64,000 bases of DNA, taken from contig CACYHB010000008.1 in the NCBI GenBank assembly GCA_902774015.1, positions 51,780 through 115,779 on the forward strand, read 5' to 3'. The notes under the pieces are model-generated. The model saw only the letters and a program-made list of their open reading frames with translations. It did not search any database and had not been told where the DNA came from. The stretch comes from Oscillospiraceae bacterium (GTDB lineage: Bacteria > Bacillota > Clostridia > Oscillospirales > Oscillospiraceae). The position numbers and the translations under genes are program-made. Positions 1-64,000 of the stretch are shown here, piece by piece (the stretch's first letter is position 1; the number at the start of each line of letters is the position of its first letter).

Positions 1-17
1 ATCTTTTTTGTTCTTTT

Positions 18-1322
18 TCAAAAACTGTTGGGCTTGACCAGCAGCTCGATGCCCAGAAAGCCACGGACTCTCCGGCCGTTCCCGAGATAGATCTTGTTGG
101 TGGCTTCCAGATTGTAGCGATCCTCGTTCTCGTGGAGGAATAGGCTGAAGCTCCGTTCGCTCAGCGGCTTATGAGAATTGTCTTCACACCAGAGCTTATA
201 TACCGCGTATAGATCCTTTGTGGTGACCTCGTAGTCTGCCTTGAAGCGGAAATAGCCCTCGGAGGCCATAAACTCGACGATGTTGTTGCCGTCGGATACA
301 GCCTCTGTCATGTTCTCTTTCGCCCTCTCACTGATCGTGAACTTGTAGTTGTTGTCGATCAGGCGCTTCAGCCCTTCCAGCATCCAAAGAAAAATCCCCT
401 CCTTCTCGGCAATCAGCTTTTCCGAGAGGAAGGGATCGTCTACGCGGTTCTTGGCCTTGCGCTTGGTGGTCAGGATGATCTGGCGGCGGAAGAATCCGTC
501 GCTGCGGTCATAGAGCGCTTTCAGCGAGCCGTTGCCAAAGCCGAGGAAGCGGCAGTGCAGCTCGCCCTGGTAACTCTGTTGGCTCTTTTTCTCCAGGTCC
601 ATGGGCAGTTCCGCCGTGATGATGGATTTCAGATAGTTGGTCTGAGGGAGCCCCTCGGTCTTCATGTCGTCGTCCACCATCAGCAGCGCATGCTCCAGAT
701 CGGCGCGGGCAAAGCGGTTGGTCTCCACCTTGTTCAGATTTCCGTTCACCATGTTGTCTCCGAGAATCGCCCGGAGCACCGACCCGATCCGGCTCTTGCC
801 CTCGCCGCCCTTGCCCACCAGCATCAGCATTTTCTGCGCCTTGGTCGTGGGGATCAGACAGTAGCCCATATATTCCTGCAGCGTGGGAATGTCCTCCGCG
901 TCCAAAAGCTCATGGAGAAAACTGAGCCAGCGCTCCGGCGCAGGTGCGTCGGGGGCATAGGTCACAGTCAGTCGGTTCCGGCAGTATTCTTTGGCCTCGG
1001 TAAACCTGCCATCCAGGAACAGCGTCCCGTTCGTCACATGGACACGATCAGTCTGCAGCGGCAGATCCTCCAGATAAGCCTCTGAGCGCAGCACCTCCAG
1101 GATGCTGTCCAGTTTCTTTGCCACTCCGCTGCTAACCGCTCCTTTGAGCTTATCGTAGATCAGCTTTTTCAGCTCACGCTCGTCGGTGATGCGCTTGTCC
1201 ACCGTAAAGAAGGTTCCCTTCACGCAGACCATCGGGTGTTCCTCCAAGAATACCTGACAGAACAGGATCTCGTTGACCTTCTTCCCGTCGAACCACTCCG
1301 GCAGTTGTGATATTTCCTGCAT
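18..1322 (-). CDS. P4-type phage/plasmid primase-helicase (C-terminal helicase part)
   Basis: This protein of about 434 residues looks like the helicase end of phage/plasmid primases of the P4 family, which open DNA at an element's origin. A Walker A motif GKGGEGKS lies near residue 170, followed by an acidic stretch MVDDDM that fits Walker B and by the typical LGFGNGSLKALYDRSDGFFRRQI region. There is no primase catalytic domain at the N-terminus; the separate CHC2 zinc-finger gene at 4228 may supply part of that role. ATG at 1322 is preferred over the GTG at 1331 because AGAGGTGA lies just upstream of it. It is the last gene of a minus-strand plasmid-type backbone. The family call is firm; the exact replication role is inferred. 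Confidence 0.85.
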   Translation of the reverse strand: MQEISQLPEWFDGKKVNEILFCQVFLEEHPMVCVKGTFFTVDKRITDERELKKLIYDKLKGAVSSGVAKKLDSILEVLRSEAYLEDLPLQTDRVHVTNGTLFLDGRFTEAKEYCRNRLTVTYAPDAPAPERWLSFLHELLDAEDIPTLQEYMGYCLIPTTKAQKMLMLVGKGGEGKSRIGSVLRAILGDNMVNGNLNKVETNRFARADLEHALLMVDDDMKTEGLPQTNYLKSIITAELPMDLEKKSQQSYQGELHCRFLGFGNGSLKALYDRSDGFFRRQIILTTKRKAKNRVDDPFLSEKLIAEKEGIFLWMLEGLKRLIDNNYKFTISERAKENMTEAVSDGNNIVEFMASEGYFRFKADYEVTTKDLYAVYKLWCEDNSHKPLSERSFSLFLHENEDRYNLEATNKIYLGNGRRVRGFLGIELLVKPNSF

Positions 1323-1351
1323 TGGTTTCACCTCTTTTCGTAATAAAATGA

Positions 1352-1373
1352 AGGCCGGTCAAAACTGACCGAC
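1352..1373 (-). terminator. Hairpin after the relaxase gene
   Basis: The short gap between the relaxase stop and the primase start holds an inverted repeat GGTCA/TGACC with an AAAC loop. Read on the minus strand it is followed by a T-rich stretch (TTCATTTTATT). It may weakly end or slow transcription from the relaxase gene. Confidence 0.4.
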
Positions 1374-1376
1374 CCG

Positions 1377-2723
1377 TTACCTCGCGTCACGCTCGTGGCG
1401 TTTGCGCGCCAGCTTGCGCTGACGTTCCAACTCTGCTTGTTCCGCTTCTCGTGCGGCATCTCGTTCTCGCTCAAAGGCGATTACGGAATTGATTTTATCT
1501 GGCCCTAAAGCACGCTTTACCCGAGACAAATCAGCGGCATCTTCCTGAAGCAAGGCCGTTTTCTCCTGCTCTTGCTCGAACTTGCTCTTGTAATGATCCC
1601 GATCCCGTTCCGCTTTGCTGAGACTCTTTTGCAGGCTCTCCAGCCTTTTCTTCAAGTCCAGGATCGTCCGGTATAGTCCCAGAAACTTTTCCTTGAGCTT
1701 CTGCACCAGCGGCATGATCTTGTGCTCCCGATAGCCCTTCGCGCTCTCCAGCGCTCCGGCCTCCGGAATCAGATCCTCGAAATAGCTGATGTTGTTTCGG
1801 GCAAATGTCTCGGCGTCCTGCACGACAGGCACAACAGAATCCAGTTTCTTTTCTGCCTTTTTGGCCTGCTGTTCGAGCTTCGTAAGTGCTTCCTGTTTCT
1901 GAATCTCTTCCTCTGCCAAGCGATCCAATGCGTCAATAGCCGCAAGCTTCTCATCCGTGATATCTGCAAGCCTCTGCTGCTCTTGTTTTACCTTGAACTC
2001 CGTGACCGAAAGATGTTGCGCCGTGCTGCCGCGCTCACCGCGCTCGAAGTCTTCGAACCCGGCGTCGCGCATGTGCTCGAAGAAACGATCCTGCAGGAGA
2101 CTGTAGGATTTGATGATGTGGGATTTCCCATCCTCGTCCGTGACCTTCTGCGAGGCCCACTTCTTGGAGTGGCTGACCTGATGGATGACCTCTTTGACCT
2201 TGCCGACCAGTGCCGGGTCTTTACATCGTTTGGAATAACGGATTTCTTTCTCCACCACCGGCAGGGCCACCACATGCAGATGATAGTGATAGACCGGATA
2301 GCCCAGCTTTTCCGTCAGCGCGCTGTTCAGTTCGTCGGCGTGCATGACGGCAGAGAGGATGTTTTCCGGGCAGTATTCCTTTTGAGCGAAGCGGAACACC
2401 TCCTCATAGAAGCGGCAGGCGTAGTCATAGCCGCCGTGTTCCTCAAAGTAGGCCGTGTTCACGTCGAAAATCATTTCATCGAAAAGCTTGGCATCCGGCT
2501 TCAGTCCGCGCAGGGAAACGGTTCCTTCTTCGATCATCTTATCCAGGGTCGCGTTGTAGGTCAGATCTCCGCAGCTTTGGAAGTGGACGTTCCGGGGCGT
2601 CTGCGAGAGATCCACGTTCATATTCTCGTAGTTCTGGTTCTTGCGCTCGATGTGGCGCTCAGATTTGCCGATGCTCGCCTTGGTGTATTGCTGGACACGG
2701 GCAACGGCATAGTTTTTACTCAT
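1377..2723 (-). CDS. mobV: MobV-family relaxase (Mob/Pre plasmid mobilization protein)
   Basis: The 448-residue protein is a Pre/Mob relaxase, the nuclease that nicks oriT and stays bound to the strand moved in conjugation. The N-terminal 200 residues carry the MobV signature: an early NYENMN stretch, an HADELNSA block near residue 118 and the metal-binding histidine cluster HYHLHVVALPVV near residue 136. From about residue 245 the protein is a long, charged coiled coil, as is normal for the family. AAGGAGGAATC precedes the ATG. A nic-like sequence with flanking inverted repeats lies directly upstream at 2766-2834, as expected for the cognate oriT. Antisense reading frames over this gene are shadows. 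Confidence 0.9.
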   Translation of the reverse strand: MSKNYAVARVQQYTKASIGKSERHIERKNQNYENMNVDLSQTPRNVHFQSCGDLTYNATLDKMIEEGTVSLRGLKPDAKLFDEMIFDVNTAYFEEHGGYDYACRFYEEVFRFAQKEYCPENILSAVMHADELNSALTEKLGYPVYHYHLHVVALPVVEKEIRYSKRCKDPALVGKVKEVIHQVSHSKKWASQKVTDEDGKSHIIKSYSLLQDRFFEHMRDAGFEDFERGERGSTAQHLSVTEFKVKQEQQRLADITDEKLAAIDALDRLAEEEIQKQEALTKLEQQAKKAEKKLDSVVPVVQDAETFARNNISYFEDLIPEAGALESAKGYREHKIMPLVQKLKEKFLGLYRTILDLKKRLESLQKSLSKAERDRDHYKSKFEQEQEKTALLQEDAADLSRVKRALGPDKINSVIAFERERDAAREAEQAELERQRKLARKRHERDAR

Positions 2724-2765
2724 GGGCGATTCCTCCTTCTTTTGTTTTTTGCGGGGGTTGGGCGC

Positions 2766-2834
2766 GGGTTACACAGCTTTTTCAAAGTGTGTAACCCACT
2801 ATGACACTTTCAGCCCGAAGAACTGCAAAGTGTC
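2766..2834 (-). other. Putative oriT of the MobV relaxase
   Basis: Read on the minus strand, toward mobV, the region has an inverted repeat with arms GACACTTT/AAAGTGTC (2803-2834). Then comes the sequence TAGTGGGTTA (2801-2792), which differs by one base from the pMV158 MobV nick sequence TAGTGTG/TTA. A second inverted repeat with 10-bp perfect arms, GGGTTACACA/TGTGTAACCC (2766-2797), follows. The hairpin-nick-hairpin order directly before the relaxase gene matches known MobV origins. No nicking has been shown for this site. Confidence 0.65.
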
Positions 2835-2972
2835 GTGGGCTCTGCCGAGAGCACAGGGGAAACAGCATTTTCCCCTGTACCCCTTCGCCGGATCGCCGCC
2901 TCATCCGCGCCGCCGATCCATGCTTTCAAATTGAAAGCACCGCCGAAACAGCGTGCTATCATTTTGAAAGCA

Positions 2973-3308
2973 TCAGAAGCTGTTGGCGAAATCCAGGATG
3001 TCGGCAGGGATCTCCGCCTCTGCCTCCACCGTGGATTCCGGGCTCTCGCCCTCCGGAAGCACAAAAAGCCGCTGGGTACGCATCTCCCGGCAGAGTACTT
3101 CTGCCAGGGCGCGTACATCCAGCGGCTTTTCGTTTGCCTCCTGCGCCATCAGCTTTCGCAGCCCTTCGATCAGGAAGGCGTTCATGGAGAGCGTCTGTGA
3201 TTCGCTCTTTTCATGCAGCCATTCCCAGATCTCCCGGTCTGTCTTCCGGTTGAGATCAAAGCGGAGAAGCAGCTTTTTTTCGTTCCTTCCCATGATCACA
3301 TCACGCAT
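2973..3308 (-). CDS. Small ParR-like partition protein (probable)
   Basis: This 111-residue protein directly follows and overlaps the actin-like ParM gene by a few bases, which is the usual place for the ParR adaptor that binds the plasmid centromere. The N-terminal half (KKLLLRFDLNRKTDREIWEWL) has the strand-helix-helix look of ribbon-helix-helix DNA-binding proteins. The C-terminal half is acidic (ESTVEAEAEIPADI), as in adaptors that contact filaments. The start is uncertain: GGAGG abuts the ATG at 3308, while a GTG at 3299 has a more normal spacing. The partner role rests on position and general look, not on a clear family match. Confidence 0.55.
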   Translation of the reverse strand: MRDVIMGRNEKKLLLRFDLNRKTDREIWEWLHEKSESQTLSMNAFLIEGLRKLMAQEANEKPLDVRALAEVLCREMRTQRLFVLPEGESPESTVEAEAEIPADILDFANSF

Positions 3309-4227
3309 CCCTCCGCTTCAGATTGTTCAGAGCCAAGAGCTCATAGCCCTTGGCCGTGGCGCAGATATCCTCAATAAACTGCACACGACAGTTTTCACCG
3401 TTCCAGAAGTGCTTGAGGATGCAGGCCCCGCCGCCCATGACAGTGAGGCGCATGACCTCCGGGTTGAACTCATATTCCCGGAGCTTGGCAAGGATCGTGT
3501 TCGAATACTCCTCGGCTGCCTTGCGCATGACCGAGGTGTACTTCTCCGCTAGATCGGCTTTGCCCTTGCGCAGGAAGTCCTCGCACACATCGTAGAGCAT
3601 GGCAAAGCCGCTGACCGCCAGCAGCTCGTTGGACATGCGGATGATGCACTGCTCCACGCCCAGCTTGTCCGTATAGCAGCGGCTGGAGATGGGCTTTCCG
3701 TCCTTGATGAGCATGGTGTTCATCGTCCCGTTGCCGATGTCCGCCAACACGTTCAGGCCCTTGAAGTCTCCCAGACGCTGCACCACCCCGGCGAAGCCCT
3801 GGGGGAAGACCTGCACGTCGTCGATGCGGACCAGATAGTCCTGCCCGTGATACTGAAACTCGATCATCTCATTCCGCATGAGATATTTCCGAAAGGCCTC
3901 CTTCTGTGCGCCGATCCACTGGATGGGAAGGCCCACCGCAAGGACCGCTTCGCACTCTGTGATGTGTCGGAACTCCAGTTCCCTGGCCAGCGCCGCTACA
4001 GTGAGAATGTAGTAATCCTCATCCTGGCTCTTATCGCTGACAAAGCCCTTGTGCTCCTCGCCGACCACATAGTACTTGCCCTCGTAAAAGAGCGCATCTG
4101 CCGTCATGGCCGGTTCGCTGTCGTAGGCTTTGACGCCCGAGCGAAAGACCACGTGCCGACACTTGATATTGCCGAAGCCGTGGTCGATGCCGATGATTTC
4201 TTTTCCGTTGTAGTTGTAATGTTCCAT
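3301..4227 (-). CDS. parM: ParM/StbA-like actin-fold plasmid segregation ATPase
   Basis: At 308 residues this is the normal length for ParM-like actins, which polymerise to push plasmid copies apart. The phosphate-1 motif IIGIDHGFGNIK lies at residues 11-22. The phosphate-2 motif DIGNGTMNTMLI lies around residue 170, and VMGGGACIL near residue 275 fits the adenosine-binding loop. The gene starts one base after the upstream primase stop and overlaps the probable ParR gene downstream, so the three are translated together. GGAGGAAAACTGA precedes the ATG. It probably serves to keep an episomal or excised form stable. Confidence 0.85.
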   Translation of the reverse strand: MEHYNYNGKEIIGIDHGFGNIKCRHVVFRSGVKAYDSEPAMTADALFYEGKYYVVGEEHKGFVSDKSQDEDYYILTVAALARELEFRHITECEAVLAVGLPIQWIGAQKEAFRKYLMRNEMIEFQYHGQDYLVRIDDVQVFPQGFAGVVQRLGDFKGLNVLADIGNGTMNTMLIKDGKPISSRCYTDKLGVEQCIIRMSNELLAVSGFAMLYDVCEDFLRKGKADLAEKYTSVMRKAAEEYSNTILAKLREYEFNPEVMRLTVMGGGACILKHFWNGENCRVQFIEDICATAKGYELLALNNLKRRDA

Positions 4228-4818
4228 TCAGTTTTCCTCCATTCGTTCTTGTTCTTTGATTCTGTTCAGCCGTTCCTCCAGCTGATCCATTTTGCCGTCT
4301 GCCAGGAGCAGCTCCACCGTGCGGATGCGTTGCTCCAACGTCCCGGCTGCCAGTACCGAAGCCATGTAGTCCATGGGCTCCAGCATCTGGCAGGCCTCCA
4401 CGTACCGATCGTCCAGTGCATCGTCAGGTGAGCGCGGCGCATACCTTCTCTGCCAGCGGATCAGCAGATTCAGGTATTCATCCAGCACCTGCTGGCACCG
4501 AAGCAAATCCGACCGGAAACGGTTCAGGCTGCCATCCGGCGGCGCGGTAGCCGGAACGTCCACGCCGAAGTCCACCGCCAGCTTGCTGGCCGCCTCGTAC
4601 GGCCGCAGGTCGAACAGCCGCCTGGTCAGCTCCACCACGTCACCGCCCGCCCCGCAGCCGAAGCAATAGAAGTAGTCCTCGTTCAGCTTCAGGCTGGGCT
4701 TGTGGTCGTCGTGGAATGGACAACACACCATCCCTGCGTGGTTGGCCTTCAGGCCATAGCGCTCCGCCGCCACGGGAACCGTCACAGCCGCCTTGACAGC
4801 TTCAAAAATGTTTGCCAT
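4228..4818 (-). CDS. CHC2 zinc-finger DNA primase domain protein
   Basis: The 196-residue protein carries a DnaG-type CHC2 zinc finger in its first 60 residues. The ligands are visible as CCPFHDD (cysteine and histidine) and YCFGCGAGGD, the classic order of a primase zinc-binding domain. There is no TOPRIM catalytic domain after it, so it is a stand-alone finger of the kind found on Clostridia conjugative elements. The rest is helical and hydrophilic with an acidic and lysine-rich end. ATG at 4818 is chosen because AAAGGGGGTG lies about 9 bases upstream; a longer frame from 4839 lacks such a site. It leads the operon with parM and the parR-like gene. Confidence 0.85.
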   Translation of the reverse strand: MANIFEAVKAAVTVPVAAERYGLKANHAGMVCCPFHDDHKPSLKLNEDYFYCFGCGAGGDVVELTRRLFDLRPYEAASKLAVDFGVDVPATAPPDGSLNRFRSDLLRCQQVLDEYLNLLIRWQRRYAPRSPDDALDDRYVEACQMLEPMDYMASVLAAGTLEQRIRTVELLLADGKMDQLEERLNRIKEQERMEEN

Positions 4819-4917
4819 AGGGTTCACCCCCTTTCTCAACTCCCGAAAAGTGAGAGCAGTTATTTAAGAACGGAATCTGGATTCAGACTCCGCGTTTTGA
4901 AGCGGAAACAGAAAAAG

Positions 4918-4939
4918 ACCCGAACGCTTCCGACCGGGT
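4918..4939 (-). terminator. Possible leader hairpin before the plasmid operon
   Basis: On the minus strand ACCCG and CGGGT can pair around a 12-base loop and are followed by CTTTTT. It lies about 100 bases upstream of the CHC2 primase start, so it could act as an attenuator in the leader or end transcription from the repeat region. The stem is short and the call is weak. Confidence 0.35.
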
Positions 4940-5086
4940 ACGGTAGTACGGATGTACGGAAGAATTCAGGTCTTATACTTTTCTATTCAGTTGTCTGTGT
5001 TTTCGCTTCTATAAGAGTATACGAAGACGAGCCAAAACTGCGCCAGAAAACGACACAATTGCAATTTCGGAGCAACTGGCGGAGAT

Positions 5087-5108
5087 GAAATTGCAAATCT
5101 GCAATTTC
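5087..5108. promoter_or_regulatory. Perfect dyad, operator or ParR site 1
   Basis: Nine-base perfect arms GAAATTGCA and TGCAATTTC flank the spacer AATC. A related half-site TTGCAATTTC occurs 28 bases upstream at 5060-5069. Confidence 0.6.
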
Positions 5109-5226
5109 AAATAATATGCAGCTGCCTGCTTTCCTGTGCTTCCGCTTCTGTAAGAGTATACGCAAGGCAGTGAGAAACGCGCAGGAAAACAACACATCTG
5201 CAATTTGCTTGTTGCCTAGAAAAAGA

Positions 5227-5244
5227 AAATTGCAGATTTGCAAT
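5227..5244. promoter_or_regulatory. Dyad, operator or ParR site 2
   Basis: Arms AAATTGCA and TGCAAT flank the spacer GATT, which is the reverse complement of the AATC spacer of the first site. The same element is therefore present in the opposite orientation. It ends about 50 bases before the predicted -10 element of the XRE gene. Confidence 0.55.
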
Positions 5245-5290
5245 CTTCGGGGCGGCACAAAACAGAGTCCGTTTTATTGGACAGCATTTA

Positions 5291-5299
5291 TGTTACAAT
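5291..5299 (+). promoter_or_regulatory. Extended -10 promoter of the XRE-sigma operon
   Basis: TGTTACAAT is an extended -10 element (TG, one base, TACAAT) about 85 bases before the XRE start. There is no good -35 sequence; a small inverted repeat GTCC/GGAC lies just upstream. Promoters of this kind often rely on the extended -10 or on an activator. Confidence 0.45.
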
Positions 5300-5384
5300 T
5301 CGGATACAAGCAGAAGATGAGGTGTTTTGTTTCGACAGCAAATGTGCACGAATTTCTGTAGAATCCATCGAGGAGGCGAGGAAC

Positions 5385-6218
5385 ATGAGTGAAAAAGAAT
5401 ATCTGCCGGGGTGCATTCGGGACAGGATCGTTGATTTGAAGCGAACTCACGGCGTGACAAACAAGACCATCGCGGAGAAGACCGGCCTTTCGGAATCCCT
5501 GCTCAGCCGGATCGAGAGCGGTAAGCAGCAGACAGTCAATGACGACGTGGTGCTGGCGCTCGCCAAATTCTTCGGCGTATCCACGGACTTCCTTCTCGGC
5601 CGCACGGATGTGCCGGATCGAAAAAACTACACGATCGAAGAGCTTGGTCTTTCTGCGCAGGCGGCCAGGAATCTTTATACCGGAAACGTGGACGTGACGG
5701 TGGTCAACCGATTGCTGGCCGAGCCGGAATTTGCCGCACTCACGGCTATGATCGCAGACTATTTCAATGACACCTATGCCGCCGCCATCGCCACTCAGAA
5801 TCAGATCCACCAGAGCACGGCGGAGCTTTTCACCCGCATTGCACGCGAAGACAAGCAGCGGCGGCAGAGGGCGACCTCACTGGCCAAGCAGGCGCGGGCC
5901 CAATGCATCCCGCTATACAAGACGGAGTTGGCTCAGCTCGGCGTGCAGTTTGAGCGAACTCTGAAAGCCATCAAGAAGGATCTCCCCAACAAGGCGGAGG
6001 AAGCTAAGGCCATGACGAAAGAGGCCTTCGATCATCTGCTGGAGGAACAGGATAAGAACGGGAATGCCGTGGACATTCTGTCTGTGACGCCGGAGGAGAT
6101 TTCCCGGAGCATCTGCGAGTATGTCAGTCTGATGGACGGTGTGTCAGAAGATATGAAGGAGAACCTTTACCGCGCCGTACTGCCGCTCTTTCACGCGGGA
6201 GGGATGAGCGATGGATGA
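5385..6218 (+). CDS. XRE-family transcriptional regulator of the mobile element
   Basis: This 277-residue protein has an N-terminal XRE helix-turn-helix (residues about 9-66, with NKTIAEKTGLSESLLSRIESGKQQ as the recognition region and FFGVSTDFLLGRTD as the domain end). About 200 helical residues of unknown function follow. The start at 5385 has AGGAGG eight bases upstream, whereas the open frame extends back to 5238 without any such site. It reads away from the plasmid backbone genes, with the repeat region between them, so it may control both directions. It overlaps the sigma-factor gene by 8 bases, so the two are co-translated. Confidence 0.8.
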   Translation: MSEKEYLPGCIRDRIVDLKRTHGVTNKTIAEKTGLSESLLSRIESGKQQTVNDDVVLALAKFFGVSTDFLLGRTDVPDRKNYTIEELGLSAQAARNLYTGNVDVTVVNRLLAEPEFAALTAMIADYFNDTYAAAIATQNQIHQSTAELFTRIAREDKQRRQRATSLAKQARAQCIPLYKTELAQLGVQFERTLKAIKKDLPNKAEEAKAMTKEAFDHLLEEQDKNGNAVDILSVTPEEISRSICEYVSLMDGVSEDMKENLYRAVLPLFHAGGMSDG

Positions 6219-6915
6219 ATGGACCAAAATGTCCGAGATGACCAATGAGGAGTTGGTCGTCTATGCCATGGGCGGCTGCGATCGCGCCATCCGACTGATG
6301 ATGGAGAAGAATGAGGGCTTGGTCGTCTCAAAGGCGAAGACCTACTGGGAGGGCATCTATGCGACCGGCATGGACAAGTCGCTGACACAGGACGATTTTA
6401 TCCAGCTCGCGCGGATCGAGCTCTGGAAAGCCATCGCCAAGTTCAAGCCGGAGCTGGGAAACATGTTCTCCACCTATGCCGGCGTGTGCATCGACAACAA
6501 GCTCAAAAGCGTGATGCGCTCCGTTGGCAGCCGATACAAGCAGGCAGGCGGCGAGCTGGTGAGCCTGGATCGCTATGCGGGAACGGAGGATCAACTCACC
6601 TACCGGGAAACCTACTTCGATCCTCTCCAGCATGGCCCGGAAGAGATCGCAATCCGTCACGATCACTCGCAGTGGATCTTCTATTCGCTGCTTGATCTGC
6701 CGCGGCGTGAACGGAAATACGCGGTCTACCGTTTCGGCTACCCGGACGGCAAAAAGAAAAGCCGCAGCCAGACGGCGCGGCATTTCTATCTCTCCCGTGT
6801 GCGCGCGAAAAACCTGGAGCGCACGACAAGGCGGCTGTTTTTGAAGAACTACCGGCGAAGGAGGCGGAAAAGCCGCCCATTTCCTCCAGCTGCCCATTCT
6901 TCGTTTTCGCATTGA
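6211..6915 (+). CDS. Sigma-70-like small sigma factor of a mobile element
   Basis: The 234-residue protein shows sigma region 2: DFIQLARIELWKAIAKFKPELGNMFSTYAGVCIDNKL at about residues 57-94 matches the core-binding helix and the -10-reading helix (FSTYA). A weaker, arginine-rich region-4-like helix pair near residues 160-215 could read a -35 sequence. The last 30 residues are highly basic and of odd composition (RRRRRKSRPFPPAAHSSFSH), so the true end of the family domain may lie before them. It is translationally coupled to the XRE gene. Such sigma factors on elements switch on transfer genes; that use here is inferred. Confidence 0.75.
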   Translation: MDEWTKMSEMTNEELVVYAMGGCDRAIRLMMEKNEGLVVSKAKTYWEGIYATGMDKSLTQDDFIQLARIELWKAIAKFKPELGNMFSTYAGVCIDNKLKSVMRSVGSRYKQAGGELVSLDRYAGTEDQLTYRETYFDPLQHGPEEIAIRHDHSQWIFYSLLDLPRRERKYAVYRFGYPDGKKKSRSQTARHFYLSRVRAKNLERTTRRLFLKNYRRRRRKSRPFPPAAHSSFSH

Positions 6916-7030
6916 TGAAGTCCTGAAAATTGTTGTTGATCTCGCGCGGAACGGCAGGCTTTCTCTTTCTTACAAATGAAGACGTGATTCTTTTCTCCCG
7001 GCACCCGTAGGATTCTTCATCAGCGTCTCG

Positions 7031-7258
7031 TCAGAGGTACTTCAAAACATCTTTCGCTTTCAGTACCCGCCCCATGGACACGATCTTATTATCGACCATC
7101 AGCGCCGGGGTGCTCATGATGCCGTATTCCATGATCTTGGCCATATCGGTGATATACTCGATCTCGGCCGCGATCCCTTTTTCGGCAACAGCCTCTTTTA
7201 CTGCTTCAAGCAAATTCTCACATTTGCAGCATCCGCCGCCTAAAACCTTGATGTTCAT
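7031..7258 (-). CDS. Mini-thioredoxin (redox-active disulfide protein)
   Basis: With 75 residues this fits the small thioredoxin_3 family: MNIKVLGGGCCKCENL puts the redox pair at residues 10-13 (CCKC), followed by the helix and the cis-proline strand STPALMVDNKIV. AGGGAGGAAAC lies before the ATG. It follows the permease gene by 17 bases in an ArsR-led operon, a common trio in anaerobes. It probably passes electrons or binds metal for the permease system; the substrate is not known. Confidence 0.85.
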   Translation of the reverse strand: MNIKVLGGGCCKCENLLEAVKEAVAEKGIAAEIEYITDMAKIMEYGIMSTPALMVDNKIVSMGRVLKAKDVLKYL

Positions 7259-7275
7259 ATAAGTTTCCTCCCTGT

Positions 7276-8274
7276 TTAGATGAAGATATATTGGAAGGCG
7301 TTAAAGCCGTATCCAACGAGAATGATGCCCACTATGCAGATGGCGATGAAGGTGCTCAGCAGCCGGGGCTTGATAGCCTTACGGAGCATAATCAATGAGG
7401 GCAGGCTCAGTGTTGTGACCGCCATCATGAAGCTGAGGATCGTACCCAGCAGCGCCCCCTTAGTCAGCAGCGCCTCTGCCACCGGGATCGTGCCGAAGAT
7501 ATCCGCGTACATGGGTACGCCGACCAACGTAGCAAGCACTACGCCGAAGGGATTGCGGCTTCCCAGCACCGCCTCCACCCAGCTTTCGGGGATCCAGTTG
7601 TGGATCACCGCGCCGACGCCTACGCCGATCAGAATGTACGGAAAGACTTTCTTGAAAGTGGAAACTACTTGATCCTTTGCATAGATCACCCGATCCTTCA
7701 CAGTCAGATCCGGCGCTTCTATGTTGACGCTGGAATTTGCATTACGGATGAAGTCTTCGACATAGCCTTCCATATGCAGCTTCTCGATCAGCGTCCCACC
7801 GAGGACGGCGATCACCAGCCCCAGCACCACATAGGCAATCGCAATCTTGATGCCGAAAATGCTCATCAACAGGACCAGACTTCCGAGATCCACCATGGGC
7901 GACGAAATCAGAAACGAGAAGGTCACGCCCAGGGGAAGCCCCGCGCTCGTAAAGCCCATGAAGATCGGGATAGAAGAACAGGAACAGAAGGGTGTTACCG
8001 TGCCGAGGAGCGCCCCGATGATGTTGGCTCCGATCCCGTGGAAGCGCCCCAGAATACGCTTGCTGCGCTCCGGCGGAAAGAAGCTCTGAATGTAGGAGAT
8101 GATGAAGATCAGCAGACAGAGCAGGATCGTGATCTTGATAACGTCATAGAGGAAGAATTGAACGCTGCCGCCCCAGCGGGTGGCGGTATCCAGGCCGAGT
8201 GCGCTCAATCCTTTGTCAATCAAAACGTTGAGCCACTTCATACCGAGGATCTGATCTTGAATCAACTTGCCCAT
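7276..8274 (-). CDS. ArsP/DUF318-family membrane permease
   Basis: This permease of 332 residues has about eight to nine membrane segments and the family mark TPFCSCSSIPIFMGFTSAG, followed by PLGVTFSFLISSPMVD. DUF318 permeases include ArsP, an exporter of trivalent organoarsenicals. Many members sit, as here, with an ArsR regulator and a mini-thioredoxin, and their substrate is not settled. The ATG at 8274 is preferred over 8331 because GGGAGATC precedes it at normal distance and the protein then begins MGKLIQDQ. A hydrophilic loop near residues 165-190 splits two permease halves. It is the middle gene of three. Confidence 0.85.
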   Translation of the reverse strand: MGKLIQDQILGMKWLNVLIDKGLSALGLDTATRWGGSVQFFLYDVIKITILLCLLIFIISYIQSFFPPERSKRILGRFHGIGANIIGALLGTVTPFCSCSSIPIFMGFTSAGLPLGVTFSFLISSPMVDLGSLVLLMSIFGIKIAIAYVVLGLVIAVLGGTLIEKLHMEGYVEDFIRNANSSVNIEAPDLTVKDRVIYAKDQVVSTFKKVFPYILIGVGVGAVIHNWIPESWVEAVLGSRNPFGVVLATLVGVPMYADIFGTIPVAEALLTKGALLGTILSFMMAVTTLSLPSLIMLRKAIKPRLLSTFIAICIVGIILVGYGFNAFQYIFI

Positions 8275-8358
8275 AAAGCATGATCTCCCATCGAAACATT
8301 TAACTTTTTCAATATATAGGGTTTGGATCAAACCGACGTTGCTTGCGTCGGCTCAGTC

Positions 8359-8670
8359 TCATCCGTTCTTCTGTCGGCAAATGCAGTCCGGCTTATCCTC
8401 GAACATCCGCCCGAGCGTCTGATGCAACGCGGCAAGTGCCTCGGTGTTGAGGGAGTAGTAAATGTTTTTCCCCTCCCGCTTCTGTTTCACGATCCCTGCC
8501 TCGCTCAGCACCTTCATGTCGTGGGACAGCGTGGGCTGTGTGATATGAAATTCCTCCAAGATTTTGCAGCCACACAGTTCTCCGCAAGAGAGCATATCCA
8601 CAATCCGCAACCGCTTGGGATCGGACATGGCGCGGAGCATTTTTGCGGTATCGACGTAAACCTGTTCCAT
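8359..8670 (-). CDS. arsR: ArsR-family metal-sensing repressor
   Basis: This is a compact winged-helix repressor of about 103 residues. The recognition region is TQPTLSHDMKVLSEAGIVKQKREGKNIYYSL, and the metal-site motif ELCGCKILEE (usual form ELCVCDL) supplies two close cysteines. A CICRQ end adds two more that could bind metal. The start is placed at 8670 because GGTGATG lies just before it; an ATG at 8688 lacks a ribosome site. It leads the permease and mini-thioredoxin operon and presumably represses it until the metal binds. The inducing metal cannot be read from the sequence. Confidence 0.88.
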   Translation of the reverse strand: MEQVYVDTAKMLRAMSDPKRLRIVDMLSCGELCGCKILEEFHITQPTLSHDMKVLSEAGIVKQKREGKNIYYSLNTEALAALHQTLGRMFEDKPDCICRQKNG

Positions 8671-8706
8671 CCGGGCATCACCACACATTCAAGAAATTCT
8701 ATCTGT

Positions 8707-8735
8707 AAGATAACACACTCATAGAAAGATGTCAA
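8707..8735 (-). promoter_or_regulatory. Strong promoter of the arsR operon
   Basis: On the minus strand TTGACA (8735-8730) and TATCTT (8712-8707) are 17 bases apart. A small inverted repeat AGAAAG/CTTTCT (8723-8747) overlaps the -35 side and could be part of the ArsR operator. Confidence 0.8.
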
Positions 8736-8762
8736 TATGAACTTTCTTGTTTCAAGGAAGCA

Positions 8763-8796
8763 AAACAGAGCCGCCGTTGTAGCAGCAGCTCTGTTT
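8763..8796 (-). terminator. Terminator between the Ldh2 gene and the arsR operon
   Basis: Nine-base perfect arms AAACAGAGC/GCTCTGTTT around a 16-base loop lie downstream of the minus-strand Ldh2 gene and upstream of the arsR promoter. Each arm ends in a T-run when read either way. Confidence 0.6.
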
Positions 8797-8845
8797 ATCC
8801 CGACTCATTTTCCTGGTATACGCATCTGAACGCGCGAGGGCATGT

Positions 8846-9904
8846 TCAGGCAAGCAGATCTGTCAGTGCCCGGTCTCTGCCGAGAGCGCCGCTCTGACGC
8901 GCCAGATCTGTCAATTCGGCCTCGAGAGCGTCAGAGAAATCGAGACCCGTGACCTTGCGCTCCTCGATGAGCCGTGCCTCGATCTCGCCGGGCATGAAGA
9001 TCTCCTTCACGCCGGTGGCGGTGCGGCTGTTCTTGATCAGCGAGGCATACAGCGAGGCGTGCTCCTTGAAGCGGTCCACATCGATGAAGTGCGCGATGTC
9101 AAGCAAAATCACGGCAAAGCCGGTCTCCTCGGGTCTCATGTCCTCCACGAACGGGATTTCGGGGCTGGTGAGCGCGTCGGACAAAACGCCGCCGAACATG
9201 TCGACAAATACGGCAAGGCCGTAGCCCTTGTGGCCGCCCATCGGGCGGACGCAGTAGGCCACATGCGGATCGGTGGTGGGGTTGCCGTCATAGTCGTTGG
9301 CCCAGCCCGCGGGCATTTCCTTGTTCTCGCGGCGATAGGCCTGAACCTTGCCGATGGCGACTCCGCTGGTAGACACATCGATGACGATCGGCCGGTCGGG
9401 ATTCGTCGTCGGGCAGCCGAGGATGATCGGGTTCGTGCCGATCAGACGGTCCGCGCCGCCGTAGGGCGCCATACAGGGATAGGTGTTGCTCACCACGATG
9501 CCGATCACGTTATCCTCTGCCATGCGGTGGCCGTAATAGCCGCCGCAGCCGATGTTCGCGCTGTTGCGCCCGACACCCGCGGCCACGCCGAACTTGCGCG
9601 CCCGCTCCAGCACCGCGTCGTACACCCGGTTCACAGCCACAATGCCGGAACCGCCGCCGCAATCGAAGGCCAGGGAAGCGTCCGAGTCCTTTACACAGCG
9701 GAAGTCTGGCTTGGCCACCAGCGCTCCGGCCATATACTGGCGCAGATAGATGCACAGGCGGGACAGACCATGGGAATAAGTGCCGGTGAAGTCCGAGTGG
9801 GTAACGACGGCGGCGAGCGAGGCAGCGTCTTCTTCCGAAACGCCCTGCGCCATGACCAGCCGCTTGATGAGGGTGATTTCCTGTTCGTAAGAAAGATGGA
9901 TCAT
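8846..9904 (-). CDS. Ldh2/malate-lactate dehydrogenase family NAD(P)-dependent oxidoreductase
   Basis: At 352 residues it is of normal length for the Ldh2/YlbC/AllD family, which oxidises or reduces 2-hydroxy and 2-oxo acids with NAD(P). Family marks include the catalytic histidine segment THSDFTGTYSHGLSRL near residue 35, the glycine-rich GVGRNSANIGCGGYYGHRMAE and the nucleotide-site region VIDVSTSGVAIGKV, followed by GGHKGYGLAVFVDMFGGVLSDA. GGAGGCA precedes the ATG. It is the last gene after the AOR-moaD-thiF-radical-SAM series, 66 bases downstream, so it may supply or consume a 2-oxo acid related to the AOR substrate. The specific substrate is unknown. Confidence 0.85.
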   Translation of the reverse strand: MIHLSYEQEITLIKRLVMAQGVSEEDAASLAAVVTHSDFTGTYSHGLSRLCIYLRQYMAGALVAKPDFRCVKDSDASLAFDCGGGSGIVAVNRVYDAVLERARKFGVAAGVGRNSANIGCGGYYGHRMAEDNVIGIVVSNTYPCMAPYGGADRLIGTNPIILGCPTTNPDRPIVIDVSTSGVAIGKVQAYRRENKEMPAGWANDYDGNPTTDPHVAYCVRPMGGHKGYGLAVFVDMFGGVLSDALTSPEIPFVEDMRPEETGFAVILLDIAHFIDVDRFKEHASLYASLIKNSRTATGVKEIFMPGEIEARLIEERKVTGLDFSDALEAELTDLARQSGALGRDRALTDLLA

Positions 9905-9970
9905 CGTTTAGTGCCTCCAGATCTTTTTTCCCTTTTGCTATTGTAATGTGAAATGGTTGGAGCGCCAGTA

Positions 9971-11107
9971 TCACGGGCACACGGCGAAGCCCTGTCCCCA
10001 GAGACAGCCGCCGCAGGTGGGCGCGAGGGAACCGATGCAGTCGGCCTCGTTTTCTTCCAGCAGCTCGCAGCCGCCGCAGAACAGGCAGGGCGCATACTTG
10101 AATTCGTGCACGCGCTGACGGAAGGCCCGGTATTCTTCGGAGCCCCAAATCTCGCCGAGGCTCTGCTCATGGACATTTCCGAAGGAATGATGCCGAATGA
10201 GGCGTTTGTGGTCTCCCAGATAGGTGCCCGCCGTGTGGAGCAGACCCATGCAGGGAGAGACGTCCCCGTCCCAGCGGATGAAGCAGTGCCCTTCTTCAAC
10301 GAAACGGCACCAGTTGGTGCGCCGGGTGACGGGCTTCCCCTTCCAGGAGAACAGCTCCGCCTCCTGTAGACTCTCCTCATCCGGGAAAAGCAGATCCTTA
10401 TAGCGCTCTGAGAATTTGAACATAGGGATCTGCGTCCCCATATCAAGGGGCTCAAAGCGGCGGGAATAGCTGATCTTGTCGGTCACGGCCTTGATGGCGG
10501 CCACGTCGCACATGGGCCAGAGCGCCTGCTCGATGTCCTCCGGGCGGTTGGGGATGATATGGCTCAGGTTCAGATCATCGGCCTCGAAGCGCTCGGCAAA
10601 TTTCCGGATGCGGCGGAGGCTGGCAATGTTGTCCCGCATGACGACGGCCGTCATACCGAGCCGGACGTCTGTTCCGCGCCTGAGCTCGTTGAAGGCCTCC
10701 AGATTTCCAAGGACCAGGCCGAAGTCGCTGCCGACCTGGATCTTCCCGTAGTTCTCGTACAGCTCGTCGATGGAGACCCAGATCCGCGTGACGCCTGCCG
10801 CCAACAGTTCCCGGGCTTTTTCCCGCGTCAGCAGAGTCCCGTTTGTGACAAGCTCCACCTGCTTCCCGCGCGCTGACGCAAGCGAAGCCATCTCCGCGAG
10901 GGCAGGATGCACCAAAGGCTCCCCCATGCCGCCAAAGAAGACAGTTTCCGCAGCGGAAAGAACAGAATCATCCATCACGCGCGCAAAGGCCGCCGGGTCG
11001 AGATCCCCGAAGTGCTCGCCGACCCAGCTGTGCCGAAAGCACATCTTGCAGCGGAGATTGCAGCGGGAGGAGGCCTCCACGTACAGTTTTCGAATCGCCT
11101 CTTCCAT
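9971..11107 (-). CDS. Radical-SAM/SPASM maturase for a tungsten AOR
   Basis: This protein of 378 residues starts with the radical-SAM cluster motif CNLRCKMC near residue 16 and the GGMGEPLVHP substrate-SAM region. It ends with a cysteine-rich SPASM-type region (CRFVEEGHCFIRWDGDVSPCMGLL, then CLFCGGC and CGGCLWG) that holds extra iron-sulfur clusters. A radical-SAM maturase family of this design is known beside tungsten AOR genes. The chemistry of its action is unproven and is thought to concern cofactor or enzyme maturation. The start at 11107 follows GAGGTGAAT. It lies 27 bases after the ThiF-like gene in one minus-strand operon headed by AOR1. Confidence 0.85.
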   Translation of the reverse strand: MEEAIRKLYVEASSRCNLRCKMCFRHSWVGEHFGDLDPAAFARVMDDSVLSAAETVFFGGMGEPLVHPALAEMASLASARGKQVELVTNGTLLTREKARELLAAGVTRIWVSIDELYENYGKIQVGSDFGLVLGNLEAFNELRRGTDVRLGMTAVVMRDNIASLRRIRKFAERFEADDLNLSHIIPNRPEDIEQALWPMCDVAAIKAVTDKISYSRRFEPLDMGTQIPMFKFSERYKDLLFPDEESLQEAELFSWKGKPVTRRTNWCRFVEEGHCFIRWDGDVSPCMGLLHTAGTYLGDHKRLIRHHSFGNVHEQSLGEIWGSEEYRAFRQRVHEFKYAPCLFCGGCELLEENEADCIGSLAPTCGGCLWGQGFAVCP

Positions 11108-11134
11108 ATTCACCTCAAACACGTGGTTATCTGA

Positions 11135-11800
11135 TCAGAAGATACTCTCCATCTCCATGTCCAGAAGATCCGCCACGTAGAGACGCCCGGTCTCTACCGG
11201 TCGCCCGGCTAGGAGCCTGGTGCAGAGCGCCACCTGCATAGCGGCACAAAAAGGCGGGGTAAAGGAGAGAGAGGCCTTGCTTCGCAGACCGACGCCTTCC
11301 GGATAGATCCTGTCGATGAGATCGTCACCCGGCATCACAACGGCCGCCTGCGCGCTCCAGGCGCAGATCGCACCGTGGATCAGCGGGATGCCATCCTCCG
11401 CGCAGGCTTTTGCGAGGATACGGCGTGCCTGGATATTATCCAGTGCGTCCAGTACTGCGTCGCAGCCCCGAATCAGCTCCGCTGCGTTTTCTTCCGTCAC
11501 AAATTGGGGGATCCGGACAAAGCGGATGTCCGGATTCACCAGCGCGGCGCGTTCTGCCGCCGCCTCCGCCTTGGGCTTTCCCAGGGCGGAAGGTGAAGAG
11601 AGCAGTTGGCGGTTCAGGTTCGAGGCTTCAAAAGCATCCCCGTCGGCGGCGCGGATGGCCCCCACGCCGAGACGCAGCAGCATCTCGATGAGATAGCCCC
11701 CGAGACCGCCGCAGCCCGCCACAAACACCGTCTTTGTGCGCAGGAGGGCGCACTCGGCCTCCGTCAAAGCGCCGAGATTGCGGATATAGCGTTCGTCCAT
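11135..11800 (-). CDS. ThiF/MoeB/HesA-type adenylyltransferase
   Basis: The 221-residue E1-like enzyme has the nucleotide site VAGCGGLGGYLIEMLLRLG (residues about 27-45), the contact residues NLNRQLL and the DALDN segment. It would adenylate the C-terminal GG of a MoaD/ThiS protein so that sulfur can be loaded. It lacks the two CxxC zinc pairs of classical MoeB, as in HesA-type members. It starts 4 bases after the moaD stop, so it is clearly made to work with that MoaD-like protein, and probably also with the second one at 21313, for which no ThiF gene is seen. Confidence 0.88.
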   Translation of the reverse strand: MDERYIRNLGALTEAECALLRTKTVFVAGCGGLGGYLIEMLLRLGVGAIRAADGDAFEASNLNRQLLSSPSALGKPKAEAAAERAALVNPDIRFVRIPQFVTEENAAELIRGCDAVLDALDNIQARRILAKACAEDGIPLIHGAICAWSAQAAVVMPGDDLIDRIYPEGVGLRSKASLSFTPPFCAAMQVALCTRLLAGRPVETGRLYVADLLDMEMESIF

Positions 11801-11803
11801 GGC

Positions 11804-12025
11804 TCAGCCGCCCCCCACCGGAGGGAAGAGGGAGATCACGTCGCCGTCCTTCACGGGATCCTCCGGCTTGGAATGAAAGCCGTTGATGAGCAGGATGGCG
11901 ACCTCCTCTTTGGGGATTTCAAAGCGGCGGAGCAGGTCGGCGGCGGTGGAGGCCTCCGCCGCGGGGACCTGGGTGATCTTGCCCCGGCCCTCGCGCAGCG
12001 TGGCGAAAAAGCGTACTTCGATCAT
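11804..12025 (-). CDS. MoaD/ThiS-family sulfur carrier 1
   Basis: The 73-residue protein has the beta-grasp pattern (MIEVRFFATLREGRG, then LLINGF, then VKDGDVISLFPPVGGG) and ends in the double glycine needed for adenylation and thiocarboxylate formation. GAGGATG precedes the ATG. It sits between AOR1 and its ThiF-like partner, a standard tungsten AOR arrangement, and would carry sulfur for the pyranopterin dithiolene or a related step. Confidence 0.9.
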   Translation of the reverse strand: MIEVRFFATLREGRGKITQVPAAEASTAADLLRRFEIPKEEVAILLINGFHSKPEDPVKDGDVISLFPPVGGG

Positions 12026-12062
12026 GGGATCACATCCTCAGGAAAAGATTGAAAAATAGATC

Positions 12063-12089
12063 GAGGGGGAGGCGGAAAGCCTCCCCCTC
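12063..12089 (-). terminator. Attenuator hairpin between AOR1 and moaD
   Basis: A GC-rich stem with 11-base arms GAGGGGGAGGC/GCCTCCCCCTC and a 5-base loop is followed on the minus strand by GATCTATTTTTC. It would let only part of the AOR1 transcripts continue into the cofactor genes, giving much enzyme mRNA and little accessory mRNA. Confidence 0.7.
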
Positions 12090-12102
12090 AGGGTTATTTT
12101 AC

Positions 12103-13920
12103 TTATTTGCCGACGCACTCGTCAAGACCCAGCTTCTTAAGGGTCTCGTCCGTCGGGAAGGCGTTGACCCAGCCGCGGGCCGCGTAGTACTCAGGTAGCG
12201 TCAGCGGCAGCTGAGAGACCATGCCCTTGGAGGGGCCGTTGGTGATGGGCTCGGTGAGCAGACGCTTGGGCAGGCGGTCATCCTCGGGCTTCATGCCGGC
12301 GGCCTTGTTGAACATACGCTCGATGTTGTAGATGCGGTCACCGATCTCCAGAAGCTGTTCCACAGTCCAGGTGGTGCCGGTGGCGGCGTTGAGCAGATCC
12401 GCGTATTCCTGGGCGCCCAGGGCAAAGGAGGTGAACAGGCAGTTGCCCATGGAGTCGATGACGGCGGTCAGATCCTGGAAGGTCTTGGTCCAGGCGGCCT
12501 TGTCGGTGGTGACGGTGCGGTCCAGCTGCTGCGGCAGACCGAGGACCTCGGGGGAGATCATGTAACCGCGCACGTGAGCGGCGCCGCAGTTGGCGGTAGC
12601 GTAGTTGATGCCGATGCCCTGGATGGCGCGGGCGTCGTAGGCGGGGATCTCCTGCTTCTTGACGCTCATGGAGAACTCGGGGTGACCGTAGTGCTCGCAG
12701 AGGCGGGCGGAGCCGGAGGACATGAGCCAGTCAAGCTCGGTCTTGGGGTCGCCCATGCGCTTGGTCCACTCGACCAGCGCTTCCTTGCTGCCCCACTCCA
12801 GAGGCACGCCGGCGCAGTCCTCTTCCTTGATGAAGCCGCGCTGATATAGCTCCATGGCGGCGGCGATGGTGCAGGGAACGCCGATGGCGTCCAGGCCATA
12901 TTCGTTGCAGAGGCGGTTGCACTCGTCGATGGTGTACAGATCATCATTGCCGCAGTCGCTGCCGTAGGCCCACAGGGGTTCGTACTCGGGACCGCCGACG
13001 ACCTTGTCGCCATGGTTGATCACGCGGCCGCAGGCGATGGGGCAGTGATAGCAGGCGCCGGGCTTCTTCAGATATTTCTCAGCCAGCGTCTCGCCGGAGA
13101 ACTGGTCGGCGGTGGGGCAGTAGCTCTCCTGCCAGTTCCTGGTGGGCAGGGCGCCGATGCCGTTGATGATGTTGACCAGAACGGCCGTGCCGAGAGCACG
13201 CAGACCCTGGCCGGTGACGCCGTTGTCGGCGATGATCTTCAGCGCGCGCTTGTTGGCTTCCTTCAGAGCTTCCACGTCAGCAATGACGTCCAGCTGCTTG
13301 CGGGTGGCCTTGACAACGATGGCCTTGAGCTTCTTGCTGCCCATGACGGCGCCGACGCCGGAACGGCCGGCGGCGCGGTCCTTGTCGTTCATGACGGCGG
13401 CCAGCAACACCTGCTTTTCACCGGCGGGGCCGATGTTCAGGACGGAGCAGTCAGCGCCGTGCTTTTCCTTCAGCTTGTCGTCCAGCTCTTCGCTGAGAAC
13501 GCCGCAATACTCTCTCGCGTCCAGAATCTCGATCTTGTCGTCCGCGATGTTCAGGTAGCACCAGTCGGGAGCCTGGCCTTCCACGATCAGCGCGTCCCAG
13601 CCGGCGAACTTCAGCTTGGCTCCCCAGATGCCGCCGGAGTTGGCGCAGGCGATCATGCCGGTCAGCGGGGACTTGGTCACGACCATGTAGCGGCCGGAGG
13701 ACGGGGAATTGGAGCCGGTCATGGGGCCGGTGATGTAGACGAGCTTGTTTTCCGGGGACAGGGGATCGACCGTGGCTACACCCTCATCATAGAGGATCTT
13801 GGTGCCGAGACCGCGGCCGCCGATGAATTTCTTCGCCACTTCCAGATCCAGAGGCTCGACCTTGATCTCGCCGGTGGTCAGGTTGATGCGGGCTATTTTT
13901 TCGTAGTAAGCGTCGCTCAT
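12103..13920 (-). CDS. aor: Tungsten-containing aldehyde ferredoxin oxidoreductase (AOR) 1
   Basis: This 605-residue enzyme is a full-length AOR, which interconverts aldehydes and carboxylic acids using a tungsten bis-pyranopterin and one 4Fe-4S cluster. The N-terminal cofactor domain shows FIGGRGLGTKILYD and GPMTGSNSPSSGRYMV. The cluster ligands are C290, C293 and C297 (CYHCPIAC) and a fourth, C494 in SMGNC, spaced as in the Pyrococcus enzyme. AGRSGVGAVMGSKKLKAI is another family block. GAGGAGG precedes the ATG. It heads the operon AOR1-moaD-thiF-radical SAM-ldh2, read from a promoter beside a shared regulatory motif. The natural substrate cannot be inferred. Confidence 0.93.
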   Translation of the reverse strand: MSDAYYEKIARINLTTGEIKVEPLDLEVAKKFIGGRGLGTKILYDEGVATVDPLSPENKLVYITGPMTGSNSPSSGRYMVVTKSPLTGMIACANSGGIWGAKLKFAGWDALIVEGQAPDWCYLNIADDKIEILDAREYCGVLSEELDDKLKEKHGADCSVLNIGPAGEKQVLLAAVMNDKDRAAGRSGVGAVMGSKKLKAIVVKATRKQLDVIADVEALKEANKRALKIIADNGVTGQGLRALGTAVLVNIINGIGALPTRNWQESYCPTADQFSGETLAEKYLKKPGACYHCPIACGRVINHGDKVVGGPEYEPLWAYGSDCGNDDLYTIDECNRLCNEYGLDAIGVPCTIAAAMELYQRGFIKEEDCAGVPLEWGSKEALVEWTKRMGDPKTELDWLMSSGSARLCEHYGHPEFSMSVKKQEIPAYDARAIQGIGINYATANCGAAHVRGYMISPEVLGLPQQLDRTVTTDKAAWTKTFQDLTAVIDSMGNCLFTSFALGAQEYADLLNAATGTTWTVEQLLEIGDRIYNIERMFNKAAGMKPEDDRLPKRLLTEPITNGPSKGMVSQLPLTLPEYYAARGWVNAFPTDETLKKLGLDECVGK

Positions 13921-13981
13921 GTGAATACCTCCTCAAAGTCTGATGTTTTGTATCATTTGAACAATTTCCCACTCTGGGTAT

Positions 13982-14010
13982 ATTATATTGTCCGGAGCCC
14001 CGGAAGCCAA
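13982..14010 (-). promoter_or_regulatory. Promoter of the AOR1 operon
   Basis: On the minus strand TTGGCT (14010-14005) and a consensus TATAAT (13987-13982) are 17 bases apart, about 62 bases before the AOR1 start. The weak -35 and the motif site just upstream suggest activation. Confidence 0.7.
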
Positions 14011-14030
14011 GCTTTTGACCGGATTTTCGC

Positions 14031-14058
14031 GCGAACCGATATGAAAAGGGATATACCG
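14031..14058. promoter_or_regulatory. Tungsten-regulon motif, site A1
   Basis: The 28-bp site contains GATATGAAAA followed by GGGATATA and is identical at 19 of 28 positions to site A2, 63 bases away. It lies 20 bases upstream of the -35 of the AOR1 promoter, a position typical for an activator. Confidence 0.55.
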
Positions 14059-14079
14059 GACACGGACGGAAAGAACATG

Positions 14080-14121
14080 TTGTGCGAAACGGTACGATTT
14101 GATATGAAACTGCATATAACT
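14080..14121. promoter_or_regulatory. Tungsten-regulon motif, site A2
   Basis: The site begins TTGTGCGAAAC, and after a 10-base gap comes GATATGAAAC, then TGCATATA. GAAAC units repeat 20 bases apart, two helical turns. The same TTGTGCGAAAC, 10-base gap and GATATGAAA recur upstream of mop, and a 13-base piece (GAAACTGCATATA) recurs between AOR2 and tupA. It ends 17 bases before the -35 of the HTH-PBP gene. Confidence 0.6.
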
Positions 14122-14137
14122 TCTGCGTCCCCCTCCC

Positions 14138-14166
14138 TTGTACAAGTTCCACAAAGCAGATATAAT
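14138..14166 (+). promoter_or_regulatory. Promoter of the HTH-PBP/moeA operon
   Basis: TTGTAC (14138-14143) and a consensus TATAAT (14161-14166) are exactly 17 bases apart, about 45 bases before the start of the regulator gene. Confidence 0.8.
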
Positions 14167-14210
14167 ACAGAATCATGAAGTAATATGAATGATCAAGCGG
14201 AGGGATCGGG

Positions 14211-15152
14211 ATGGCATCCAACAAATCACTCTCTACACAGGAGGTCGCAGAGCTCCTCCATGTGAGCAAATCCACCATCTATGAGCTGATCCGCCGGGGC
14301 GAGATCAACTCCTACAAGGTTGGGCGCAAGGTCCGCTTCACCCAGGACGACGTGGACGCCTATATCGCCCGCTCCCGGCATGAGCAGAGCGTCCAGCCTG
14401 TCCGGCGGGTGGAGATCAGCAGCGAGCTGCTTCGGCCTGCCGACAGGGCAGAGGCCCCCTTCGTCATCTCCGGTCAAGATGTCGTGCTGGATATTCTGAG
14501 CAATTATCTGCATCAGAACGGCGTCGTGACGGATCGCTGCTACCTCAGCAGCTTTGAAGGGCTGCTTGCCCTGTATGAGAAAAAGGTGGATGCGGCTGCC
14601 TGCCACCTGTACGCGGTGGACGAAAAGAGCTTCAACGTCCCGTACGTCAAGCGGCTGATGCCGGGCGTCAAAGCGGTTTTGGTCAACATCTCCTACCGGA
14701 AGCAGGGCTTTTACGTGGCCGCCGGCAACCCGAAGGAGATCCGCGGCTGGAGGGATCTGGCCCGGCGCGACGTTTCCATCCTCAATCGCCGCCCCGGCTC
14801 CAGCGCGCGCATCCTGCTGGATGGGCAGCTGTGCCGCATGGATCTGGACCCCAGGCAGATCAAGGGCTATGAACGGGAGATGAAATCTCACCTGACGATG
14901 GCCGCGGCCATCGCCGACGGAGAGGCGGATCTTGCCCTCGGCACGGAGCGTATCTCCCGGCAGATCGACGGGCTGGACTTCATTCCGCTGCTGGAGGAGC
15001 GCTATGATCTGGTGCTGCGCCGGGACGCCATGGATACGCCGGCGGTCGAGGCGATCCTGGAGATCCTGCGTTCGGCGGCCTTCAAAAAAGAGATCCGCCA
15101 TTTCACGGGAAACGACTACCGGGATATGGGCAAGATCGTCGCGGAGGTGTAA
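14211..15152 (+). CDS. Transcriptional regulator: excisionase-type HTH plus PBP-like domain
   Basis: The first 55 residues are a MerR/excisionase-type helix-turn-helix (LSTQEVAELLHVSKSTIYELIRRGEINSYKVGRKVRFTQDDV). Residues about 75-310 form a periplasmic-binding-protein-like domain of the type fused to molybdate/tungstate regulators and MoeA (LSSFEGLLALYEKKVDAAACHLYA, NRRPGSSARILLDGQL, YEREMKSHLTMAAAIADGEADLALG). The protein is soluble, with no signal peptide, so it senses a small ligand in the cytoplasm, plausibly tungstate, molybdate or a cofactor intermediate. It is divergent from AOR1 with repeated motif sites between them, and heads an operon with two moeA-type genes. It is the best candidate for the regulator of the whole island; the ligand and sites are inferred. 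Confidence 0.85.
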   Translation: MASNKSLSTQEVAELLHVSKSTIYELIRRGEINSYKVGRKVRFTQDDVDAYIARSRHEQSVQPVRRVEISSELLRPADRAEAPFVISGQDVVLDILSNYLHQNGVVTDRCYLSSFEGLLALYEKKVDAAACHLYAVDEKSFNVPYVKRLMPGVKAVLVNISYRKQGFYVAAGNPKEIRGWRDLARRDVSILNRRPGSSARILLDGQLCRMDLDPRQIKGYEREMKSHLTMAAAIADGEADLALGTERISRQIDGLDFIPLLEERYDLVLRRDAMDTPAVEAILEILRSAAFKKEIRHFTGNDYRDMGKIVAEV

Positions 15153-15154
15153 AG

Positions 15155-16366
15155 ATGCTTGAGGTGAAGACGCCGGAGGAGGTCCTCCGGCTAATTGAGA
15201 AGGAATTCAAGCCGTTGGGGCAAACGGAGTCCGTCCCCCTTTCTGCTGCGATGGGCCGGGTGCTGTCCGAGCCGATCACGGCGCAGGAATATGTCCCGGA
15301 CTTCGACCGCTCCACTGTGGACGGCTACGCCTGCCGGGCAGCGGATACCTTTGGCTGTTCCGACGCGATCCCGGCGATCCTGAACCTGGCCGGGGAGGTG
15401 CTGATGGGACAGGGGGCAGACTTCGCGCTTTCCCGCGACAGCTGCGTCTATGTGCCCACCGGCGGCGCGATCCCCAAGGGCGCCGACTGTGCGGTGATGC
15501 TCGAATACACCGAAGACTACGGAGACGGCACCGTCGGCATCATGAAGCCCGGCGCGCCGGGGATGAATCTGATCTTCCGGGGGGACGACGTGTTCCCCGG
15601 CAAGGAGATCCTCCCCGCCGGACGGGTGCTGACGGCCCAGGATATCGGCGCGCTGGCCGCCATCGGAAGAATAAGCGTGCCCGTGGCACGCCGGGTGAAG
15701 GTGGGCGTGATCTCCACCGGGGACGAGCTGGTGCCGCCCAACAAGACGCCGGGACCCGGCCAGGTGCGGGATGTGAATTCCCCGCTGCTCACCGCCATGC
15801 TGGAAGCATTCGGCGCGGAGGCGGTGAGTTACGGCATCGTGGTGGACGACGAGGCGCTTCTGCGCCGGAAAATGCAGGACGCAGCGCGGGACTGCGACGC
15901 CGTGATCCTCTCCGGCGGCAGCAGCGTGGGCGTCAAGGACGCGGCCTGCCGCATCATCGAGAGTATGGGCGAGCTGCTGCTCCACGGCATCGCCATCAAG
16001 CCGGGCAAGCCCACCATTCTGGGAAAAACGGGCAACAAGCCCCTGATCGGCCTCCCCGGCCATCCGGTGGCGGCCTGCTTTGTGGCGCAGCTCTTCGTCC
16101 TGCCGCTGCTGGGGCGGCTCATGGGTCGGAAACGGGAGGAATATACGGTCACGGCGGAGCTCACAGAGAGCCTCGGTGCCAACCACGGCAGGGAGCAGAT
16201 CAACGCCTGCCACCTGCGGCGGGAAGGCGGAAAACTGATGGCCGCGCCCATCCGGTCCAAGTCCGGGCTAATCACGCAGCTTGCCGGAGCAGACGGCTAT
16301 TTCATCATTTCGCGCGACTGCGAGGGGCTCCCCAAGGGCGCGCAGGTGCATGTGTATTTATATTGA
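15155..16366 (+). CDS. moeA: Molybdopterin molybdotransferase MoeA (tungsten/molybdenum insertion)
   Basis: The 403-residue protein is a normal-length MoeA, which inserts the metal into adenylylated molybdopterin. Domain marks include the lid segment DFDRSTVDGYACRA, the PTGGAIPKGADCAVMLEYTE stretch, GVISTGDELVPP, the MPT-binding SGGSSVG(V) motif and IKPGKPTILG with GLPGHPVAA at the end of the catalytic domain. The C-terminal beta-barrel domain (LTESLGANHGREQ to the end) is present. It starts 2 bases after the regulator stop. No moaA, moaC or moaE is visible in the window, so those steps must be encoded elsewhere. Confidence 0.93.
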   Translation: MLEVKTPEEVLRLIEKEFKPLGQTESVPLSAAMGRVLSEPITAQEYVPDFDRSTVDGYACRAADTFGCSDAIPAILNLAGEVLMGQGADFALSRDSCVYVPTGGAIPKGADCAVMLEYTEDYGDGTVGIMKPGAPGMNLIFRGDDVFPGKEILPAGRVLTAQDIGALAAIGRISVPVARRVKVGVISTGDELVPPNKTPGPGQVRDVNSPLLTAMLEAFGAEAVSYGIVVDDEALLRRKMQDAARDCDAVILSGGSSVGVKDAACRIIESMGELLLHGIAIKPGKPTILGKTGNKPLIGLPGHPVAACFVAQLFVLPLLGRLMGRKREEYTVTAELTESLGANHGREQINACHLRREGGKLMAAPIRSKSGLITQLAGADGYFIISRDCEGLPKGAQVHVYLY

Positions 16367-16375
16367 AAAGGAACC

Positions 16376-16416
16376 CCTACCGGCCCTTCGGGCCACCTCC
16401 CCCGAAGTGGGAGGCA
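16376..16416. repeat. Double-palindrome interspersed repeat
   Basis: Two adjacent hairpins, GGCCC-TTC-GGGCC (16382-16394) and CCTCCC/GGGAGG (16396-16414), lie between moeA and the moeA-PBP gene. Units of this look are common as scattered short repeats in gut Clostridia genomes. Only one copy is seen here. Confidence 0.55.
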
Positions 16417-16434
16417 GAGAGGAAGGAGATTGTA

Positions 16435-18345
16435 ATGGGCTTTGAGTATTTGACTAACGTACCGCTGGAACAGGCGAAGAAGGAATACCTTCTGACGCTG
16501 CAGGACAAGGGTTTCGGCACGCAGTTTGAAACCGTCTCCGTGCAGGAGTCATACGGGCGCATCACGTCCCGCGCGGTCTACGCTAGGATCAACGCGCCGC
16601 ATTACGCGGCCAGCGCCATGGACGGCGTGGCTCTGCGCGCAAGGGACAGCTTCGGCGCCACCGAGACGACGCCCGTCACCCTGCGGGAGGATCAATTTGT
16701 CGTGGTGGACACCGGCGATGCGATCCCGGAGGGCTGCGACGCGGTCATCATGGTGGAGGACATCGTCAAAAACGACGACGGCAGCATCACGATCCACGCG
16801 GCTGCCGCGCCCTGGCAGCATATCCGCCAGATCGGCGAGGATATCTGCGCTGGGGAGATGATCCTGCCCAGCTTCATGGAGATCACCCCCGCCGCCATCG
16901 GCGCCATGATCGCGGGCGGCGTGCTGGAGGTTGAGGTCATTCGCCGCCCGGTGGTGGGCATCATCCCCACCGGCGACGAGATCATCCCGCCCTGCGCCGA
17001 TCCCAAACCGGGCGACATTCTGGAATTCAATTCCTCCATCTTTTCCGCCATGCTGAAGGACTGGGGCGCGGAGCCCAAAACCTATCCCATCGTGCCGGAT
17101 CGCTTTGACGCCATTCGGGATATGGTCGCGAAAGCGGCTGACGAGTGCGACATGGTGATCCTCAACGCCGGCTCCTCCGCCGGGCGGGACGACTATTCCA
17201 CCGCCGCCGTGCGGGAGATCGGCGAGGTGCTTTATCACGGCGTTGCCATCAAGCCCGGCAAGCCCGCGATCCTGGGCTTTCGCGGAGCCAAGCCCATTCT
17301 GGGCGTCCCGGGCTATCCGGTGTCCGGCATCATCGTGATCGAGGAATTCCTGCAGCCGCTGATCGACGCATGGTACGGCAGGGAGAACGACAAGGGCAGC
17401 CGTACACGGGCAAAGCTCACGCGGCAGGTGGTCTCTGGGCTCAAGTACCAGGAATTTGTGCGGCTGCGCATGGGCTATGTTGGAAATACCCTGATGGCCT
17501 CCCCCCTGCCTAGGGGCAGCGGCGTGGTCTCCTCCTTCATGAAAGCGGACGGCATGCTGGAGGTGCCGCAGGGCACCGAGGGATATGCGTCGGGCGAAGA
17601 AGTACGTGTTCGGCTGCTCAAGGACAAGGGACAATTGAAGAATACGCTGGTCGTCATCGGCAGCCATGATCCGCTGCTGGATGAGTTGACGGATCTGATT
17701 CACCGGGAGGATCACGGCATCTTTCTTTCCTCCGCTCACGTAGGATCCATGGGAGGCATCATGGCGATCCGACGGGGTGAGGCGCACGCGGCTGGCATCC
17801 ATCTGCTGGACACGGAGACGGGAGAATATAACCGCAAGTATATCCGAAAGTATTTCCCTCACGGCGGCGTGTATCTGGTGCGCTGCGTGGGGCGTCAGCA
17901 GGGATTGATGCTGCAGAAGGGGAATCCCCTCGGGATCAAGCGCTTTGCAGACATTTCCAAGGAGGGCGTGCGATATGTGAACCGGCAGAAGGGCTCCGGC
18001 ACCCGCATTCTGACGGACTACCTGTGCCAGAAGGAGGGCGTCGATCCCGATCGGGTCTATGGCTATGAGCGCGAGGAAGTGACCCATAACGCCGTGGCCG
18101 TGCAGATCGCTGGCGGCAGCGCGGACGCGGGCATGGGCATTTATTCCGCGGCCAGACTCTATGATCTGGACTTTCTGCCCATCTGCGTGGAGGAATACGA
18201 TCTGCTGATTCCGGAGAGCGTCTGGAACACGGGCCTTGTCAAACAGTTGATCCGCACGCTCAAGAGCAGTGCCTTCCGGGAACGCATCGAGGCTATGGGC
18301 GGCTACACACTGGACCGGCCCGGTGAGATCATCGACGTGTTCTGA
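16435..18345 (+). CDS. MoeA-like domain fused to a PBP-like domain
   Basis: This 636-residue protein joins a MoeA-type domain (residues about 1-400; APHYAASAMDGVALRA, VVDTGDAIPEGCDAVIMVE, GIIPTGDEIIPP, NAGSSAGRDDYS and IKPGKPAILG) to a C-terminal PBP-like domain of about 220 residues (SHDPLLDELTDLIHRE, NRQKGSGTRILTDYLCQ, YEREEVTHNAVAVQIAGGSADAGMG). The second domain is the same kind as in the regulator at 14211. The fusion is known as MoeA/PBP and may bind oxyanion or cofactor to deliver it for insertion. ATG at 16435 follows AAGGAGATTGTA; the frame upstream only covers an interspersed repeat. With the first MoeA it may give separate tungsten and molybdenum insertion. Confidence 0.9.
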   Translation: MGFEYLTNVPLEQAKKEYLLTLQDKGFGTQFETVSVQESYGRITSRAVYARINAPHYAASAMDGVALRARDSFGATETTPVTLREDQFVVVDTGDAIPEGCDAVIMVEDIVKNDDGSITIHAAAAPWQHIRQIGEDICAGEMILPSFMEITPAAIGAMIAGGVLEVEVIRRPVVGIIPTGDEIIPPCADPKPGDILEFNSSIFSAMLKDWGAEPKTYPIVPDRFDAIRDMVAKAADECDMVILNAGSSAGRDDYSTAAVREIGEVLYHGVAIKPGKPAILGFRGAKPILGVPGYPVSGIIVIEEFLQPLIDAWYGRENDKGSRTRAKLTRQVVSGLKYQEFVRLRMGYVGNTLMASPLPRGSGVVSSFMKADGMLEVPQGTEGYASGEEVRVRLLKDKGQLKNTLVVIGSHDPLLDELTDLIHREDHGIFLSSAHVGSMGGIMAIRRGEAHAAGIHLLDTETGEYNRKYIRKYFPHGGVYLVRCVGRQQGLMLQKGNPLGIKRFADISKEGVRYVNRQKGSGTRILTDYLCQKEGVDPDRVYGYEREEVTHNAVAVQIAGGSADAGMGIYSAARLYDLDFLPICVEEYDLLIPESVWNTGLVKQLIRTLKSSAFRERIEAMGGYTLDRPGEIIDVF

Positions 18346-19784
18346 TGTGGGATTTTGATGTTGTCGTCATCGGCGGCGGTCTGCTGGGCTGCTTTACAGC
18401 GCGGAATCTCTGCCGCTGGAAACTGCATATCGCGCTTTTGGAGGCGCGGGAGGATGTCTGTACCGGCATCTCCCGCGCCAATACAGCTATCGTCTACCCC
18501 GGCTATGACCATAAGCCCGGTACGCTGAAGGCGGAAATGACTGTGCGGGCCAACGCCGGTTTTGACGTGCTCTGCCGGGAACTGGACGTCCCCTTTTCCC
18601 GCTGCGGCTCGCTGATGGTGAGCTATGGTGAGAAAGCCGACACGGTGCTGAAAAAGAAGTATGAAAACGGCCTTTCCATGGGCGTGCCCGGGCTGCGGCT
18701 GCTCTCCGGCGAGGAAGCCCGAAAGATGGAGCCTGTTCTTGCGGAAGGTGTCACTTCCGCCCTGTACGCACCCACAGCCGGGACGGTCAACCCTTGGGCG
18801 TTGGGCATTGCCGCCTGTGAAAACGCAGCGGCAAACGGCGCGGAGCTCTGCCTCAATACTCGGGTGTTGGGCATCCGTAAGACGGCAGAGGGCTACCGGA
18901 TCGAGACTGATCGAGAGACCTTCTCCTGCCGCGCCGTGGTCAATTGCGCGGGGCTCGCGGCAGACAGGGTACAGGAACTTCTGTTTCCTACCCCGGTACA
19001 TATCGCCCCGGACGCGGCGGATTATCTGATCCTGGACAAGGCGGCGGAAAACAAACCGACCCGCATCATACAATATGAGCCGGAGGACAGCGGAAAGGGC
19101 TTCAATGCCGTCCCCACGGTGGAGGGGAGCCTCCTGCTGGGCCCTTCGGAGCGAGAGAACGAGACGGATTTTGCCGTGAGCGCGGCGGGGCTGTCCTTCG
19201 TCCGGGAACGAGCCGGGCGTGTTCTGCCCGGTCTCGACTTCAACGATGCGATCCGTTCCTTTGCCGCTGTGCGTCCGAACCCCCAACGGGAGGATGGCGG
19301 CAGCATCGGCAGCTTTGTGATCGAGCATCCCGATCCGGGCTTTTGGAGCCTGATCGGGATCAAGACGCCGGGGCTGACCTGCGCCGACGAGCTTGGACGC
19401 TATGTGGCAGATAAGCTCTCCGCGGAGCTGGGCGCGGAGGAAAACCCGGCCTTCGCCCCCCACCGTCCGGGGATCCGCAGAGTCCGGGATCTGCCGTTTT
19501 CCCAGCGCGCGGCGCTGGTGCGGGAGAACCCCGACTATGGCGAGATCCTCTGTCATTGTGAAGACGTCTCAAAGGCGGAGATCCGCGAGGCGATCCGGCG
19601 CGGCGCGGTCAGCGTGGACGGCGTCAAGCGCCGTGCCGGCGCCGGCATGGGACGCTGCCAGGGCAGCCGCTGTGAACGCGCCGTCATGGAGCTTCTGGCG
19701 GAGGAACTGGGCGTTCCCGTCACCGCTGTCCGGAAAGATGGTCCGGGCTCGGAGATCCTGGAGGGCAGCCATGGAAAGGACTGA
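18345..19784 (+). CDS. GlpA/LhgO-type FAD oxidoreductase with BFD-like [2Fe-2S] domain
   Basis: The 479-residue flavoprotein begins with the dinucleotide fold DFDVVVIGGGLLGCFTARNL and has a DAO-type FAD domain (GTVNPWALGIAACENAAANGA; VNCAGLAAD). From about residue 400 a bacterioferritin-associated-ferredoxin-like domain holds four cysteines in CHCED and CQGSRC, which would bind a [2Fe-2S] cluster. This is the anaerobic GlpA-like design that usually works with a second flavoprotein and a DUF1667 protein. The second flavoprotein follows and overlaps by 14 bases; DUF1667 is not seen. Its ATG overlaps the previous TGA by one base. It could link the AOR or a hydroxy-acid oxidation to a carrier; substrate unknown. 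Confidence 0.85.
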   Translation: MWDFDVVVIGGGLLGCFTARNLCRWKLHIALLEAREDVCTGISRANTAIVYPGYDHKPGTLKAEMTVRANAGFDVLCRELDVPFSRCGSLMVSYGEKADTVLKKKYENGLSMGVPGLRLLSGEEARKMEPVLAEGVTSALYAPTAGTVNPWALGIAACENAAANGAELCLNTRVLGIRKTAEGYRIETDRETFSCRAVVNCAGLAADRVQELLFPTPVHIAPDAADYLILDKAAENKPTRIIQYEPEDSGKGFNAVPTVEGSLLLGPSERENETDFAVSAAGLSFVRERAGRVLPGLDFNDAIRSFAAVRPNPQREDGGSIGSFVIEHPDPGFWSLIGIKTPGLTCADELGRYVADKLSAELGAEENPAFAPHRPGIRRVRDLPFSQRAALVRENPDYGEILCHCEDVSKAEIREAIRRGAVSVDGVKRRAGAGMGRCQGSRCERAVMELLAEELGVPVTAVRKDGPGSEILEGSHGKD

Positions 19785-20667
19785 GCTTCTGATCATCGGC
19801 GCGGGGGCCGCAGGGATCTCCGCCGCCTCGGCCGCGTGGGACGCCGGCTGCCGGGATATCATACTGACCGACCGCCTGCCGTACCCGGGCGGCGTTCTCC
19901 CGCAATGCCTCCACGAGGGCTTCGGCCTGGCCGCCTATGGGAGCGAGCTGACCGGCCCTGCCTATGCGGCGAGGCTGGCGGAGCGTCTCGCGCAGACAGG
20001 CGTGCGCTTTCTGCCGGGACGGGAAGTGCTGGCCGTGACAAAAGAAAAGACCGCTGTCCTGTCCGGCAGCGGCGGGTTGGAAGAGATCCGTTTTGAGAGG
20101 CTGATCCTGGCGACGGGAAGCCGGGAGCGTACAGTCGGCTCCCTCGCCCTTGCGGGGACGCGCCCGGCCGGTGTGTTTACGGCCGGGCAGGCGCAGGAAA
20201 TGATCAATCTCCATCATTGGCAGCTGGGCGATCGCATCGTGATCCTGGGCAGCGGCGATCTGGGGATGATTCTGGCCCGGCGCTTCACCCTGGAGGGGAA
20301 GCAGGTGCTGGCTGTGCTGGAGCAGGAAGCGCATTTCGGCGGCCTGGCCAGAAATTATCACCGCTGCATCGAGGCGCATCACATCCCGATCCGCTATCGC
20401 TGCACGGTCCGGGAAATCCATGGTATGCCCCGCATCACGGGTGTGACGGTCGAGGATCTTGACAGCGGCGAACGGGAGCTTCTCTCCTGCGACACGCTCA
20501 TCACCGCCGTCGGCCTCGTCCCGGAGCGGGAGCTGATCCACGGCCTGGAGGAAGCACCCTGGCTCTCCCTTGCCGGAAACTGCAGCAGGGTGCATGATCT
20601 TGCCGACTCCGCGGCCGCGGAAGGCGCGAAGATTGGCGGGCAGGTCGGGAGACAACTTATAAAATGA
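19771..20667 (+). CDS. NAD(P)/FAD-dependent oxidoreductase, partner of the GlpA-like protein
   Basis: The real start is ATG 19771, preceded by GGAGGGCAG and followed by MERTELLIIGAGAAGISAA; the longer open frame back to 19393 is a shadow of the previous gene. The 298-residue protein has an N-terminal FAD fold, the LILATGSRERTVGS block and a second nucleotide fold VILGSGDLGMILARRFTLEG. It lacks a redox CxxC. In known two-flavin dehydrogenases (GlpAB-like or HcnBC-like) this subunit binds the second flavin. It sits just before the mop gene's own promoter, so it ends the operon that began at 14211. Confidence 0.83.
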   Translation: MERTELLIIGAGAAGISAASAAWDAGCRDIILTDRLPYPGGVLPQCLHEGFGLAAYGSELTGPAYAARLAERLAQTGVRFLPGREVLAVTKEKTAVLSGSGGLEEIRFERLILATGSRERTVGSLALAGTRPAGVFTAGQAQEMINLHHWQLGDRIVILGSGDLGMILARRFTLEGKQVLAVLEQEAHFGGLARNYHRCIEAHHIPIRYRCTVREIHGMPRITGVTVEDLDSGERELLSCDTLITAVGLVPERELIHGLEEAPWLSLAGNCSRVHDLADSAAAEGAKIGGQVGRQLIK

Positions 20668-20697
20668 TTTCATATCTTTTCGGCTTGTTTCGCACAA
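20656..20697. promoter_or_regulatory. Tungsten-regulon motif, site B
   Basis: Read on the minus strand the site is TTGTGCGAAAC, 10 bases, then GATATGAAA, the same arrangement as site A2. GAAA units stand 10 and 20 bases apart. It ends 15 bases before the -35 of the mop promoter and overlaps the end of the upstream flavoprotein gene. Confidence 0.55.
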
Positions 20698-20712
20698 TCT
20701 TTTCCGCCCCGC

Positions 20713-20741
20713 TTGCACCGTGAGAGCGCCCGCGTTAGAAT
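20713..20741 (+). promoter_or_regulatory. Promoter of mop
   Basis: TTGCAC (20713-20718) and TAGAAT (20736-20741) are 17 bases apart, about 38 bases before the mop ATG, so mop has its own transcription besides any read-through. Confidence 0.8.
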
Positions 20742-20779
20742 ACGCGCATTGAATATGCACAGAAAGGAGAAACCTGTAC

Positions 20780-20992
20780 ATGAAGCTCAGTGCAAGAAAT
20801 CAGCTCAAGGGAACCGTCATGGAGATCCAGGACGGCGCTGTCAACGGCATCGTCAAGATTGATCTCGGCAATGGCAATATCATCAGTTCGGTCATCACCA
20901 TGTCCTCGATCCGCGAACTCGGTCTCAAGGTCGGCGATACAGCCTATGCGGTCATCAAGGCCAGCAACGTGATGATCGGTGTGGACGACTGA
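20780..20992 (+). CDS. mop: Molbindin (Mop-domain molybdate/tungstate-binding protein)
   Basis: The 70-residue protein is a single Mop/TOBE domain: KLSARNQLKGTVMEIQDGAVNGIVKIDLGNGN and the closing VGDTAYAVIKASNVMIGVDD match molbindin. Such proteins form hexamers that hold several oxyanions and buffer molybdate or tungstate in the cell. AGAAAGGAG precedes the ATG. It has its own promoter next to a copy of the shared motif, so it should follow metal supply together with the AOR and tup genes. Confidence 0.93.
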   Translation: MKLSARNQLKGTVMEIQDGAVNGIVKIDLGNGNIISSVITMSSIRELGLKVGDTAYAVIKASNVMIGVDD

Positions 20993-21010
20993 TCACCAAG
21001 ACGATAGAGC

Positions 21011-21058
21011 AAAAAAACACCGCGACGGCCCGCATATTGCGGACCGCCGCGGTGTTTT
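21011..21058. terminator. Bidirectional terminator between mop and the AOR2 operon
   Basis: A long stem pairs AACACCGCG with CGCGGTGTT and continues with CGGCC-type pairs toward a GCATATTGC tip. A-runs lie before it and TTTTAT after it, so it serves both mop (plus) and the small gene at 21057 (minus), whose stop codon overlaps its edge. Confidence 0.85.
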
Positions 21059-21308
21059 ATCCGCCCAGGGTGAGAAAACGGATCATGAATTGCCGGCGGA
21101 AGCATGCGACCGCTTCCTCCTCGCCGGAGAAGGTCACAAGCGTGCGGGGAAAGGCGTAACTGCCGACCTTGCTCTCCTCCTGCATCTGGAGGCAGATCTC
21201 ACAGCCGCCGACTTGATAGCGCGTTTGGGAGATCCGCCGCGCCCCGTCAAGGCCCTGCAGGTATTCCTCGATCCGCGCCATGGACAGCGCCCAGTTTTCC
21301 TGTATCAT
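21057..21308 (-). CDS. Small unknown protein of the AOR2 operon, C-terminal GG
   Basis: This 83-residue protein is not recognised. GCAGGAGG lies eight bases before its ATG, and it follows the second moaD-like gene by 4 bases, so it is a real, co-translated gene. It has a CEIC pair (residues about 36-39), a third cysteine in the second half, and ends FLTLGG. The terminal double glycine is like that of a sulfur carrier, but the rest does not read as a clear beta-grasp fold. It may serve AOR2 maturation or the MoaD-like protein; this is inference from place only. Confidence 0.6.
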   Translation of the reverse strand: MIQENWALSMARIEEYLQGLDGARRISQTRYQVGGCEICLQMQEESKVGSYAFPRTLVTFSGEEEAVACFRRQFMIRFLTLGG

Positions 21309-21312
21309 CGCG

Positions 21313-21567
21313 TCAGCCTCCTGCCGCCGCCGTGAAAAAGTACACCACGTCCCCGTCCCGGAGCTTTGCCCGGGGGCCGGCCTGGACGCTGTTGACCGCC
21401 ACCAGACAAGCGCGGAAGTCTTTTTCCGTCACGGCAAAGTCCGGCCTTTGCCTCCGGATCTCCCGGCAGACGAGCGGGATCAGTTCACGGACGCTCCCGG
21501 CCTCCAGGTGCAGCTCCTTCACGCCGGATTCCAGACGCAGCGTTCCGAACAGCCTGACCGTCACCAT
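21313..21567 (-). CDS. MoaD/ThiS-family sulfur carrier 2
   Basis: The 84-residue protein starts MVTVRLFGTLRLESGV and ends KLRDGDVVYFFTAAAGG, the beta-grasp pattern with the carrier double glycine. Its ATG overlaps the AOR2 stop by one base (TGATG). No second ThiF-like gene is present, so it probably shares the enzyme at 11135. Having one MoaD per AOR suggests either dedicated carriers or simple operon duplication; the two are only weakly alike. Confidence 0.88.
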   Translation of the reverse strand: MVTVRLFGTLRLESGVKELHLEAGSVRELIPLVCREIRRQRPDFAVTEKDFRACLVAVNSVQAGPRAKLRDGDVVYFFTAAAGG

Positions 21568-23486
21568 CAGCGGATCCCCAGACGGCGCAGCTTCTTTTCC
21601 GAGGGCAGGCCGTTCTTTTCCCAGCCCCGTGCGCGGTAATAGGTCTTCTTCATCTGCTCCAGCGGCACTCTGGTGTTTGGCCTTTTGGGGTCCTGCGGCA
21701 TGTCAGTCAGGCGCTTGGGCAGCTTGTCGTTTTCCGCGCTGACTCCGAAGCGGGCGTTCACCGCGCGCTCCACGTTATAGCTGCGCTCACCGCAGCGGAT
21801 GAATTTACCGATGTTCATCTTCATGCCCGTGGTGTAGCTGAGCTCACAGGGATAAGGCAGCAGCGGGAGATTGAAGCAGGCGATTTCCGGCAGCTTGTTC
21901 AGCACGCGCACGGCCGGACCCAGGTACGGGATCACAGCGTTGACGGTCTTTGCCAGCGCCCCGTTGGGATTTTTCAGCAGGAAGGCGGGAAAGACGCCGT
22001 AGGAGGTAAAGAGACACTGCCCGCCCATAGAGATGGCCTCCATCAGATCCTGCATGACCATGCACAGATCCGCCTTGCCCCGGGGCGTCTGGCCGTTGAC
22101 GTTCAGACCCAGACCCTCCAGTACCACCAGATAGCCGCCGTTTAAGTGGCAGCCGCCCCGGTTGGCCACCGCGTAGCCCAGCCCCTGGCCCACGGCGCGC
22201 CGCGGCTCATAGGCGGCCAGCTCCATCCCCTTGGAGTGAATGGCAAACTCCTTGCCGCCGTACTTCTCGCTCAAGCGTTTGCTGCCCTCGGCAAGCTCAT
22301 CCCCGATGCCGCGGCGATGGGCGATATCCTCAAAGACCTGAGACAGGCCTTCCGTCTGCCCGAAAGTGAGTCCTGTTTTCCACAGACCCTTTTCGTTGGC
22401 CTCCATGGCCCAGGCCAGGGTCCCGGCCGTGGAGATGGTGTCCATCCCCAGCTCGTCCAGCTCATAATTCCAGCGACAGATCTGTTCCAGATCGGCGTTT
22501 TCAATATTGCCGCCCAGCAGGCCCAGCGTCTCCAGCTCCGGCCCCTTGACGGGTTTTCCGTCCACCGGCACGCGGCGGGAGCAGCGGATTGGGCAGGACA
22601 GACAGCCGTTGTTGGAAAGGTTCAGTTCCTCGGCTAGCGCCTCACCGCTGACTGCCTCGAAACCCTCAAACTGCCCCTTGGCATAGTTGCGGGTGGACAA
22701 CAGGCCGTGCACCTGCATGGAACTGACAAGTCCGGCCGTACCCAGCTTGGGTAGCTGCTCGCCCGTCAGCGGATGGGAGCGGATCGCCTGCACCCATTTC
22801 TTATGGTGTGCAGCCGCCTTGTCCTTGTCGTAGACGCTGGGGATCGTGTCGCCCGCGGCGGTGATGGCCTTGAGATTTTTGCTGCCGAATACCGCGCCCA
22901 TACCGGCCCGACCCGCTGCCCGCTCGCCGCTCATCACGGAGGCATAGCGCACCAGATTTTCCCCGGCCGGGCCGATGGCGACCATGCCGCAGCGCACGCT
23001 TCTGCCGTGAGCGGCATCCAACGCTTTTTGCAGGGCCTTCTGGGTTTCAGAGACCTTCATACCCCAGAGTTCGGCTGCGTCATGGAAGCGGAATTCTCCG
23101 TTTTCGATCTCCACCCATGTTGGCTTTTCGCATTTGCCCCGAATGATAAGCGCGTCCAGCCCTGCCTTTTTCAGATAGTGGCCGAAGTTTCCCCCGCAGT
23201 TGGAGGAGGAAGTGATCCCCGTCAGCGGGGAGAGGGAGGAGACGTCAAAGCGGTTTGAGGATGGCGCGCCTGTGCCGGTCAGCGGCCCCGTAGCAATCAC
23301 AATCAGGTTTTCGGGATCGAAGGCCTTCTCCTTCCCGCTCAGATTGTCATAGAGGATTTTGGAGGCCATGGCCTTGCCGCCGATATATTTCTCCCGGTCC
23401 AGGTCGGTCCAGATGTAGTTTTCGGCCTTTCGCTCACTCACATCCAGTAAAACGACCTTCCCCATGTAGCCGCAGTAGTTTGTCAT
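21567..23486 (-). CDS. aor: Tungsten-containing aldehyde ferredoxin oxidoreductase (AOR) 2
   Basis: The 639-residue AOR is clearly diverged from AOR1. It shows KYIGGKAMASKILYDNL, the GPLTGTGAPSSNRFDVSSLSP block and the cluster cysteines C295, C298 and C302 (CLSCPIRC), with a later candidate fourth cysteine in SMGGQCLFTSYG. GERAAGRAGMGAVFGSKNLKAI is the matching AOR block. ATG 23486 is chosen because GGGAG lies 8 bases upstream; a frame from 23507 lacks this. It heads AOR2-moaD2-small protein and is divergent from tupA with a shared motif between them. Two AORs suggest two acid/aldehyde substrates. Confidence 0.93.
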   Translation of the reverse strand: MTNYCGYMGKVVLLDVSERKAENYIWTDLDREKYIGGKAMASKILYDNLSGKEKAFDPENLIVIATGPLTGTGAPSSNRFDVSSLSPLTGITSSSNCGGNFGHYLKKAGLDALIIRGKCEKPTWVEIENGEFRFHDAAELWGMKVSETQKALQKALDAAHGRSVRCGMVAIGPAGENLVRYASVMSGERAAGRAGMGAVFGSKNLKAITAAGDTIPSVYDKDKAAAHHKKWVQAIRSHPLTGEQLPKLGTAGLVSSMQVHGLLSTRNYAKGQFEGFEAVSGEALAEELNLSNNGCLSCPIRCSRRVPVDGKPVKGPELETLGLLGGNIENADLEQICRWNYELDELGMDTISTAGTLAWAMEANEKGLWKTGLTFGQTEGLSQVFEDIAHRRGIGDELAEGSKRLSEKYGGKEFAIHSKGMELAAYEPRRAVGQGLGYAVANRGGCHLNGGYLVVLEGLGLNVNGQTPRGKADLCMVMQDLMEAISMGGQCLFTSYGVFPAFLLKNPNGALAKTVNAVIPYLGPAVRVLNKLPEIACFNLPLLPYPCELSYTTGMKMNIGKFIRCGERSYNVERAVNARFGVSAENDKLPKRLTDMPQDPKRPNTRVPLEQMKKTYYRARGWEKNGLPSEKKLRRLGIR

Positions 23487-23525
23487 GCAAATCACTCCCA
23501 ACCGCATTCAGATTCATCTGCTTCT

Positions 23526-23554
23526 ATCATATATCAAAAGCGTAGGATTGAAAA
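23526..23554 (-). promoter_or_regulatory. Promoter of the AOR2 operon
   Basis: On the minus strand TTTTCA (23554-23549) and TATGAT (23531-23526) are 17 bases apart, about 40 bases before the AOR2 ATG. Confidence 0.6.
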
Positions 23555-23564
23555 GCGGAAAATT

Positions 23565-23592
23565 CTATATGCAGTTTCGTGCGATTTCACAT
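23565..23592. promoter_or_regulatory. Tungsten-regulon motif, site C
   Basis: On the minus strand GTGAAAT and ACGAAAC stand 10 bases apart and run into TGCATATA. The 13-base piece GAAACTGCATATA is identical to part of site A2. The site lies between the divergent promoters of AOR2 (10 bases away) and tupA (30 bases away). Confidence 0.6.
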
Positions 23593-23621
23593 TGTTTGGT
23601 ACAAAAGCTACTGAAATTTGA

Positions 23622-23650
23622 TTGAAATGCCCGACAACAGATGCTACACT
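23622..23650 (+). promoter_or_regulatory. Promoter of tupABC
   Basis: TTGAAA (23622-23627) and TACACT (23645-23650) are 17 bases apart. The leader to the tupA ATG is about 120 bases. Confidence 0.7.
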
Positions 23651-23776
23651 ACAGACAAGTTGATACGCTTATTGGATAAGCGGTGGACGAGCCTCTTTCC
23701 TTGAGCAGAACCGGTACAGCACAGCTGTGCCTGTTTTGTTCTGGAAAGGGGATATTTTTTTAGGAGGAAAACCGAA

Positions 23777-24847
23777 ATGAAAAAGATCGTATCCCTGCTC
23801 CTGGCGATGATCATGATTTTTGCGCTGGCTGCCTGCGGGCAGAGCGCGGCTCCCGCCCCTGCGGCCACCGAGGCTCCCGCTGCCGTAGAAGAACCTGCAG
23901 CAGAGTCTGCCCCGGTCGAAGAAGCTGCGCCTGCGGAAGAGCCCGCCCCCGAGGCTGACGCGCTGGTGGTCGACACCTGCATCCTCATGGAGGCGGACGA
24001 CGCCATGATCAACAACTACAGCCTGCTGGCCGTGAATCCCGACGCTCCCTTTGTCGACGCCGACGGCAACGCGGTTGCGGACGTGGAACTCAACACCGTG
24101 GGCGCCGCGGCGCTGATCAACTGGCTGCTTTCCGAGGAAGGCCAGAACCTGGCTGCCAACTACGGATTTGAAGAGTACGGCGAATACCTGTTCTATCTCA
24201 AGGACGGCCGCCCCGTCTCCACCGCCGAGATTCCCGAGGCCACCGAGGAGACCAAGCACATCCGCCTTTCCACCACCACCTCCGTCAACGACTCCGGTCT
24301 GCTGGGCTACCTGCTGCCCATTTTCGAGGAGAAGTACGGCTACGAGGTGGAGGTCTACTCCGCCGGCACCGGCAAGTCCATCGCCAACGCCAAGATGGGC
24401 AACGCCGACCTGATCCTGGTCCACTCCAAGAAGCAGGAGGAGGCCTTCATTGCCGACGGCTTCTCTTATGTGATCGACGGCATGGAGACCGAGCGCCTGA
24501 ACTGGATGTATAACTACTTTGTCCTCTGCGGCCCGTCCGCCGACCCCGCCGGCGTCAAGGATGCCGCTGACGTCAAGGCCGCCTTCAAGGCCATTGCCGA
24601 CGGCAAGTACGCCTTCATCTCCCGCGGCGACGGCTCCGGCACCCACACCAAGGAGCTGAGCCTCTGGCCAGAGGAGCTGGGTATCACTGCCGAGGCCGAG
24701 AGCTTCAAGGACTACACCGACTGGTACGTCTCCGCCAACACCGGCATGGGCGCGTGCCTGGTCATGGCCGAGGAGATGGGCGCCTACATCCTCACCGACA
24801 AGGCCACCTTCCTCACCTTCGTCGCCAACGACGGCGTGATGGGTTGA
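23777..24847 (+). CDS. tupA: Tungstate ABC transporter binding lipoprotein TupA, circularly permuted
   Basis: A lipoprotein signal with lipobox LAAC (C20) is followed by an Ala/Pro/Glu-rich linker to about residue 62. Residues about 65-140 match the usual C-terminal part of TupA (MEADDAMINNYSLLAVNP, then INWLLSEEGQNLAANYG and YLF). Residues about 162-356 then match its usual N-terminal start onward: STTTSVNDSGLLGYLLP, VGxG-like SAGTGK, LILVHS, SRGDGSGTH, NTGMGA and LTDKATFL. The chain stops where the normal protein would go on into the segment found here at the front. The order is therefore a circular permutation. Binding residues TTTS and SRGD are kept, so tungstate binding is expected. It is first in tupABC. 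Confidence 0.9.
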   Translation: MKKIVSLLLAMIMIFALAACGQSAAPAPAATEAPAAVEEPAAESAPVEEAAPAEEPAPEADALVVDTCILMEADDAMINNYSLLAVNPDAPFVDADGNAVADVELNTVGAAALINWLLSEEGQNLAANYGFEEYGEYLFYLKDGRPVSTAEIPEATEETKHIRLSTTTSVNDSGLLGYLLPIFEEKYGYEVEVYSAGTGKSIANAKMGNADLILVHSKKQEEAFIADGFSYVIDGMETERLNWMYNYFVLCGPSADPAGVKDAADVKAAFKAIADGKYAFISRGDGSGTHTKELSLWPEELGITAEAESFKDYTDWYVSANTGMGACLVMAEEMGAYILTDKATFLTFVANDGVMG

Positions 24848-24872
24848 TTCCCCGCGCTTTATGAAGTAAAAT

Positions 24873-24904
24873 AATAGCCGTGGAGTTTTCTCCACGGCTA
24901 TTTT
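24873..24904 (+). terminator. Partial terminator between tupA and tupB
   Basis: Thirteen-base perfect arms AATAGCCGTGGAG/CTCCACGGCTATT around TTTT are followed by only a short TTA. It lies in the tupA-tupB gap and would leave much more mRNA for the binding protein than for the membrane parts, a usual pattern in ABC importers. Confidence 0.75.
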
Positions 24905-24920
24905 AGAAGGATTGTGTTTT

Positions 24921-25607
24921 ATGGGCTCTTCTATCCGAAAAGCAATCGAGTTGATTCTCTCGGCCGATCCGGAGCTTTTGAATATCCTCTCGACCACGGC
25001 GAAGGTGTGTCTGACCAGTTCGATCCTCGCCCTTGTCCTCGGCGTGCCCATCGGGATCCTGTTGGGGGCGGAGCGCTTCCCCGGGCGCAAGGTGCTGCTG
25101 GTGCTCAACCGCACGCTGATTGGCATGCCTCCGGTGGTCTGCGGCCTGCTGTTTTATATGCTCTTCTCCGGTGTCGGGCCCTTCCGGCATCTTCACTGGC
25201 TCTTCACGGTAAAGCTCATGATCCTGGCCCAGGTCGTGCTCATCACGCCGATCATCGTCGGCGTGATGGAGACCTTTGTGGCCGACACCGCGCCCGCCCT
25301 GCGTGAAACCACCCGGGGCCTGGGCTTCGGCCGATTGAAGGAATACCGGCTTCTCATGAACGAGTGCCTGTACTCCATCTTCTCGGCCTATCTGCTCTCC
25401 TTCGCCCGCGCCATCGCGGAGGTGGGCGCCGTGGCCATGGTGGGCGGCGCCATTGCCTGGAAGACAAATGTGATGACCACCGCTATCATGATGTATACCA
25501 ACCGCGGCAGCTTCACCCTGGGCATCGCCCTGGGGCTCATCCTGCTGACGCTGTCACTGCTGGTGAATATCGTGCTCAGCGTGATGCAGGGGAGGCTCAG
25601 CCGATGA
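24921..25607 (+). CDS. tupB: Tungstate ABC transporter permease TupB
   Basis: The 228-residue membrane protein has about five to six membrane segments and the permease loop (EAA-type) region RETTRGLGFGRLKEYRLLMNECLYSI, which contacts the ATPase. The N-terminal LSTTAKVCLTSSILALVLGVPIGILLG and the late FARAIAEVGAVAMVGGAI are typical of TupB/ModB-like permeases. ATG 24921 follows AGAAGGA; an upstream TTG at 24912 is less likely. It overlaps tupC by 4 bases (ATGA). Confidence 0.9.
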   Translation: MGSSIRKAIELILSADPELLNILSTTAKVCLTSSILALVLGVPIGILLGAERFPGRKVLLVLNRTLIGMPPVVCGLLFYMLFSGVGPFRHLHWLFTVKLMILAQVVLITPIIVGVMETFVADTAPALRETTRGLGFGRLKEYRLLMNECLYSIFSAYLLSFARAIAEVGAVAMVGGAIAWKTNVMTTAIMMYTNRGSFTLGIALGLILLTLSLLVNIVLSVMQGRLSR

Positions 25608-26257
25608 AGACGACGGCCTTTACCAAAACCTACAACAAGCGGGTCGTGTTGAACCTTCCAGAGCTGGAACTCCCCAAAGGGCAGATCACTGCGGTCATCG
25701 GTCCAAACGGCAGCGGCAAATCCACTTTTGCGAAGATCCTCGCAGGGATCGAGCGCGCGGACGACAGGCGCCCGGTCCTGTCCGGCGTCTCTGTGGGCTA
25801 TCTGCCGCAGAAGAGCTTCCCCTTCCGCATGAGCACGGAGAAGAACATTCTGCAAAACGGAAACGACCCCGCCCGCGCTTCGGCGCTGATGAAAGCCTTG
25901 GGCATCGAGGCTCTCGCCGGGCAGAGCGCGAAAAAGCTCTCCGGCGGCGAGACGGCCCGCATGGCGCTCTGCCGCATCCTGATGCGGCGCTACGCGCTGT
26001 TGATCCTGGACGAACCGACCGCGGCCATGGATATGGAATCCACCCTTGCCGCGGAGGAATGTATCCGCAGGTATTGCGATGAAACCGGCTGCGGCGTGCT
26101 GCTCATCACCCACAGCATCTCCCAGGCCAGGCGCCTGGCCGATCAAATCATCGTTTTGCATGAGGGTAAGCTCATCGAGCAAGGGGATACGGAGCGCGTT
26201 CTCGCCTCCCCCCGGGAAGAGCAGACCCGGCGCTTTCTGGAGTTTTTCGGCGTATAA
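25604..26257 (+). CDS. tupC: Tungstate ABC transporter ATP-binding protein TupC
   Basis: The 217-residue ATPase has Walker A GPNGSGKST (residues about 33-41), the Q-loop in GYLPQKSFPF, the signature LSGGETARMALCRIL, Walker B LLILDEPTAAMD and the switch histidine in LLITHSISQA. It is short and has no TOBE domain at its end, as usual for TupC and unlike ModC. The ATG lies inside the tupB stop, and the longer open frame back to 25364 is a shadow of tupB. GGGGAGGCTCAGCC precedes the start. Confidence 0.92.
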   Translation: MKTTAFTKTYNKRVVLNLPELELPKGQITAVIGPNGSGKSTFAKILAGIERADDRRPVLSGVSVGYLPQKSFPFRMSTEKNILQNGNDPARASALMKALGIEALAGQSAKKLSGGETARMALCRILMRRYALLILDEPTAAMDMESTLAAEECIRRYCDETGCGVLLITHSISQARRLADQIIVLHEGKLIEQGDTERVLASPREEQTRRFLEFFGV

Positions 26258-26286
26258 ACGAAAAAATGGACGGAGGAGAAATACAC

Positions 26287-27498
26287 ATGGCATTTGTCAA
26301 AAACATCTATTACCGCAGCTTCCAGGCGGTCTTCAACGTGGGTGCCCGGTGCCTGTACTGGCGTCGGCCGATCCCGTTTTCCGGTGTCGGCAGTGTGCAG
26401 AAGATCCCGGAGCTGCTGAAAAAAGAGAAGGTTCAAAAGGTCATGGTGGTCACCGGCCCCACGGTGGGAAAGAAGCTGGCCCCGAAGATCCTGACGGAAC
26501 TGGACAAGGCCGGCATCGCCTACACCCTCTTTGCGGAGGTGGAGGCCAACCCCTCCGTGAACACGGTCAACCGGATCCAGAAGCTCTATCTGGACACCGG
26601 CTGCCAAGGCTTCATCGCCATCGGCGGCGGTTCGCCCATGGACGCGGCCAAGGCCGCGGCCGCCCGGGTGGTGCGGCCGAAGACTGAAGTGGGCAAGATG
26701 GCAGGCCTGCTGCGCGTCGGGAAGAAGATCCCGCCCTATATCGCCGTACCCACCACGGCCGGCACCGGCTCGGAAACCACCATCGCCGCCGTCATCACCG
26801 ATACCGGGACCCATCACAAATACGCGCTGATGGATCTGCACCTGGTGCCGAAGTACGCGATCCTGGACCCGGAAATGACCCGCGAGCTGCCGCCAAAGAT
26901 CACCGCCACCACCGGCATGGACGCGCTCACCCACGCGGTGGAGGCCTACGTCTGCTGGACCTACAACACCGCCGAGAGCATCCGTCTGGCGGAGGAGGCC
27001 GTGTGCGAGATCTTTCAATATCTGGAGCGGGCCTACAACGACGGAAATGATATGGAGGCACGCACCCAGATGCTGATCGCCTCCTTCAAGGCGGGCTTTG
27101 CCTTCACCCGCGCGGGCGTCGGCAACGTCCACGCCATCGCCCACACCCTGGGCGGCCTGTACAACACGCCTCATGGTCTGGCAAACGCGGTGATCCTTCC
27201 CATTGTCCTGGAGGATTACGGCGGGGCGGTGGAAGAAAAGCTTGCCCATCTGGCGGAGCTGACCGGCGTGAAGTTCACCGGCTCCGACGCGGAGAAGGCC
27301 CGCGCCTTTATCGGCGAGATCCGCGCCATGAACAAGCGCATGAACATTCCGACGGGCTTTGATTTCATCAAGGAAGAGGATATCCCCCAGATGATCACCT
27401 GGGCGCTGGCGGAGGCCAACCCCGTATACCCGGTGCCGGTGGTCTACGACCGCAAGCGCTGTGAAAAGGTCATACGCCGCATTATCGCCGAGGCGTAA
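26287..27498 (+). CDS. Iron-containing alcohol dehydrogenase
   Basis: The 403-residue protein belongs to the group III (Fe-ADH) dehydrogenases. NAD(P)-binding is seen in IAIGGGSPMDAAKAAA and PTTAGTGSETT. The metal ligands lie in TGMDALTHAVEAYV (Asp and His) and NVHAIAHTLGGLYNTPHGLANA (two His). GGAGGAG precedes the ATG at 26287. It follows tupC by about 30 bases, so it may be read with the transporter. Set beside two AORs, it offers a route acid to aldehyde (AOR) to alcohol (ADH) or the reverse; this link is inferred from context. Its N-terminal about 35 residues are longer than in many members. Confidence 0.9.
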   Translation: MAFVKNIYYRSFQAVFNVGARCLYWRRPIPFSGVGSVQKIPELLKKEKVQKVMVVTGPTVGKKLAPKILTELDKAGIAYTLFAEVEANPSVNTVNRIQKLYLDTGCQGFIAIGGGSPMDAAKAAAARVVRPKTEVGKMAGLLRVGKKIPPYIAVPTTAGTGSETTIAAVITDTGTHHKYALMDLHLVPKYAILDPEMTRELPPKITATTGMDALTHAVEAYVCWTYNTAESIRLAEEAVCEIFQYLERAYNDGNDMEARTQMLIASFKAGFAFTRAGVGNVHAIAHTLGGLYNTPHGLANAVILPIVLEDYGGAVEEKLAHLAELTGVKFTGSDAEKARAFIGEIRAMNKRMNIPTGFDFIKEEDIPQMITWALAEANPVYPVPVVYDRKRCEKVIRRIIAEA

Positions 27499-27524
27499 AA
27501 GCAAACTTCCTGCATTTTTGCTTG

Positions 27525-27557
27525 AAAAGGGCTCTGTGTGGATCCCACACAGAGCCC
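27525..27557 (-). terminator. Strong hairpin ending the tnpV operon
   Basis: A near-perfect palindrome GGGCTCTGTGTGG/CCACACAGAGCCC is followed on the minus strand by CTTTTC. It lies between the alcohol dehydrogenase and the minus-strand tnpV pair and can serve both. The rest of the 194-base gap shows no gene. Confidence 0.65.
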
Positions 27558-27692
27558 GCTCGTATTCAGGACAACAAGATCGCAGCCCTGACTGAATACC
27601 ACGCAATAGCTGTAGGAGGCCATCGCTGAATGGCTTTTCGCGGTATCCGATTGGAGTGATGTTAAGCACACTCCCGATCTGGCTGCGGAGAA

Positions 27693-27974
27693 TCAGATTT
27701 CTCTCATCTGTCCATCTGTCAGTACGTCGATCATGATCTTTGCAGCTAATCGGAATGAGTAGATAAATGTCTCGCAATCGGTCAACACATTGACCTCCCG
27801 CTGGGCAGTCATGTAGTCCTCGAACATTTCCTTCTGCTTTTCGGTGAGCGTGTCTGTCAGAGCATCTCCAGCTTTCACAAGGTCATCCAGAGCTTTTGCG
27901 TATTGGCTGTTACGTTTGAAGCTACGCTCGCTGGGACGAACATCTCCCAGGTAAAGGTCTTCCAGAATTAGCAT
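27693..27974 (-). CDS. Small hypothetical protein of Clostridia mobile elements (DUF6809-like)
   Basis: This is a 93-residue, mostly helical acidic protein (KALDDLVKAGDALTDTLTEKQKEMFEDYMTAQREVN). Proteins of this type are often encoded right after tnpV in Clostridia transposons and prophage remnants; the DUF number is from memory and should be treated as tentative. It follows tnpV by 12 bases. No catalytic motif is seen. Confidence 0.6.
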   Translation of the reverse strand: MLILEDLYLGDVRPSERSFKRNSQYAKALDDLVKAGDALTDTLTEKQKEMFEDYMTAQREVNVLTDCETFIYSFRLAAKIMIDVLTDGQMREI

Positions 27975-27986
27975 CTCAGCACCCCC

Positions 27987-28337
27987 TCAGCAGTAGACGA
28001 GCTCACTCAGTACGATTTCTTCCGCCCGGTTCCTGATGCTGTTCATGTGTCGCACCCATTCCATTTGATCAGAGGCTTTGAGCGCCTCGGTCACGCCTTC
28101 TTGCTTTGCCATCTGCCGGGTGAGAAGTTCCATGCGTTCCTCGCAGGCTTCGTCGATCTCGGCCAGGTGCTGAAACAGCTTTCCCTTCAGCAGCATATTG
28201 GAATATAGAACTGGCCGATGCTCCTTCAGGTAGCGTTTCCGCATCCGGCCATACTTGCCGATGGGCTGCTGTTCTTCTTCGGGTAGAACGAGGTTGGGGA
28301 TGAGATAATCCCCGGATTTATGGTATTGGATGGTCAT
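27987..28337 (-). CDS. tnpV: TnpV-like transposon protein
   Basis: The 116-residue protein reads as TnpV: an N-terminal segment YHKSGDYLIPNLVLPEEEQQPIGKYGRMRKRYLKEHRPVLYSNMLLKGKL, then helices with many charged residues and the usual late MEWVRHMNSIRNRAEEIVLSELVY. AAGGAGAAAAA precedes the ATG. TnpV genes travel with Clostridia transposons; its molecular task is not known. It and the next gene are the only trace of the element to the left of the tRNA attachment site. Confidence 0.8.
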   Translation of the reverse strand: MTIQYHKSGDYLIPNLVLPEEEQQPIGKYGRMRKRYLKEHRPVLYSNMLLKGKLFQHLAEIDEACEERMELLTRQMAKQEGVTEALKASDQMEWVRHMNSIRNRAEEIVLSELVYC

Positions 28338-28366
28338 TTTTCTTCTCCTTTTTCATTGAAATATTG

Positions 28367-28418
28367 TTCCAGTCAAAAGAATTTTTGAGTTCCAGTCAGA
28401 CTGTAAATTTGACTGGAA
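28367..28418. promoter_or_regulatory. Three TTCCAGTCA half-sites upstream of tnpV
   Basis: TTCCAGTCA occurs at 28367 and 28390 in direct orientation, and as TGACTGGAA at 28410. The last two form a 9-base inverted repeat around 11 bases. They lie 30-80 bases upstream of the tnpV start and look like operators for an unknown regulator. Confidence 0.45.
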
Positions 28419-28531
28419 TGAAGAAGAAACACAATGTTCTGACCATTAAAAATAGTTTTTAAAATGATTTGTTGTTCGTGCTTTCGTGAACTTTTTTACT
28501 ATAAAAAGTTACGAGGCGCTCAATGGCATTC

Positions 28532-28566
28532 AAGAGGTCAGCGGTTCGATCCCGCTTATCTCCACC
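28532..28566 (+). other. tRNA-Ala 3' end: attachment-site copy
   Basis: The segment ends GGTTCGATCCCGCTTATC then TCCACCA and matches the variable loop, T-arm and acceptor 3' half of a Clostridia tRNA-Ala. The D-arm, anticodon arm and 5' acceptor are absent upstream. This is the usual scar of integration into the 3' end of a tRNA gene, and an integrase gene points at it from the right. Confidence 0.75.
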
Positions 28567-28570
28567 ATCG

Positions 28571-28605
28571 AAAGCCTTGAAACACTTGTGTTTCAAGGCT
28601 TTTTT
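28571..28605 (+). terminator. Terminator originally of the tRNA gene
   Basis: Thirteen-base arms AGCCTTGAAACAC/GTGTTTCAAGGCT with a 2-base loop are followed by TTTTT, right after the tRNA CCA end. It also lies at the end of the minus-strand integrase gene. Confidence 0.85.
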
Positions 28606-28618
28606 CATGCCCGCAACT

Positions 28619-29836
28619 TCAGGGGACCTCGCGCAACTTTTCCCGACCAGAATTCTGACCAGAATTACCTTTGTGCATATTAGACAGAATGGACAGCGGT
28701 ACGATTTTGCAGTTTGACGAAAAATCGGGCGGCGCATTCGAACCGCCGAATGCTTCCGAGAAGCGCGCGATGGCGTCCTGTCGGATGGGCTCCTGCACAT
28801 GAAGATAATGTTTGGTCATGTCCACGTCCGCGTGACCGACGATGCTCTGGATGGTGGCCAGATCCACGCCCAAAGCCTGCATCTGCGAGACGTAGGTGTG
28901 GCGGCAGCAGTGCGGCGTCAGTACCCGGACGCTCCCCACCTCCTCCAGCGCTTTCTTGAAATAGCTGCGGAAGGTCTTGGGGTTAATAGGCTGGCCGGGC
29001 TTCCCCTCCCAGAGGTATGTACCCGCCTGCTCCCGCAGGAGTCTGGCGCTGTACCGCACGTTCTCCGGCACCGGGACATCCCGATAGCTGTCCCTGGACT
29101 TGGGCATCCCGATCTTGGCTGTTCCCTTGTCCATGTTGATAGCTTGGCGGATCTTGATGAGCGACCCGTCCTCTGCCACGTGCTTCGGCTCCAGGGCCAG
29201 CAGCTCCTGGGTGCGCATGCCCGTGCCCAGCAGCAGCCGGATGCTCCAGCCGGTTTTGTTCTCCGGGAGCTCTGCCATGAGTGCCTTCACTTCCTCGGCG
29301 GTGAAAGCCTCCTTGGTGGGCTCGGGGCCCCGCTTGCGGAGTTTTTCCGCGAAGGCCACCGGGTTCTTTCGGATCAGGTCGTTGGCCTCGGCCTTGTGGA
29401 AGATTTGGAACAGCATCCCCCGGCATTGGGACAGTCGGGAATTGGATGCGCCCTCCCGCCGGAGCTTTTTGAGGAAGTTCTCCACGTCCAGGGGCTTGAT
29501 GCCCCGAAGCGCCCGGTCGGTGAAATGCTCTTTCAGGATGCGCAGGGTGTACTTGTAGCTCTGCTGGGTGGTGGGAGTCACGTTGTCCTTGTGGCTCTCG
29601 AACCAAAAGTCCGCCCATTCGGAGAAGCCCCAGAGCTTGTCCGTGTCGAGCCCCTCGGCCAGTTCCTCCTGGTATTTGCGGAGCTTTGCCCTGACTTCTT
29701 TCTGCGTTTGTCCGTAAAAGGATCTGTATTTTCGCTGGCCGTTGTCCCGGAAGCCCACCATCACGGTGCACTCCCAGCGGCCGTCGTTTCGCTGACGGAG
29801 AGTGCCCTCTCCGTTGGCTCTTCTTCGCTTTGCCAA
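28619..29836 (-). CDS. int: Tyrosine-type site-specific integrase
   Basis: This 405-residue recombinase has an N-terminal AP2-like arm-binding domain (RRANGEGTLRQRNDGRWECTVMVGFRDNGQRKYRSFYGQTQKEV), a SAM-like core-binding domain, and the catalytic domain. The catalytic residues are Arg in LLLGTGMRTQELL, His and Arg in LTPHCCRHTYVS, His in GHADVDMTKHY, and the Tyr in KHYLHV. About 45 extra residues after the tyrosine are unusual but not rare. Its gene points to the tRNA-Ala fragment 50 bases away, which fits its attachment site. Excisionase at 31657 is the likely partner. Confidence 0.93.
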   Translation of the reverse strand: MAKRRRANGEGTLRQRNDGRWECTVMVGFRDNGQRKYRSFYGQTQKEVRAKLRKYQEELAEGLDTDKLWGFSEWADFWFESHKDNVTPTTQQSYKYTLRILKEHFTDRALRGIKPLDVENFLKKLRREGASNSRLSQCRGMLFQIFHKAEANDLIRKNPVAFAEKLRKRGPEPTKEAFTAEEVKALMAELPENKTGWSIRLLLGTGMRTQELLALEPKHVAEDGSLIKIRQAINMDKGTAKIGMPKSRDSYRDVPVPENVRYSARLLREQAGTYLWEGKPGQPINPKTFRSYFKKALEEVGSVRVLTPHCCRHTYVSQMQALGVDLATIQSIVGHADVDMTKHYLHVQEPIRQDAIARFSEAFGGSNAPPDFSSNCKIVPLSILSNMHKGNSGQNSGREKLREVP

Positions 29837-29967
29837 TGATTACTCCTTTCTGCTGGCAAAGGCTTCTTGCTGTGAAGCCATTATACCGCGGGCTTGAGAT
29901 TATGTGAAGGTCTTTTCTCTGTTGTGCGATTGCTTGAATTGCTGTAGAATTCAAGTGGGGTGATTGT

Positions 29968-30693
29968 ATGCAGGACAGATATGCTGGCGATATTGGAGAT
30001 TTCGGTAAGTTTGGTTTGCTGTCTGCGTTAGAAAAAAACGGCTTTATAATCGGAATCAACTGGTATAAAGTTCTTCCTCCTTCCAGTGAATACAGAAAAG
30101 ATGGTAGTTTCAAATCCGCAGACGGGCGTCATAGAATAAAAGAAAAGTACTATCCTTGCGATGAGGTTTTAGCGAAAAAGCTGTTTGCAATCTCAGAAAG
30201 TGACTCCCGCAGCATTGATGCTCTTGAGAATGCTATGCTGCTGAAAAACCCCATCTTTTTTCATGACACAGTTCCTGTGGATTGCAGAGAGCAATGGCAT
30301 AAGAAAGCACTCGATGCCTTAACGGACTGCAACCTGGTTTTTCTTGATCCGGATAATGGTCTTCTCGCTAAAGGCGTCAAAGAGGGCTCACAGAAAAGTG
30401 TGAAATATGTCATTGATCGGGAATTATCCGGGTATGTAAAACGAGGGCAAAGCGTTGTCTTGTACAATCATCGTCCCAGGAAGCAGCGGGAACGATATTT
30501 TGCCGAAATGTCAGAACGTCTGAATGCGGCTTCCATGGGAAAAACGTTTATGGCGATAACGTTCCCAAAAGGAAGTGTTCGAGACTACTTCTTGATTCCT
30601 GCAAATGACGAGCACAGTAAACATATGAAAACGGCTCTGACTGATTTGGTTTCCGGACCGTGGGGACAGCTTGGTTTGTGCAAGTTTGAATAG
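29968..30693 (+). CDS. Conserved protein of unknown function with methyltransferase-like motif
   Basis: The 241-residue protein starts MQDRYAGDIGDFGKFGLL, a beginning I associate with a widespread unnamed bacterial family. NLVFLDPDNGLLAKG near residue 125 resembles the metal- or cofactor-binding loop of Rossmann-fold methyltransferases (DPDNG), and GQSVVLYNHRPRKQRERY follows. No nuclease or transporter mark is seen. It has its own terminator at 30709 and is AT-richer than the tungsten island, so it is cargo of the integrated element. Enzyme activity is only a guess. Confidence 0.7.
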   Translation: MQDRYAGDIGDFGKFGLLSALEKNGFIIGINWYKVLPPSSEYRKDGSFKSADGRHRIKEKYYPCDEVLAKKLFAISESDSRSIDALENAMLLKNPIFFHDTVPVDCREQWHKKALDALTDCNLVFLDPDNGLLAKGVKEGSQKSVKYVIDRELSGYVKRGQSVVLYNHRPRKQRERYFAEMSERLNAASMGKTFMAITFPKGSVRDYFLIPANDEHSKHMKTALTDLVSGPWGQLGLCKFE

Positions 30694-30708
30694 TGCGTTT
30701 CTTTCCTT

Positions 30709-30745
30709 CAGCCCCGCCGGGTCAAAAGCCCGGCGGGGCTTCATT
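30709..30745 (+). terminator. Terminator of the 29968 gene
   Basis: Eleven-base arms GCCCCGCCGGG/CCCGGCGGGGC are followed by TTCATT. The same arms recur at 31619. Confidence 0.85.
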
Positions 30746-30761
30746 AACTGCTTATTTACTA

Positions 30762-30790
30762 TTGACATTAGGGGATATATCCCCTATACT
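30762..30790 (+). promoter_or_regulatory. Promoter with a palindromic operator in its spacer
   Basis: Consensus TTGACA and near-consensus TATACT are 17 bases apart. The spacer and first -10 base form a perfect 16-bp palindrome, AGGGGATA/TATCCCCT (30770-30785). A dimeric repressor here would block the promoter fully; the HTH protein at 31114 is the natural candidate. Confidence 0.85.
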
Positions 30791-30861
30791 GTGTGTGAAC
30801 AAAGATAGAGAGGAGTTCAGCTACGCCTACCATCAGTGCGTTTTACGGAATCATTATTGTC

Positions 30862-31077
30862 ATGTATTTACGAAACAAAGAACACAATCCGCCGCATATT
30901 CACGCGATCACACAAGACTTTGACGCACCTTTTCTGATTGAAACAGGCGCTTTGATGGAAGGTGAATTTCCTTTGAAAGCACAAGCCTTGGTAAAAGAGT
31001 TCATAATGAAGTATCAAAAAGAGCTTTTTGAAATGTGGGAGACTGAAAAGTATGTGAAGCTCCCTCCTCTCAAATAA
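30862..31077 (+). CDS. DUF4160-family protein (possible toxin), start codon odd
   Basis: From the first ATG the frame gives 71 residues (MYLRNKEHNPPHIHA onward), but the family's usual beginning MPTISxFYGIIIxMYxR is encoded just upstream in the same frame from 30823 (codons for TPTISAFYGIIIVM). There the expected ATG is ACG. GAGAGGAG stands 7 bases before that ACG, and none before the internal ATG, so translation may start at ACG, or the gene is crippled. DUF4160 genes are commonly paired with a DUF2442 gene, as here, and such pairs are suspected toxin-antitoxin modules. The function is unproven. Confidence 0.7.
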   Translation: MYLRNKEHNPPHIHAITQDFDAPFLIETGALMEGEFPLKAQALVKEFIMKYQKELFEMWETEKYVKLPPLK

Positions 31078-31113
31078 TACATTACGCTCTATCCTCATAA
31101 GGAGGTGATTAAG

Positions 31114-31587
31114 ATGTTTCATAAAGCAATCAGCATGGAGTTTCTGGAAGGAACAGCTTTAGCTGTCACATTCCAGGATGGAACTGTAAAGCGATATGAT
31201 ATGCGCTCTCTTTTTTCGAAGTATCCTCAATTGAAGGCGCTTGAAGATCGTCAGCTTTTTCTTTCCGGAAAAATGCTAGGGCCGTATGGGATCGTTTGGA
31301 ATGATGAATTGGATATTGAAGCAGAAACCATCTATGAAGATGGAGAAACGATTCGGAATGAACCTCTATTTCTCCATAACGTTTCTGCTCATGCTGTAGC
31401 TTCTGCACGTGCGATTGCCGGTTTGTCTCAAAAACAATTGTCTTCTATAACCGGTATTGATCAATCTGACATTTCGAAGATCGAAAGGGGCATAGCTAAC
31501 CCTTCTGTTGCTACTTTAGACCGAATTGCCACTGCTTTAGGCGGACAGTTGCGCATTCAGATTGATTTCCCTCAAACCACTAGCTAA
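31114..31587 (+). CDS. DUF2442 domain plus XRE HTH protein (probable antitoxin/repressor)
   Basis: The 157-residue protein has an N-terminal DUF2442-like domain (ISMEFLEGTALAVTFQDGTVKRYDMRSLF) and a C-terminal XRE helix-turn-helix (ARAIAGLSQKQLSSITGIDQSDISKIERGIANPSVATLDRIATALG). A near-perfect ribosome site AAGGAGGTGATT lies 8 bases before the ATG at 31114. It follows the DUF4160 gene and likely represses the shared promoter through the palindrome at 30770. The HTH at the end of DUF2442 is a known fusion for antitoxin-like proteins. Confidence 0.8.
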   Translation: MFHKAISMEFLEGTALAVTFQDGTVKRYDMRSLFSKYPQLKALEDRQLFLSGKMLGPYGIVWNDELDIEAETIYEDGETIRNEPLFLHNVSAHAVASARAIAGLSQKQLSSITGIDQSDISKIERGIANPSVATLDRIATALGGQLRIQIDFPQTTS

Positions 31588-31618
31588 TAGAATTCTCTTT
31601 CTTCGCTCTTTACTCTCC

Positions 31619-31650
31619 TGCCCCGCCGGGTTACCCCCGGCGGGGCTTTG
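31619..31650. terminator. Terminator between the DUF2442-HTH gene and the excisionase
   Basis: The arms GCCCCGCCGGG/CCCCGGCGGGGC around a short loop are followed by TTTG. The arms are almost identical to those at 30709, so the two-gene module is flanked by twin hairpins. Confidence 0.8.
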
Positions 31651-31656
31651 CCATGC

Positions 31657-31866
31657 TCACGCGCAGGCTTGGTCATTCATCCAGTCGATGAGCCGGTCCC
31701 GATGCACCACCATGCGCTTGCCGATCCGGATCGTCGGGAAGCCCTTGGAGTGCATCAGCGTGTAGGCGTTGGCCCGGGAAATGCTGAGCACTGCGGCCAC
31801 CTGATCCGCGTTGAGCGTCAGCGGAAGCTGGTTAACCGAGGTGAACGTGATTTTTCTTTCTTTCAT
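31657..31866 (-). CDS. xis: Excisionase-type helix-turn-helix protein
   Basis: The 69-residue protein is a single MerR/AlpA-like HTH (LTLNADQVAAVLSISRANAYTLMHSKGFPTIRIGKRMVVHRDRLIDWM). AAAAGGAGAATG precedes the ATG. Such proteins steer tyrosine integrases to excise. The integrase at 28619 is on the same strand downstream. Confidence 0.8.
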   Translation of the reverse strand: MKERKITFTSVNQLPLTLNADQVAAVLSISRANAYTLMHSKGFPTIRIGKRMVVHRDRLIDWMNDQACA

Positions 31867-31964
31867 AATGCATTCTCCTTTTTATAATTCAAATTTCTTT
31901 TTCACGCTTAAGATTGTGATTAGTCGGCTGGCTTTGGCTGCGTTTGCCGTTGAGCCTTTTTACT

Positions 31965-32333
31965 TCATCCGTATTCTTTTTCCACAGCAAGATTGAAATC
32001 ATGGATCGCCAGATCCAACTTCGTAAGCTCCTTCCATAACTCGTCCGCAAGAGGCTGCGTGAGCGCGCCTCCTTGATTCAAATGCCGTGCGATCTGATTC
32101 ATGTTGTTCTCCAGCCGGTCAATATTTCGGAGTTCCTGTTTGATTTCTCTTTCATCGTGAATGATGACCGGAAGCTTTTTGATCCGCCGGTTGAGCAGTA
32201 CGCGGCGGCAAAACTCGGATATGGATAACCCGCATTGTCTTGCCTCGTGGGCGATCACTTCGTAAAACGCTTCGGAAACACGAAAGTGAATGGTTCTCTC
32301 TTTCTGTCCAAGTTCTTTCTTCTTTCTTGCCAT
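31965..32333 (-). CDS. mobC: MobC-like mobilization accessory protein
   Basis: The 122-residue protein begins MARKKKELGQKERTIHFRVSEAFYEVI, a ribbon-helix-helix start, and has the MobC-type end (IDRLENNMNQIARHLNQGGAL, then KELTKLDLAIHDFN). AAGGAGAAAACAT precedes ATG 32333; the longer open frame upstream is not supported. MobC helps a relaxase open oriT. No relaxase gene lies beside it here, so it may be a remnant or may serve the MobV system or another element. Confidence 0.82.
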   Translation of the reverse strand: MARKKKELGQKERTIHFRVSEAFYEVIAHEARQCGLSISEFCRRVLLNRRIKKLPVIIHDEREIKQELRNIDRLENNMNQIARHLNQGGALTQPLADELWKELTKLDLAIHDFNLAVEKEYG

Positions 32334-32694
32334 ATGTTTTCTCCTTTTGATTTGCAAAGCATTATCAAAACTGTGTTTGCTTTCAAGCAGACACCGCAAC
32401 AAAAGTTGCCAAATACTTCGAGGGATTGGGGAGCGAAATCCCCAACAAGTGACGCGGGCCTGAAAATGCAAAATGCATTTTTGTGGCACAAGGCGAAACT
32501 TGCTCTAAAAATGAAACCGGCGGTCGAGAATGAACTCTTCCGCCGGTATCGTCTTTTTATTCATTTTACAACGCGGCCCAGGACGTCGATCCGCCGTACA
32601 ATCAATGCCAAACCTCGCGCGATTCTGTTTGATATAACAGCGAAAACATGGTAAAATGATCTTAGGGAAATACTGCAAAAAGGAGTTGAAGTTT

Positions 32695-33789
32695 ATGCCG
32701 GAGCGGGACAGATGGCAGCTCGAACTAAGTGAATACATCCGCCAGGGCGAGCCGGAGCGCGCCGAAAAAAGTGCTGCCTGGCAAACAGCCATCGGACTCC
32801 AGGCCGTGGACGGACTGAAGACTTCTTCGTACTTATTGGAGACCGCAAAGGAACACATCGAAGGCAACATCGACATTGCCGGAGCGCAGCAGCGTATCCA
32901 AAGCTACTACAAAGAGCAGAAGAACCGGCAGATGGTGGAAGCCGGCACGATGGAAGCGGACATCGTTTCAGCACGCATCACCGAGCTGCTGGGAGAAAAA
33001 ACATTTCAGTTTTCTCCCGCCGAACTGCAGAGCATTCACAAGCGTTTGTTCACCGGTGTCTTCGATCACGCGGGCCAATTCCGCACCTACAACATCACGA
33101 AAAATGAGTGGGTGCTCAGCGGCGATACGGTCGTGTATTCGTCCTGGGAGAGCATCCGCGATACGCTGGATTACGATTTCTCGCAGGAAAAACAGTTCTC
33201 CTACGACGCGCTTTCCGTTCCGGAATCGATCCGGCACATGGCGAAGTTCGCTTCAGGCATCTGGCAGATCCATCCCTTCTGCGAGGGCAACACGCGAGCG
33301 ACTGCAGTCTTCATCGTGAAGTATTTGAAGACTTTCGGCTTTGCGGTGAACAACGACGTATTTGCCGCAAACTCCTGGTACTTCCGCAACGCGCTTGTGC
33401 GCGCCAACTACAACAATCTGCAAAAGGGCGTCCATGCTACGAACGAGTTTCTCGAAATGTTTTTTGAAAATCTCCTTCTCGGCGCGCAGCATGAATTGAA
33501 GAATCGCTATCTCCATGTGGAGTACAAAGCCGATGCTCCAATCCAAAGTGCAGCAGCAGAAACTTCAAAGTGCAAAAATTGCACTTTGGATTGCACGTTG
33601 GAAGAACTGGCTGTGCTTCGCACGATCGCCGCAAATCCGTCGATCACGCAGAAGGATCTTGCTGCAACGATCGGTAAATCGGAACGCACGATCAAAACGC
33701 GTACGGTCGCGCTTCAAGAGAAAGGCTACCTCCGCCGCGCCAATGGAAAGCGCAGCGGCCATTGGGAAGTGTTGGTTGATTTCTCATAA
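32695..33789 (+). CDS. Fic-domain protein with C-terminal winged helix
   Basis: The 364-residue protein has the Fic motif HPFCEGNTR at residues 193-201, which binds nucleotide and transfers AMP or another phosphate group to a target hydroxyl. The flap region (EWVLSGDTVVYSSWESI) and helices fit the core. An N-terminal helix with EHIEGN (residues 53-58) is where an inhibitory segment is expected, but the usual S/T-x3-E-G/N pattern is not exact. The last 60 residues are a winged-helix domain (LRTIAANPSITQKDLAATIGKSERTIKTRTVALQEKGYL). AAAAAGGAG precedes ATG 32695. A CKNCTLDC stretch joins the domains. Confidence 0.9.
   Translation: MPERDRWQLELSEYIRQGEPERAEKSAAWQTAIGLQAVDGLKTSSYLLETAKEHIEGNIDIAGAQQRIQSYYKEQKNRQMVEAGTMEADIVSARITELLGEKTFQFSPAELQSIHKRLFTGVFDHAGQFRTYNITKNEWVLSGDTVVYSSWESIRDTLDYDFSQEKQFSYDALSVPESIRHMAKFASGIWQIHPFCEGNTRATAVFIVKYLKTFGFAVNNDVFAANSWYFRNALVRANYNNLQKGVHATNEFLEMFFENLLLGAQHELKNRYLHVEYKADAPIQSAAAETSKCKNCTLDCTLEELAVLRTIAANPSITQKDLAATIGKSERTIKTRTVALQEKGYLRRANGKRSGHWEVLVDFS
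33566..33588. promoter_or_regulatory. Intragenic palindrome in the Fic gene
   Basis: Ten-base perfect arms CAAAGTGCAA/TTGCACTTTG flank AAA, in the linker between the Fic domain and the winged helix. Another CAAAGTGCA lies 21 bases upstream at 33545. It may be an operator or a chance feature of the linker. Confidence 0.4.
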
Positions 33790-33803
33790 TTATCCGACAA
33801 GTC

Positions 33804-33843
33804 AAAAACTCCTTGGGATGATCAAAGTCCCAAGGAGTTTTAT
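33804..33843 (+). terminator. Terminator of the Fic gene
   Basis: AAAACTCCTTGGGA and TCCCAAGGAGTTTT form a 14-base perfect stem with a 9-base loop, ending in a T-run. Confidence 0.88.
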
Positions 33844-33880
33844 GTTTGACCTTCCAATAAATGATTCTCTTTTGAAGTCA

Positions 33881-33902
33881 CTATATCGCTACAGCGATAT
33901 AG
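33881..33902. promoter_or_regulatory. 22-bp perfect palindrome before the HipB-like gene
   Basis: Arms CTATATCGCT/AGCGATATAG are separated by AC. It lies about 175 bases before the HTH gene and just after the Fic terminator. It looks like a site for a dimeric regulator. Confidence 0.5.
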
Positions 33903-34078
33903 TTTCAATGCAACCTATGAGAAAAGCAGAACAAAGTCTGCGAAAAGGCAATTCCATTTTATTCCCGATTGGGATTGTTGCTACGGCTTGTAGACAGTAT
34001 TATAATTATACTTATTCTACCAGGATTCTCAAAAAAGTTCTTCCAAACAATGCCCCGAACGGGTATAATAAAGTTGTT

Positions 34079-34288
34079 ATGAATATAATTGCTGAGTTTG
34101 TGAAAACAGAACGAAAAAAGGCCGGCTTGACCCAGGAGGAATTTGCTATGAGGTCCGGGCTCGGTCTTCGTTTCGTGCGCGATCTTGAGCAGGGAAAGAA
34201 GACTGTCCGAATGGATAAAGTCAATCAAGCCCTTGCGATGTTCGGCATGGAAGCCGTGCCGGGGAAAGTGGACAATGAGATTGAATGA
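34079..34288 (+). CDS. HipB-like XRE regulator (couple_hipB type)
   Basis: The 69-residue protein (MNIIAEFVKTERKKAGLTQEEFAMRSGLGLRFVRDLEQGKKTVRMDKVNQALAMFGMEAVPG) matches the short HipB-like regulators that come before hipA toxin genes. No HipA follows, so it is an orphan or remnant. A TATAAT at 34064-34069 ends only 9 bases before the ATG and there is no ribosome site, which points to a leaderless mRNA. The longer open frame back to 33515 is a shadow of the Fic gene. Confidence 0.75.
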   Translation: MNIIAEFVKTERKKAGLTQEEFAMRSGLGLRFVRDLEQGKKTVRMDKVNQALAMFGMEAVPGKVDNEIE

Positions 34289-34634
34289 CAGCGATAATGA
34301 TACAACAAAAAAGACCGACATGGCAGCAATTACTACTGACACCGATCATCGGAAATGCTTTCATGACGTATGAGCCCAAGACCGTACTTCTTAGGGCAGC
34401 GTGAAAAACATCATATGAGAGAACAGGATTGAAAATGCAAGTGTTATATGCAGATTATTTGCTCTTTCGCAATGCCGATCTGCACATAGGTCTATGCGTT
34501 CACCTGCGACGGGAAATCGTTTTATTCGGTAATTAAGCGAGGACGACACGGTGAAACGTGTTAGAGACGGCAAGTTCTGGGTGTTCCTAGTGGCTGAAAA
34601 TGCAAATCACTGATAACTGATAGGAGAAGAGCAT
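34289..34634. other. 346-base gap without a clear gene
   Basis: No supported reading frame, tRNA or strong terminator is seen. The first 90 bases stay open in one frame after the HTH gene (MRLNDSDNDTTKKTDM) but match nothing I know. AGGAGAAGAG before the next ATG is the ribosome site of the following gene. Confidence 0.5.
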
Positions 34635-36731
34635 ATGGACGCGCATAAGCTGTGGATGCTACGAGATTTTATTGGAACCAACAAAGTCCTTTTCAGAATT
34701 CCTGTTTATCAAAGGAACTATGACTGGTCAGAATCCAATTGCAACCGCCTTTTAGATGACATTTATACCATCATGGAGAGCGGGGAAAAGCATTTTCTCG
34801 GAACAATTGTGTTCATGGCAGCGAGGAGTGGTGGATTCACACTTCAGGAATACATCATTATCGACGGGCAACAGAGACTAACAACTCTCATGTTAATTCT
34901 CAAAGCGTTGTCTGTCGTAGCTGAGGAGCATGGCGACGATTGCTATCATGAAATCGAAGAATCCTATCTTCATAACAAATATTGTGACGAAGAATTCAAG
35001 GTAAAGCTCAAGCCGATCAAATCAGACAACAACCAGTTTCTCCTTCTTTTGAACGGAAAACTTGACGATATGGATGAGGAAACTCATATCTATCAAAACT
35101 TTGTTCTCTGTAAAAATCGCTTTAAGAAATGGGCAGAGAAAGGATTGCTGCCATCGGTCATTCTGGATGCGTTGACAAAGCTGGAAATTGTAGAAATCGT
35201 TCTGACCAAAGGTGAGGATGACCCCCAGGTAATCTTTGAGAGCATAAACTCCACTGGGCTGGAACTTTCAAATGCTGACTTGATCCGTAATTTCCTTTTG
35301 ATGAACGCGGATGACCAGGAAAAGCTTTATGAAGATTACTGGCTTCCGATTGAAAAACTGCTTCGCAAGAAGATGGATTATTCCAACCTGGATGATTTCT
35401 TCTCCCATTATATCGTCTATAAGACAAGCAAACCTGTAAATAGCCGGCAGCTTTATAATCGGTTTGTCCAGCTCTTTAAGGAGAGCGGCTTCTCTCATGA
35501 AAGCTGTCTGAAAGAACTCAAATACTATGCCGGAATTTATAGTGCTTTCGTTAATGGGAACAAGGATTACTCAAAAAGAATAAATGACCTCCTTCACCGG
35601 CTGCGTATTCTGAATCAATCAACTTGTTATCCGTTCCTCTTCCACGTGTTTGACGATTTCCATAAGCAAGTTATCAACGAAACCGTAGTCGAAAACGTGC
35701 TGCAATTTCTTTTGGCTTATCTGCTGCGCAGATTGGTTTGCGGTGTACCGTCAAACACTTTGCGGGGCCTGTTCACATATCTCTATAACCGTATCTTTAA
35801 GGTTTCGTCGAATAAGCAGAAGTACTATGAAGCTTTGAATAAGTTTTTGTTTACCGTTTCTTCCAAAGATGTGGTCCCCTCTGCAGCAGAGTTCGAGCGG
35901 TCACTCAAAACTGCCAATATCTATGGCAATCCTTCCCTCTGTCGCTTCTTGCTCTTGGATATTGAAAATGGTGATGGTAAGGAGGTCCTTCAAGCTGACA
36001 ATTTGACTATTGAGCACATTATGCCTCAAACACTGAACGCTGATTGGAATTATATTTCAACAGAAGAACATGAACTCTATCTGCATACGCTTGGAAACCT
36101 CTCGGTAACAGGCTATAACTCTGAGCTTTCAAACAAAAGCTTCAAGGAGAAGCAGGAGATTATTCGAGAAAACTCTAAAGCAGTTGTCCTAAATAGCGAT
36201 GTGCTTGTGAAGGATAGCTGGCAAATTGCTGATATTCAGGCGAGGGCAGATCGTTTAGCCGCAATTGTCGCAAAGCGCTATCAAATTGATCGCGTTTCTG
36301 ATGATACTATCGAATTTGAGTATGTCGAGACAATAACATTGAATGATTACAGTAGTGTCACAGGCAAAAAACTAGTCTCTTTCAGACTCTTTGATGAAGT
36401 GTATCGGCAAAATAAATATGCGTTGATGTTGCTGGATGTTATAAAGCTCCTTGATAAAAAAGTTCCCGGAAAACTGAAAGAGCTGGCAGACAACAGTTAC
36501 TCTTTCAATGTTACGTATAAAAAGCATCCTCATTTGAACACCAGCGGTGATGGCATGCGATGGCCGTGGAAGATTAACGAGGGAATCTATCTGGAAGCGA
36601 ATCTGTCGGCATGGTCGTGTATCCGGTTTATTGAAAATCTTCTGGCAGAATATGGCTTTGATAAAGACCGGTTCACATTCAACGTCGTCGCAGAAGAGCC
36701 AAGTGAGACCTCTGAAGAAGAGGATGAGTAA
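34635..36731 (+). CDS. GmrSD-like restriction protein (DUF262 + DUF1524)
   Basis: The 698-residue protein joins the two parts of type IV GmrSD systems, which cut modified phage DNA. The DUF262 domain has IPVYQRNYDW (22-31), DGQQRLTTL (77-85) and the FESINSTGLELSNADLIRN block. The DUF1524 His-Me nuclease region has TIEHIMPQTL near residue 457 and TLGNLSVTGYNSELSNKSFKEK. About 150 further residues form an unassigned C-terminal domain. TAGGAGAAGAG precedes the ATG. It stands at the head of a same-strand defence island and 110 bases before hsdR, a common neighbour of type I systems. Confidence 0.9.
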   Translation: MDAHKLWMLRDFIGTNKVLFRIPVYQRNYDWSESNCNRLLDDIYTIMESGEKHFLGTIVFMAARSGGFTLQEYIIIDGQQRLTTLMLILKALSVVAEEHGDDCYHEIEESYLHNKYCDEEFKVKLKPIKSDNNQFLLLLNGKLDDMDEETHIYQNFVLCKNRFKKWAEKGLLPSVILDALTKLEIVEIVLTKGEDDPQVIFESINSTGLELSNADLIRNFLLMNADDQEKLYEDYWLPIEKLLRKKMDYSNLDDFFSHYIVYKTSKPVNSRQLYNRFVQLFKESGFSHESCLKELKYYAGIYSAFVNGNKDYSKRINDLLHRLRILNQSTCYPFLFHVFDDFHKQVINETVVENVLQFLLAYLLRRLVCGVPSNTLRGLFTYLYNRIFKVSSNKQKYYEALNKFLFTVSSKDVVPSAAEFERSLKTANIYGNPSLCRFLLLDIENGDGKEVLQADNLTIEHIMPQTLNADWNYISTEEHELYLHTLGNLSVTGYNSELSNKSFKEKQEIIRENSKAVVLNSDVLVKDSWQIADIQARADRLAAIVAKRYQIDRVSDDTIEFEYVETITLNDYSSVTGKKLVSFRLFDEVYRQNKYALMLLDVIKLLDKKVPGKLKELADNSYSFNVTYKKHPHLNTSGDGMRWPWKINEGIYLEANLSAWSCIRFIENLLAEYGFDKDRFTFNVVAEEPSETSEEEDE

Positions 36732-36759
36732 TATAGAACTCGGTTCGAATATGTCCGGT

Positions 36760-36792
36760 AGCCCTTGAAAAACCATGCAGTGTTTCAGGGCT
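36760..36792 (+). terminator. Stem-loop between the GmrSD-like gene and hsdR
   Basis: AGCCCT and AGGGCT close an imperfect stem that continues with TGAAA/TTTCA and is followed by TTTG. It is flanked by two GGTTCGAAT copies (36742 and 36796). It is a moderate terminator; the flanking copies look like a tRNA T-loop but no tRNA can be folded. Confidence 0.4.
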
Positions 36793-36841
36793 TTGGGTTC
36801 GAATCGGAAGAACAACGAAGCATCAGAACAGAGGTGTTCTA

Positions 36842-39376
36842 ATGAAGGCAAAAGAAGCAAAAGCCCGAATCAAAATCAATAAACTGCTTGAAGCCGCTGG
36901 CTGGCGATTCTTTGACACTGATGAAGGTCCTGCCAATATCCAGCTTGAGGCAAATGTCAAGATCACTAAGAAGCAGATCGACGACTACGGTGAGAACTTT
37001 GAAAAGGTCAAAAACGGTTTTGTCGATTTCCTTCTATTAGACGAGAACGGGAAGCCCTTCATCGTATTGGAGGCAAAATCTGAAGACCTTGATCCATTGG
37101 TCGGGAAAGAGCAAGCGCGGAACTATGCCAAATCCCAATTTGTGAAGTATGTGATTCTTTCCAACGGAAATATCCATTACTTCTGGAACATTTACAAGGG
37201 CAATCCGCAGATCATTGTCTCTTTCCCATCTTGCGAGAGCGTAAAAGGCAGTAAGGCCCTGAATGCTGATCCTTCCCGTCTGTATTCCGAGGAGATCACC
37301 TCAGATTATATTGCTGTGGTTCGAGAGCCGCGTTATGCGGAATCTCCTGAATATCAGAACCCGGATACAAGATCACAGTATCTGAAAGACCGTGGTCTCC
37401 GTATGCTCCGCAAGTACCAGGTCAACGCATTGAAAGCCCTTCAAGAATCCGTCAAAGCCGGAAACCAGCGTTTCCTCTTTGAAATGGCGACTGGCACAGG
37501 AAAGACACTGACATCCGCTGCGGTCATCCGCCTGTTTCTCCGCAGCGGAAACGCAAATCGAGTTCTTTTCCTCGTTGATCGCATCGAGCTGGAAAACCAG
37601 GCAAAAAAGAACTTCATCAATTACCTGAAGCCCGATTACGACACTGTCATCTTCAAAGAACACACCGAAGACTGGCGGCGGGCCGATATCGTCGTTTCCA
37701 CGGTGCAGACGCTGGCATATAACAACAAATACAAAACCGTATTCAAGCCGACGGATTTCTCTCTGATTATCGCTGACGAGAGCCACAGATCCATCAGCGG
37801 AAACAGCAGAGCGGTGTTTGAGTATTTCATCGGTTATAAACTCGGTCTGACCGCCACGCCGAAGGACTACCTGAAAAACGTGGATGCGGAAGACTTAGCA
37901 GCCAATGACCCCCGTGCATGGGAGCGCCGCCAGCTTTTGGATACATATAGGACCTTCGGTTGCGAGAGTGGAGAGCCCACTTTCCGTTACTCACTGATCG
38001 ATGGTGTCAATGATCCGGACGGCCCGTTCCTGGTCAATCCGACCGTGGTTGACGCCCGCACGGAGATCACAACGCAGCTTTTGGCCGATGAAGGCTATGC
38101 TGTTATCAATCACGGCGACGAGGGGGATGAAGACGAGGAGGAAACCTATTTCGCCCGTGATTTTGAGAAGAAGTTTTTCTCGGACGAAACCAATATGATC
38201 TTCGTCAAGACCTTCATGGACAATGCTCTGCGTGATCCGATTACAGGAGAGATTGGCAAAGGAATTGTATTTTGCGTCAGCCGGAAACATGCTGCCAAAA
38301 TCACGCAGCTCCTGAACGTATATGCGGATAAGATGTTCCCGGATATGTACTACTCGGATTTTGCCATGCAGATCACTTCTGATGTGCAGGACGCGCAGCA
38401 GTATACGATCAACTTCCAGAACAACAATCTCAGCGGCTATTCTAAGTTCCTGGAAGGGTACAAAACCTCAAAGACAAGAATCTGCGTGACAGTCGGCATG
38501 ATGACGACCGGTTATGATTGCGAAGATCTCCTAAATATTGGACTCTTCCGCCCAATTTTCTCTCCCACGGATTTCATTCAGATCAAAGGCCGTGGCACCA
38601 GAACCTTCACGTTCACTTATAAAACCAGAGCCAACGGCGTTGACGAAATCCATGAAGCGTCGAAAGATACCTTCAAACTTTTCGATTTCTTTGGAAATTG
38701 CGAGTACTTTGAGGAGAAGTTTGATTACGATGAGGTCATCAAGCTGCCGAAACCCGCTTCTCAAAGCTCTGGTCTTGGCGGCGGTATTACGGCGACAACC
38801 TTTGAAAACTTCGATCCCGATCCTCTGAAAACTATGACGGAAACGAAAATCGGGCTCCAAGGCATGAAGATCGACCGGATGTTCTTCCAGAAGTTTGAAG
38901 ATGAGGTCAAGCAGGACGAAACTGCCCGCGCGCAGTATGAGCAGGGCAATTACGCTGCCGCCCAACGGTATATCGAGGAGACATATCTCGACAAACCCAC
39001 CGAACACTTCACCTGGGACAAGCTCCGCCGTGCAACCGGTGTGGATCGTCGTGTGACTGTCCGGGAGATGTTGGATAAGATTTTCGGTCTGATACCTGCA
39101 TTCAAAAGCAAGCAGGAGCTGGTTGATGATGAGTTTGATGGTTATATGCTGACCTGTGGGGTCCCATCCGGCGATTATTATGAAATCCGGCACTTCTTTG
39201 AAACCTATCTGACGGACAAAGAAGTACGTCGTGCCATCGAAGACAAAAAGTTCCAGCGCCTTGGAACCGAGATACCAAGTTATACCTTTGCTGACCTGAA
39301 ACGGCTTGGCCAGAAGAACATGAACAGCATTGTCGGCTATGTCAACGACAACGTGAACCTGTCCAGATTTATGTGA
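36842..39376 (+). CDS. hsdR: Type I restriction enzyme, R subunit (HsdR)
   Basis: The 844-residue subunit has an N-terminal PD-(D/E)xK nuclease (FVDFLLLDENGKPFIVLEAK, with D62 and E77/K79) and an SF2 translocase with Walker A MATGTGKT near residue 214, DESH box near 313 and motif VI-type QIKGRGTRTFTF. The C-terminal part resembles EcoEI_R. AGAGGTGTTCTA precedes the ATG. It is followed after 9 bases by the fused HsdM-HsdS gene, so all three functions are present in two genes. Confidence 0.92.
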   Translation: MKAKEAKARIKINKLLEAAGWRFFDTDEGPANIQLEANVKITKKQIDDYGENFEKVKNGFVDFLLLDENGKPFIVLEAKSEDLDPLVGKEQARNYAKSQFVKYVILSNGNIHYFWNIYKGNPQIIVSFPSCESVKGSKALNADPSRLYSEEITSDYIAVVREPRYAESPEYQNPDTRSQYLKDRGLRMLRKYQVNALKALQESVKAGNQRFLFEMATGTGKTLTSAAVIRLFLRSGNANRVLFLVDRIELENQAKKNFINYLKPDYDTVIFKEHTEDWRRADIVVSTVQTLAYNNKYKTVFKPTDFSLIIADESHRSISGNSRAVFEYFIGYKLGLTATPKDYLKNVDAEDLAANDPRAWERRQLLDTYRTFGCESGEPTFRYSLIDGVNDPDGPFLVNPTVVDARTEITTQLLADEGYAVINHGDEGDEDEEETYFARDFEKKFFSDETNMIFVKTFMDNALRDPITGEIGKGIVFCVSRKHAAKITQLLNVYADKMFPDMYYSDFAMQITSDVQDAQQYTINFQNNNLSGYSKFLEGYKTSKTRICVTVGMMTTGYDCEDLLNIGLFRPIFSPTDFIQIKGRGTRTFTFTYKTRANGVDEIHEASKDTFKLFDFFGNCEYFEEKFDYDEVIKLPKPASQSSGLGGGITATTFENFDPDPLKTMTETKIGLQGMKIDRMFFQKFEDEVKQDETARAQYEQGNYAAAQRYIEETYLDKPTEHFTWDKLRRATGVDRRVTVREMLDKIFGLIPAFKSKQELVDDEFDGYMLTCGVPSGDYYEIRHFFETYLTDKEVRRAIEDKKFQRLGTEIPSYTFADLKRLGQKNMNSIVGYVNDNVNLSRFM

Positions 39377-39385
39377 GGAATCGTT

Positions 39386-41875
39386 ATGCTGAATTTTGAT
39401 GTGAAACGGAAAATCAATACTCTCCGGGATATTCTGGTGGGCAAAGTGCCCGATCCCAAGGCGCAGGTGGAGCAGATCACCATTGCCCTGATCTACAAGT
39501 TTATGGATGACATAGATCAGCAAGGCGCAGAATTCGGAGGAACCCGCGAGTTCTTCAAAGGGGAATATGAGAAATACGCCTTCTCCCAGATCATGCTCGC
39601 GGAACACAGCGCCCAGGATCGGCTGAACCTCTACGCAGAGGGCATCGAAAAGATGACCAACAACCCCGATCTGCCCAAGCTGTTCCGGGACATTCTGCGC
39701 AATGCCTATATTCCGTATCGTGATCCGGAGACGCTAAACCGTTTTCTGAAGGAAATTACAGAGTTCTCCTATGAAGACAGCGAGGAACTGGGCAATGCCT
39801 TTGAATACCTGCTTTCCATCATGGGCAGCCAGGGCGACGCCGGGCAGTTCCGCACCCCTCGCCATATCATTGATATGATGGTGGAAATCACGGCCCCGGC
39901 CAAGAACGAGACGATTCTCGACCCAGCCTGCGGCACAGCGGGCTTCCTCATCAGCGCCTACAATTACATCAAAAAGACCAATCTGGACGAGCAAGGTAAA
40001 TCCACGCTTGTCGCTGACGATAAGACCCGCATGACCAAAAACTTTGCGGGCTATGATATTTCTCCGGATATGGTGCGACTTTCCCGTGTCAACATGTATC
40101 TGCATGGCTTTACCAATCCGAATATCAGCGAATATGATACCCTGACCAGCCTCGAAAAATGGGACGACACTTACGACGTTATCTTTTCCAATCCGCCGTT
40201 TATGACGCCAAAGGGCGGTATTACGCCTCATAATCGGTATCGCGTCTCTGCCAAACGTGCGGAAGTCCTATTTGTGGATTACATCGCTGAACATCTGAAT
40301 CCCACCGGGCGAGCTGCCATTATCGTACCAGAGGGTATCGTGTTCCAGTCACAGACTGCGTATAAGAATCTCCGCAAAATGCTTGTGGAAGGTCATTATT
40401 TATATGGCGTGATTTCTCTCCCCGCCGGTGTGTTCAATCCTTACAGCGGCGTAAAGACCAGTATTCTGCTGATTGATTGCACGCTGGCAAAAGAGCGGGA
40501 CAGCATTCTCTTTGTGAAGCTGAATAACGATGGATTTGACCTTGGTGCTCAGCGCCGGGAAATCAAGGGCAGCGAGATCCCGGATGTAGTCAACATCTTC
40601 AAGAATTATCAAAAGGGTGTTAATGTTACCGGGCGGGAGAATGTTGTTCTTGCGAAGAAAAGTGATATTGCTGGGCAGGATTATATCCTTGTTGGTGAGA
40701 GATATGTTATTACGACCTCATCAAGCGGCAAGTGGCCCCAAGTGAAGATAGGGGATATCTGTAAAGAAATAAAAGCCGGATTTGCATGTGGAAACTCTGC
40801 AAAAGACATTGAAGGCGTCGTTCATATTCGACCAATGAACATTACTCCCGATGGCCGATTTTCACTTGTGGGTTCAAAATACATTGATCGAGGGGAGTTA
40901 CGAGAAGAGTTTAAGATCCGAGCAGGTGATGTTCTTTTTAATAACACAAACAGCAAGGAATTAGTTGGAAAAACCTGTTTTGTTGCTTCTGACATAAATG
41001 CGGGATTCTCAAATCACATTACCCGAATTCGAGTCGGCGACCAAGTAATGCCCCAATATATAGCACTTGTCTTGCAGAGCATGTTTGAAAACGGCATTTT
41101 CCTAAGAATGTGCAACAAATGGGTCGGACAAGCTGCTATAAACGCTAAGACCTTAGGTGGGCTTTCTATTCCCCTCCCTCCTCTGACTGTCCAGGAAGAA
41201 ATCGTTGCCGAGATCGAAAGCTATCAGAAGATCATCGACGGCGCCCGTCAGGTCGTGGAGAACTATAAGCCGACGATCAAGATTGATCCAGCATGGGAAA
41301 TGACAACATTGGGCAATGTGTGTGACTTTGTTCGTGGCCCATTTGGTGGTAGCTTAAAGAAAGAGATATTTGTTGATGACGGGTATTTAGTTTACGAACA
41401 GCACCATGCGATAAGCGAAGATTTCACTTATAAAAAGTACTTTGTAGACGAAAAGAAATACCAAGAAATGCGACGATTTGAAGTCTTTACTGATGATCTT
41501 TTGGTTAGTTGCTCGGGGACAATGGGCAGAGTTGCAATAGTCCCTTCGGAACACAAACCTGGAATTATTAACCAAGCTTTGCTTAAGCTCACCACTAAAA
41601 AAGGGAAAGCAGATCCTTGGTTTGTGAAGTTTTTCCTTGAAAGCGCTCAAATACAGAGAAAATATTTTATGAATCAATCGGGCGCAGCAATACAAAACGT
41701 TGTTTCTGTAAAAGAACTCAAAGAGATGCCTTTTCCTGATATTTCAATCGAGCGTCAGAGCGAAATGGTAAACGAAATAAAAGACGAAATAGCTATTGTA
41801 AAGCAGAATAAGCGACTGATTGAAATCTTCCAACAGAAGATCAAGGATAAGATTGCCGAGGTCTGGGGGGAGTAA
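39386..41875 (+). CDS. hsdMS: Fused type I modification and specificity subunit (HsdM-HsdS)
   Basis: The N-terminal 450 residues are HsdM: the helical region, the SAM site LDPACGTAGFL near residue 178 and the adenine-methyltransferase motif NPPF near residue 270. Without a stop the chain goes on into HsdS: a first target-recognition domain (WPQVKIGDICKEIKAGFACGN, about 455-620), a central spacer helix (EEIVAEIESYQKIIDGARQVVENY), and a second domain (WEMTTLGNVCDFVRGPFGGSLKKE) ending in a helix. Base composition drops in AT-rich recognition domains, as expected for swapped segments. In most systems M and S are separate. Specificity cannot be read. Confidence 0.9.
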   Translation: MLNFDVKRKINTLRDILVGKVPDPKAQVEQITIALIYKFMDDIDQQGAEFGGTREFFKGEYEKYAFSQIMLAEHSAQDRLNLYAEGIEKMTNNPDLPKLFRDILRNAYIPYRDPETLNRFLKEITEFSYEDSEELGNAFEYLLSIMGSQGDAGQFRTPRHIIDMMVEITAPAKNETILDPACGTAGFLISAYNYIKKTNLDEQGKSTLVADDKTRMTKNFAGYDISPDMVRLSRVNMYLHGFTNPNISEYDTLTSLEKWDDTYDVIFSNPPFMTPKGGITPHNRYRVSAKRAEVLFVDYIAEHLNPTGRAAIIVPEGIVFQSQTAYKNLRKMLVEGHYLYGVISLPAGVFNPYSGVKTSILLIDCTLAKERDSILFVKLNNDGFDLGAQRREIKGSEIPDVVNIFKNYQKGVNVTGRENVVLAKKSDIAGQDYILVGERYVITTSSSGKWPQVKIGDICKEIKAGFACGNSAKDIEGVVHIRPMNITPDGRFSLVGSKYIDRGELREEFKIRAGDVLFNNTNSKELVGKTCFVASDINAGFSNHITRIRVGDQVMPQYIALVLQSMFENGIFLRMCNKWVGQAAINAKTLGGLSIPLPPLTVQEEIVAEIESYQKIIDGARQVVENYKPTIKIDPAWEMTTLGNVCDFVRGPFGGSLKKEIFVDDGYLVYEQHHAISEDFTYKKYFVDEKKYQEMRRFEVFTDDLLVSCSGTMGRVAIVPSEHKPGIINQALLKLTTKKGKADPWFVKFFLESAQIQRKYFMNQSGAAIQNVVSVKELKEMPFPDISIERQSEMVNEIKDEIAIVKQNKRLIEIFQQKIKDKIAEVWGE

Positions 41876-41876
41876 A

Positions 41877-42596
41877 ATGGTTAGCAATATGTCGTTAGGG
41901 CTTCTGTCATGGCTTGTAGATAAAAACGACGGAGATGTATCTCCATGGTTTTTCCTAGATGCTGAAAAGGTGCCCGAGAACTATAAGAAAAACATCTGGA
42001 GCATTGTAAATGAATGGAAGAATAATGGATTAGCAATTCAGGTTAGAATTTACGGCGCCCGTGAACAGCAGCAGTGTGATTTCCAGCTGACTCCGCTCGC
42101 GCTTGATGCTGTAAAGGCATATAAACCAGTAGATACAGATTCCGTCTTCTCTCAATTCAGAAAAGAAGCAGATAAGAAGCTTGAAGCGTTAGCGCCTTCA
42201 ATTCTTGAAAAGCTTTCTTCGGTTTATGGCAATTTGGATTCTGATAATCCGGAAGACTGGGCTAATGCAGTTCATTCATGCCGTCGCATTCTTGTCGATC
42301 TGGCAGATGCTTTATATCCACCGAGACAAGAGCCTGTCGTTGTTGGTGGAAAAGAAATAAAAGTTGGCGAAGAGCAATATATTAACCGGCTTGTTCAGTT
42401 TATTGCAGGGAGAGCCGAGAGCAAGACTTATAGAGATGTAGTTGGTACTGATCTGTCCAGTATCGGAAAGCGCCTTGATGCAATCAATGATGCTGTCTGC
42501 AAAGGCACTCATACAGAGATTTCGCAAGACGAAGCGTCAAGATACATTATTCACACTTACTTGCTAATCAGTGATATCGTTACACTGATGGATTGA
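41877..42596 (+). CDS. Unknown defence-island protein with AbiTii-like helical C-terminus
   Basis: The start is ATG 41877, one base after the hsdMS stop, with GGGGGGAG before it; the longer frame is a shadow of hsdMS. Its first about 85 residues look like a winged-helix-type start (LGLLSWLVDKNDGDVSPWFFLDAEKVPENYKKNIWSIVNEWKNNGLAIQ). The rest is helical, with an end (LDAINDAVCKGTHTEISQDEASRYIIHTYLLISDIVTLMD) that I have seen on several restriction- or abortive-infection-linked proteins. No catalytic motif is obvious. Translational coupling to hsdMS suggests a helper or a guard of the type I system. The function is not known. Confidence 0.6.
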   Translation: MVSNMSLGLLSWLVDKNDGDVSPWFFLDAEKVPENYKKNIWSIVNEWKNNGLAIQVRIYGAREQQQCDFQLTPLALDAVKAYKPVDTDSVFSQFRKEADKKLEALAPSILEKLSSVYGNLDSDNPEDWANAVHSCRRILVDLADALYPPRQEPVVVGGKEIKVGEEQYINRLVQFIAGRAESKTYRDVVGTDLSSIGKRLDAINDAVCKGTHTEISQDEASRYIIHTYLLISDIVTLMD

Positions 42597-42606
42597 GAGG
42601 GGTTGT

Positions 42607-43791
42607 ATGCCCGAAAATGAGAGAAAGCCAATTATATTTGATACAAGCAAGATTTCAGAGGCTATTATGAAAGCTGTTGAGTCGGAGCACCCGGAATATG
42701 CTATCCCTGAGCCGCCCGATGAACTGTTCAAAATGCTGGAATACTTGCCGGAGGAGTTTGAGGACGATACCGAAGAAAAGTACATAGATGCACTCATGCT
42801 GGCTGCTCAGACAAGTTACGAGAATGGGCTGTATCAGTTTGCTTATGTGCAGTATCACATGCTGTTTATGACGGCGGTCTACTATGCAATCTTGAAAGTG
42901 ACTGTCCTTCACGAAGAAGAGCTGAAAAAAGCGCTCTACTACCTGCTGAAGGACCGGTATTCTGATTTTTGGAAGGAAACCAACACCAAAAACGGAAAAC
43001 TCTATTTTGGCAGCTTTGCTATTATCAATGAGAGCGATGTGTTTATGCTTCTGCGTGTGGTCGGTCTTGATAACAACCTGCTGGGTGAGCTGAAAAAGCT
43101 GGTAGAGGAGCGAAACAGATATGCTCATGCAAACGGCCAGTTACAGCTTACATCCGACGAACTTTTCATGGAGGCACTGAACAGCTATAACAATAAAGTT
43201 CAAAGAGTTGTTGAGCTGCTGAAAAATGATCTGATTGCTTTTTACAAAAAGACCATCAGCGATCCTGATTTCTATGACCCGGACATCCGGGCATATTTAG
43301 ACCCGGACGAGCAGATGATCCAGGAGTTCATCAAGGAGTATTCTCTTTCCAGAGTGGAGTTGAATTGGCTTCGTAAAATCCGGCTGTCAGACTTTGACGG
43401 GTGCACGGGAGAAACAGAGATTAAAACGCTTCATAGTGCGTTGATACATTATTACCGGGAGCTGACGCAGGATGAGTATCAGCCCTTTGACGATCCTTAT
43501 GTGCAGCACAAATACAAGAATAATGCGGCAGAATTCGTCGAAAGAGAACTTGAAATCAGCGCTTATGAATGTGGCAAAGAAGGCGGAGAGTTCCCCGTAT
43601 ATGAATGCCCAGAATGCGGTGAGGAACAACTTGCCTATAATGCGGATACCCATCGTTATCATTGCTTCGCCTGCGATCATAACTACACGGATGAAGAGAT
43701 ATCCTTCTGTGAACGTTGCGGAAGTATCATGTTGCGGAATGATGCCGTTGATATCTGTCCTGTCTGCTTAGAAAATATGTCGAAAGAATAA
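42607..43791 (+). CDS. Unknown protein with HEPN-type RX4H motif and tandem zinc ribbons
   Basis: The 394-residue protein has a helical N-terminal half in which ELKKLVEERNRYAHANG carries R169-x4-H174, the ribonuclease motif of HEPN domains common in abortive infection. Its last 63 residues contain eight cysteines in four CxxC pairs (C334/337, C353/356, C368/371, C384/387), enough for two zinc ribbons. It starts 10 bases after the previous gene, and the next (hamA) follows after about 20 bases, so it lies in one operon between the type I and Hachiman systems. RNA cleavage is an inference from the motif only. Confidence 0.65.
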   Translation: MPENERKPIIFDTSKISEAIMKAVESEHPEYAIPEPPDELFKMLEYLPEEFEDDTEEKYIDALMLAAQTSYENGLYQFAYVQYHMLFMTAVYYAILKVTVLHEEELKKALYYLLKDRYSDFWKETNTKNGKLYFGSFAIINESDVFMLLRVVGLDNNLLGELKKLVEERNRYAHANGQLQLTSDELFMEALNSYNNKVQRVVELLKNDLIAFYKKTISDPDFYDPDIRAYLDPDEQMIQEFIKEYSLSRVELNWLRKIRLSDFDGCTGETEIKTLHSALIHYYRELTQDEYQPFDDPYVQHKYKNNAAEFVERELEISAYECGKEGGEFPVYECPECGEEQLAYNADTHRYHCFACDHNYTDEEISFCERCGSIMLRNDAVDICPVCLENMSKE

Positions 43792-43812
43792 AAGAATCAA
43801 CAGGAGTGCTGT

Positions 43813-44757
43813 ATGTCAACCTATCAGGATTACAACAACATATTTGAGAGGGAAATCGTGCAGCAGAGCAAAGGGACCATTTTCTCTTTTTCTCCGTTGA
43901 ATGACCAGCATACATATCAACCCTACAGCCATGCCATTTCTCCCGATGCCGTTGAAAATCTTGGAGAGCTCATGCGGCACAACCTGCTCTTTTACAGTTT
44001 TGGAGAGGATGAAGTTGTCACATACTATAAAAAGGATGCTTTCTCTTCCTTAGAGAAAGCCGCAAAGTACGCATATCAAGCCAGACTTCCACACCGCGAT
44101 CCAAAGAAAGACGGCCTGCCGGGTGAAGTACTTCTTGATTTGCTTGTTCAGATTTATAATCCCGATGCTTATAAGCTCGCTGTACGTACACTCTTTCGTC
44201 AAGATGACAAAAATGAGATCAAAGGATATGATCTTACATATTTTACGAAGGATAGTTCCGGTATTTCTCTGTGGCTTGGTCAGGCAAAACTTGGAGGTAA
44301 AGCATACTGCAAAAGCGGCATTGATAAAGACCTCATAGAAAAATATGTGGTTTCTTATCTATCTAAGCAGCTATTCTTCGTTTGTGATAAACGGAAATCT
44401 ATCACGGACGACGCGAAGGCTATCCTTGAGGTGATTGAAGCGCTCAATATTCGTCTCATAACAGAAGACGCAGATGAACTAGCCCGCGCCCAGCAATTGA
44501 TTGACTTACTGAATCATCTTGGAATCCGTATAAAAATCCCCTGCTTGCTGGTGTATGAAGAAAACGGGGTTTATCAGGATGCTGCAAAGCTTTACGAACG
44601 AGTTATGGCCGAAGCAGAAGGAATGAAAGCATATTTTAATAGCCATGCTTACGCCTTCGATGGCTTTTCGCCTGAAATCATTTTCTACGTGTTCCCAATT
44701 GAAAGTATTGACCGCCTGAGAGATGAGGAGAAAGGCTTCTATGCAGGACTATGCTAA
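43813..44757 (+). CDS. hamA: Hachiman defence nuclease HamA (DUF1837)
   Basis: The 314-residue protein matches the DUF1837 pattern of HamA: GEVLLDLLVQIY (E105), KGYDLTYFTK (D140) and ISLWLGQAKL (Q157, K159), a PD-(D/E)xK-type active site. In Hachiman, HamA is an effector nuclease held by the HamB helicase and released on DNA damage or phage infection. AACAGGAGTGCTGT precedes the ATG. HamB begins inside its end, as is usual for this pair. Confidence 0.88.
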   Translation: MSTYQDYNNIFEREIVQQSKGTIFSFSPLNDQHTYQPYSHAISPDAVENLGELMRHNLLFYSFGEDEVVTYYKKDAFSSLEKAAKYAYQARLPHRDPKKDGLPGEVLLDLLVQIYNPDAYKLAVRTLFRQDDKNEIKGYDLTYFTKDSSGISLWLGQAKLGGKAYCKSGIDKDLIEKYVVSYLSKQLFFVCDKRKSITDDAKAILEVIEALNIRLITEDADELARAQQLIDLLNHLGIRIKIPCLLVYEENGVYQDAAKLYERVMAEAEGMKAYFNSHAYAFDGFSPEIIFYVFPIESIDRLRDEEKGFYAGLC

Positions 44758-47122
44758 ACTTCTTCTGACAGCGATCAACCAATATAATCCAGACAAAGAA
44801 GAAACCGTTGACCGATTAAGAGATTTGGTGTGCTGGATATCGGATCAGGAAGAGCCCAAGAAAGACCCCATAATTGCGGAACTGCTTTACATCGCATCTC
44901 AAAAGATGCGTGTATTCGGGTATAACAAGCTGAACGGATTTGCGAGTGATCCAGGTGAAACTGCTGGCTCGATGACGGATATTGGTACCCAGGCTATACA
45001 GAATCTATATCAGTCAGATAGTGATGACTCCGTCACCCTGGATAAAACGCAAAAAGAGGTTGTGGATCTGTTCCAAAACCTGTCACCAAAGCGGATGCTC
45101 GTCAGTGCCCCCACCTCATACGGAAAGACATTTTTATTACGGGAAATCCTGTATCTGAATCGTGATAGATACAAGAATATACTCCTCGTTTTCCCCACGG
45201 TTGCGTTGCTACTGGAAAATGCGGGAATCATGTCATGGTTTGTGCAGAAGTTTAACCTTGATTACCGTATTATCAAGACCGTTGATGATGCCTGCGCGGA
45301 CGAGGGCAATAAAATCTTTGTATTTACACCGGAACGAGCATTGCAGCTTTTGGCGTCTTTTCCCGAGCTGAAACTCGACTTTTTCTTCTTCGATGAGATA
45401 TACAAGATAGATGAAGATTATTGCAATGATGAGCTCGACGAAAAGCACGATGACGGTACCGAAGTAAAAAAAGTACAACAGGAAAGCTCTTTCCTCGATG
45501 AAGACAGAGGAAAAACATTCCGGATTGCACTTTATTTGCTGTCAAAACAAGTAGATGAGTATTATCTTGCCGGCCCCAATTTGAGTCAAGATCGGTTTGG
45601 GCTGGGAATGCGGCGTTATATTGAGCTTAATCATATAACGGTTAAGGAGATAACCTTTGAGCCAACGCTTCGCATCACTGTAAATGCATACACGTCAAAA
45701 ATAGAAGAGAAACTTCCGCCTGCGCTGCCCCAGCCGGAGCAGAAAGCATTGGCACGGATTGGATTGGCTGCAAATGAAAAGGTCAAAGACGTCGTTTCAT
45801 ATATAGACACAAATGATTATGGTCAGACCTTGCTCTACTGCACTACCCCTGCAAAAGCGATCGAGTACTCTAACAAGCTTTCGAGCGCAGTCGGTGACAC
45901 ACATGCATATGACGCTTATCCCGATGAATTTAAAGCGTTCATTGAACATATCCGCGCAGAGTACGATGTAGATCACAGCGTTGATGAGTGGAGTTTAATC
46001 CAGGTTCTGAAAAATGGTTTTGGGATGCACCATGGCAAACTTCCCAAATATATTCAGCGCGAGATCCTTGAACAATTCAATAAGGGCACGTTCAACACTT
46101 TGTTCTGCACATCAACAATTGTGGAAGGCGTTAACACAGATGCGAAAAACATGATTATTCTTAATCCGTCAAAAGGGAGAAAGAAGTTGTCGCCCTTCGA
46201 CATTAAGAATATCAAAGGGCGAGCCGGACGCTACCATCATTGCTTTGTCGGGCGTGTTTTCTACATGAAGAAGGAACTACAGGAGATAGAAGCTGCAGAT
46301 ACCCTTTCATTGAATTTTGTGACCTTCTCTGACACGGAACTAGGCGCAATTGATCTTGATAACGCTGAAATCCCAGATCTATTGCCGATTAACGCCGAGA
46401 ATAAACGCGCTAGGGACAAGGTAACCAGTGGATATATGTTACCGGAAGAGGTGTTCAGAAAAAACCGCACCGTTTCCAAAGAAAACCAGGAGAAACTGCT
46501 CCAAAAACTTATGGAAAAGAACGAGTATGAAAAATATAGCCTGTTCTTCAAAAAAACCGTTACTGTCGATGAATTCCTGCAATATGCATGGATAAAGAAA
46601 ATCATAGAAACCTTTAATGAAGCGGGACTGATTGATAACAGAACGACCAAACGCTCTATTGCAATTGCGTATAACTACTATAAAAAAGGCTTTAAAGGTA
46701 TTCTGGAGTATGAGATTGGAAAGGTACGATCGGAAAAGAAAGGAACTATAGATAAAGCATACTCAGAAGCATTCAAGTCATTGAGGGGGACTTTGGAGCA
46801 CAGTATCCCCAAAATAGTATCTCTCTTCGAAAGTATCCTTTCCTATGTCGCTGCACAAAATGGAGACGATACAAGCACATTCAACCTTTCCCATGTCAGG
46901 CGTTATTATGAAACCGGTGTACGGAGCTTAATTGGTGAGGCGTTGATTGAATATGGTTTCCCGACGGATGCTATTCGGAGAATAGAAGAAAATCACCGGT
47001 CCCTCTGCCGCCTAGATATACTTCCAGCAAAAAACTATTGTAGAAGTCACTATCGAGAGATAGTATCACTGCTTGACCCATATGAGAACCGGCTATTTAG
47101 AACGGCGATGAATAACATCTAA
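44741..47122 (+). CDS. hamB: Hachiman defence helicase HamB
   Basis: This SF2 helicase of 793 residues has Walker A APTSYGKT (residues 123-130), a DEIYKID box in place of DEAD/DEAH, and motifs V and VI as FCTSTIVEGVNTDAKNMII and IKGRAGRY. The N-terminal 90 residues and the helical C-terminus fit HamB. ATG 44741 lies 17 bases inside hamA and is preceded by GAGGAGAAAGG; a frame from 44723 is less likely. The hamA-hamB pair is complete and looks intact. Confidence 0.9.
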   Translation: MQDYAKLLLTAINQYNPDKEETVDRLRDLVCWISDQEEPKKDPIIAELLYIASQKMRVFGYNKLNGFASDPGETAGSMTDIGTQAIQNLYQSDSDDSVTLDKTQKEVVDLFQNLSPKRMLVSAPTSYGKTFLLREILYLNRDRYKNILLVFPTVALLLENAGIMSWFVQKFNLDYRIIKTVDDACADEGNKIFVFTPERALQLLASFPELKLDFFFFDEIYKIDEDYCNDELDEKHDDGTEVKKVQQESSFLDEDRGKTFRIALYLLSKQVDEYYLAGPNLSQDRFGLGMRRYIELNHITVKEITFEPTLRITVNAYTSKIEEKLPPALPQPEQKALARIGLAANEKVKDVVSYIDTNDYGQTLLYCTTPAKAIEYSNKLSSAVGDTHAYDAYPDEFKAFIEHIRAEYDVDHSVDEWSLIQVLKNGFGMHHGKLPKYIQREILEQFNKGTFNTLFCTSTIVEGVNTDAKNMIILNPSKGRKKLSPFDIKNIKGRAGRYHHCFVGRVFYMKKELQEIEAADTLSLNFVTFSDTELGAIDLDNAEIPDLLPINAENKRARDKVTSGYMLPEEVFRKNRTVSKENQEKLLQKLMEKNEYEKYSLFFKKTVTVDEFLQYAWIKKIIETFNEAGLIDNRTTKRSIAIAYNYYKKGFKGILEYEIGKVRSEKKGTIDKAYSEAFKSLRGTLEHSIPKIVSLFESILSYVAAQNGDDTSTFNLSHVRRYYETGVRSLIGEALIEYGFPTDAIRRIEENHRSLCRLDILPAKNYCRSHYREIVSLLDPYENRLFRTAMNNI

Positions 47123-47158
47123 GACAATAGCCTATAAAACGAAAGTGGGTATTTATCG

Positions 47159-50100
47159 ATGCTCCACGACGGATTATACGAACAAGTCATCAATAAAGGA
47201 CTGGACAGCGAGCTTTCCGTTTCGGACAAGCTCAGTCAGACTGCGCCAATTGATACGGCTGAAGCGTCCAAAGTGCTGGCAAAGTATGTGGCTGAGGTAG
47301 TGGAGCGCGGGCTGGACAATCTCCGCGACAATGGCGGAGATCTGAATGCCCAGGTCGCACTGGCCAATCAGATTATCACCACCATCCAGGCGGAAACAAA
47401 AGAAGCTGACTTCGACGCGCTCTCGGTTGCGGAGCGAGCGGAGCAGCTTCTTGCTCTTTTTGACCGTAAAAACAGTATTTGGGCCGTCGATGAAAAAGCC
47501 CAGGTTGTCCGGCCGGAGACCTCAATCGCCCAATCTAGCTTGTTTACTGGCGCTGTCCATGAGCCGCAGATGTACACGGAGCTTAAAAAGGAGATCGTGT
47601 CCTGCAATCGGATCGATATGCTGGTTTCCTTCATCAAGTGGAGCGGCCTGCGCCTCATCATGGACGAGCTGACGACGTTCACGCAGAATGGCGGCGAGCT
47701 GCGAATCATTACTACCTCTTATATGGGCGCCACCGATGTAAAGGCGATTGAGGAACTGCGCAAGCTCCCCAACACGACGATCAAAGTCAGCTACAATACC
47801 AAGATCACCCGCCTCCATGCGAAGGCGTACATCTTCTACCGGGACACCGGCTTTACGACTGCCTATGTGGGCTCCTCCAACCTCTCCAATGCAGCATTGA
47901 CCAGCGGTCTTGAATGGAACACCAAGGTTACCATGAAGGACCTGCCGGAGACGATTCAGAAGATCTCCGCCACTTTCGAAAGCTATTGGAACGACAAAGA
48001 GTTTGAATATTACGACGAGGGACAGCGGGAGCGGCTGGCCCGCGCGCTGCAGGCGGAGAAGTACTTTGACATCAACAACGCCGAGATCTACACCATGGAT
48101 ATCCAGCCCTACTCCTATCAGCAGGAGATCCTGGACAAGCTGGAGGCAGAGCGCACAGTCCGTGGATATACCCGCAATCTGGTGGTTGCCGCCACCGGAA
48201 CCGGCAAGACTGTGATTTCCGCACTGGATTACAAAGCATTCCGGAAAAAGAATCCCGGCAAAACTTGCCGACTGCTGTTTGTGGCCCACCGGGAGGAGAT
48301 CCTGAAGCAGAGCCTGTATACCTTCCGGGCTGTGCTGAAGGATGCCAATTTCGGCGATATGTTCGTGGGCAGTTATCGGCCGGACAGTATCGATAACCTG
48401 TTCATGTCGATCCAGACTTTTAATAGTCAGGACTTCACGGCAAAAACTTCGCCGGATTTCTACGACTATATCATCGTGGACGAGTTCCACCACGCAGCGG
48501 CACCCACGTATCAAAAGCTGCTGGAATACTACCAGCCGAAGATCCTGCTCGGCCTGACCGCTACACCGGAACGCATGGACGGCAAGAGCATCCTTGGATA
48601 CTTCAACAACCGCATTGCGGCCGAGATCCGTTTGCCGGAGGCCATTGACCGCAAGCTCCTATGCCCCTTCCAATATTTCGGTGTAACTGACAACGTGGAT
48701 CTGGACAAGTTGAAGTGGTCGGCTGGCGGCTACGACAAGGGCGAGCTTTCCAAAATCTACACGCTCAGTGGGGCAATCGCAAAACGCCGCGCTGATCTGG
48801 TCATTTCCTCTTTGCTGAAATATGTGACGGACATTGATGAGGTCAAGGGCCTGGGCTTCTGCGTGACAGTGGAACATGCCGAGTTCATGTGCCGCTACTT
48901 TAATGAACATGGCATTCCTTCTATGTTCTTGACCGGCAAATCCCCGGATGAAGAGCGCCGCAATGCAAAGGACAGTCTGGTGTCCGGCAAGGTCCGGTTC
49001 ATCTTCGTCGTGGATATCTATAACGAAGGCGTGGACATCCCGGAAGTCAATACTGTGCTGTTCCTTCGGCCTACAGAATCGTTGACAATCTTCCTGCAAC
49101 AGCTTGGCCGTGGCTTGCGGCTGGCGGATGACAAAGAGTGCCTGACCGTTCTTGACTTCATCGGCCAGGCAAACAGAAAGTATAACTTTGAGGACAAATT
49201 TGCTGCGCTTCTCTCCAACACCACCCGCAGCGTGACCCGTGAGATCAAGGACGGCTTTGTATCCGCCCCCAAAGGCTGCTATATCCAATTGGAGAAAAAA
49301 GCAGCGAAATACATACTGGACAACATCCGCGCCTCCTATGGCAACACCGCTGGGCTGGTGACGCGAGTTGCCTCCTTTGAGGAAGATACCGGCATGAAGC
49401 TCAGCCTTGCTAACTTCCTGGACTATTATCATCTCGATCCTCGGAGCCTCTATAAGTTTGCCACGTTCTCCCGGCTGTGTGCCCGGGCGGATGTGATCGA
49501 CGATTTCACGGAGCCTCTGGAAGAAACGATGACCAAGGCTATGTCAAGGCTGGCAGTAATCGACTCCCGCCGCTGGATTTCTTTCCTGCTGGATTTGCTG
49601 CCGAGGCTGGATGATGTGGATTTCCACAAGCTTTCTGATTTGGAAAAACGGATGCTGCAGATGTTCTATATCACCGTCTGGGGCAAGGCAGCGGAGGATT
49701 GGCAAAGCGACGAGGTTTGGGACAATCTCTATGCTTTGGCTGACAGCCCGGTGCTTCTGGGCGAGCTGATCGATCTGCTGAAATATCAATATAACCGGAT
49801 CGACTTCATTGATGCGCCGGTGGATGTGGGCTTTGACTGCCCGCTGGATTTACACTGCACCTATACCCGTGATCAACTGTTGGTGGCGTTGGATTTCTTG
49901 AAGCCCGCTACCGTGCGTGAGGGTGTGAAGTGGCTGCCGGATCAGAAGCTGGATGTGTTCTTCGTGACACTTAATAAGGCGGACAAGGACTATTCCCCCA
50001 CGACCATGTACAACGACTATTCTATCAACGAGTGGCTGTTCCACTGGCAGAGCCAGAGCACAACGGCGGAGCATTCCTCCACCGGCCAGCGGTATATCCA

Positions 50101-50308
50101 TCACAAGGAACGTGGGAGCCGTGTGCTGTTATTCGTCCGTGAGTTCAAGGCTGACCGGATCACCAACGGCGCCGAGGCCTATACCTATCTCGGTACGGCA
50201 AACTACGTAAAGCACGAGGGCGAAAAGCCCATGAATATAACTTGGAAGTTGGATGCACCTATCCCGGCGAAGTATTTAAAGAAGACGAACAAGTTGGTGG
50301 TGGGGTAA
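47159..50308 (+). CDS. PLD nuclease - SF2 helicase - DUF3427 protein
   Basis: The 1049-residue protein has a phospholipase-D-like nuclease domain ([37 protein letters not shown] near residue 218, one HxK half-site), then an SF2 helicase with Walker A AATGTGKT (about 345), DEFHH box (about 440) and [16 protein letters not shown]. The C-terminal 350 residues match DUF3427. This order is well known in defence islands, but its action is not well described. It opens a run of four same-strand genes that ends at 56028. AAAGTGGGTATTTATCG precedes the ATG, so initiation may be modest. Confidence 0.88.
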   Translation: [1049 protein letters not shown]

Positions 50309-50373
50309 TTCTATCCAGCACTACATGTTTTCTCGACAATCAGTTCCTTTGTAAATAGAGAGGTAGCCTTCAT

Positions 50374-53300
50374 ATGACAAGTGTTTGCAGAGAAATATTC
50401 AAAGCGATCCACGAGGGAAAGTGGCTTAGCATTGAGTATAAAAATCAAACTGGAAAGGTCACAAAGTATTGGATTGGTATCAAATCCTTAAATCTTCGTG
50501 ATCTTAGTTTGATCGTGGATGGCCTGCACCTTGGAGAACTGAAGGTTCAACAACTGAAAATCTTTATCAAATCCATTCTGAATGCTGCCATTGTCGAAGG
50601 AAGCTATTGCGAAGTAAACGGAAGACTTATTGAAGACATTAAACTCAATCCAACCAAATACGCCGGAGTGTTTGACCAGATTCCGAACTTGAAAATCCTA
50701 AACTATCTTGTGGATTGCAATCGATTGGATGCGACTCCATATAGCTGTGAATACAAATTAATTCACTGCTTTGATGGGGATCGTTTTGAAAACGGGAAAT
50801 ATCAACTAGATGAAAACCAATTTGCCGAAATAGTTAAAGCGTTTCAGTATCAGACGAATAGCGAAGACGGAAAAATACGAGTCAAACAACTTGGCTTAAA
50901 TGCAATCAGCGTTCCAGTAAGGCAGGGACTATATGTTCTCGCGTACCACAAACTGTACTTGGATGTAGCTAATCGCCTGATGCGAGTAGACGAGGATATC
51001 ACATTCTGCAGAGAGTTTACTATCGAAGGTGATAAACTGAGTATTCGACAGTTTCTAGAACCATATGATATGGATTTGTTAGATGATCCACATGCAAATT
51101 TAGAAACAATCAAAGATTATATTACTCTGAACAATCCTAATCTTCGCGGCGTGGATGATATGCCTTATGTGATTGCTATCGCTGTGGATTATACACTTGA
51201 CTTGGAACATGAATATGCTGCAATCATGGATATGTACCAGGAAGAGAAAGTTACAGCGCCGATAAGAGCATTCTTTGGAGAGTATCTTAAGCGGCCGGTT
51301 CGCCGGAAACAATACCCCTTGGCTCTTCTAAACCGCAAAGTTAATCTGGACCAATTACTTGCGATTAACAACGCAATGAGATATCCACTGGCGTACATTC
51401 AGGGTCCGCCGGGAACTGGGAAAACTAATACAATAATGAATACGATTATGACAGGCTTTTTCAATGATAGGACTGTTTTGTTCGCATCCAATAATAACCA
51501 TCCCATCGATGAGGTTTATAAAAAGATGCGCCAGCTACGATATCAGGGAAGACCTATTCCTTTTCCGATGATTCGGTTGGGTAATATTGATATGGTTAAG
51601 AAAGCGCTGAATGAAATGCGGATGCTCTATGAGCAAGTTAAAAATGTCAGCGTTTATGATTCTACTCTAGACAAACGAAAGGGACAGGAAGCCCAACGTA
51701 CAGCGCAGCTTACGAAGCTGCTAGAAGATTATTATGAGGTACTTGATCTTCGGGAACGAAGGGAAGTAACTCAACACTTATTAGAAGAGAACAATCAGTT
51801 TAATTTTCAATTCGAATTGAGGGGTCGGCAACTTGCAGAGATTGATCAGCGACTGGCAGAGATAGGCGAAATCACAGATGCAGATGCCCTGAATCTACTC
51901 GAAGTAAATGAAAAAGACTATTTGCTTTATCTCAACTTTACGTCGGTTAAGCACATTAAAAGAATTGGAGAGCCGAAGAATAAAGAGTTATTTGACATTA
52001 TCTATATGGATGCTGATGATCCGGAACGAGTCAACCGATTTAATCAGTATTTGAGTGATCCGGAAAACGTCCGCCTATTCCAGCGTATTTTTCCGATTAT
52101 AGCTACGACATGTATCTCTGCACATCGCATTGGTGATCCGGAAGTCTATTTTGATATGGTTATTATGGATGAAGCAAGCCAGTGCAATACAGCGGTGTCC
52201 TTAGTACCTATCTTGCGTGGGGAAAGCCTAATGCTGGTTGGTGATCCTCAACAATTGCAGCCGGTTATCCTTCTCAATGAGGCCGACAATCAAACGTTGA
52301 GAAAGAAATATGCAGTTGCACCAGAGTATGATTACATAGCAAATTCAGTTTATAAAACTTTTCTCGCCTGTGATCCTGTTAGCGATGAGGTCCTGCTACA
52401 TCATCATTATCGATGCCATCCCAAGATTATCGGGTTCAATAATAAAAAGTACTATAACGGAAAACTTGTTATTGAAAGCAACGTTGAATGCAAGACCCCT
52501 CTGACATTCGTGGATGTAGAAGAATCGGATGCCGTTATAAAGAATACATCTCCTGGAGAGGCGGAGCAAATAATCAACTATGTGAGAGCCTACCCCGAAA
52601 AGAATATTGGAATTATTACGCCTTTTGCGAACCAGAGAATGCTAATTAGCGACGAGCTTGCAAAAATAGGACGGCGTGATGTTGCGTGTGGCACAGTCCA
52701 TGCCTTTCAGGGCGACGAGAAAGACGTCATCCTTTTCTCACTTGGCCTTTCTGATGTAACGCAGATAAAAACCTATGATTGGCTAAAAAACAATAGAGAG
52801 CTGATCAATGTCGCCACGTCACGTGCTCGACAAGAGTTAATCGTTTTAGGAAGTTCAAAAAACCTGGACCGTTTGCACAGCAGAGCAGAGCAGGATGATC
52901 TCTACGAGTTGGTGGATTATATAAGATCCAATGGTATGAGCCAGGTGTCCCAGAGAACAGCTATGTCTAGAGCTCTTGGTATCAAGCCGTACAGCACGGA
53001 GACCGAGGCGGCATTTATGGAAAACCTGAACCATGCAATTGACAACATTCAGCCTTCCGGTTCCCGGTACTCAGTGCACAAGGAAGTTCCTGTGGCTCAG
53101 GTGTTCGTTGACAATCCATCCTATGCAGATTTGTTCTATACAGGGCGTTTTGATTTCGTCGTCTATGAACGGGGCCCTGCAAAGACAGAGTTCCCAGTGT
53201 TGGCGATTGAGTTAGATGGGAAGGAACACTTTGAGGATGAAATAGTTAAAGAGCGGGATCGAAAAAAGAACCAGATTTGTAAAGAGCATGACTTTGAACT

Positions 53301-53388
53301 GATTCGCGTTGAAAACACATATGCTAGGCGCTATCACTACATCAAAGATATTTTGATTCGCTACTTCACGAACGGCCGAGCAAGTTAA
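50374..53388 (+). CDS. SF1 (UPF1/DNA2-type) helicase with C-terminal PD-(D/E)xK (DUF2726-like) domain
   Basis: The 1004-residue protein has Walker A IQGPPGTGKTNT (about residue 344), Walker B MDEASQCN (about 598), GDPQQLQPVI, GTVHAFQGDEKDVILFSLG and the late VATSRARQELIVLGS, a full SF1B set. Residues about 880-1004 form a DUF2726/Vsr-like nuclease domain (DFVVYERGPAKTEFPVLAIELDGKEHF). The first 80 residues (IHEGKWLSIEYKNQTGKVTKYWIGIKSLNLRDLSLIVDG) resemble a WYL ligand domain. GAGAGGTAGCC precedes the ATG. Such helicase-nucleases occur in several defence systems; this one's system name is not certain. Confidence 0.87.
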   Translation: MTSVCREIFKAIHEGKWLSIEYKNQTGKVTKYWIGIKSLNLRDLSLIVDGLHLGELKVQQLKIFIKSILNAAIVEGSYCEVNGRLIEDIKLNPTKYAGVFDQIPNLKILNYLVDCNRLDATPYSCEYKLIHCFDGDRFENGKYQLDENQFAEIVKAFQYQTNSEDGKIRVKQLGLNAISVPVRQGLYVLAYHKLYLDVANRLMRVDEDITFCREFTIEGDKLSIRQFLEPYDMDLLDDPHANLETIKDYITLNNPNLRGVDDMPYVIAIAVDYTLDLEHEYAAIMDMYQEEKVTAPIRAFFGEYLKRPVRRKQYPLALLNRKVNLDQLLAINNAMRYPLAYIQGPPGTGKTNTIMNTIMTGFFNDRTVLFASNNNHPIDEVYKKMRQLRYQGRPIPFPMIRLGNIDMVKKALNEMRMLYEQVKNVSVYDSTLDKRKGQEAQRTAQLTKLLEDYYEVLDLRERREVTQHLLEENNQFNFQFELRGRQLAEIDQRLAEIGEITDADALNLLEVNEKDYLLYLNFTSVKHIKRIGEPKNKELFDIIYMDADDPERVNRFNQYLSDPENVRLFQRIFPIIATTCISAHRIGDPEVYFDMVIMDEASQCNTAVSLVPILRGESLMLVGDPQQLQPVILLNEADNQTLRKKYAVAPEYDYIANSVYKTFLACDPVSDEVLLHHHYRCHPKIIGFNNKKYYNGKLVIESNVECKTPLTFVDVEESDAVIKNTSPGEAEQIINYVRAYPEKNIGIITPFANQRMLISDELAKIGRRDVACGTVHAFQGDEKDVILFSLGLSDVTQIKTYDWLKNNRELINVATSRARQELIVLGSSKNLDRLHSRAEQDDLYELVDYIRSNGMSQVSQRTAMSRALGIKPYSTETEAAFMENLNHAIDNIQPSGSRYSVHKEVPVAQVFVDNPSYADLFYTGRFDFVVYERGPAKTEFPVLAIELDGKEHFEDEIVKERDRKKNQICKEHDFELIRVENTYARRYHYIKDILIRYFTNGRAS

Positions 53389-53428
53389 AAGCTACAATTC
53401 TCGATATTATCAAAGGAAAGATGTTTAC

Positions 53429-53758
53429 ATGGAGTACAAGAAAGTGACGAAATACCGCAAACTTGTTCGTGACCGAATCCCGGAGATTATCGAATTATCC
53501 GGCAAAACGTGTTCAACTGAGGTTCTGTCAGACGAAGAATATCTCCATATGCTCGATACAAAGCTGGACGAAGAGCTGGCAGAATACCACAAGGATCAGA
53601 ACATCGAGGAATTAGCCGATCTTCTGGAAGTGGTACGAGCGGCAGCAATAGCCCGTGGTTATACTTTAGAAGATCTAGAGCGGGTACGCGCAGAAAAAGC
53701 CGCCAAACGTGGCGGCTTTGAGAAACGGATTCTGTTGAAAGAAGTATACGAGGACTGA
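53429..53758 (+). CDS. MazG-like nucleoside triphosphate pyrophosphohydrolase
   Basis: The 109-residue all-alpha protein has YRKLVRDRIPEII, the metal-binding EELAEY and EELADLLEVVRA helices, and the closing KRGGFEKRILL, all typical of the short MazG-like pyrophosphohydrolases found in phages and islands. It would split nucleotides or an alarmone. It stands between two helicase genes (41 bases after and 11 before), so it is part of that operon, perhaps to lower nucleotide pools or clean up a signal. Confidence 0.87.
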   Translation: MEYKKVTKYRKLVRDRIPEIIELSGKTCSTEVLSDEEYLHMLDTKLDEELAEYHKDQNIEELADLLEVVRAAAIARGYTLEDLERVRAEKAAKRGGFEKRILLKEVYED

Positions 53759-53769
53759 GGTGAGCAACC

Positions 53770-56028
53770 ATGCCTGAATACAGATCAGCCTCCGGCAGTG
53801 CGGCCGAGGATCTGTTCATCGACCTTTTTGCGGATACCTTCGGGGCAGAAAAAGCCGGGTATCTGTATTCACAGTACCCGTTTTACGACATTTATCAGAA
53901 TGCCCGCTTCGCCGATTTCGTACTGGAAAACGGCGCGATCCGCGTGGCCATTGAGATCGACGACGAGGCCTCCCACAATCCGCGGCTGGTGTCGCAGGAC
54001 AAGTTCTATGACGATCTGCTGAAACAAAACAGCATGATCCACCTGGGCTGGGATGTGTACCGCTGGGCGGTCCGGCAAATGCAGAAGCAGCCGGAAACCG
54101 TGAAGGACGAGCTGCGCGTGTTCCTTGGCAGCGATCCGCGATTCAAGGAGATCGAGGACTATCTGCCCACCCAGCAGGGCCGGGCGCTGAAAGCCGATCA
54201 ATTGGAGCTCCGGGAGTATCAGCAAGAGGCGCTGGATTCGCTGGCGGCCATGAGGCAAAACCGGGAGACCATCGCCCTGCTCTACCATGCCACCGGCACA
54301 GGTAAAACCGTGACAGCAGTCATGGACGCAAAACGCTGCGGCGGCCGGGTGCTGTTCGTGGCGCACACGATGGAGCTGGTGAACCAGGCTTTTAACACCT
54401 TCCGCGACCTGTGGCCGGAAGTGACAGTCGGCAAGTTTGCGGACAGTCTCAAGGAGCCGGACGCCCACGTGGTGTGCGGCAGCATCCAGAGTGTGGCGCT
54501 GAATCTGGATCAGTTCCGGGAGGACGCTTTCGATTATCTGATCATCGACGAGGCGCACCACGCCTCCGCGGATACATATCAGAAGGTTTTGGCCTATTTC
54601 AAGCCGCAATTTACGCTTGGACTTACCGCCACGCCGGAGCGGGCGGACGACGTAAATATCCTGGAGATCTTCAAGAACACAGCCCACAAGCTGGACATTC
54701 AGACCGCCGTGGAGATCGGTGCTCTGGTGCCGGTCCGCTGCATCCGCATCCATACCAATATCGACATGACCAAGGTGCGCTTCAACAGTGTCCAGTATAA
54801 CATCCGTGATCTGGATGTGAAGATCTGCGTGACCGAGCGCAACCAGCTCATTGTGGATACCTGGCTGGACTATGTGAAGGACAAGCGCACTGTAGTGTTC
54901 TGCGCCTCCGTGAAGCACGCCGAGCAGATCGCAGAGCTGTTCCGTGCGGCGGGTGTCGCTGCGATTGCGGTTTCGGGCAGCATGAAAACCTCCGAGCGCA
55001 ACGAGCAGCTTGCCAAGTTTGCCAGCGGTGAAATCAAGGTGCTCTGCGCCTGCGACTTGCTGAATGAGGGCTGGGACTGTCCGCAAACGGAAGTGCTGTT
55101 CATGGCGCGGCCCACCATGTCAAAGGTGCTGTACACGCAGCAGCTTGGCCGCGGCATGCGCACGGCTGAGGGCAAGGACCATCTGATGGTGTTTGATTTC
55201 GTGGACAATGCCAGCCAGTACAATATGCCCTATTCGCTGCACCGCCTGTTCAAGCTGAACGAGTATCACGCGGGCGGCACAGTTGTAGGCAAGAAAGGCC
55301 AGCGCGAAGCCGAGAACGATCTCTACCGCAAGGGCGAGAAACCGGACGCCATCATCGACTATCCTGTGGACGCCACCGATTACGAGCTGGTGGATATCTT
55401 CAACTGGCAGGAAGAGGCCGCCGGGATGATTTCGCAGATGGAGTTTGTGCGCCGGGTGGATGTGCAGACCGAGACCATCGAGCGCTATGTGCGGGAAGGC
55501 AAACTGGTGCCGGATCTGATCGTGCCCATGAGCGAGCACCGCACCTTCAAGTATTTCAAAGATGAAACCCTGCAGTCCTATGCCGAGCAGTACGGCTGGA
55601 AACTCATTGACGACAGCAACCGCAAGCAGCTGTTTATGGAAATGGTCGAGCAGATGGACATGAGCTATTCCTATAAGCCGGTGCTGCTGAAAGCGATCTT
55701 GACCTACGCGGATGCTGCCGGGCGGGTGAAGATCAGCGATATCGTCTCCTATTTCCGCAGCTTCTATGAAGCCCGCCGCGAAGCTGGCTTGAAGGTGGAG
55801 AAGGCCAACAGCATCTTTGCCAAGGGCGGCTACACCGACAAGGAAGCCGAGCGGAACATCCTCTCCAATCCTTTCAAACGCTTCGAGGACATGAACATGA
55901 TGCGCCATACCAAAACGCTGGGTATAATCGAGGTTGACGGCACAGTGTGGAAGAAACTGAGCGAGGATGAAAAACTGGAAATTGAGCAGATTTGCAACCA
56001 GAAATTGGCAGAATACTACGAAAGATAA
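53770..56028 (+). CDS. Nuclease-helicase (N-terminal PD-(D/E)xK, SF2 helicase)
   Basis: The 752-residue protein begins with a DUF559/Vsr-like nuclease ([25 protein letters not shown], then [22 protein letters not shown], residues about 45-105). An SF2 helicase follows with Walker A HATGTGKT (about 172), DEAHH box (about 260) and [14 protein letters not shown]. The C-terminus has several helical blocks of unknown role. It is GC-richer than the SF1 gene upstream, closer to the host average. No separate partner gene follows before the WYL regulator, so it may act with the two helicases upstream or alone. Confidence 0.85.
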   Translation: [752 protein letters not shown]

Positions 56029-56048
56029 CAGCTTAAGCGTATCTTTTT

Positions 56049-56066
56049 TGCAGGTAAAAACCTGCA
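56049..56066. promoter_or_regulatory. Small dyad before the WYL regulator
   Basis: Arms TGCAGGT/ACCTGCA flank AAAA in the 65-base gap before the WYL gene. It could be a hairpin or an operator. Confidence 0.35.
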
Positions 56067-56093
56067 GAGACTGCGCAAGGAGGAATCAATACC

Positions 56094-57077
56094 GTGGAAA
56101 GCTTTGAACCAAAAAAACTGGCGCTGATAAGGATATGGCAGATCCTCAAGGAAAACAGCGATCGAAAGCATCCCATGACCCAGGAGGATATCGCGCAGCA
56201 TCTGAAAGACGACTACGGTATCGTGATTGAACGGAAGGCCATCAGCCGCAATATTTCCCTGCTGAAGGAGGCCGGGGTCGAGATCGAATCGAGCCGGGCC
56301 GGCAGCTACATCGATTACCGGGAATTTGAGGACGCGGAGCTGCACATGCTCATCGACGGCGTCCTTTCCAGCAGATACATCACCGCTTCCCGCTCGAAGG
56401 ATCTGATCAACCGTATTTGCGGTCTTTCAAGCAAGTATTTCAAATCCAGTGTCAAGCATATCCACTCCGTCAATGATTGGGGCAAAACAGCCAACACAAC
56501 CGTGTTTTACAACATAGAAACCATCGGCAAAGGGATCGAGCGGCGAAAACAGATCCGTTATGACTACAACAAATTCGGTCTCGACAAGAAGCTTCACAAA
56601 AGCTCCGAACAGCGCGTCAGCCCGTATCAGATGATCCTGCACAACCAGCGCTATTATCTCATGGGGTACAATGAAGACTGGGGGGATATGGTATTTAACC
56701 GGCTGGATCATATTACCAACATGATCCTTACCGATGAAGCGGCGACCCCGATCAAAAATGTCAAGGGATATGAAAACGGGATCAGCTACAGGGATCTCTC
56801 CTCCGCCATGCCGTACATGTATTCTGACGCGCCCGAGAATATCGATTTCATCGCGGATGCTCAGATCATCGATCAGATCATCGACTGGTTCGGAACCGAT
56901 ATCGAAATCAGAAAGACGGATGACGAAGCCATTGTTAAGGTAGGCGTTAAAGCAAGTCCCACCGCCATGGTATTCTGGGCGCTGCTGTACATCCAATACG
57001 TAGAAGTCCTTCGGCCGGAATCCTTGCGAAGCCAGATAAAGGAAGCCCTTGCCGATGGGCTGAAAAAGTATCAATAA
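56094..57077 (+). CDS. WYL-domain transcriptional regulator
   Basis: The 327-residue protein has an N-terminal HTH (MTQEDIAQHLKDDYGIVIERKAISRNISLLKEAGVEI) and a C-terminal WYL domain (KQIRYDYNKFGLDKKLHKSSEQRVSPYQMILHNQRYYLMGYN) with a WCX-type end. The start is a GTG with AAGGAGG 10 bases upstream. WYL regulators often control defence genes in response to a nucleic-acid or nucleotide ligand. It is followed by its own terminator and then by genes whose promoters carry a TGTCCC element, which may be its target. Confidence 0.88.
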   Translation: MESFEPKKLALIRIWQILKENSDRKHPMTQEDIAQHLKDDYGIVIERKAISRNISLLKEAGVEIESSRAGSYIDYREFEDAELHMLIDGVLSSRYITASRSKDLINRICGLSSKYFKSSVKHIHSVNDWGKTANTTVFYNIETIGKGIERRKQIRYDYNKFGLDKKLHKSSEQRVSPYQMILHNQRYYLMGYNEDWGDMVFNRLDHITNMILTDEAATPIKNVKGYENGISYRDLSSAMPYMYSDAPENIDFIADAQIIDQIIDWFGTDIEIRKTDDEAIVKVGVKASPTAMVFWALLYIQYVEVLRPESLRSQIKEALADGLKKYQ

Positions 57078-57091
57078 AGCAAATATTGACG

Positions 57092-57128
57092 AGGGCCGCA
57101 AATCCTCCGGGATCCGCGGCCCTTTTTA
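57092..57128 (+). terminator. Terminator of the WYL gene
   Basis: Eight-base arms AGGGCCGC/GCGGCCCT extended by GGATCC-type pairs run into TTTTTA. Confidence 0.85.
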
Positions 57129-57162
57129 TGTCCCGTTTTTGTCCCGTACGCGCTTATATAAT
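57129..57162 (+). promoter_or_regulatory. Promoter with TGTCCCG direct repeats
   Basis: TGTCCCGT occurs at 57129 and 57140, 11 bases apart, and a consensus TATAAT at 57157-57162 follows the second copy after 10 bases. The -35 region is poor and is covered by the repeats, so a regulator probably decides use of this promoter. Confidence 0.6.
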
Positions 57163-57194
57163 GCGGGTGAACAACGAGAAATGAGGTGTTTCAT

Positions 57195-57698
57195 ATGATC
57201 GTCAGACCGGAAGTGTGGATCACGGAACCGGACGAAAAGGAGGACGGCCTTCTGAAAGTCTGGGCTGCCAGCGGGAATACCGAGTTTCCCTTTCCCGTGG
57301 AGACACACCATGTGTCCATTGCAGACGTCACGCTTCATGAGGAGCAGAATTTTGGGCTGATCCTTGAATGCGCGGCAAAGCCGGACGTTTACCGGGATGA
57401 AGAGGCGTATATGAATGCAAGGGAGCATCATCCCCTGGCGTCCGAGTCCGCCATCCCTGTGGGTTTGTTTTCTCCGCCCTATGATGCCCGCATTTTATTA
57501 AACGGGAAGGTCGTCAGAACCTATGCGGATCCGACCGGGTACGGCTTTGACAAGGACGACGTTTTGTATTCTCTTTCCTGCCTCGGCAACGAGTATGACG
57601 CGGTCCTGGACGCGGAGCACGCGGAAGGGATCGAAATCGAAGAGGGAAATATCGTCTCCTGCCTTTACTGGGTGCAGGGATGGCCGGAAGGAGAATAA
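57195..57698 (+). CDS. Unknown 167-residue protein, first gene of the WYL-linked module
   Basis: I do not recognise this family. The protein is acidic (MIVRPEVWITEPDEKEDGLLKVWAASG) and looks like an all-beta soluble fold with no membrane segment or signal peptide. ATG 57195 follows AGGTGTTTCAT; a GTG at 57186 is possible. It lies 3 bases before the ADP-ribosylglycohydrolase start, so the two are co-translated. It could be an immunity or target-binding protein for that enzyme, but only its position suggests this. Confidence 0.65.
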   Translation: MIVRPEVWITEPDEKEDGLLKVWAASGNTEFPFPVETHHVSIADVTLHEEQNFGLILECAAKPDVYRDEEAYMNAREHHPLASESAIPVGLFSPPYDARILLNGKVVRTYADPTGYGFDKDDVLYSLSCLGNEYDAVLDAEHAEGIEIEEGNIVSCLYWVQGWPEGE

Positions 57699-57701
57699 GC
57701 A

Positions 57702-58520
57702 TTGTTCGGCGCGATCATCGGGGATATCGTCGGTTCCCGGTTTGAATTTGACGACCACAAGAGCAAGGATTTCATCCTCTTCGGGAATGACGGCGTCATG
57801 GACATCCCCTGCGAATATACCGACGACTCCGTCATGACTGTTGCCGTGGCGGAGTCGCTGCTTGACCGCAAAGAGGGAGAAACCGACGAGGTGTTCAAAA
57901 AATGCCTCGTGGAGAGAATGCACCACCACGGGAGAAAACGGATGAATGCGGGCTACGGCACGCTTCTTTATCGCTGGCTGCGGGACGGCTTGACGGAGCC
58001 CTACGGCAGCTGGGGCAACGGCTCTGCGGCAAGGGCCGCTCCGGCCGGATGGGCGGCGGGCACCCTTGCGGAGGCCGAGCGCCTTGCCAGGCTCACCGCG
58101 GAGGTCACGCATAACCACCCGGAGGGAATCAAGGGCGCGCAGGCCGTAGCCGCGGCGATCTGGCTTGCCCGTCACGGGAAAGACAAAGAGGAGATTCGCC
58201 GATACATAGAGCGGACATATTATCCGGACGCCTTTCAACGGCACCTCGATGAGATCCGGCCGGAGTATGCCTTTGACGCAAGCTGCCAGGGCACGGTTCC
58301 AGTCGCCCTGGAGGCGTTTTACGAATCCGACAGCTTTGAGGACGCGCTGCGCAATGCCGTATCGATGGGCGGCGATTCCGACACGCTGTCCGATATCTCC
58401 GGTGCTGTCGCGGAAGCGTATTACGGGATCCCCGATCCGATCCGCCGCGAAGCTATGACCTTTCTTGACGATGAAATGCGGGAGATCGCCGGTCGGTTCG
58501 CGGAAAGATACCAAAAATAA
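57702..58520 (+). CDS. ADP-ribosylglycohydrolase family protein
   Basis: The 272-residue enzyme has the ARH metal-site pattern: GAIIGDIVGSRFEF at the start, YTDDSVMTVAVAESLL (T40, D41, D42) and GGDSDTLSDISGA near residue 226. These bind two Mg ions and remove ADP-ribose from proteins or nucleic acids. It starts with TTG, with GGAAGGAG 8 bases before. In modules with toxins that add ADP-ribose, such enzymes act as the antidote. No ADP-ribosyltransferase is recognised among its neighbours. Confidence 0.88.
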   Translation: MFGAIIGDIVGSRFEFDDHKSKDFILFGNDGVMDIPCEYTDDSVMTVAVAESLLDRKEGETDEVFKKCLVERMHHHGRKRMNAGYGTLLYRWLRDGLTEPYGSWGNGSAARAAPAGWAAGTLAEAERLARLTAEVTHNHPEGIKGAQAVAAAIWLARHGKDKEEIRRYIERTYYPDAFQRHLDEIRPEYAFDASCQGTVPVALEAFYESDSFEDALRNAVSMGGDSDTLSDISGAVAEAYYGIPDPIRREAMTFLDDEMREIAGRFAERYQK

Positions 58521-58531
58521 TGCACTCATTT

Positions 58532-58554
58532 TGGGACATTGCCTTTGTTATGAT
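58532..58554 (+). promoter_or_regulatory. Promoter with an inverted TGTCCC element
   Basis: TGGGACA (58532-58538) ends 10 bases before the -10 TATGAT (58549-58554), the same distance as the TGTCCCG repeat at 57140 from its -10. The -35 is poor here too. It serves the AAA+ protease gene. Confidence 0.5.
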
Positions 58555-58592
58555 CACGCTGCAAAGCAGAAATGATGATGGGAGGCAGAACA

Positions 58593-59876
58593 ATGAGTGC
58601 GTTCGACAAGGTTATCGGCTATGAGTCGATCAAAAACGAGCTCCTGCAGATCTGTGATATGATTCAAAACCGGGACGTGTATGAGGAGTTCGGCGCCAGG
58701 CTCCCTCAGGGCGTGCTGCTCCACGGCGATCCCGGCCTGGGAAAAACCCTGATGGCAAAGTGCTTCATCGAAGAGAGCGGGCTGCCCGCATACGTCGTAC
58801 GCAGGAACATGGGCAGCGATGACTTCATCGGCAACATCACCGAAACGTTTCAGAAAGCCAGAGAAAACGCGCCGTGTATCGTCTTTCTGGACGATATGGA
58901 CAAGTTCGCCAACGAAGACAGCGGCCACCGCGACGCAGAGGAATATGTGGCCGTTCAGTCCGGGATCGATGAGGTAAAGGACTGCGACGTGTTTGTGCTT
59001 GCCACGGCAAACAACATCAGGAAGCTCCCGTTTTCCCTTGTGCGCTCGGGCCGTTTTGACAGGAAGATCCAGGTTGAGTGCCCTTCCGATAAGGACGCCG
59101 AGAAAATCATTGCCCACTATCTCTCGGATAAAAAAGTTTCTAAAAGCGTTAACAAGGAAGACCTTGCCAAAATGATCAGCTACAGCTCCTGCGCCGAGCT
59201 GGAGACCATCCTCAATGAGGCGGCCATATATGCGGCATACAGGAGAAAGCAAAGCATCGAAATGGAGGATCTGGTAAAGTCTGTGCTGAAAACGCAATAT
59301 GACGGTTCTCGTGACAAGTGTACAGAGACTTCTTCGGAAGAATTGGAAAAGATAGCGCTTCACGAGGCCGGCCACCTTGTCGTATCCGAAGTCCTTTCTC
59401 CCGGAAGCGTCGGCCTTGCGTCTCTCCATTCGACGAGCAGAAATGAGACCGGCGGGTTCATTCATCGATGCAGGGACGTTTCCGGTCGGTCGCATTACGT
59501 CCTCATCGCGCTTGCGGGCAAGGCGGCGGTCGAGCTGTACTACGCAGATACCAGTGCAGACGGCTGTAAGGACGATATCCTACGCGCCTATGACGCGATC
59601 CGCGACGGCATTTCGGAGGATGCAACACACGGATTTGGGTTGGTCGATATATCGACAAAGAAATTTCCTGAAACCACCGAAAACTACAAAGCCCGCAACG
59701 AAGCGGTGACCCATGCCGAGCTGGAACGCTATATGCTCAAGAGCCGGGTTATTCTTTTGAAAAACAGAAGCTTTCTTGAAAAAGCGGCGGAGGCGCTGAT
59801 GGGGAAGGGAACGCTCCTGTATTCGGATATCCGGGCGATCAGAGATAGTGTGACAATCACAGATATGGCTGTATGA
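58593..59876 (+). CDS. Soluble FtsH-like AAA+/M41 metalloprotease
   Basis: The 427-residue protein has an AAA+ ATPase domain (Walker A HGDPGLGKT at 44-52, Walker B IVFLDDMDKF at 96-105, an RSGRFDRKI second-region-of-homology block) and a zinc-protease part with HEAGH at 257-261. A DGCKDDILRAYD stretch near 323-334 can supply the third ligand. It lacks the N-terminal membrane segments of FtsH and is shorter than FtsH (usually over 600). GGGAGG precedes ATG 58593. Short FtsH-like proteases of this kind are seen in islands. It may degrade a regulator or a toxin of the module. Confidence 0.88.
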   Translation: MSAFDKVIGYESIKNELLQICDMIQNRDVYEEFGARLPQGVLLHGDPGLGKTLMAKCFIEESGLPAYVVRRNMGSDDFIGNITETFQKARENAPCIVFLDDMDKFANEDSGHRDAEEYVAVQSGIDEVKDCDVFVLATANNIRKLPFSLVRSGRFDRKIQVECPSDKDAEKIIAHYLSDKKVSKSVNKEDLAKMISYSSCAELETILNEAAIYAAYRRKQSIEMEDLVKSVLKTQYDGSRDKCTETSSEELEKIALHEAGHLVVSEVLSPGSVGLASLHSTSRNETGGFIHRCRDVSGRSHYVLIALAGKAAVELYYADTSADGCKDDILRAYDAIRDGISEDATHGFGLVDISTKKFPETTENYKARNEAVTHAELERYMLKSRVILLKNRSFLEKAAEALMGKGTLLYSDIRAIRDSVTITDMAV

Positions 59877-59890
59877 GGAGGGAGAACAGC

Positions 59891-60202
59891 ATGGGAAACG
59901 TCAATATGGAAGAACTTGTGGAGAAGTATGAGGCGTCCGGGGACGAACTGGATCTGGAAAACCGGCTTCGGTATGCCATAGCAAAAACTATGTGCTGCGG
60001 CAAAGAGGCCAACACGCCCGATATGCGGGAGATCCTGACGACCCTTGCCGCCCCGGAGCATCAGACCGCGAAGCAGCTGAAAGCCAGGCTGACAAGGCTT
60101 TTTGTCACGGCGGATCTGACCGGAAGCGAGCTCACCTGCGCATTTGCGGAAAAGGTTTTTGCCGGGAAGATCGGAACGACCCTCGGCGAGTCGGAGGAAT
60201 AA
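59891..60202 (+). CDS. Unknown small protein downstream of the AAA+ protease
   Basis: This 103-residue helical protein (MGNVNMEELVEKYEASGDELDLENRLRYAIAKTMCCGKEANTPDMREIL) follows the protease by 14 bases, with GAGGAGGGAG before its ATG at 59891. A CC pair and acidic first half are noted; no known motif is seen. It is likely a partner or substrate adaptor of the protease, judged by place. Confidence 0.6.
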   Translation: MGNVNMEELVEKYEASGDELDLENRLRYAIAKTMCCGKEANTPDMREILTTLAAPEHQTAKQLKARLTRLFVTADLTGSELTCAFAEKVFAGKIGTTLGESEE

Positions 60203-60232
60203 CGTACTTTATCAAATGCATGAATACCACGG

Positions 60233-60260
60233 TTGACAAGGAAAAACAAAATGATAGACT
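60233..60260 (+). promoter_or_regulatory. Promoter of the 60300 gene
   Basis: TTGACA (60233-60238) and TAGACT (60255-60260) are 16 bases apart, about 40 bases before the ATG. Confidence 0.7.
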
Positions 60261-60299
60261 GTTATTGTCAGTATAGTTTTGAAATGAGGAGAAATAGAA

Positions 60300-60857
60300 A
60301 TGAATGAAATTTGGGTACTTTCCATCAGAACCTCTTTGCCGAAGGTGTGCAAATCACCAGACGATTTTAAAATGACTGTTTCCGCATATGACAGCTTTGA
60401 AAAAGCAAAAACGGCGATGCGCGAGGCAATCAATAAGTATGCGTTTTCCAAAAACGCGATGTTCAACGGCGCGGGGCAGATCAAGCTTCTGAAAAGCTAT
60501 ATCAAAGAAATGGGTGAGCCCGAAGAAGGCGAGGATCTCGATAGCCTGCTGACACCGCAAGTACTTTCCGGCATTCAGGACGCTCTGCAAAAAGCCTTTG
60601 CCGGCGAGAATGTTGCGCACAGTATCAAGTGCGGCAAATATACTGATTGGATGCTCGCGGTAACCGTGAAAAAGGATTCCGTCCGTTTCTGCGGATATGA
60701 TGACGGCCCGTGTAACGGATACGATCCCGTTCTGTCAACGAACATTTTCTCGATGGAGAAAGAGCAGGACTATTATCTCTACATCACGGATCTGCTGGGT
60801 CAGGATGACTATTCTTCGGATCTTTATATCGATTTGAAGAAAACGACGGTCGCTTGA
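60300..60857 (+). CDS. Unknown 185-residue protein
   Basis: I do not recognise it. It begins MNEIWVLSIRTSLPKVCKSPDD and has a long amphipathic helix (SFEKAKTAMREAINKYAFSKN) and a beta-rich end (WMLAVTVKKDSVRFCGYDDGPCNGYDP). GAGGAGAAATAGAA precedes the ATG. It has its own promoter and sits 440 bases after the protease in the same direction. Cytoplasmic and soluble by composition. Confidence 0.6.
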   Translation: MNEIWVLSIRTSLPKVCKSPDDFKMTVSAYDSFEKAKTAMREAINKYAFSKNAMFNGAGQIKLLKSYIKEMGEPEEGEDLDSLLTPQVLSGIQDALQKAFAGENVAHSIKCGKYTDWMLAVTVKKDSVRFCGYDDGPCNGYDPVLSTNIFSMEKEQDYYLYITDLLGQDDYSSDLYIDLKKTTVA

Positions 60858-60913
60858 CAGGCAACCGGAACGGTCTCCGGTGACAAACAGAAAAGACGCG
60901 GCACGATTGGCAG

Positions 60914-60953
60914 ACGGCGGACAATGTACCATAATTGGTGCATTGTCCGCCGT
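60914..60953. repeat. 40-bp near-perfect palindrome
   Basis: Thirteen-base perfect arms ACGGCGGACAATG/CATTGTCCGCCGT enclose a 14-base centre that is itself almost palindromic (ACCA/TGGT). There is no strong T-run, so it could be an operator or a hairpin between the 60300 and 60989 genes. Confidence 0.6.
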
Positions 60954-60988
60954 ATCATATGTTCGAAATTAAAAATGGAGGATGAATC

Positions 60989-61546
60989 ATGAATACGTTA
61001 AAAGCTGCCCTTAGCTTTGATCCCAATGATCCCCCTGTTCTCACTCCCGTGGAGACTATCATCAGCATGTTTGAGCACACCGACACGGACGGCATTCTTT
61101 GTATCCCGGCGTGGCCGTATGACGACGATGCGGAACAGGGAATGCTCTATCAGTGCAGGATGAACTGGAACAAGGCCGATTTGGAAAATGTGCTGCGGCA
61201 GTACGAAAACTGCTGTGATACCATGAAGAAGATCGCCGAAAAATACGATTCGTTCCGCGCGGATTCCGGCGCGGAAGCCCTGCCCGAAGCGGAAAAGCGG
61301 TTTTGGAATACGTATCTCCGGGATTTTGAAAGCGACGATACGGACGCGATCTGCGCCGAAGCGGAGGAGCGCGTCGGTAAGAGCCCCGCGACCTGTGACG
61401 TGATCATCCGCGCCCAACGGCTTTGCCGGCTGATGGCGCTCAAGGCCCCGGAGATCATCCTTCGGGGTGAGGCGAATCTCTTTGCCCAGGCGCTGGTGAT
61501 TCATGGGTACTGCAAGGATATAGAGATTATCGAAGACATCGAGTGA
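60989..61546 (+). CDS. Unknown 185-residue protein
   Basis: This is an acidic, mainly helical protein, not recognised, with several cysteines (CIPAW, CRMNW, CCDTM, CAEAEE, CDVIIRAQRLCRLM). GGAGGATGAATC precedes the ATG. Last plus-strand gene of the module, followed by a stem-loop at 61569. The helix VIIRAQRLCRLMALKAPEIILRGEANLFAQALVIHGY is hydrophobic enough to pack against a partner but not to cross a membrane. Confidence 0.6.
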   Translation: MNTLKAALSFDPNDPPVLTPVETIISMFEHTDTDGILCIPAWPYDDDAEQGMLYQCRMNWNKADLENVLRQYENCCDTMKKIAEKYDSFRADSGAEALPEAEKRFWNTYLRDFESDDTDAICAEAEERVGKSPATCDVIIRAQRLCRLMALKAPEIILRGEANLFAQALVIHGYCKDIEIIEDIE

Positions 61547-61568
61547 TCCGATTCTTATTAAACAAACC

Positions 61569-61603
61569 AGCCCATTGGAATTCCCGAAGGGACCCAATGG
61601 GCT
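61569..61603. terminator. Terminator between convergent genes
   Basis: Ten-base perfect arms AGCCCATTGG/CCAATGGGCT with a 15-base loop lie between the plus-strand gene ending at 61546 and the minus-strand gene ending at 61610. AATTGTTT follows. Confidence 0.7.
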
Positions 61604-61609
61604 AATTGT

Positions 61610-62404
61610 TTATTGTTCATCTATGCTTTCTTCGGGTGCTTTTGGCGTATTTAGGATTTTTTGATATTCATCAAATACAAAGAATTCGGCTTGAAATGGT
61701 GTAAGCGGTCTGTTGTTGGAGTCTACATATACTTTTGCGTCTTCATAATATTTCCTAACATTCTGTCCATCTTTCAAATAATTTCTAATATTCAGTTGAA
61801 TCTCATTATACTTTGTCTCGTCCAGATTGCTCCAAGAAGTTAGTGTTTTGGGCAGGCCATCTTTCTTGCCTAGATTGTTTTTTTTGTTGTACCATTCGAT
61901 TACGTTTTTCTTGTAGAAACCTTCGCTGTATGTATATCTGTCAAGAATCATATGGCAGTGCTCAAACTGTTTTTTATACTCATCTGCGCCCTTCAGGCAA
62001 TATATGTACTTTAGCGAGCAGTTTATCAGCTTTTGGCCCTTTCCGAATTTGATTTCGCTAACAGTGGATCCTTCTGCTTTTTTATTATACTCACGCACTA
62101 TTGTATTAAACTCATCTACAAACCCTTTGCAGATTGTTCTATGCCATTTATCAAAGCCATCTTCATCTTTTGCGTCGTCAATTACTACGAAAGAATACAG
62201 CTTGTCAGCAACATCATTGAAAAGCTTGTCAAGTGCCTCCTTGCTTTTAGTGTCTTCTCGGAATTTGCCAAGCCCACCTATAGTACGAGGCTGCATGTCG
62301 GTATATGCGCGTACCTTCACAATAAATCTGTACTGTTCAAGCTTGTCTACATAGCCATATCCGAAGTGTGATATCAAATCCTTCCAATCTCTAGAATAGC
62401 ACAT
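61610..62404 (-). CDS. Unknown AT-rich 264-residue protein
   Basis: This protein starts MCYSRDWKDLISHFGYGYVDKLEQYRF and is lysine- and tyrosine-rich. Its GC content is clearly below that of the neighbours, a sign of transfer. The open frame goes back to 62794 but that part is a shadow of the DUF2779 gene; ATG 62404 has AGGAAAGG before it. It begins 23 bases after the DUF2779 stop, so the two are probably co-transcribed. No motif is recognised. Confidence 0.6.
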   Translation of the reverse strand: MCYSRDWKDLISHFGYGYVDKLEQYRFIVKVRAYTDMQPRTIGGLGKFREDTKSKEALDKLFNDVADKLYSFVVIDDAKDEDGFDKWHRTICKGFVDEFNTIVREYNKKAEGSTVSEIKFGKGQKLINCSLKYIYCLKGADEYKKQFEHCHMILDRYTYSEGFYKKNVIEWYNKKNNLGKKDGLPKTLTSWSNLDETKYNEIQLNIRNYLKDGQNVRKYYEDAKVYVDSNNRPLTPFQAEFFVFDEYQKILNTPKAPEESIDEQ

Positions 62405-62427
62405 CGTATCCCTTTCCTTTCTCCTTT

Positions 62428-63951
62428 CTATCTCGCAACTCTCACGAGTTCTTCCCATACCTTGACCATCGCGTATGTATCCAGCTCGCAGTACTTCAGC
62501 AGGTCGTGCCGGGCTTTGGCCTCCTCCTCCGGGGGCATATCCTTGATCTTCGGGAAGATCGTCATGGCCTCGCTGCCGTTGTGGACGCCCTCCAGATTGT
62601 GATAATCCAGCTCCGGGTCCTCCGGGAAAATGGCCGGCAGAACGCTCTTGATGGAAAACGAGCCGCCCATGGCGCGATTGTAATACCAGCCCGACTGGAA
62701 CGGCACGAGCAGGTCGACAATGTTGTCCTGGATGTTCAGCAGATGCTCCGCCAGATCGGGGAATTCCGCGGCCAGCTCCTTGAGGCGTGTGCACTCAAAC
62801 GCCTTGTTGTACGCGGTCACGCATACGTTCATCGGGATATCCTTGCACAGCCGCTCCGCCAGCGCACGGCGGGGATCGGGGCCGGACTCGGCCAGGAACT
62901 CCCTGTGCTTCAGCTCGCCGCCCTCCCGCTCGATGTAGTGCAGGGAATACTGGAACGGGATCTGCATATACGGCCTCGTACCCACAAAGCGAGGGATGAC
63001 CGGCTGCATTGTCTCGAAGTCCAGGAAGTACAGCGGATAGGTGAGCTTGTCCAAAAACGCGAGGATCTCCGGCTTGTCCACGTGGGTGCCCTTATCCGCA
63101 AGGCCGAACTCGATCTGTCGGAGCTGCTTTTCGTTTTTGATCGGCGCGTTGAGCAGCAGGTCCCGGTAGCTGATCCAGCCCTTGCGGTAATACTCGATCT
63201 TCTTCTTGAAGGGCAGGCGGTAGAGGTCAAAAACGGACTCTTTCGGAATATGGCGGAAGCAATAGGGGCGGAAAGCGCAGTCATACGGCTTGCGGCAGGC
63301 CTCGCTCAGGTCGATATCCGGCTCCTCCGCCGACTGCAGGATCTTTTCCGCAATGGCCACGTTGTACTCGATGTTTTTGATCTCGATCTTGACTTGCTCT
63401 GCCGCGTCGGAGATAAAAAACAACTGCGATAGGTCAAGCGTCCCGTCAAAGACGTAGTCCCCATTCAGGCAGACCAGATAGGTGCCCGTCACGTTGACAC
63501 CGCAGTGTTCCAGGACATACTTCTGATAGGAAATATCCGCGATATAGACCTCTTTATCGTCGTCGTAGGATCCGTCGTCTTTCTGACGCTTGGTAGAGCT
63601 TTTGACCTCGTAGATCGCCCAGCCGTCGCCGTCTTTTTTGAGGATATCCACCGCGCAGTAAAGACCGTTATGGGAGAACGACGCCTCGCAAATGACGGGC
63701 GTCTCCTTTTCCATCTCGGTCCGCGTATTGGCGATCATTTTGGCAAGGTCCAGCTTCTCCCCGTCATAGGCCGTCATCTCCACGTAGTCTCCGAAAAGAC
63801 CCATGGCCAGGTCGCCAACCTCGTTGCCCGCCTCCATGCGCGAGAGGACGCTTTCGTCCAGCACAAGCGCTCCGGGCCTGTATTTCCGCAGCCATGCGAT
63901 CTTGGGGCACTGCCACAGGCCGCAGTACTTTGATTTGGATAAGGCAACCAT
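62428..63951 (-). CDS. DUF2779 protein: Cas4-like nuclease fused to a DEDD-type exonuclease domain
   Basis: The 507-residue protein begins with a PD-(D/E)xK domain (CAVDILKKDGDGWAIYEVKSS, about 98-118) plus cysteines (C near 13 and 16, then KPYDCAFRPYCF near 225) that could hold an iron-sulfur cluster as in Cas4 and AddB. The C-terminal part has a DnaQ-like pattern: DFETMQP near 303, YNKAFE near 387 and LLKYCELDTYAMV near 486. GAGGAGG precedes the ATG. No cas genes or CRISPR array are in the window, so it is an orphan, as DUF2779 proteins usually are. A role in DNA repair or defence is plausible. Confidence 0.82.
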   Translation of the reverse strand: MVALSKSKYCGLWQCPKIAWLRKYRPGALVLDESVLSRMEAGNEVGDLAMGLFGDYVEMTAYDGEKLDLAKMIANTRTEMEKETPVICEASFSHNGLYCAVDILKKDGDGWAIYEVKSSTKRQKDDGSYDDDKEVYIADISYQKYVLEHCGVNVTGTYLVCLNGDYVFDGTLDLSQLFFISDAAEQVKIEIKNIEYNVAIAEKILQSAEEPDIDLSEACRKPYDCAFRPYCFRHIPKESVFDLYRLPFKKKIEYYRKGWISYRDLLLNAPIKNEKQLRQIEFGLADKGTHVDKPEILAFLDKLTYPLYFLDFETMQPVIPRFVGTRPYMQIPFQYSLHYIEREGGELKHREFLAESGPDPRRALAERLCKDIPMNVCVTAYNKAFECTRLKELAAEFPDLAEHLLNIQDNIVDLLVPFQSGWYYNRAMGGSFSIKSVLPAIFPEDPELDYHNLEGVHNGSEAMTIFPKIKDMPPEEEAKARHDLLKYCELDTYAMVKVWEELVRVAR

Positions 63952-64000
63952 AAGATAACCTCCTCATGCGCCGTTGACCCGCCTTTATTTGACCAACCCG

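Follow-up and report, generated by a model that had tools for sequence, protein, structure and literature searches.

A TupA-derived, probably tungstate-binding lipoprotein with circularly permuted segment order in Oscillospiraceae

The window, as we call the whole stretch of 64,000 nucleotides of Oscillospiraceae DNA analysed here, carries at 23777-24847 a gene for a lipoprotein of the tungstate-binding TupA kind in which the order of the segments is swapped: the C-terminal part precedes the N-terminal and central part. We consider it very likely that this protein is a TupABC importer's TupA that underwent circular permutation in nature, still two-lobed and tungstate-binding and feeding TupB and TupC for tungsten enzymes. 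The gene is a single open frame of 356 amino acids on the forward strand, preceded by AGGAGG ahead of the ATG; as the sequence-only reading had stated, the frame is unbroken, with a good lipoprotein signal and an Ala/Pro/Glu linker. Its parts are the following.

23777..24847, + strand: tupA, circularly permuted tungstate-binding lipoprotein of 356 aa (from the sequence, profile and PDB-chain matches and rotation)
23777..23836, + strand: lipoprotein signal peptide with lipobox LAAC, Cys20 (read from the sequence)
23837..23959, + strand: Ala/Pro/Glu linker from the lipid anchor to the domain, residues 21-61 (read from the sequence)
23960..24199, + strand: front segment, residues 62-141, homologous to the TupA C-terminal part (PDB-chain matches, rotation and trees; limits approximate)
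24200..24250, + strand: joining linker, residues 142-158, from the old C-terminus to the old N-terminus, with PEATEET (alignment)
24251..24820, + strand: core segment, residues 159-348, homologous to the TupA N-terminal and central part (Pfam, NCBIfam and PDB-chain matches, and the parts of PMC5517513 used here)
24821..24844, + strand: new C-terminal tail, residues 349-356, at which a canonical TupA would run on into its C-terminal part

The front segment holds the last strand of lobe B and the C-terminal half of lobe A. The core segment takes in the Pfam match to PBP_like_2 (PF12849, residues 162-348), the best match to the NCBIfam TupA model (residues 159-351) and the ligand residues T166-T168, S169, H216, R283, T289 and D341. 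The Ala/Pro/Glu linker varies in length among relatives, some of which have none.

In phmmer comparisons with the PDB chains 3lr1, 3muq, 5my5 and 3kn3, which are TupA or close relatives, residues 159/161 to 348/351 match the N-terminal and central part, and the match to the C-terminal part spans residues 65-128 at most. Because this second match is weak when taken alone (3-6 bits), we relied on the scoring of rotated sequences and on separate trees. Upon rotation of the window protein the two TupA matches merge into one continuous match per chain (3muq 4-230, 3kn3 6-239, 3lr1 5-208, 5my5 28-238). The gap-free alignment that had been predicted for the rotated form was not obtained, since relative to the PDB chains it has insertions around 92-104, 227-235 and 300-317. 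The matches in 3lr1 and 5my5 end about 25 residues past the join.

A canonical TupA HMM, built from 66 canonical loci and applied to rotations in steps of three residues, gives the mature window protein as found 235.1 bits over profile positions 4-184 of 255, and its best rotation 284.2 bits over positions 4-253. The six best rotations (282.6-284.2 bits) begin at residues 141-156, which is where the sequence-only reading had put the join. All 109 permuted ORFs submitted to this test gained by rotation (+34.9 to +53.5 bits) and none of the 66 canonical controls gained from the permuted order. These 109 ORFs amount to 98 distinct sequences, because some loci overlap, and were taken from 114, leaving out two cut at contig ends, two broken ones and one single-lobe ORF. 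No second copy of either the C-terminal or the N-terminal and central part was seen in the window protein, and no second front segment in 107 permuted ORFs examined; the earlier claims of a TupA end placed before the normal start, and of no duplicate of either, are thus borne out by PDB-chain matches, rotation scoring and this search. The NCBIfam TupA model NF041772 scores 136.3 bits on the protein as found and 146.3 bits on the rotated form, below its curated equivalog cut-off of 400, which the canonical sister L039 (195.8 bits) does not reach either. Therefore, we name the protein a permuted, TupA-derived protein instead of an NF041772 equivalog: it is homologous to TupA over the full domain and departs from the canonical chain order, in which lobe B stands between the first and the second half of lobe A.

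According to the parts of PMC5517513 on which we drew, TupA of Desulfovibrio alaskensis G20 (DaG20) consists of lobe A (residues 2-76 and 201-251), lobe B (91-200) and a central strand (77-89), with Thr9-11, Ser12, His59, Arg118, Thr124 and Asp170 as site residues. When we mapped the cut point by combining the phmmer alignment with these published lobe limits, it fell at about DaG20 residues 180-189, in a loop of lobe B, with the new ends 12-21 residues ahead of the return crossing of the chain to lobe A. As the cut lies inside lobe B, the last lobe B strand now opens the domain and two crossings remain. Of the earlier placement of the new ends at a loop in the hinge or lobe, the loop stands and the hinge does not. 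In the arrangement we propose, the linker of about 17 residues would connect the former C- and N-termini, which both lie in lobe A, and the new ends would have been opened in the lobe B loop that separates the last core helix from the last lobe B strand. The resulting protein would fold as a two-lobed type II binding protein and close on tungstate with the usual residues. The main physical change would be that the lipid anchor pulls on lobe B and not on lobe A, which becomes one continuous stretch.

The TTTS motif and the residues equivalent to His59, Arg118, Thr124 and Asp170 (DaG20 numbering) are all present in the window protein. Across a 51-row alignment (the window protein and 50 hand-picked of 63 non-redundant permuted references, with no canonical sequence), six ligand positions are invariant in 51 of 51 rows; the third threonine is kept in 50, with one serine, and the aspartate in 50, with one gap. 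The published site residues are thus conserved among permuted proteins, in keeping with the claim that ligand residues were retained. An AlphaFold2 model computed from a permuted-only alignment is confident (pLDDT 92.9, pTM 0.86), and its best Foldseek matches are 3lr1, 3muq, 5my5 and 3kn3, with 190-207 columns aligned and TM values, taken by target, of 0.63 for 3lr1, 0.61 for 5my5 and 0.39 for 3muq. Since Foldseek aligns sequentially, this structural check, with TupA crystal structures on top, backs the core and gives the front segment no test.

The lipobox cysteine is absent, as judged by eye, from 15 of 103 distinct permuted N-termini, and the second copy of the window's genome is of this kind, so the idea of a moved anchor misses part of the clade. 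An automatic count gave 63 with a lipobox, 38 without and two unusable, and missed LCAC-type boxes. The proteins without this cysteine are L064, L063, L062, L065, L070, L073 and nine others; that second copy is L058 8927-10015. In them, the signal peptide leads almost directly into the domain, an unusual arrangement for a binding protein in a cell of Gram-positive type.

The permuted gene lies next to genes for a transporter and among genes for tungsten cofactor enzymes.

24873..24902, + strand: 13-bp perfect inverted repeat between tupA and tupB (z-score -3.82 for 24845-24925)
24921..25607, + strand: tupB, ABC transporter permease of the TupB/ModB kind (NF038017 ABC_perm1 above cut-off)
25604..26257, + strand: tupC, ABC transporter ATPase (PF00005)
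21567..23507, - strand: divergent aldehyde:ferredoxin oxidoreductase (AFOR), tungstoenzyme family (PF01314/PF02730)
21313..21567, - strand: ThiS/MoaD-like small protein (PF02597)
15155..18345, + strand: two MoeA-type genes (molybdenum/tungsten cofactor insertion), the second fused to a PBP_like domain (Pfam)
11135..13920, - strand: second aldehyde:ferredoxin oxidoreductase and a ThiF-like gene

The TupB model gives the window's tupB 142.5 bits, under its cut-off of 320, and among the best 25 of 195 NCBIfam models none reaches its cut-off on tupC. The hairpin between tupA and tupB is terminator- or attenuator-like and may, as an attenuator, set a higher level of tupA. Also in the neighbourhood are a radical SAM/SPASM protein and a helix-turn-helix protein that carries a PBP_like domain. 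The MoeA-PBP_like fusion (16438-18342) and the helix-turn-helix protein with PBP_like (14211-15149) are candidates for intracellular oxyanion binding. A search of 16000-28500 against Rfam at E 0.5 gave no match, and we therefore claim no known riboswitch.

Of the permuted loci with room for it, 64 of 66 have tupB downstream at a distance of no more than 800 bases, and 56 of 57 have tupC within 2000 bases; a close or distant AFOR homologue is present in 26 of 68 loci. L125 and L130 are permuted TupAs without adjacent tupB, and the other copies of the same isolates (L108, L114) have tupB adjoining. Judged from these genes, tungstate import appears to be the best-supported role of permuted TupA: tungstate would be handed to TupB and TupC and reach tungsten-cofactor enzymes such as the neighbouring aldehyde:ferredoxin oxidoreductases, of which the divergent one probably uses the imported tungsten. 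The binding and transport of tungstate are inferred, as are the closing of the lobes and what the shift of the anchor does. It is unlikely that the TupA fold was kept while the ligand changed to molybdate or another oxyanion, or that the protein serves as a sensor and not in transport. Such a change would fit the NCBIfam equivalog score below cut-off, the genome with one copy with and one without a lipobox, and the two of 66 loci that lack an adjacent tupB; against it, the tungstate residues described in the sections of PMC5517513 used here are kept, the transporter genes adjoin, with few exceptions, wherever there is room for them, and AFOR homologues recur as counted above.

The history of both pieces was followed in trees of 59 permuted and 63 canonical sequences, retained after length and redundancy filters, with FastTree local support values. 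In the joint tree the permuted proteins form one clade (support 0.9, stem 0.44) within the canonical TupAs. Separate trees of the core (178 columns) and the front (73 columns), rooted on L177, again each show one permuted clade (0.969 core, 0.898 front), beside the same five canonical sisters (L039, L135, L040, L171 and L172), and the node that joins these with the permuted clade has a support of 0.999 in the core tree and 0.998 in the front tree. L039 and L135 also lead the canonical BLAST ranking for both pieces, L172 and L183 tying with L135 for the front. The agreement of the core and front trees argues that the permuted state is derived and that both pieces come from the same lineage, so that the permuted TupAs probably share one origin. 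Front tree and rotation also agree that the front segment is a homologue of the TupA C-terminus, as had been proposed.

Improbable on these grounds is a chimera in which the front of another paralogue's or species' TupA, with a history of its own, was fused ahead of a truncated TupA: both trees and the BLAST ranking place the two pieces beside the same canonical proteins. In its favour, such an origin is discussed as possible for Tp0684 in the part of PMC4990184 available to us, and we found no intermediate or tandem-fused gene. For the circular permutation, we suppose that a tandem duplication of tupA would have been followed by in-frame fusion and loss of both outer parts. Short repeats inside the window's tupA left no footprint of a rearrangement. 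A neighbouring TupA-like pair in one genome (G909) was considered as a tandem duplication and rejected; the second copy (L149 2234-3331), which adjoins the canonical tupA, carries its TupA-like domain behind a regulator-like N-terminal stretch that we take to be ModE-like.

The same order, which was to be sought in related Clostridia, is widespread there. In a sample of 400 genomes of the family, 59 match, namely 41 with a full-length permuted protein, 11 canonical, six single-lobe and one degenerate permuted (G041); classes were counted from the match table, with the order checked on extracted loci or else taken from colinear coverage of the permuted query. One permuted tupA sits in a single-contig genome of 4.3 Mb (G078). 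Samples of the order (394 genomes) and the class (391) added five permuted genomes, two from family f17 and three from other families. Of 398 genomes sampled from the phylum 186 match and, among the matches listed, the permuted form is confined to the window's own genome. A scan of named contigs gave 73 loci, all permuted and two with a broken gene, mostly from MAG records of many studies; they are labelled mostly Oscillospiraceae, Ruminococcaceae, Lachnospiraceae or Clostridiales, and many come from rumen and gut. The permuted tupA of L110 (644-1621) and L128 (2840-3891) is spread over two ORFs with the core separate, which we read as frame breaks. Among plasmids 116 records match, none over more than 80% of the query, and ten listed begin at query positions 101-111, outside the front segment. 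BLAST left 11 of 192 core-match ORFs unclassed: three fragments, L049, L052 and six others, which the canonical profile matches in canonical order, two of them incompletely. L049 3665-4765 is a full-length, degenerate permuted TupA-like protein of about 26% identity, without TTTS/SRGD and with no tup genes in its locus.

Ratios of dN/dS lie at 0.07-0.40 in seven of eight pairs, one pair being not computable, and by this measure permuted tupA is under purifying selection. That the gene is an assembly artefact or a decayed, functionless gene is hardly credible, even with most named records being MAGs and the core lying in a separate second ORF in two of 73 loci, given the 41 of 400 genomes, one of them a single contig, the same order in records of many studies, the dN/dS values well below 1 and the retained ligand residues. 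The reading as a circular permutation is thus supported by rotation scoring, separate trees, many genomes, a confident model and conserved ligand residues.

Two permuted copies are present in the window's genome, each with tupB and tupC; their mature parts share 90% identity. The genome also has three AFOR genes. No further PF12849 match was found in it at E 0.001, and no match to ModA or WtpA. The genome is 94% complete and 5.9% contaminated, so this absence of ModA and WtpA is not a proof. With no match in nine other genomes of its genus in the family sample, the gene may have been horizontally gained or the contig misbinned, which leaves the permutation finding unaffected.

Short relatives of a single lobe are encoded in six of the 400 genomes of the family, five from genus g84 and one from g72, in open frames of 204-260 aa, one of them within a 489-aa frame.

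L050 3681-4313: single-lobe relative
L051 3847-4530: single-lobe relative
L052 3724-4371: single-lobe relative
L053 3705-4307: single-lobe relative
L055 3970-4626: single-lobe relative
L056 3802-4485: single-lobe relative

These proteins have kept the join, with most of the front segment before it and the first half of lobe A after it. They give one unbroken match across the join to the permuted profile (E 1e-14 to 8e-19) and end about where lobe B would begin, as seen in the five of them that were aligned with the window. From the linker, ATEET can be plainly read in L050 and L051, is looser in three and absent in L053. All six lack the TTTS motif, and their loci (4.3-8.5 kb) showed no homologue of a tup gene, an AFOR or MoeA. 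Searching the 400 genomes with a profile of the six gave no further one among the matches listed, the lower of which are permuted TupAs or matches to signal and linker. Tentatively, and with doubt somewhat outweighing confidence, we propose that the permutation, by making lobe A continuous, let a single-lobe lipoprotein bud off, these half-binding-proteins having taken up a new function.

With the TupA of D. alaskensis G20 (5my5) and of Geobacter sulfurreducens (3lr1), the window protein shares a homologous domain, the kept TTTS/H/R/T/D residues and a gene beside tupB and tupC; it differs from them in having the C-terminal part first, its ends in a lobe B loop and a linker joining the old ends. 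Canonical TupAs from the same family (L039 in genome G331) and the same order (L135 in G618) are about 58% identical to it in the core and about 51% in the C-terminal part and have tupB and tupC nearby as in permuted loci; their chain order is normal, unlike that of the window protein. Natural permutation of a binding protein is already known: as described in the part of PMC4990184 available to us, Tp0684 (MglB-2) of Treponema pallidum, of 'Type Ic/Cluster Bc', is a naturally permuted type I sugar-binding lipoprotein. Like the window TupA, it is a binding lipoprotein of an ABC transporter that underwent circular permutation in nature, and it has relatives among gut Gram-positives. According to the same source, it belongs to another, type I sugar-binding family with another cut point, and its rearrangement runs in the opposite direction, the first N-lobe strands having moved to the C-terminal end. 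The window protein has no MglB-type match among the matches listed; in Pfam and the PDB it matches PBP_like_2, related SBP families and TupA. For TupA itself the permutation seems to be new: our literature search, which covered freely available journal papers, found no permuted TupA, and the portions of PMC5517513 and PMC11980592 seen hold no word beginning with 'permut'. The earlier statement that no circular permutation in TupA had been described is thus not contradicted, with that of another binding protein published in PMC4990184, as far as its accessible part goes.

Descriptions of natural circular permutation in transporter binding proteins are rare, one having been found in the literature searched. 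As the rearrangement was seemingly single, was kept by selection and still goes with its transporter, it offers a natural experiment in how a two-lobed binding protein tolerates new ends. From the single-lobe relatives it would seem that permutation can release a lobe to be used anew. Since the NCBIfam TupA model stays under its cut-off here, counts of tungsten use among Clostridia of rumen and gut may be too low. The carriers are Oscillospiraceae of rumen and gut, in which the last quarter of a relative of the tungstate-capture protein now stands at the front of the chain.
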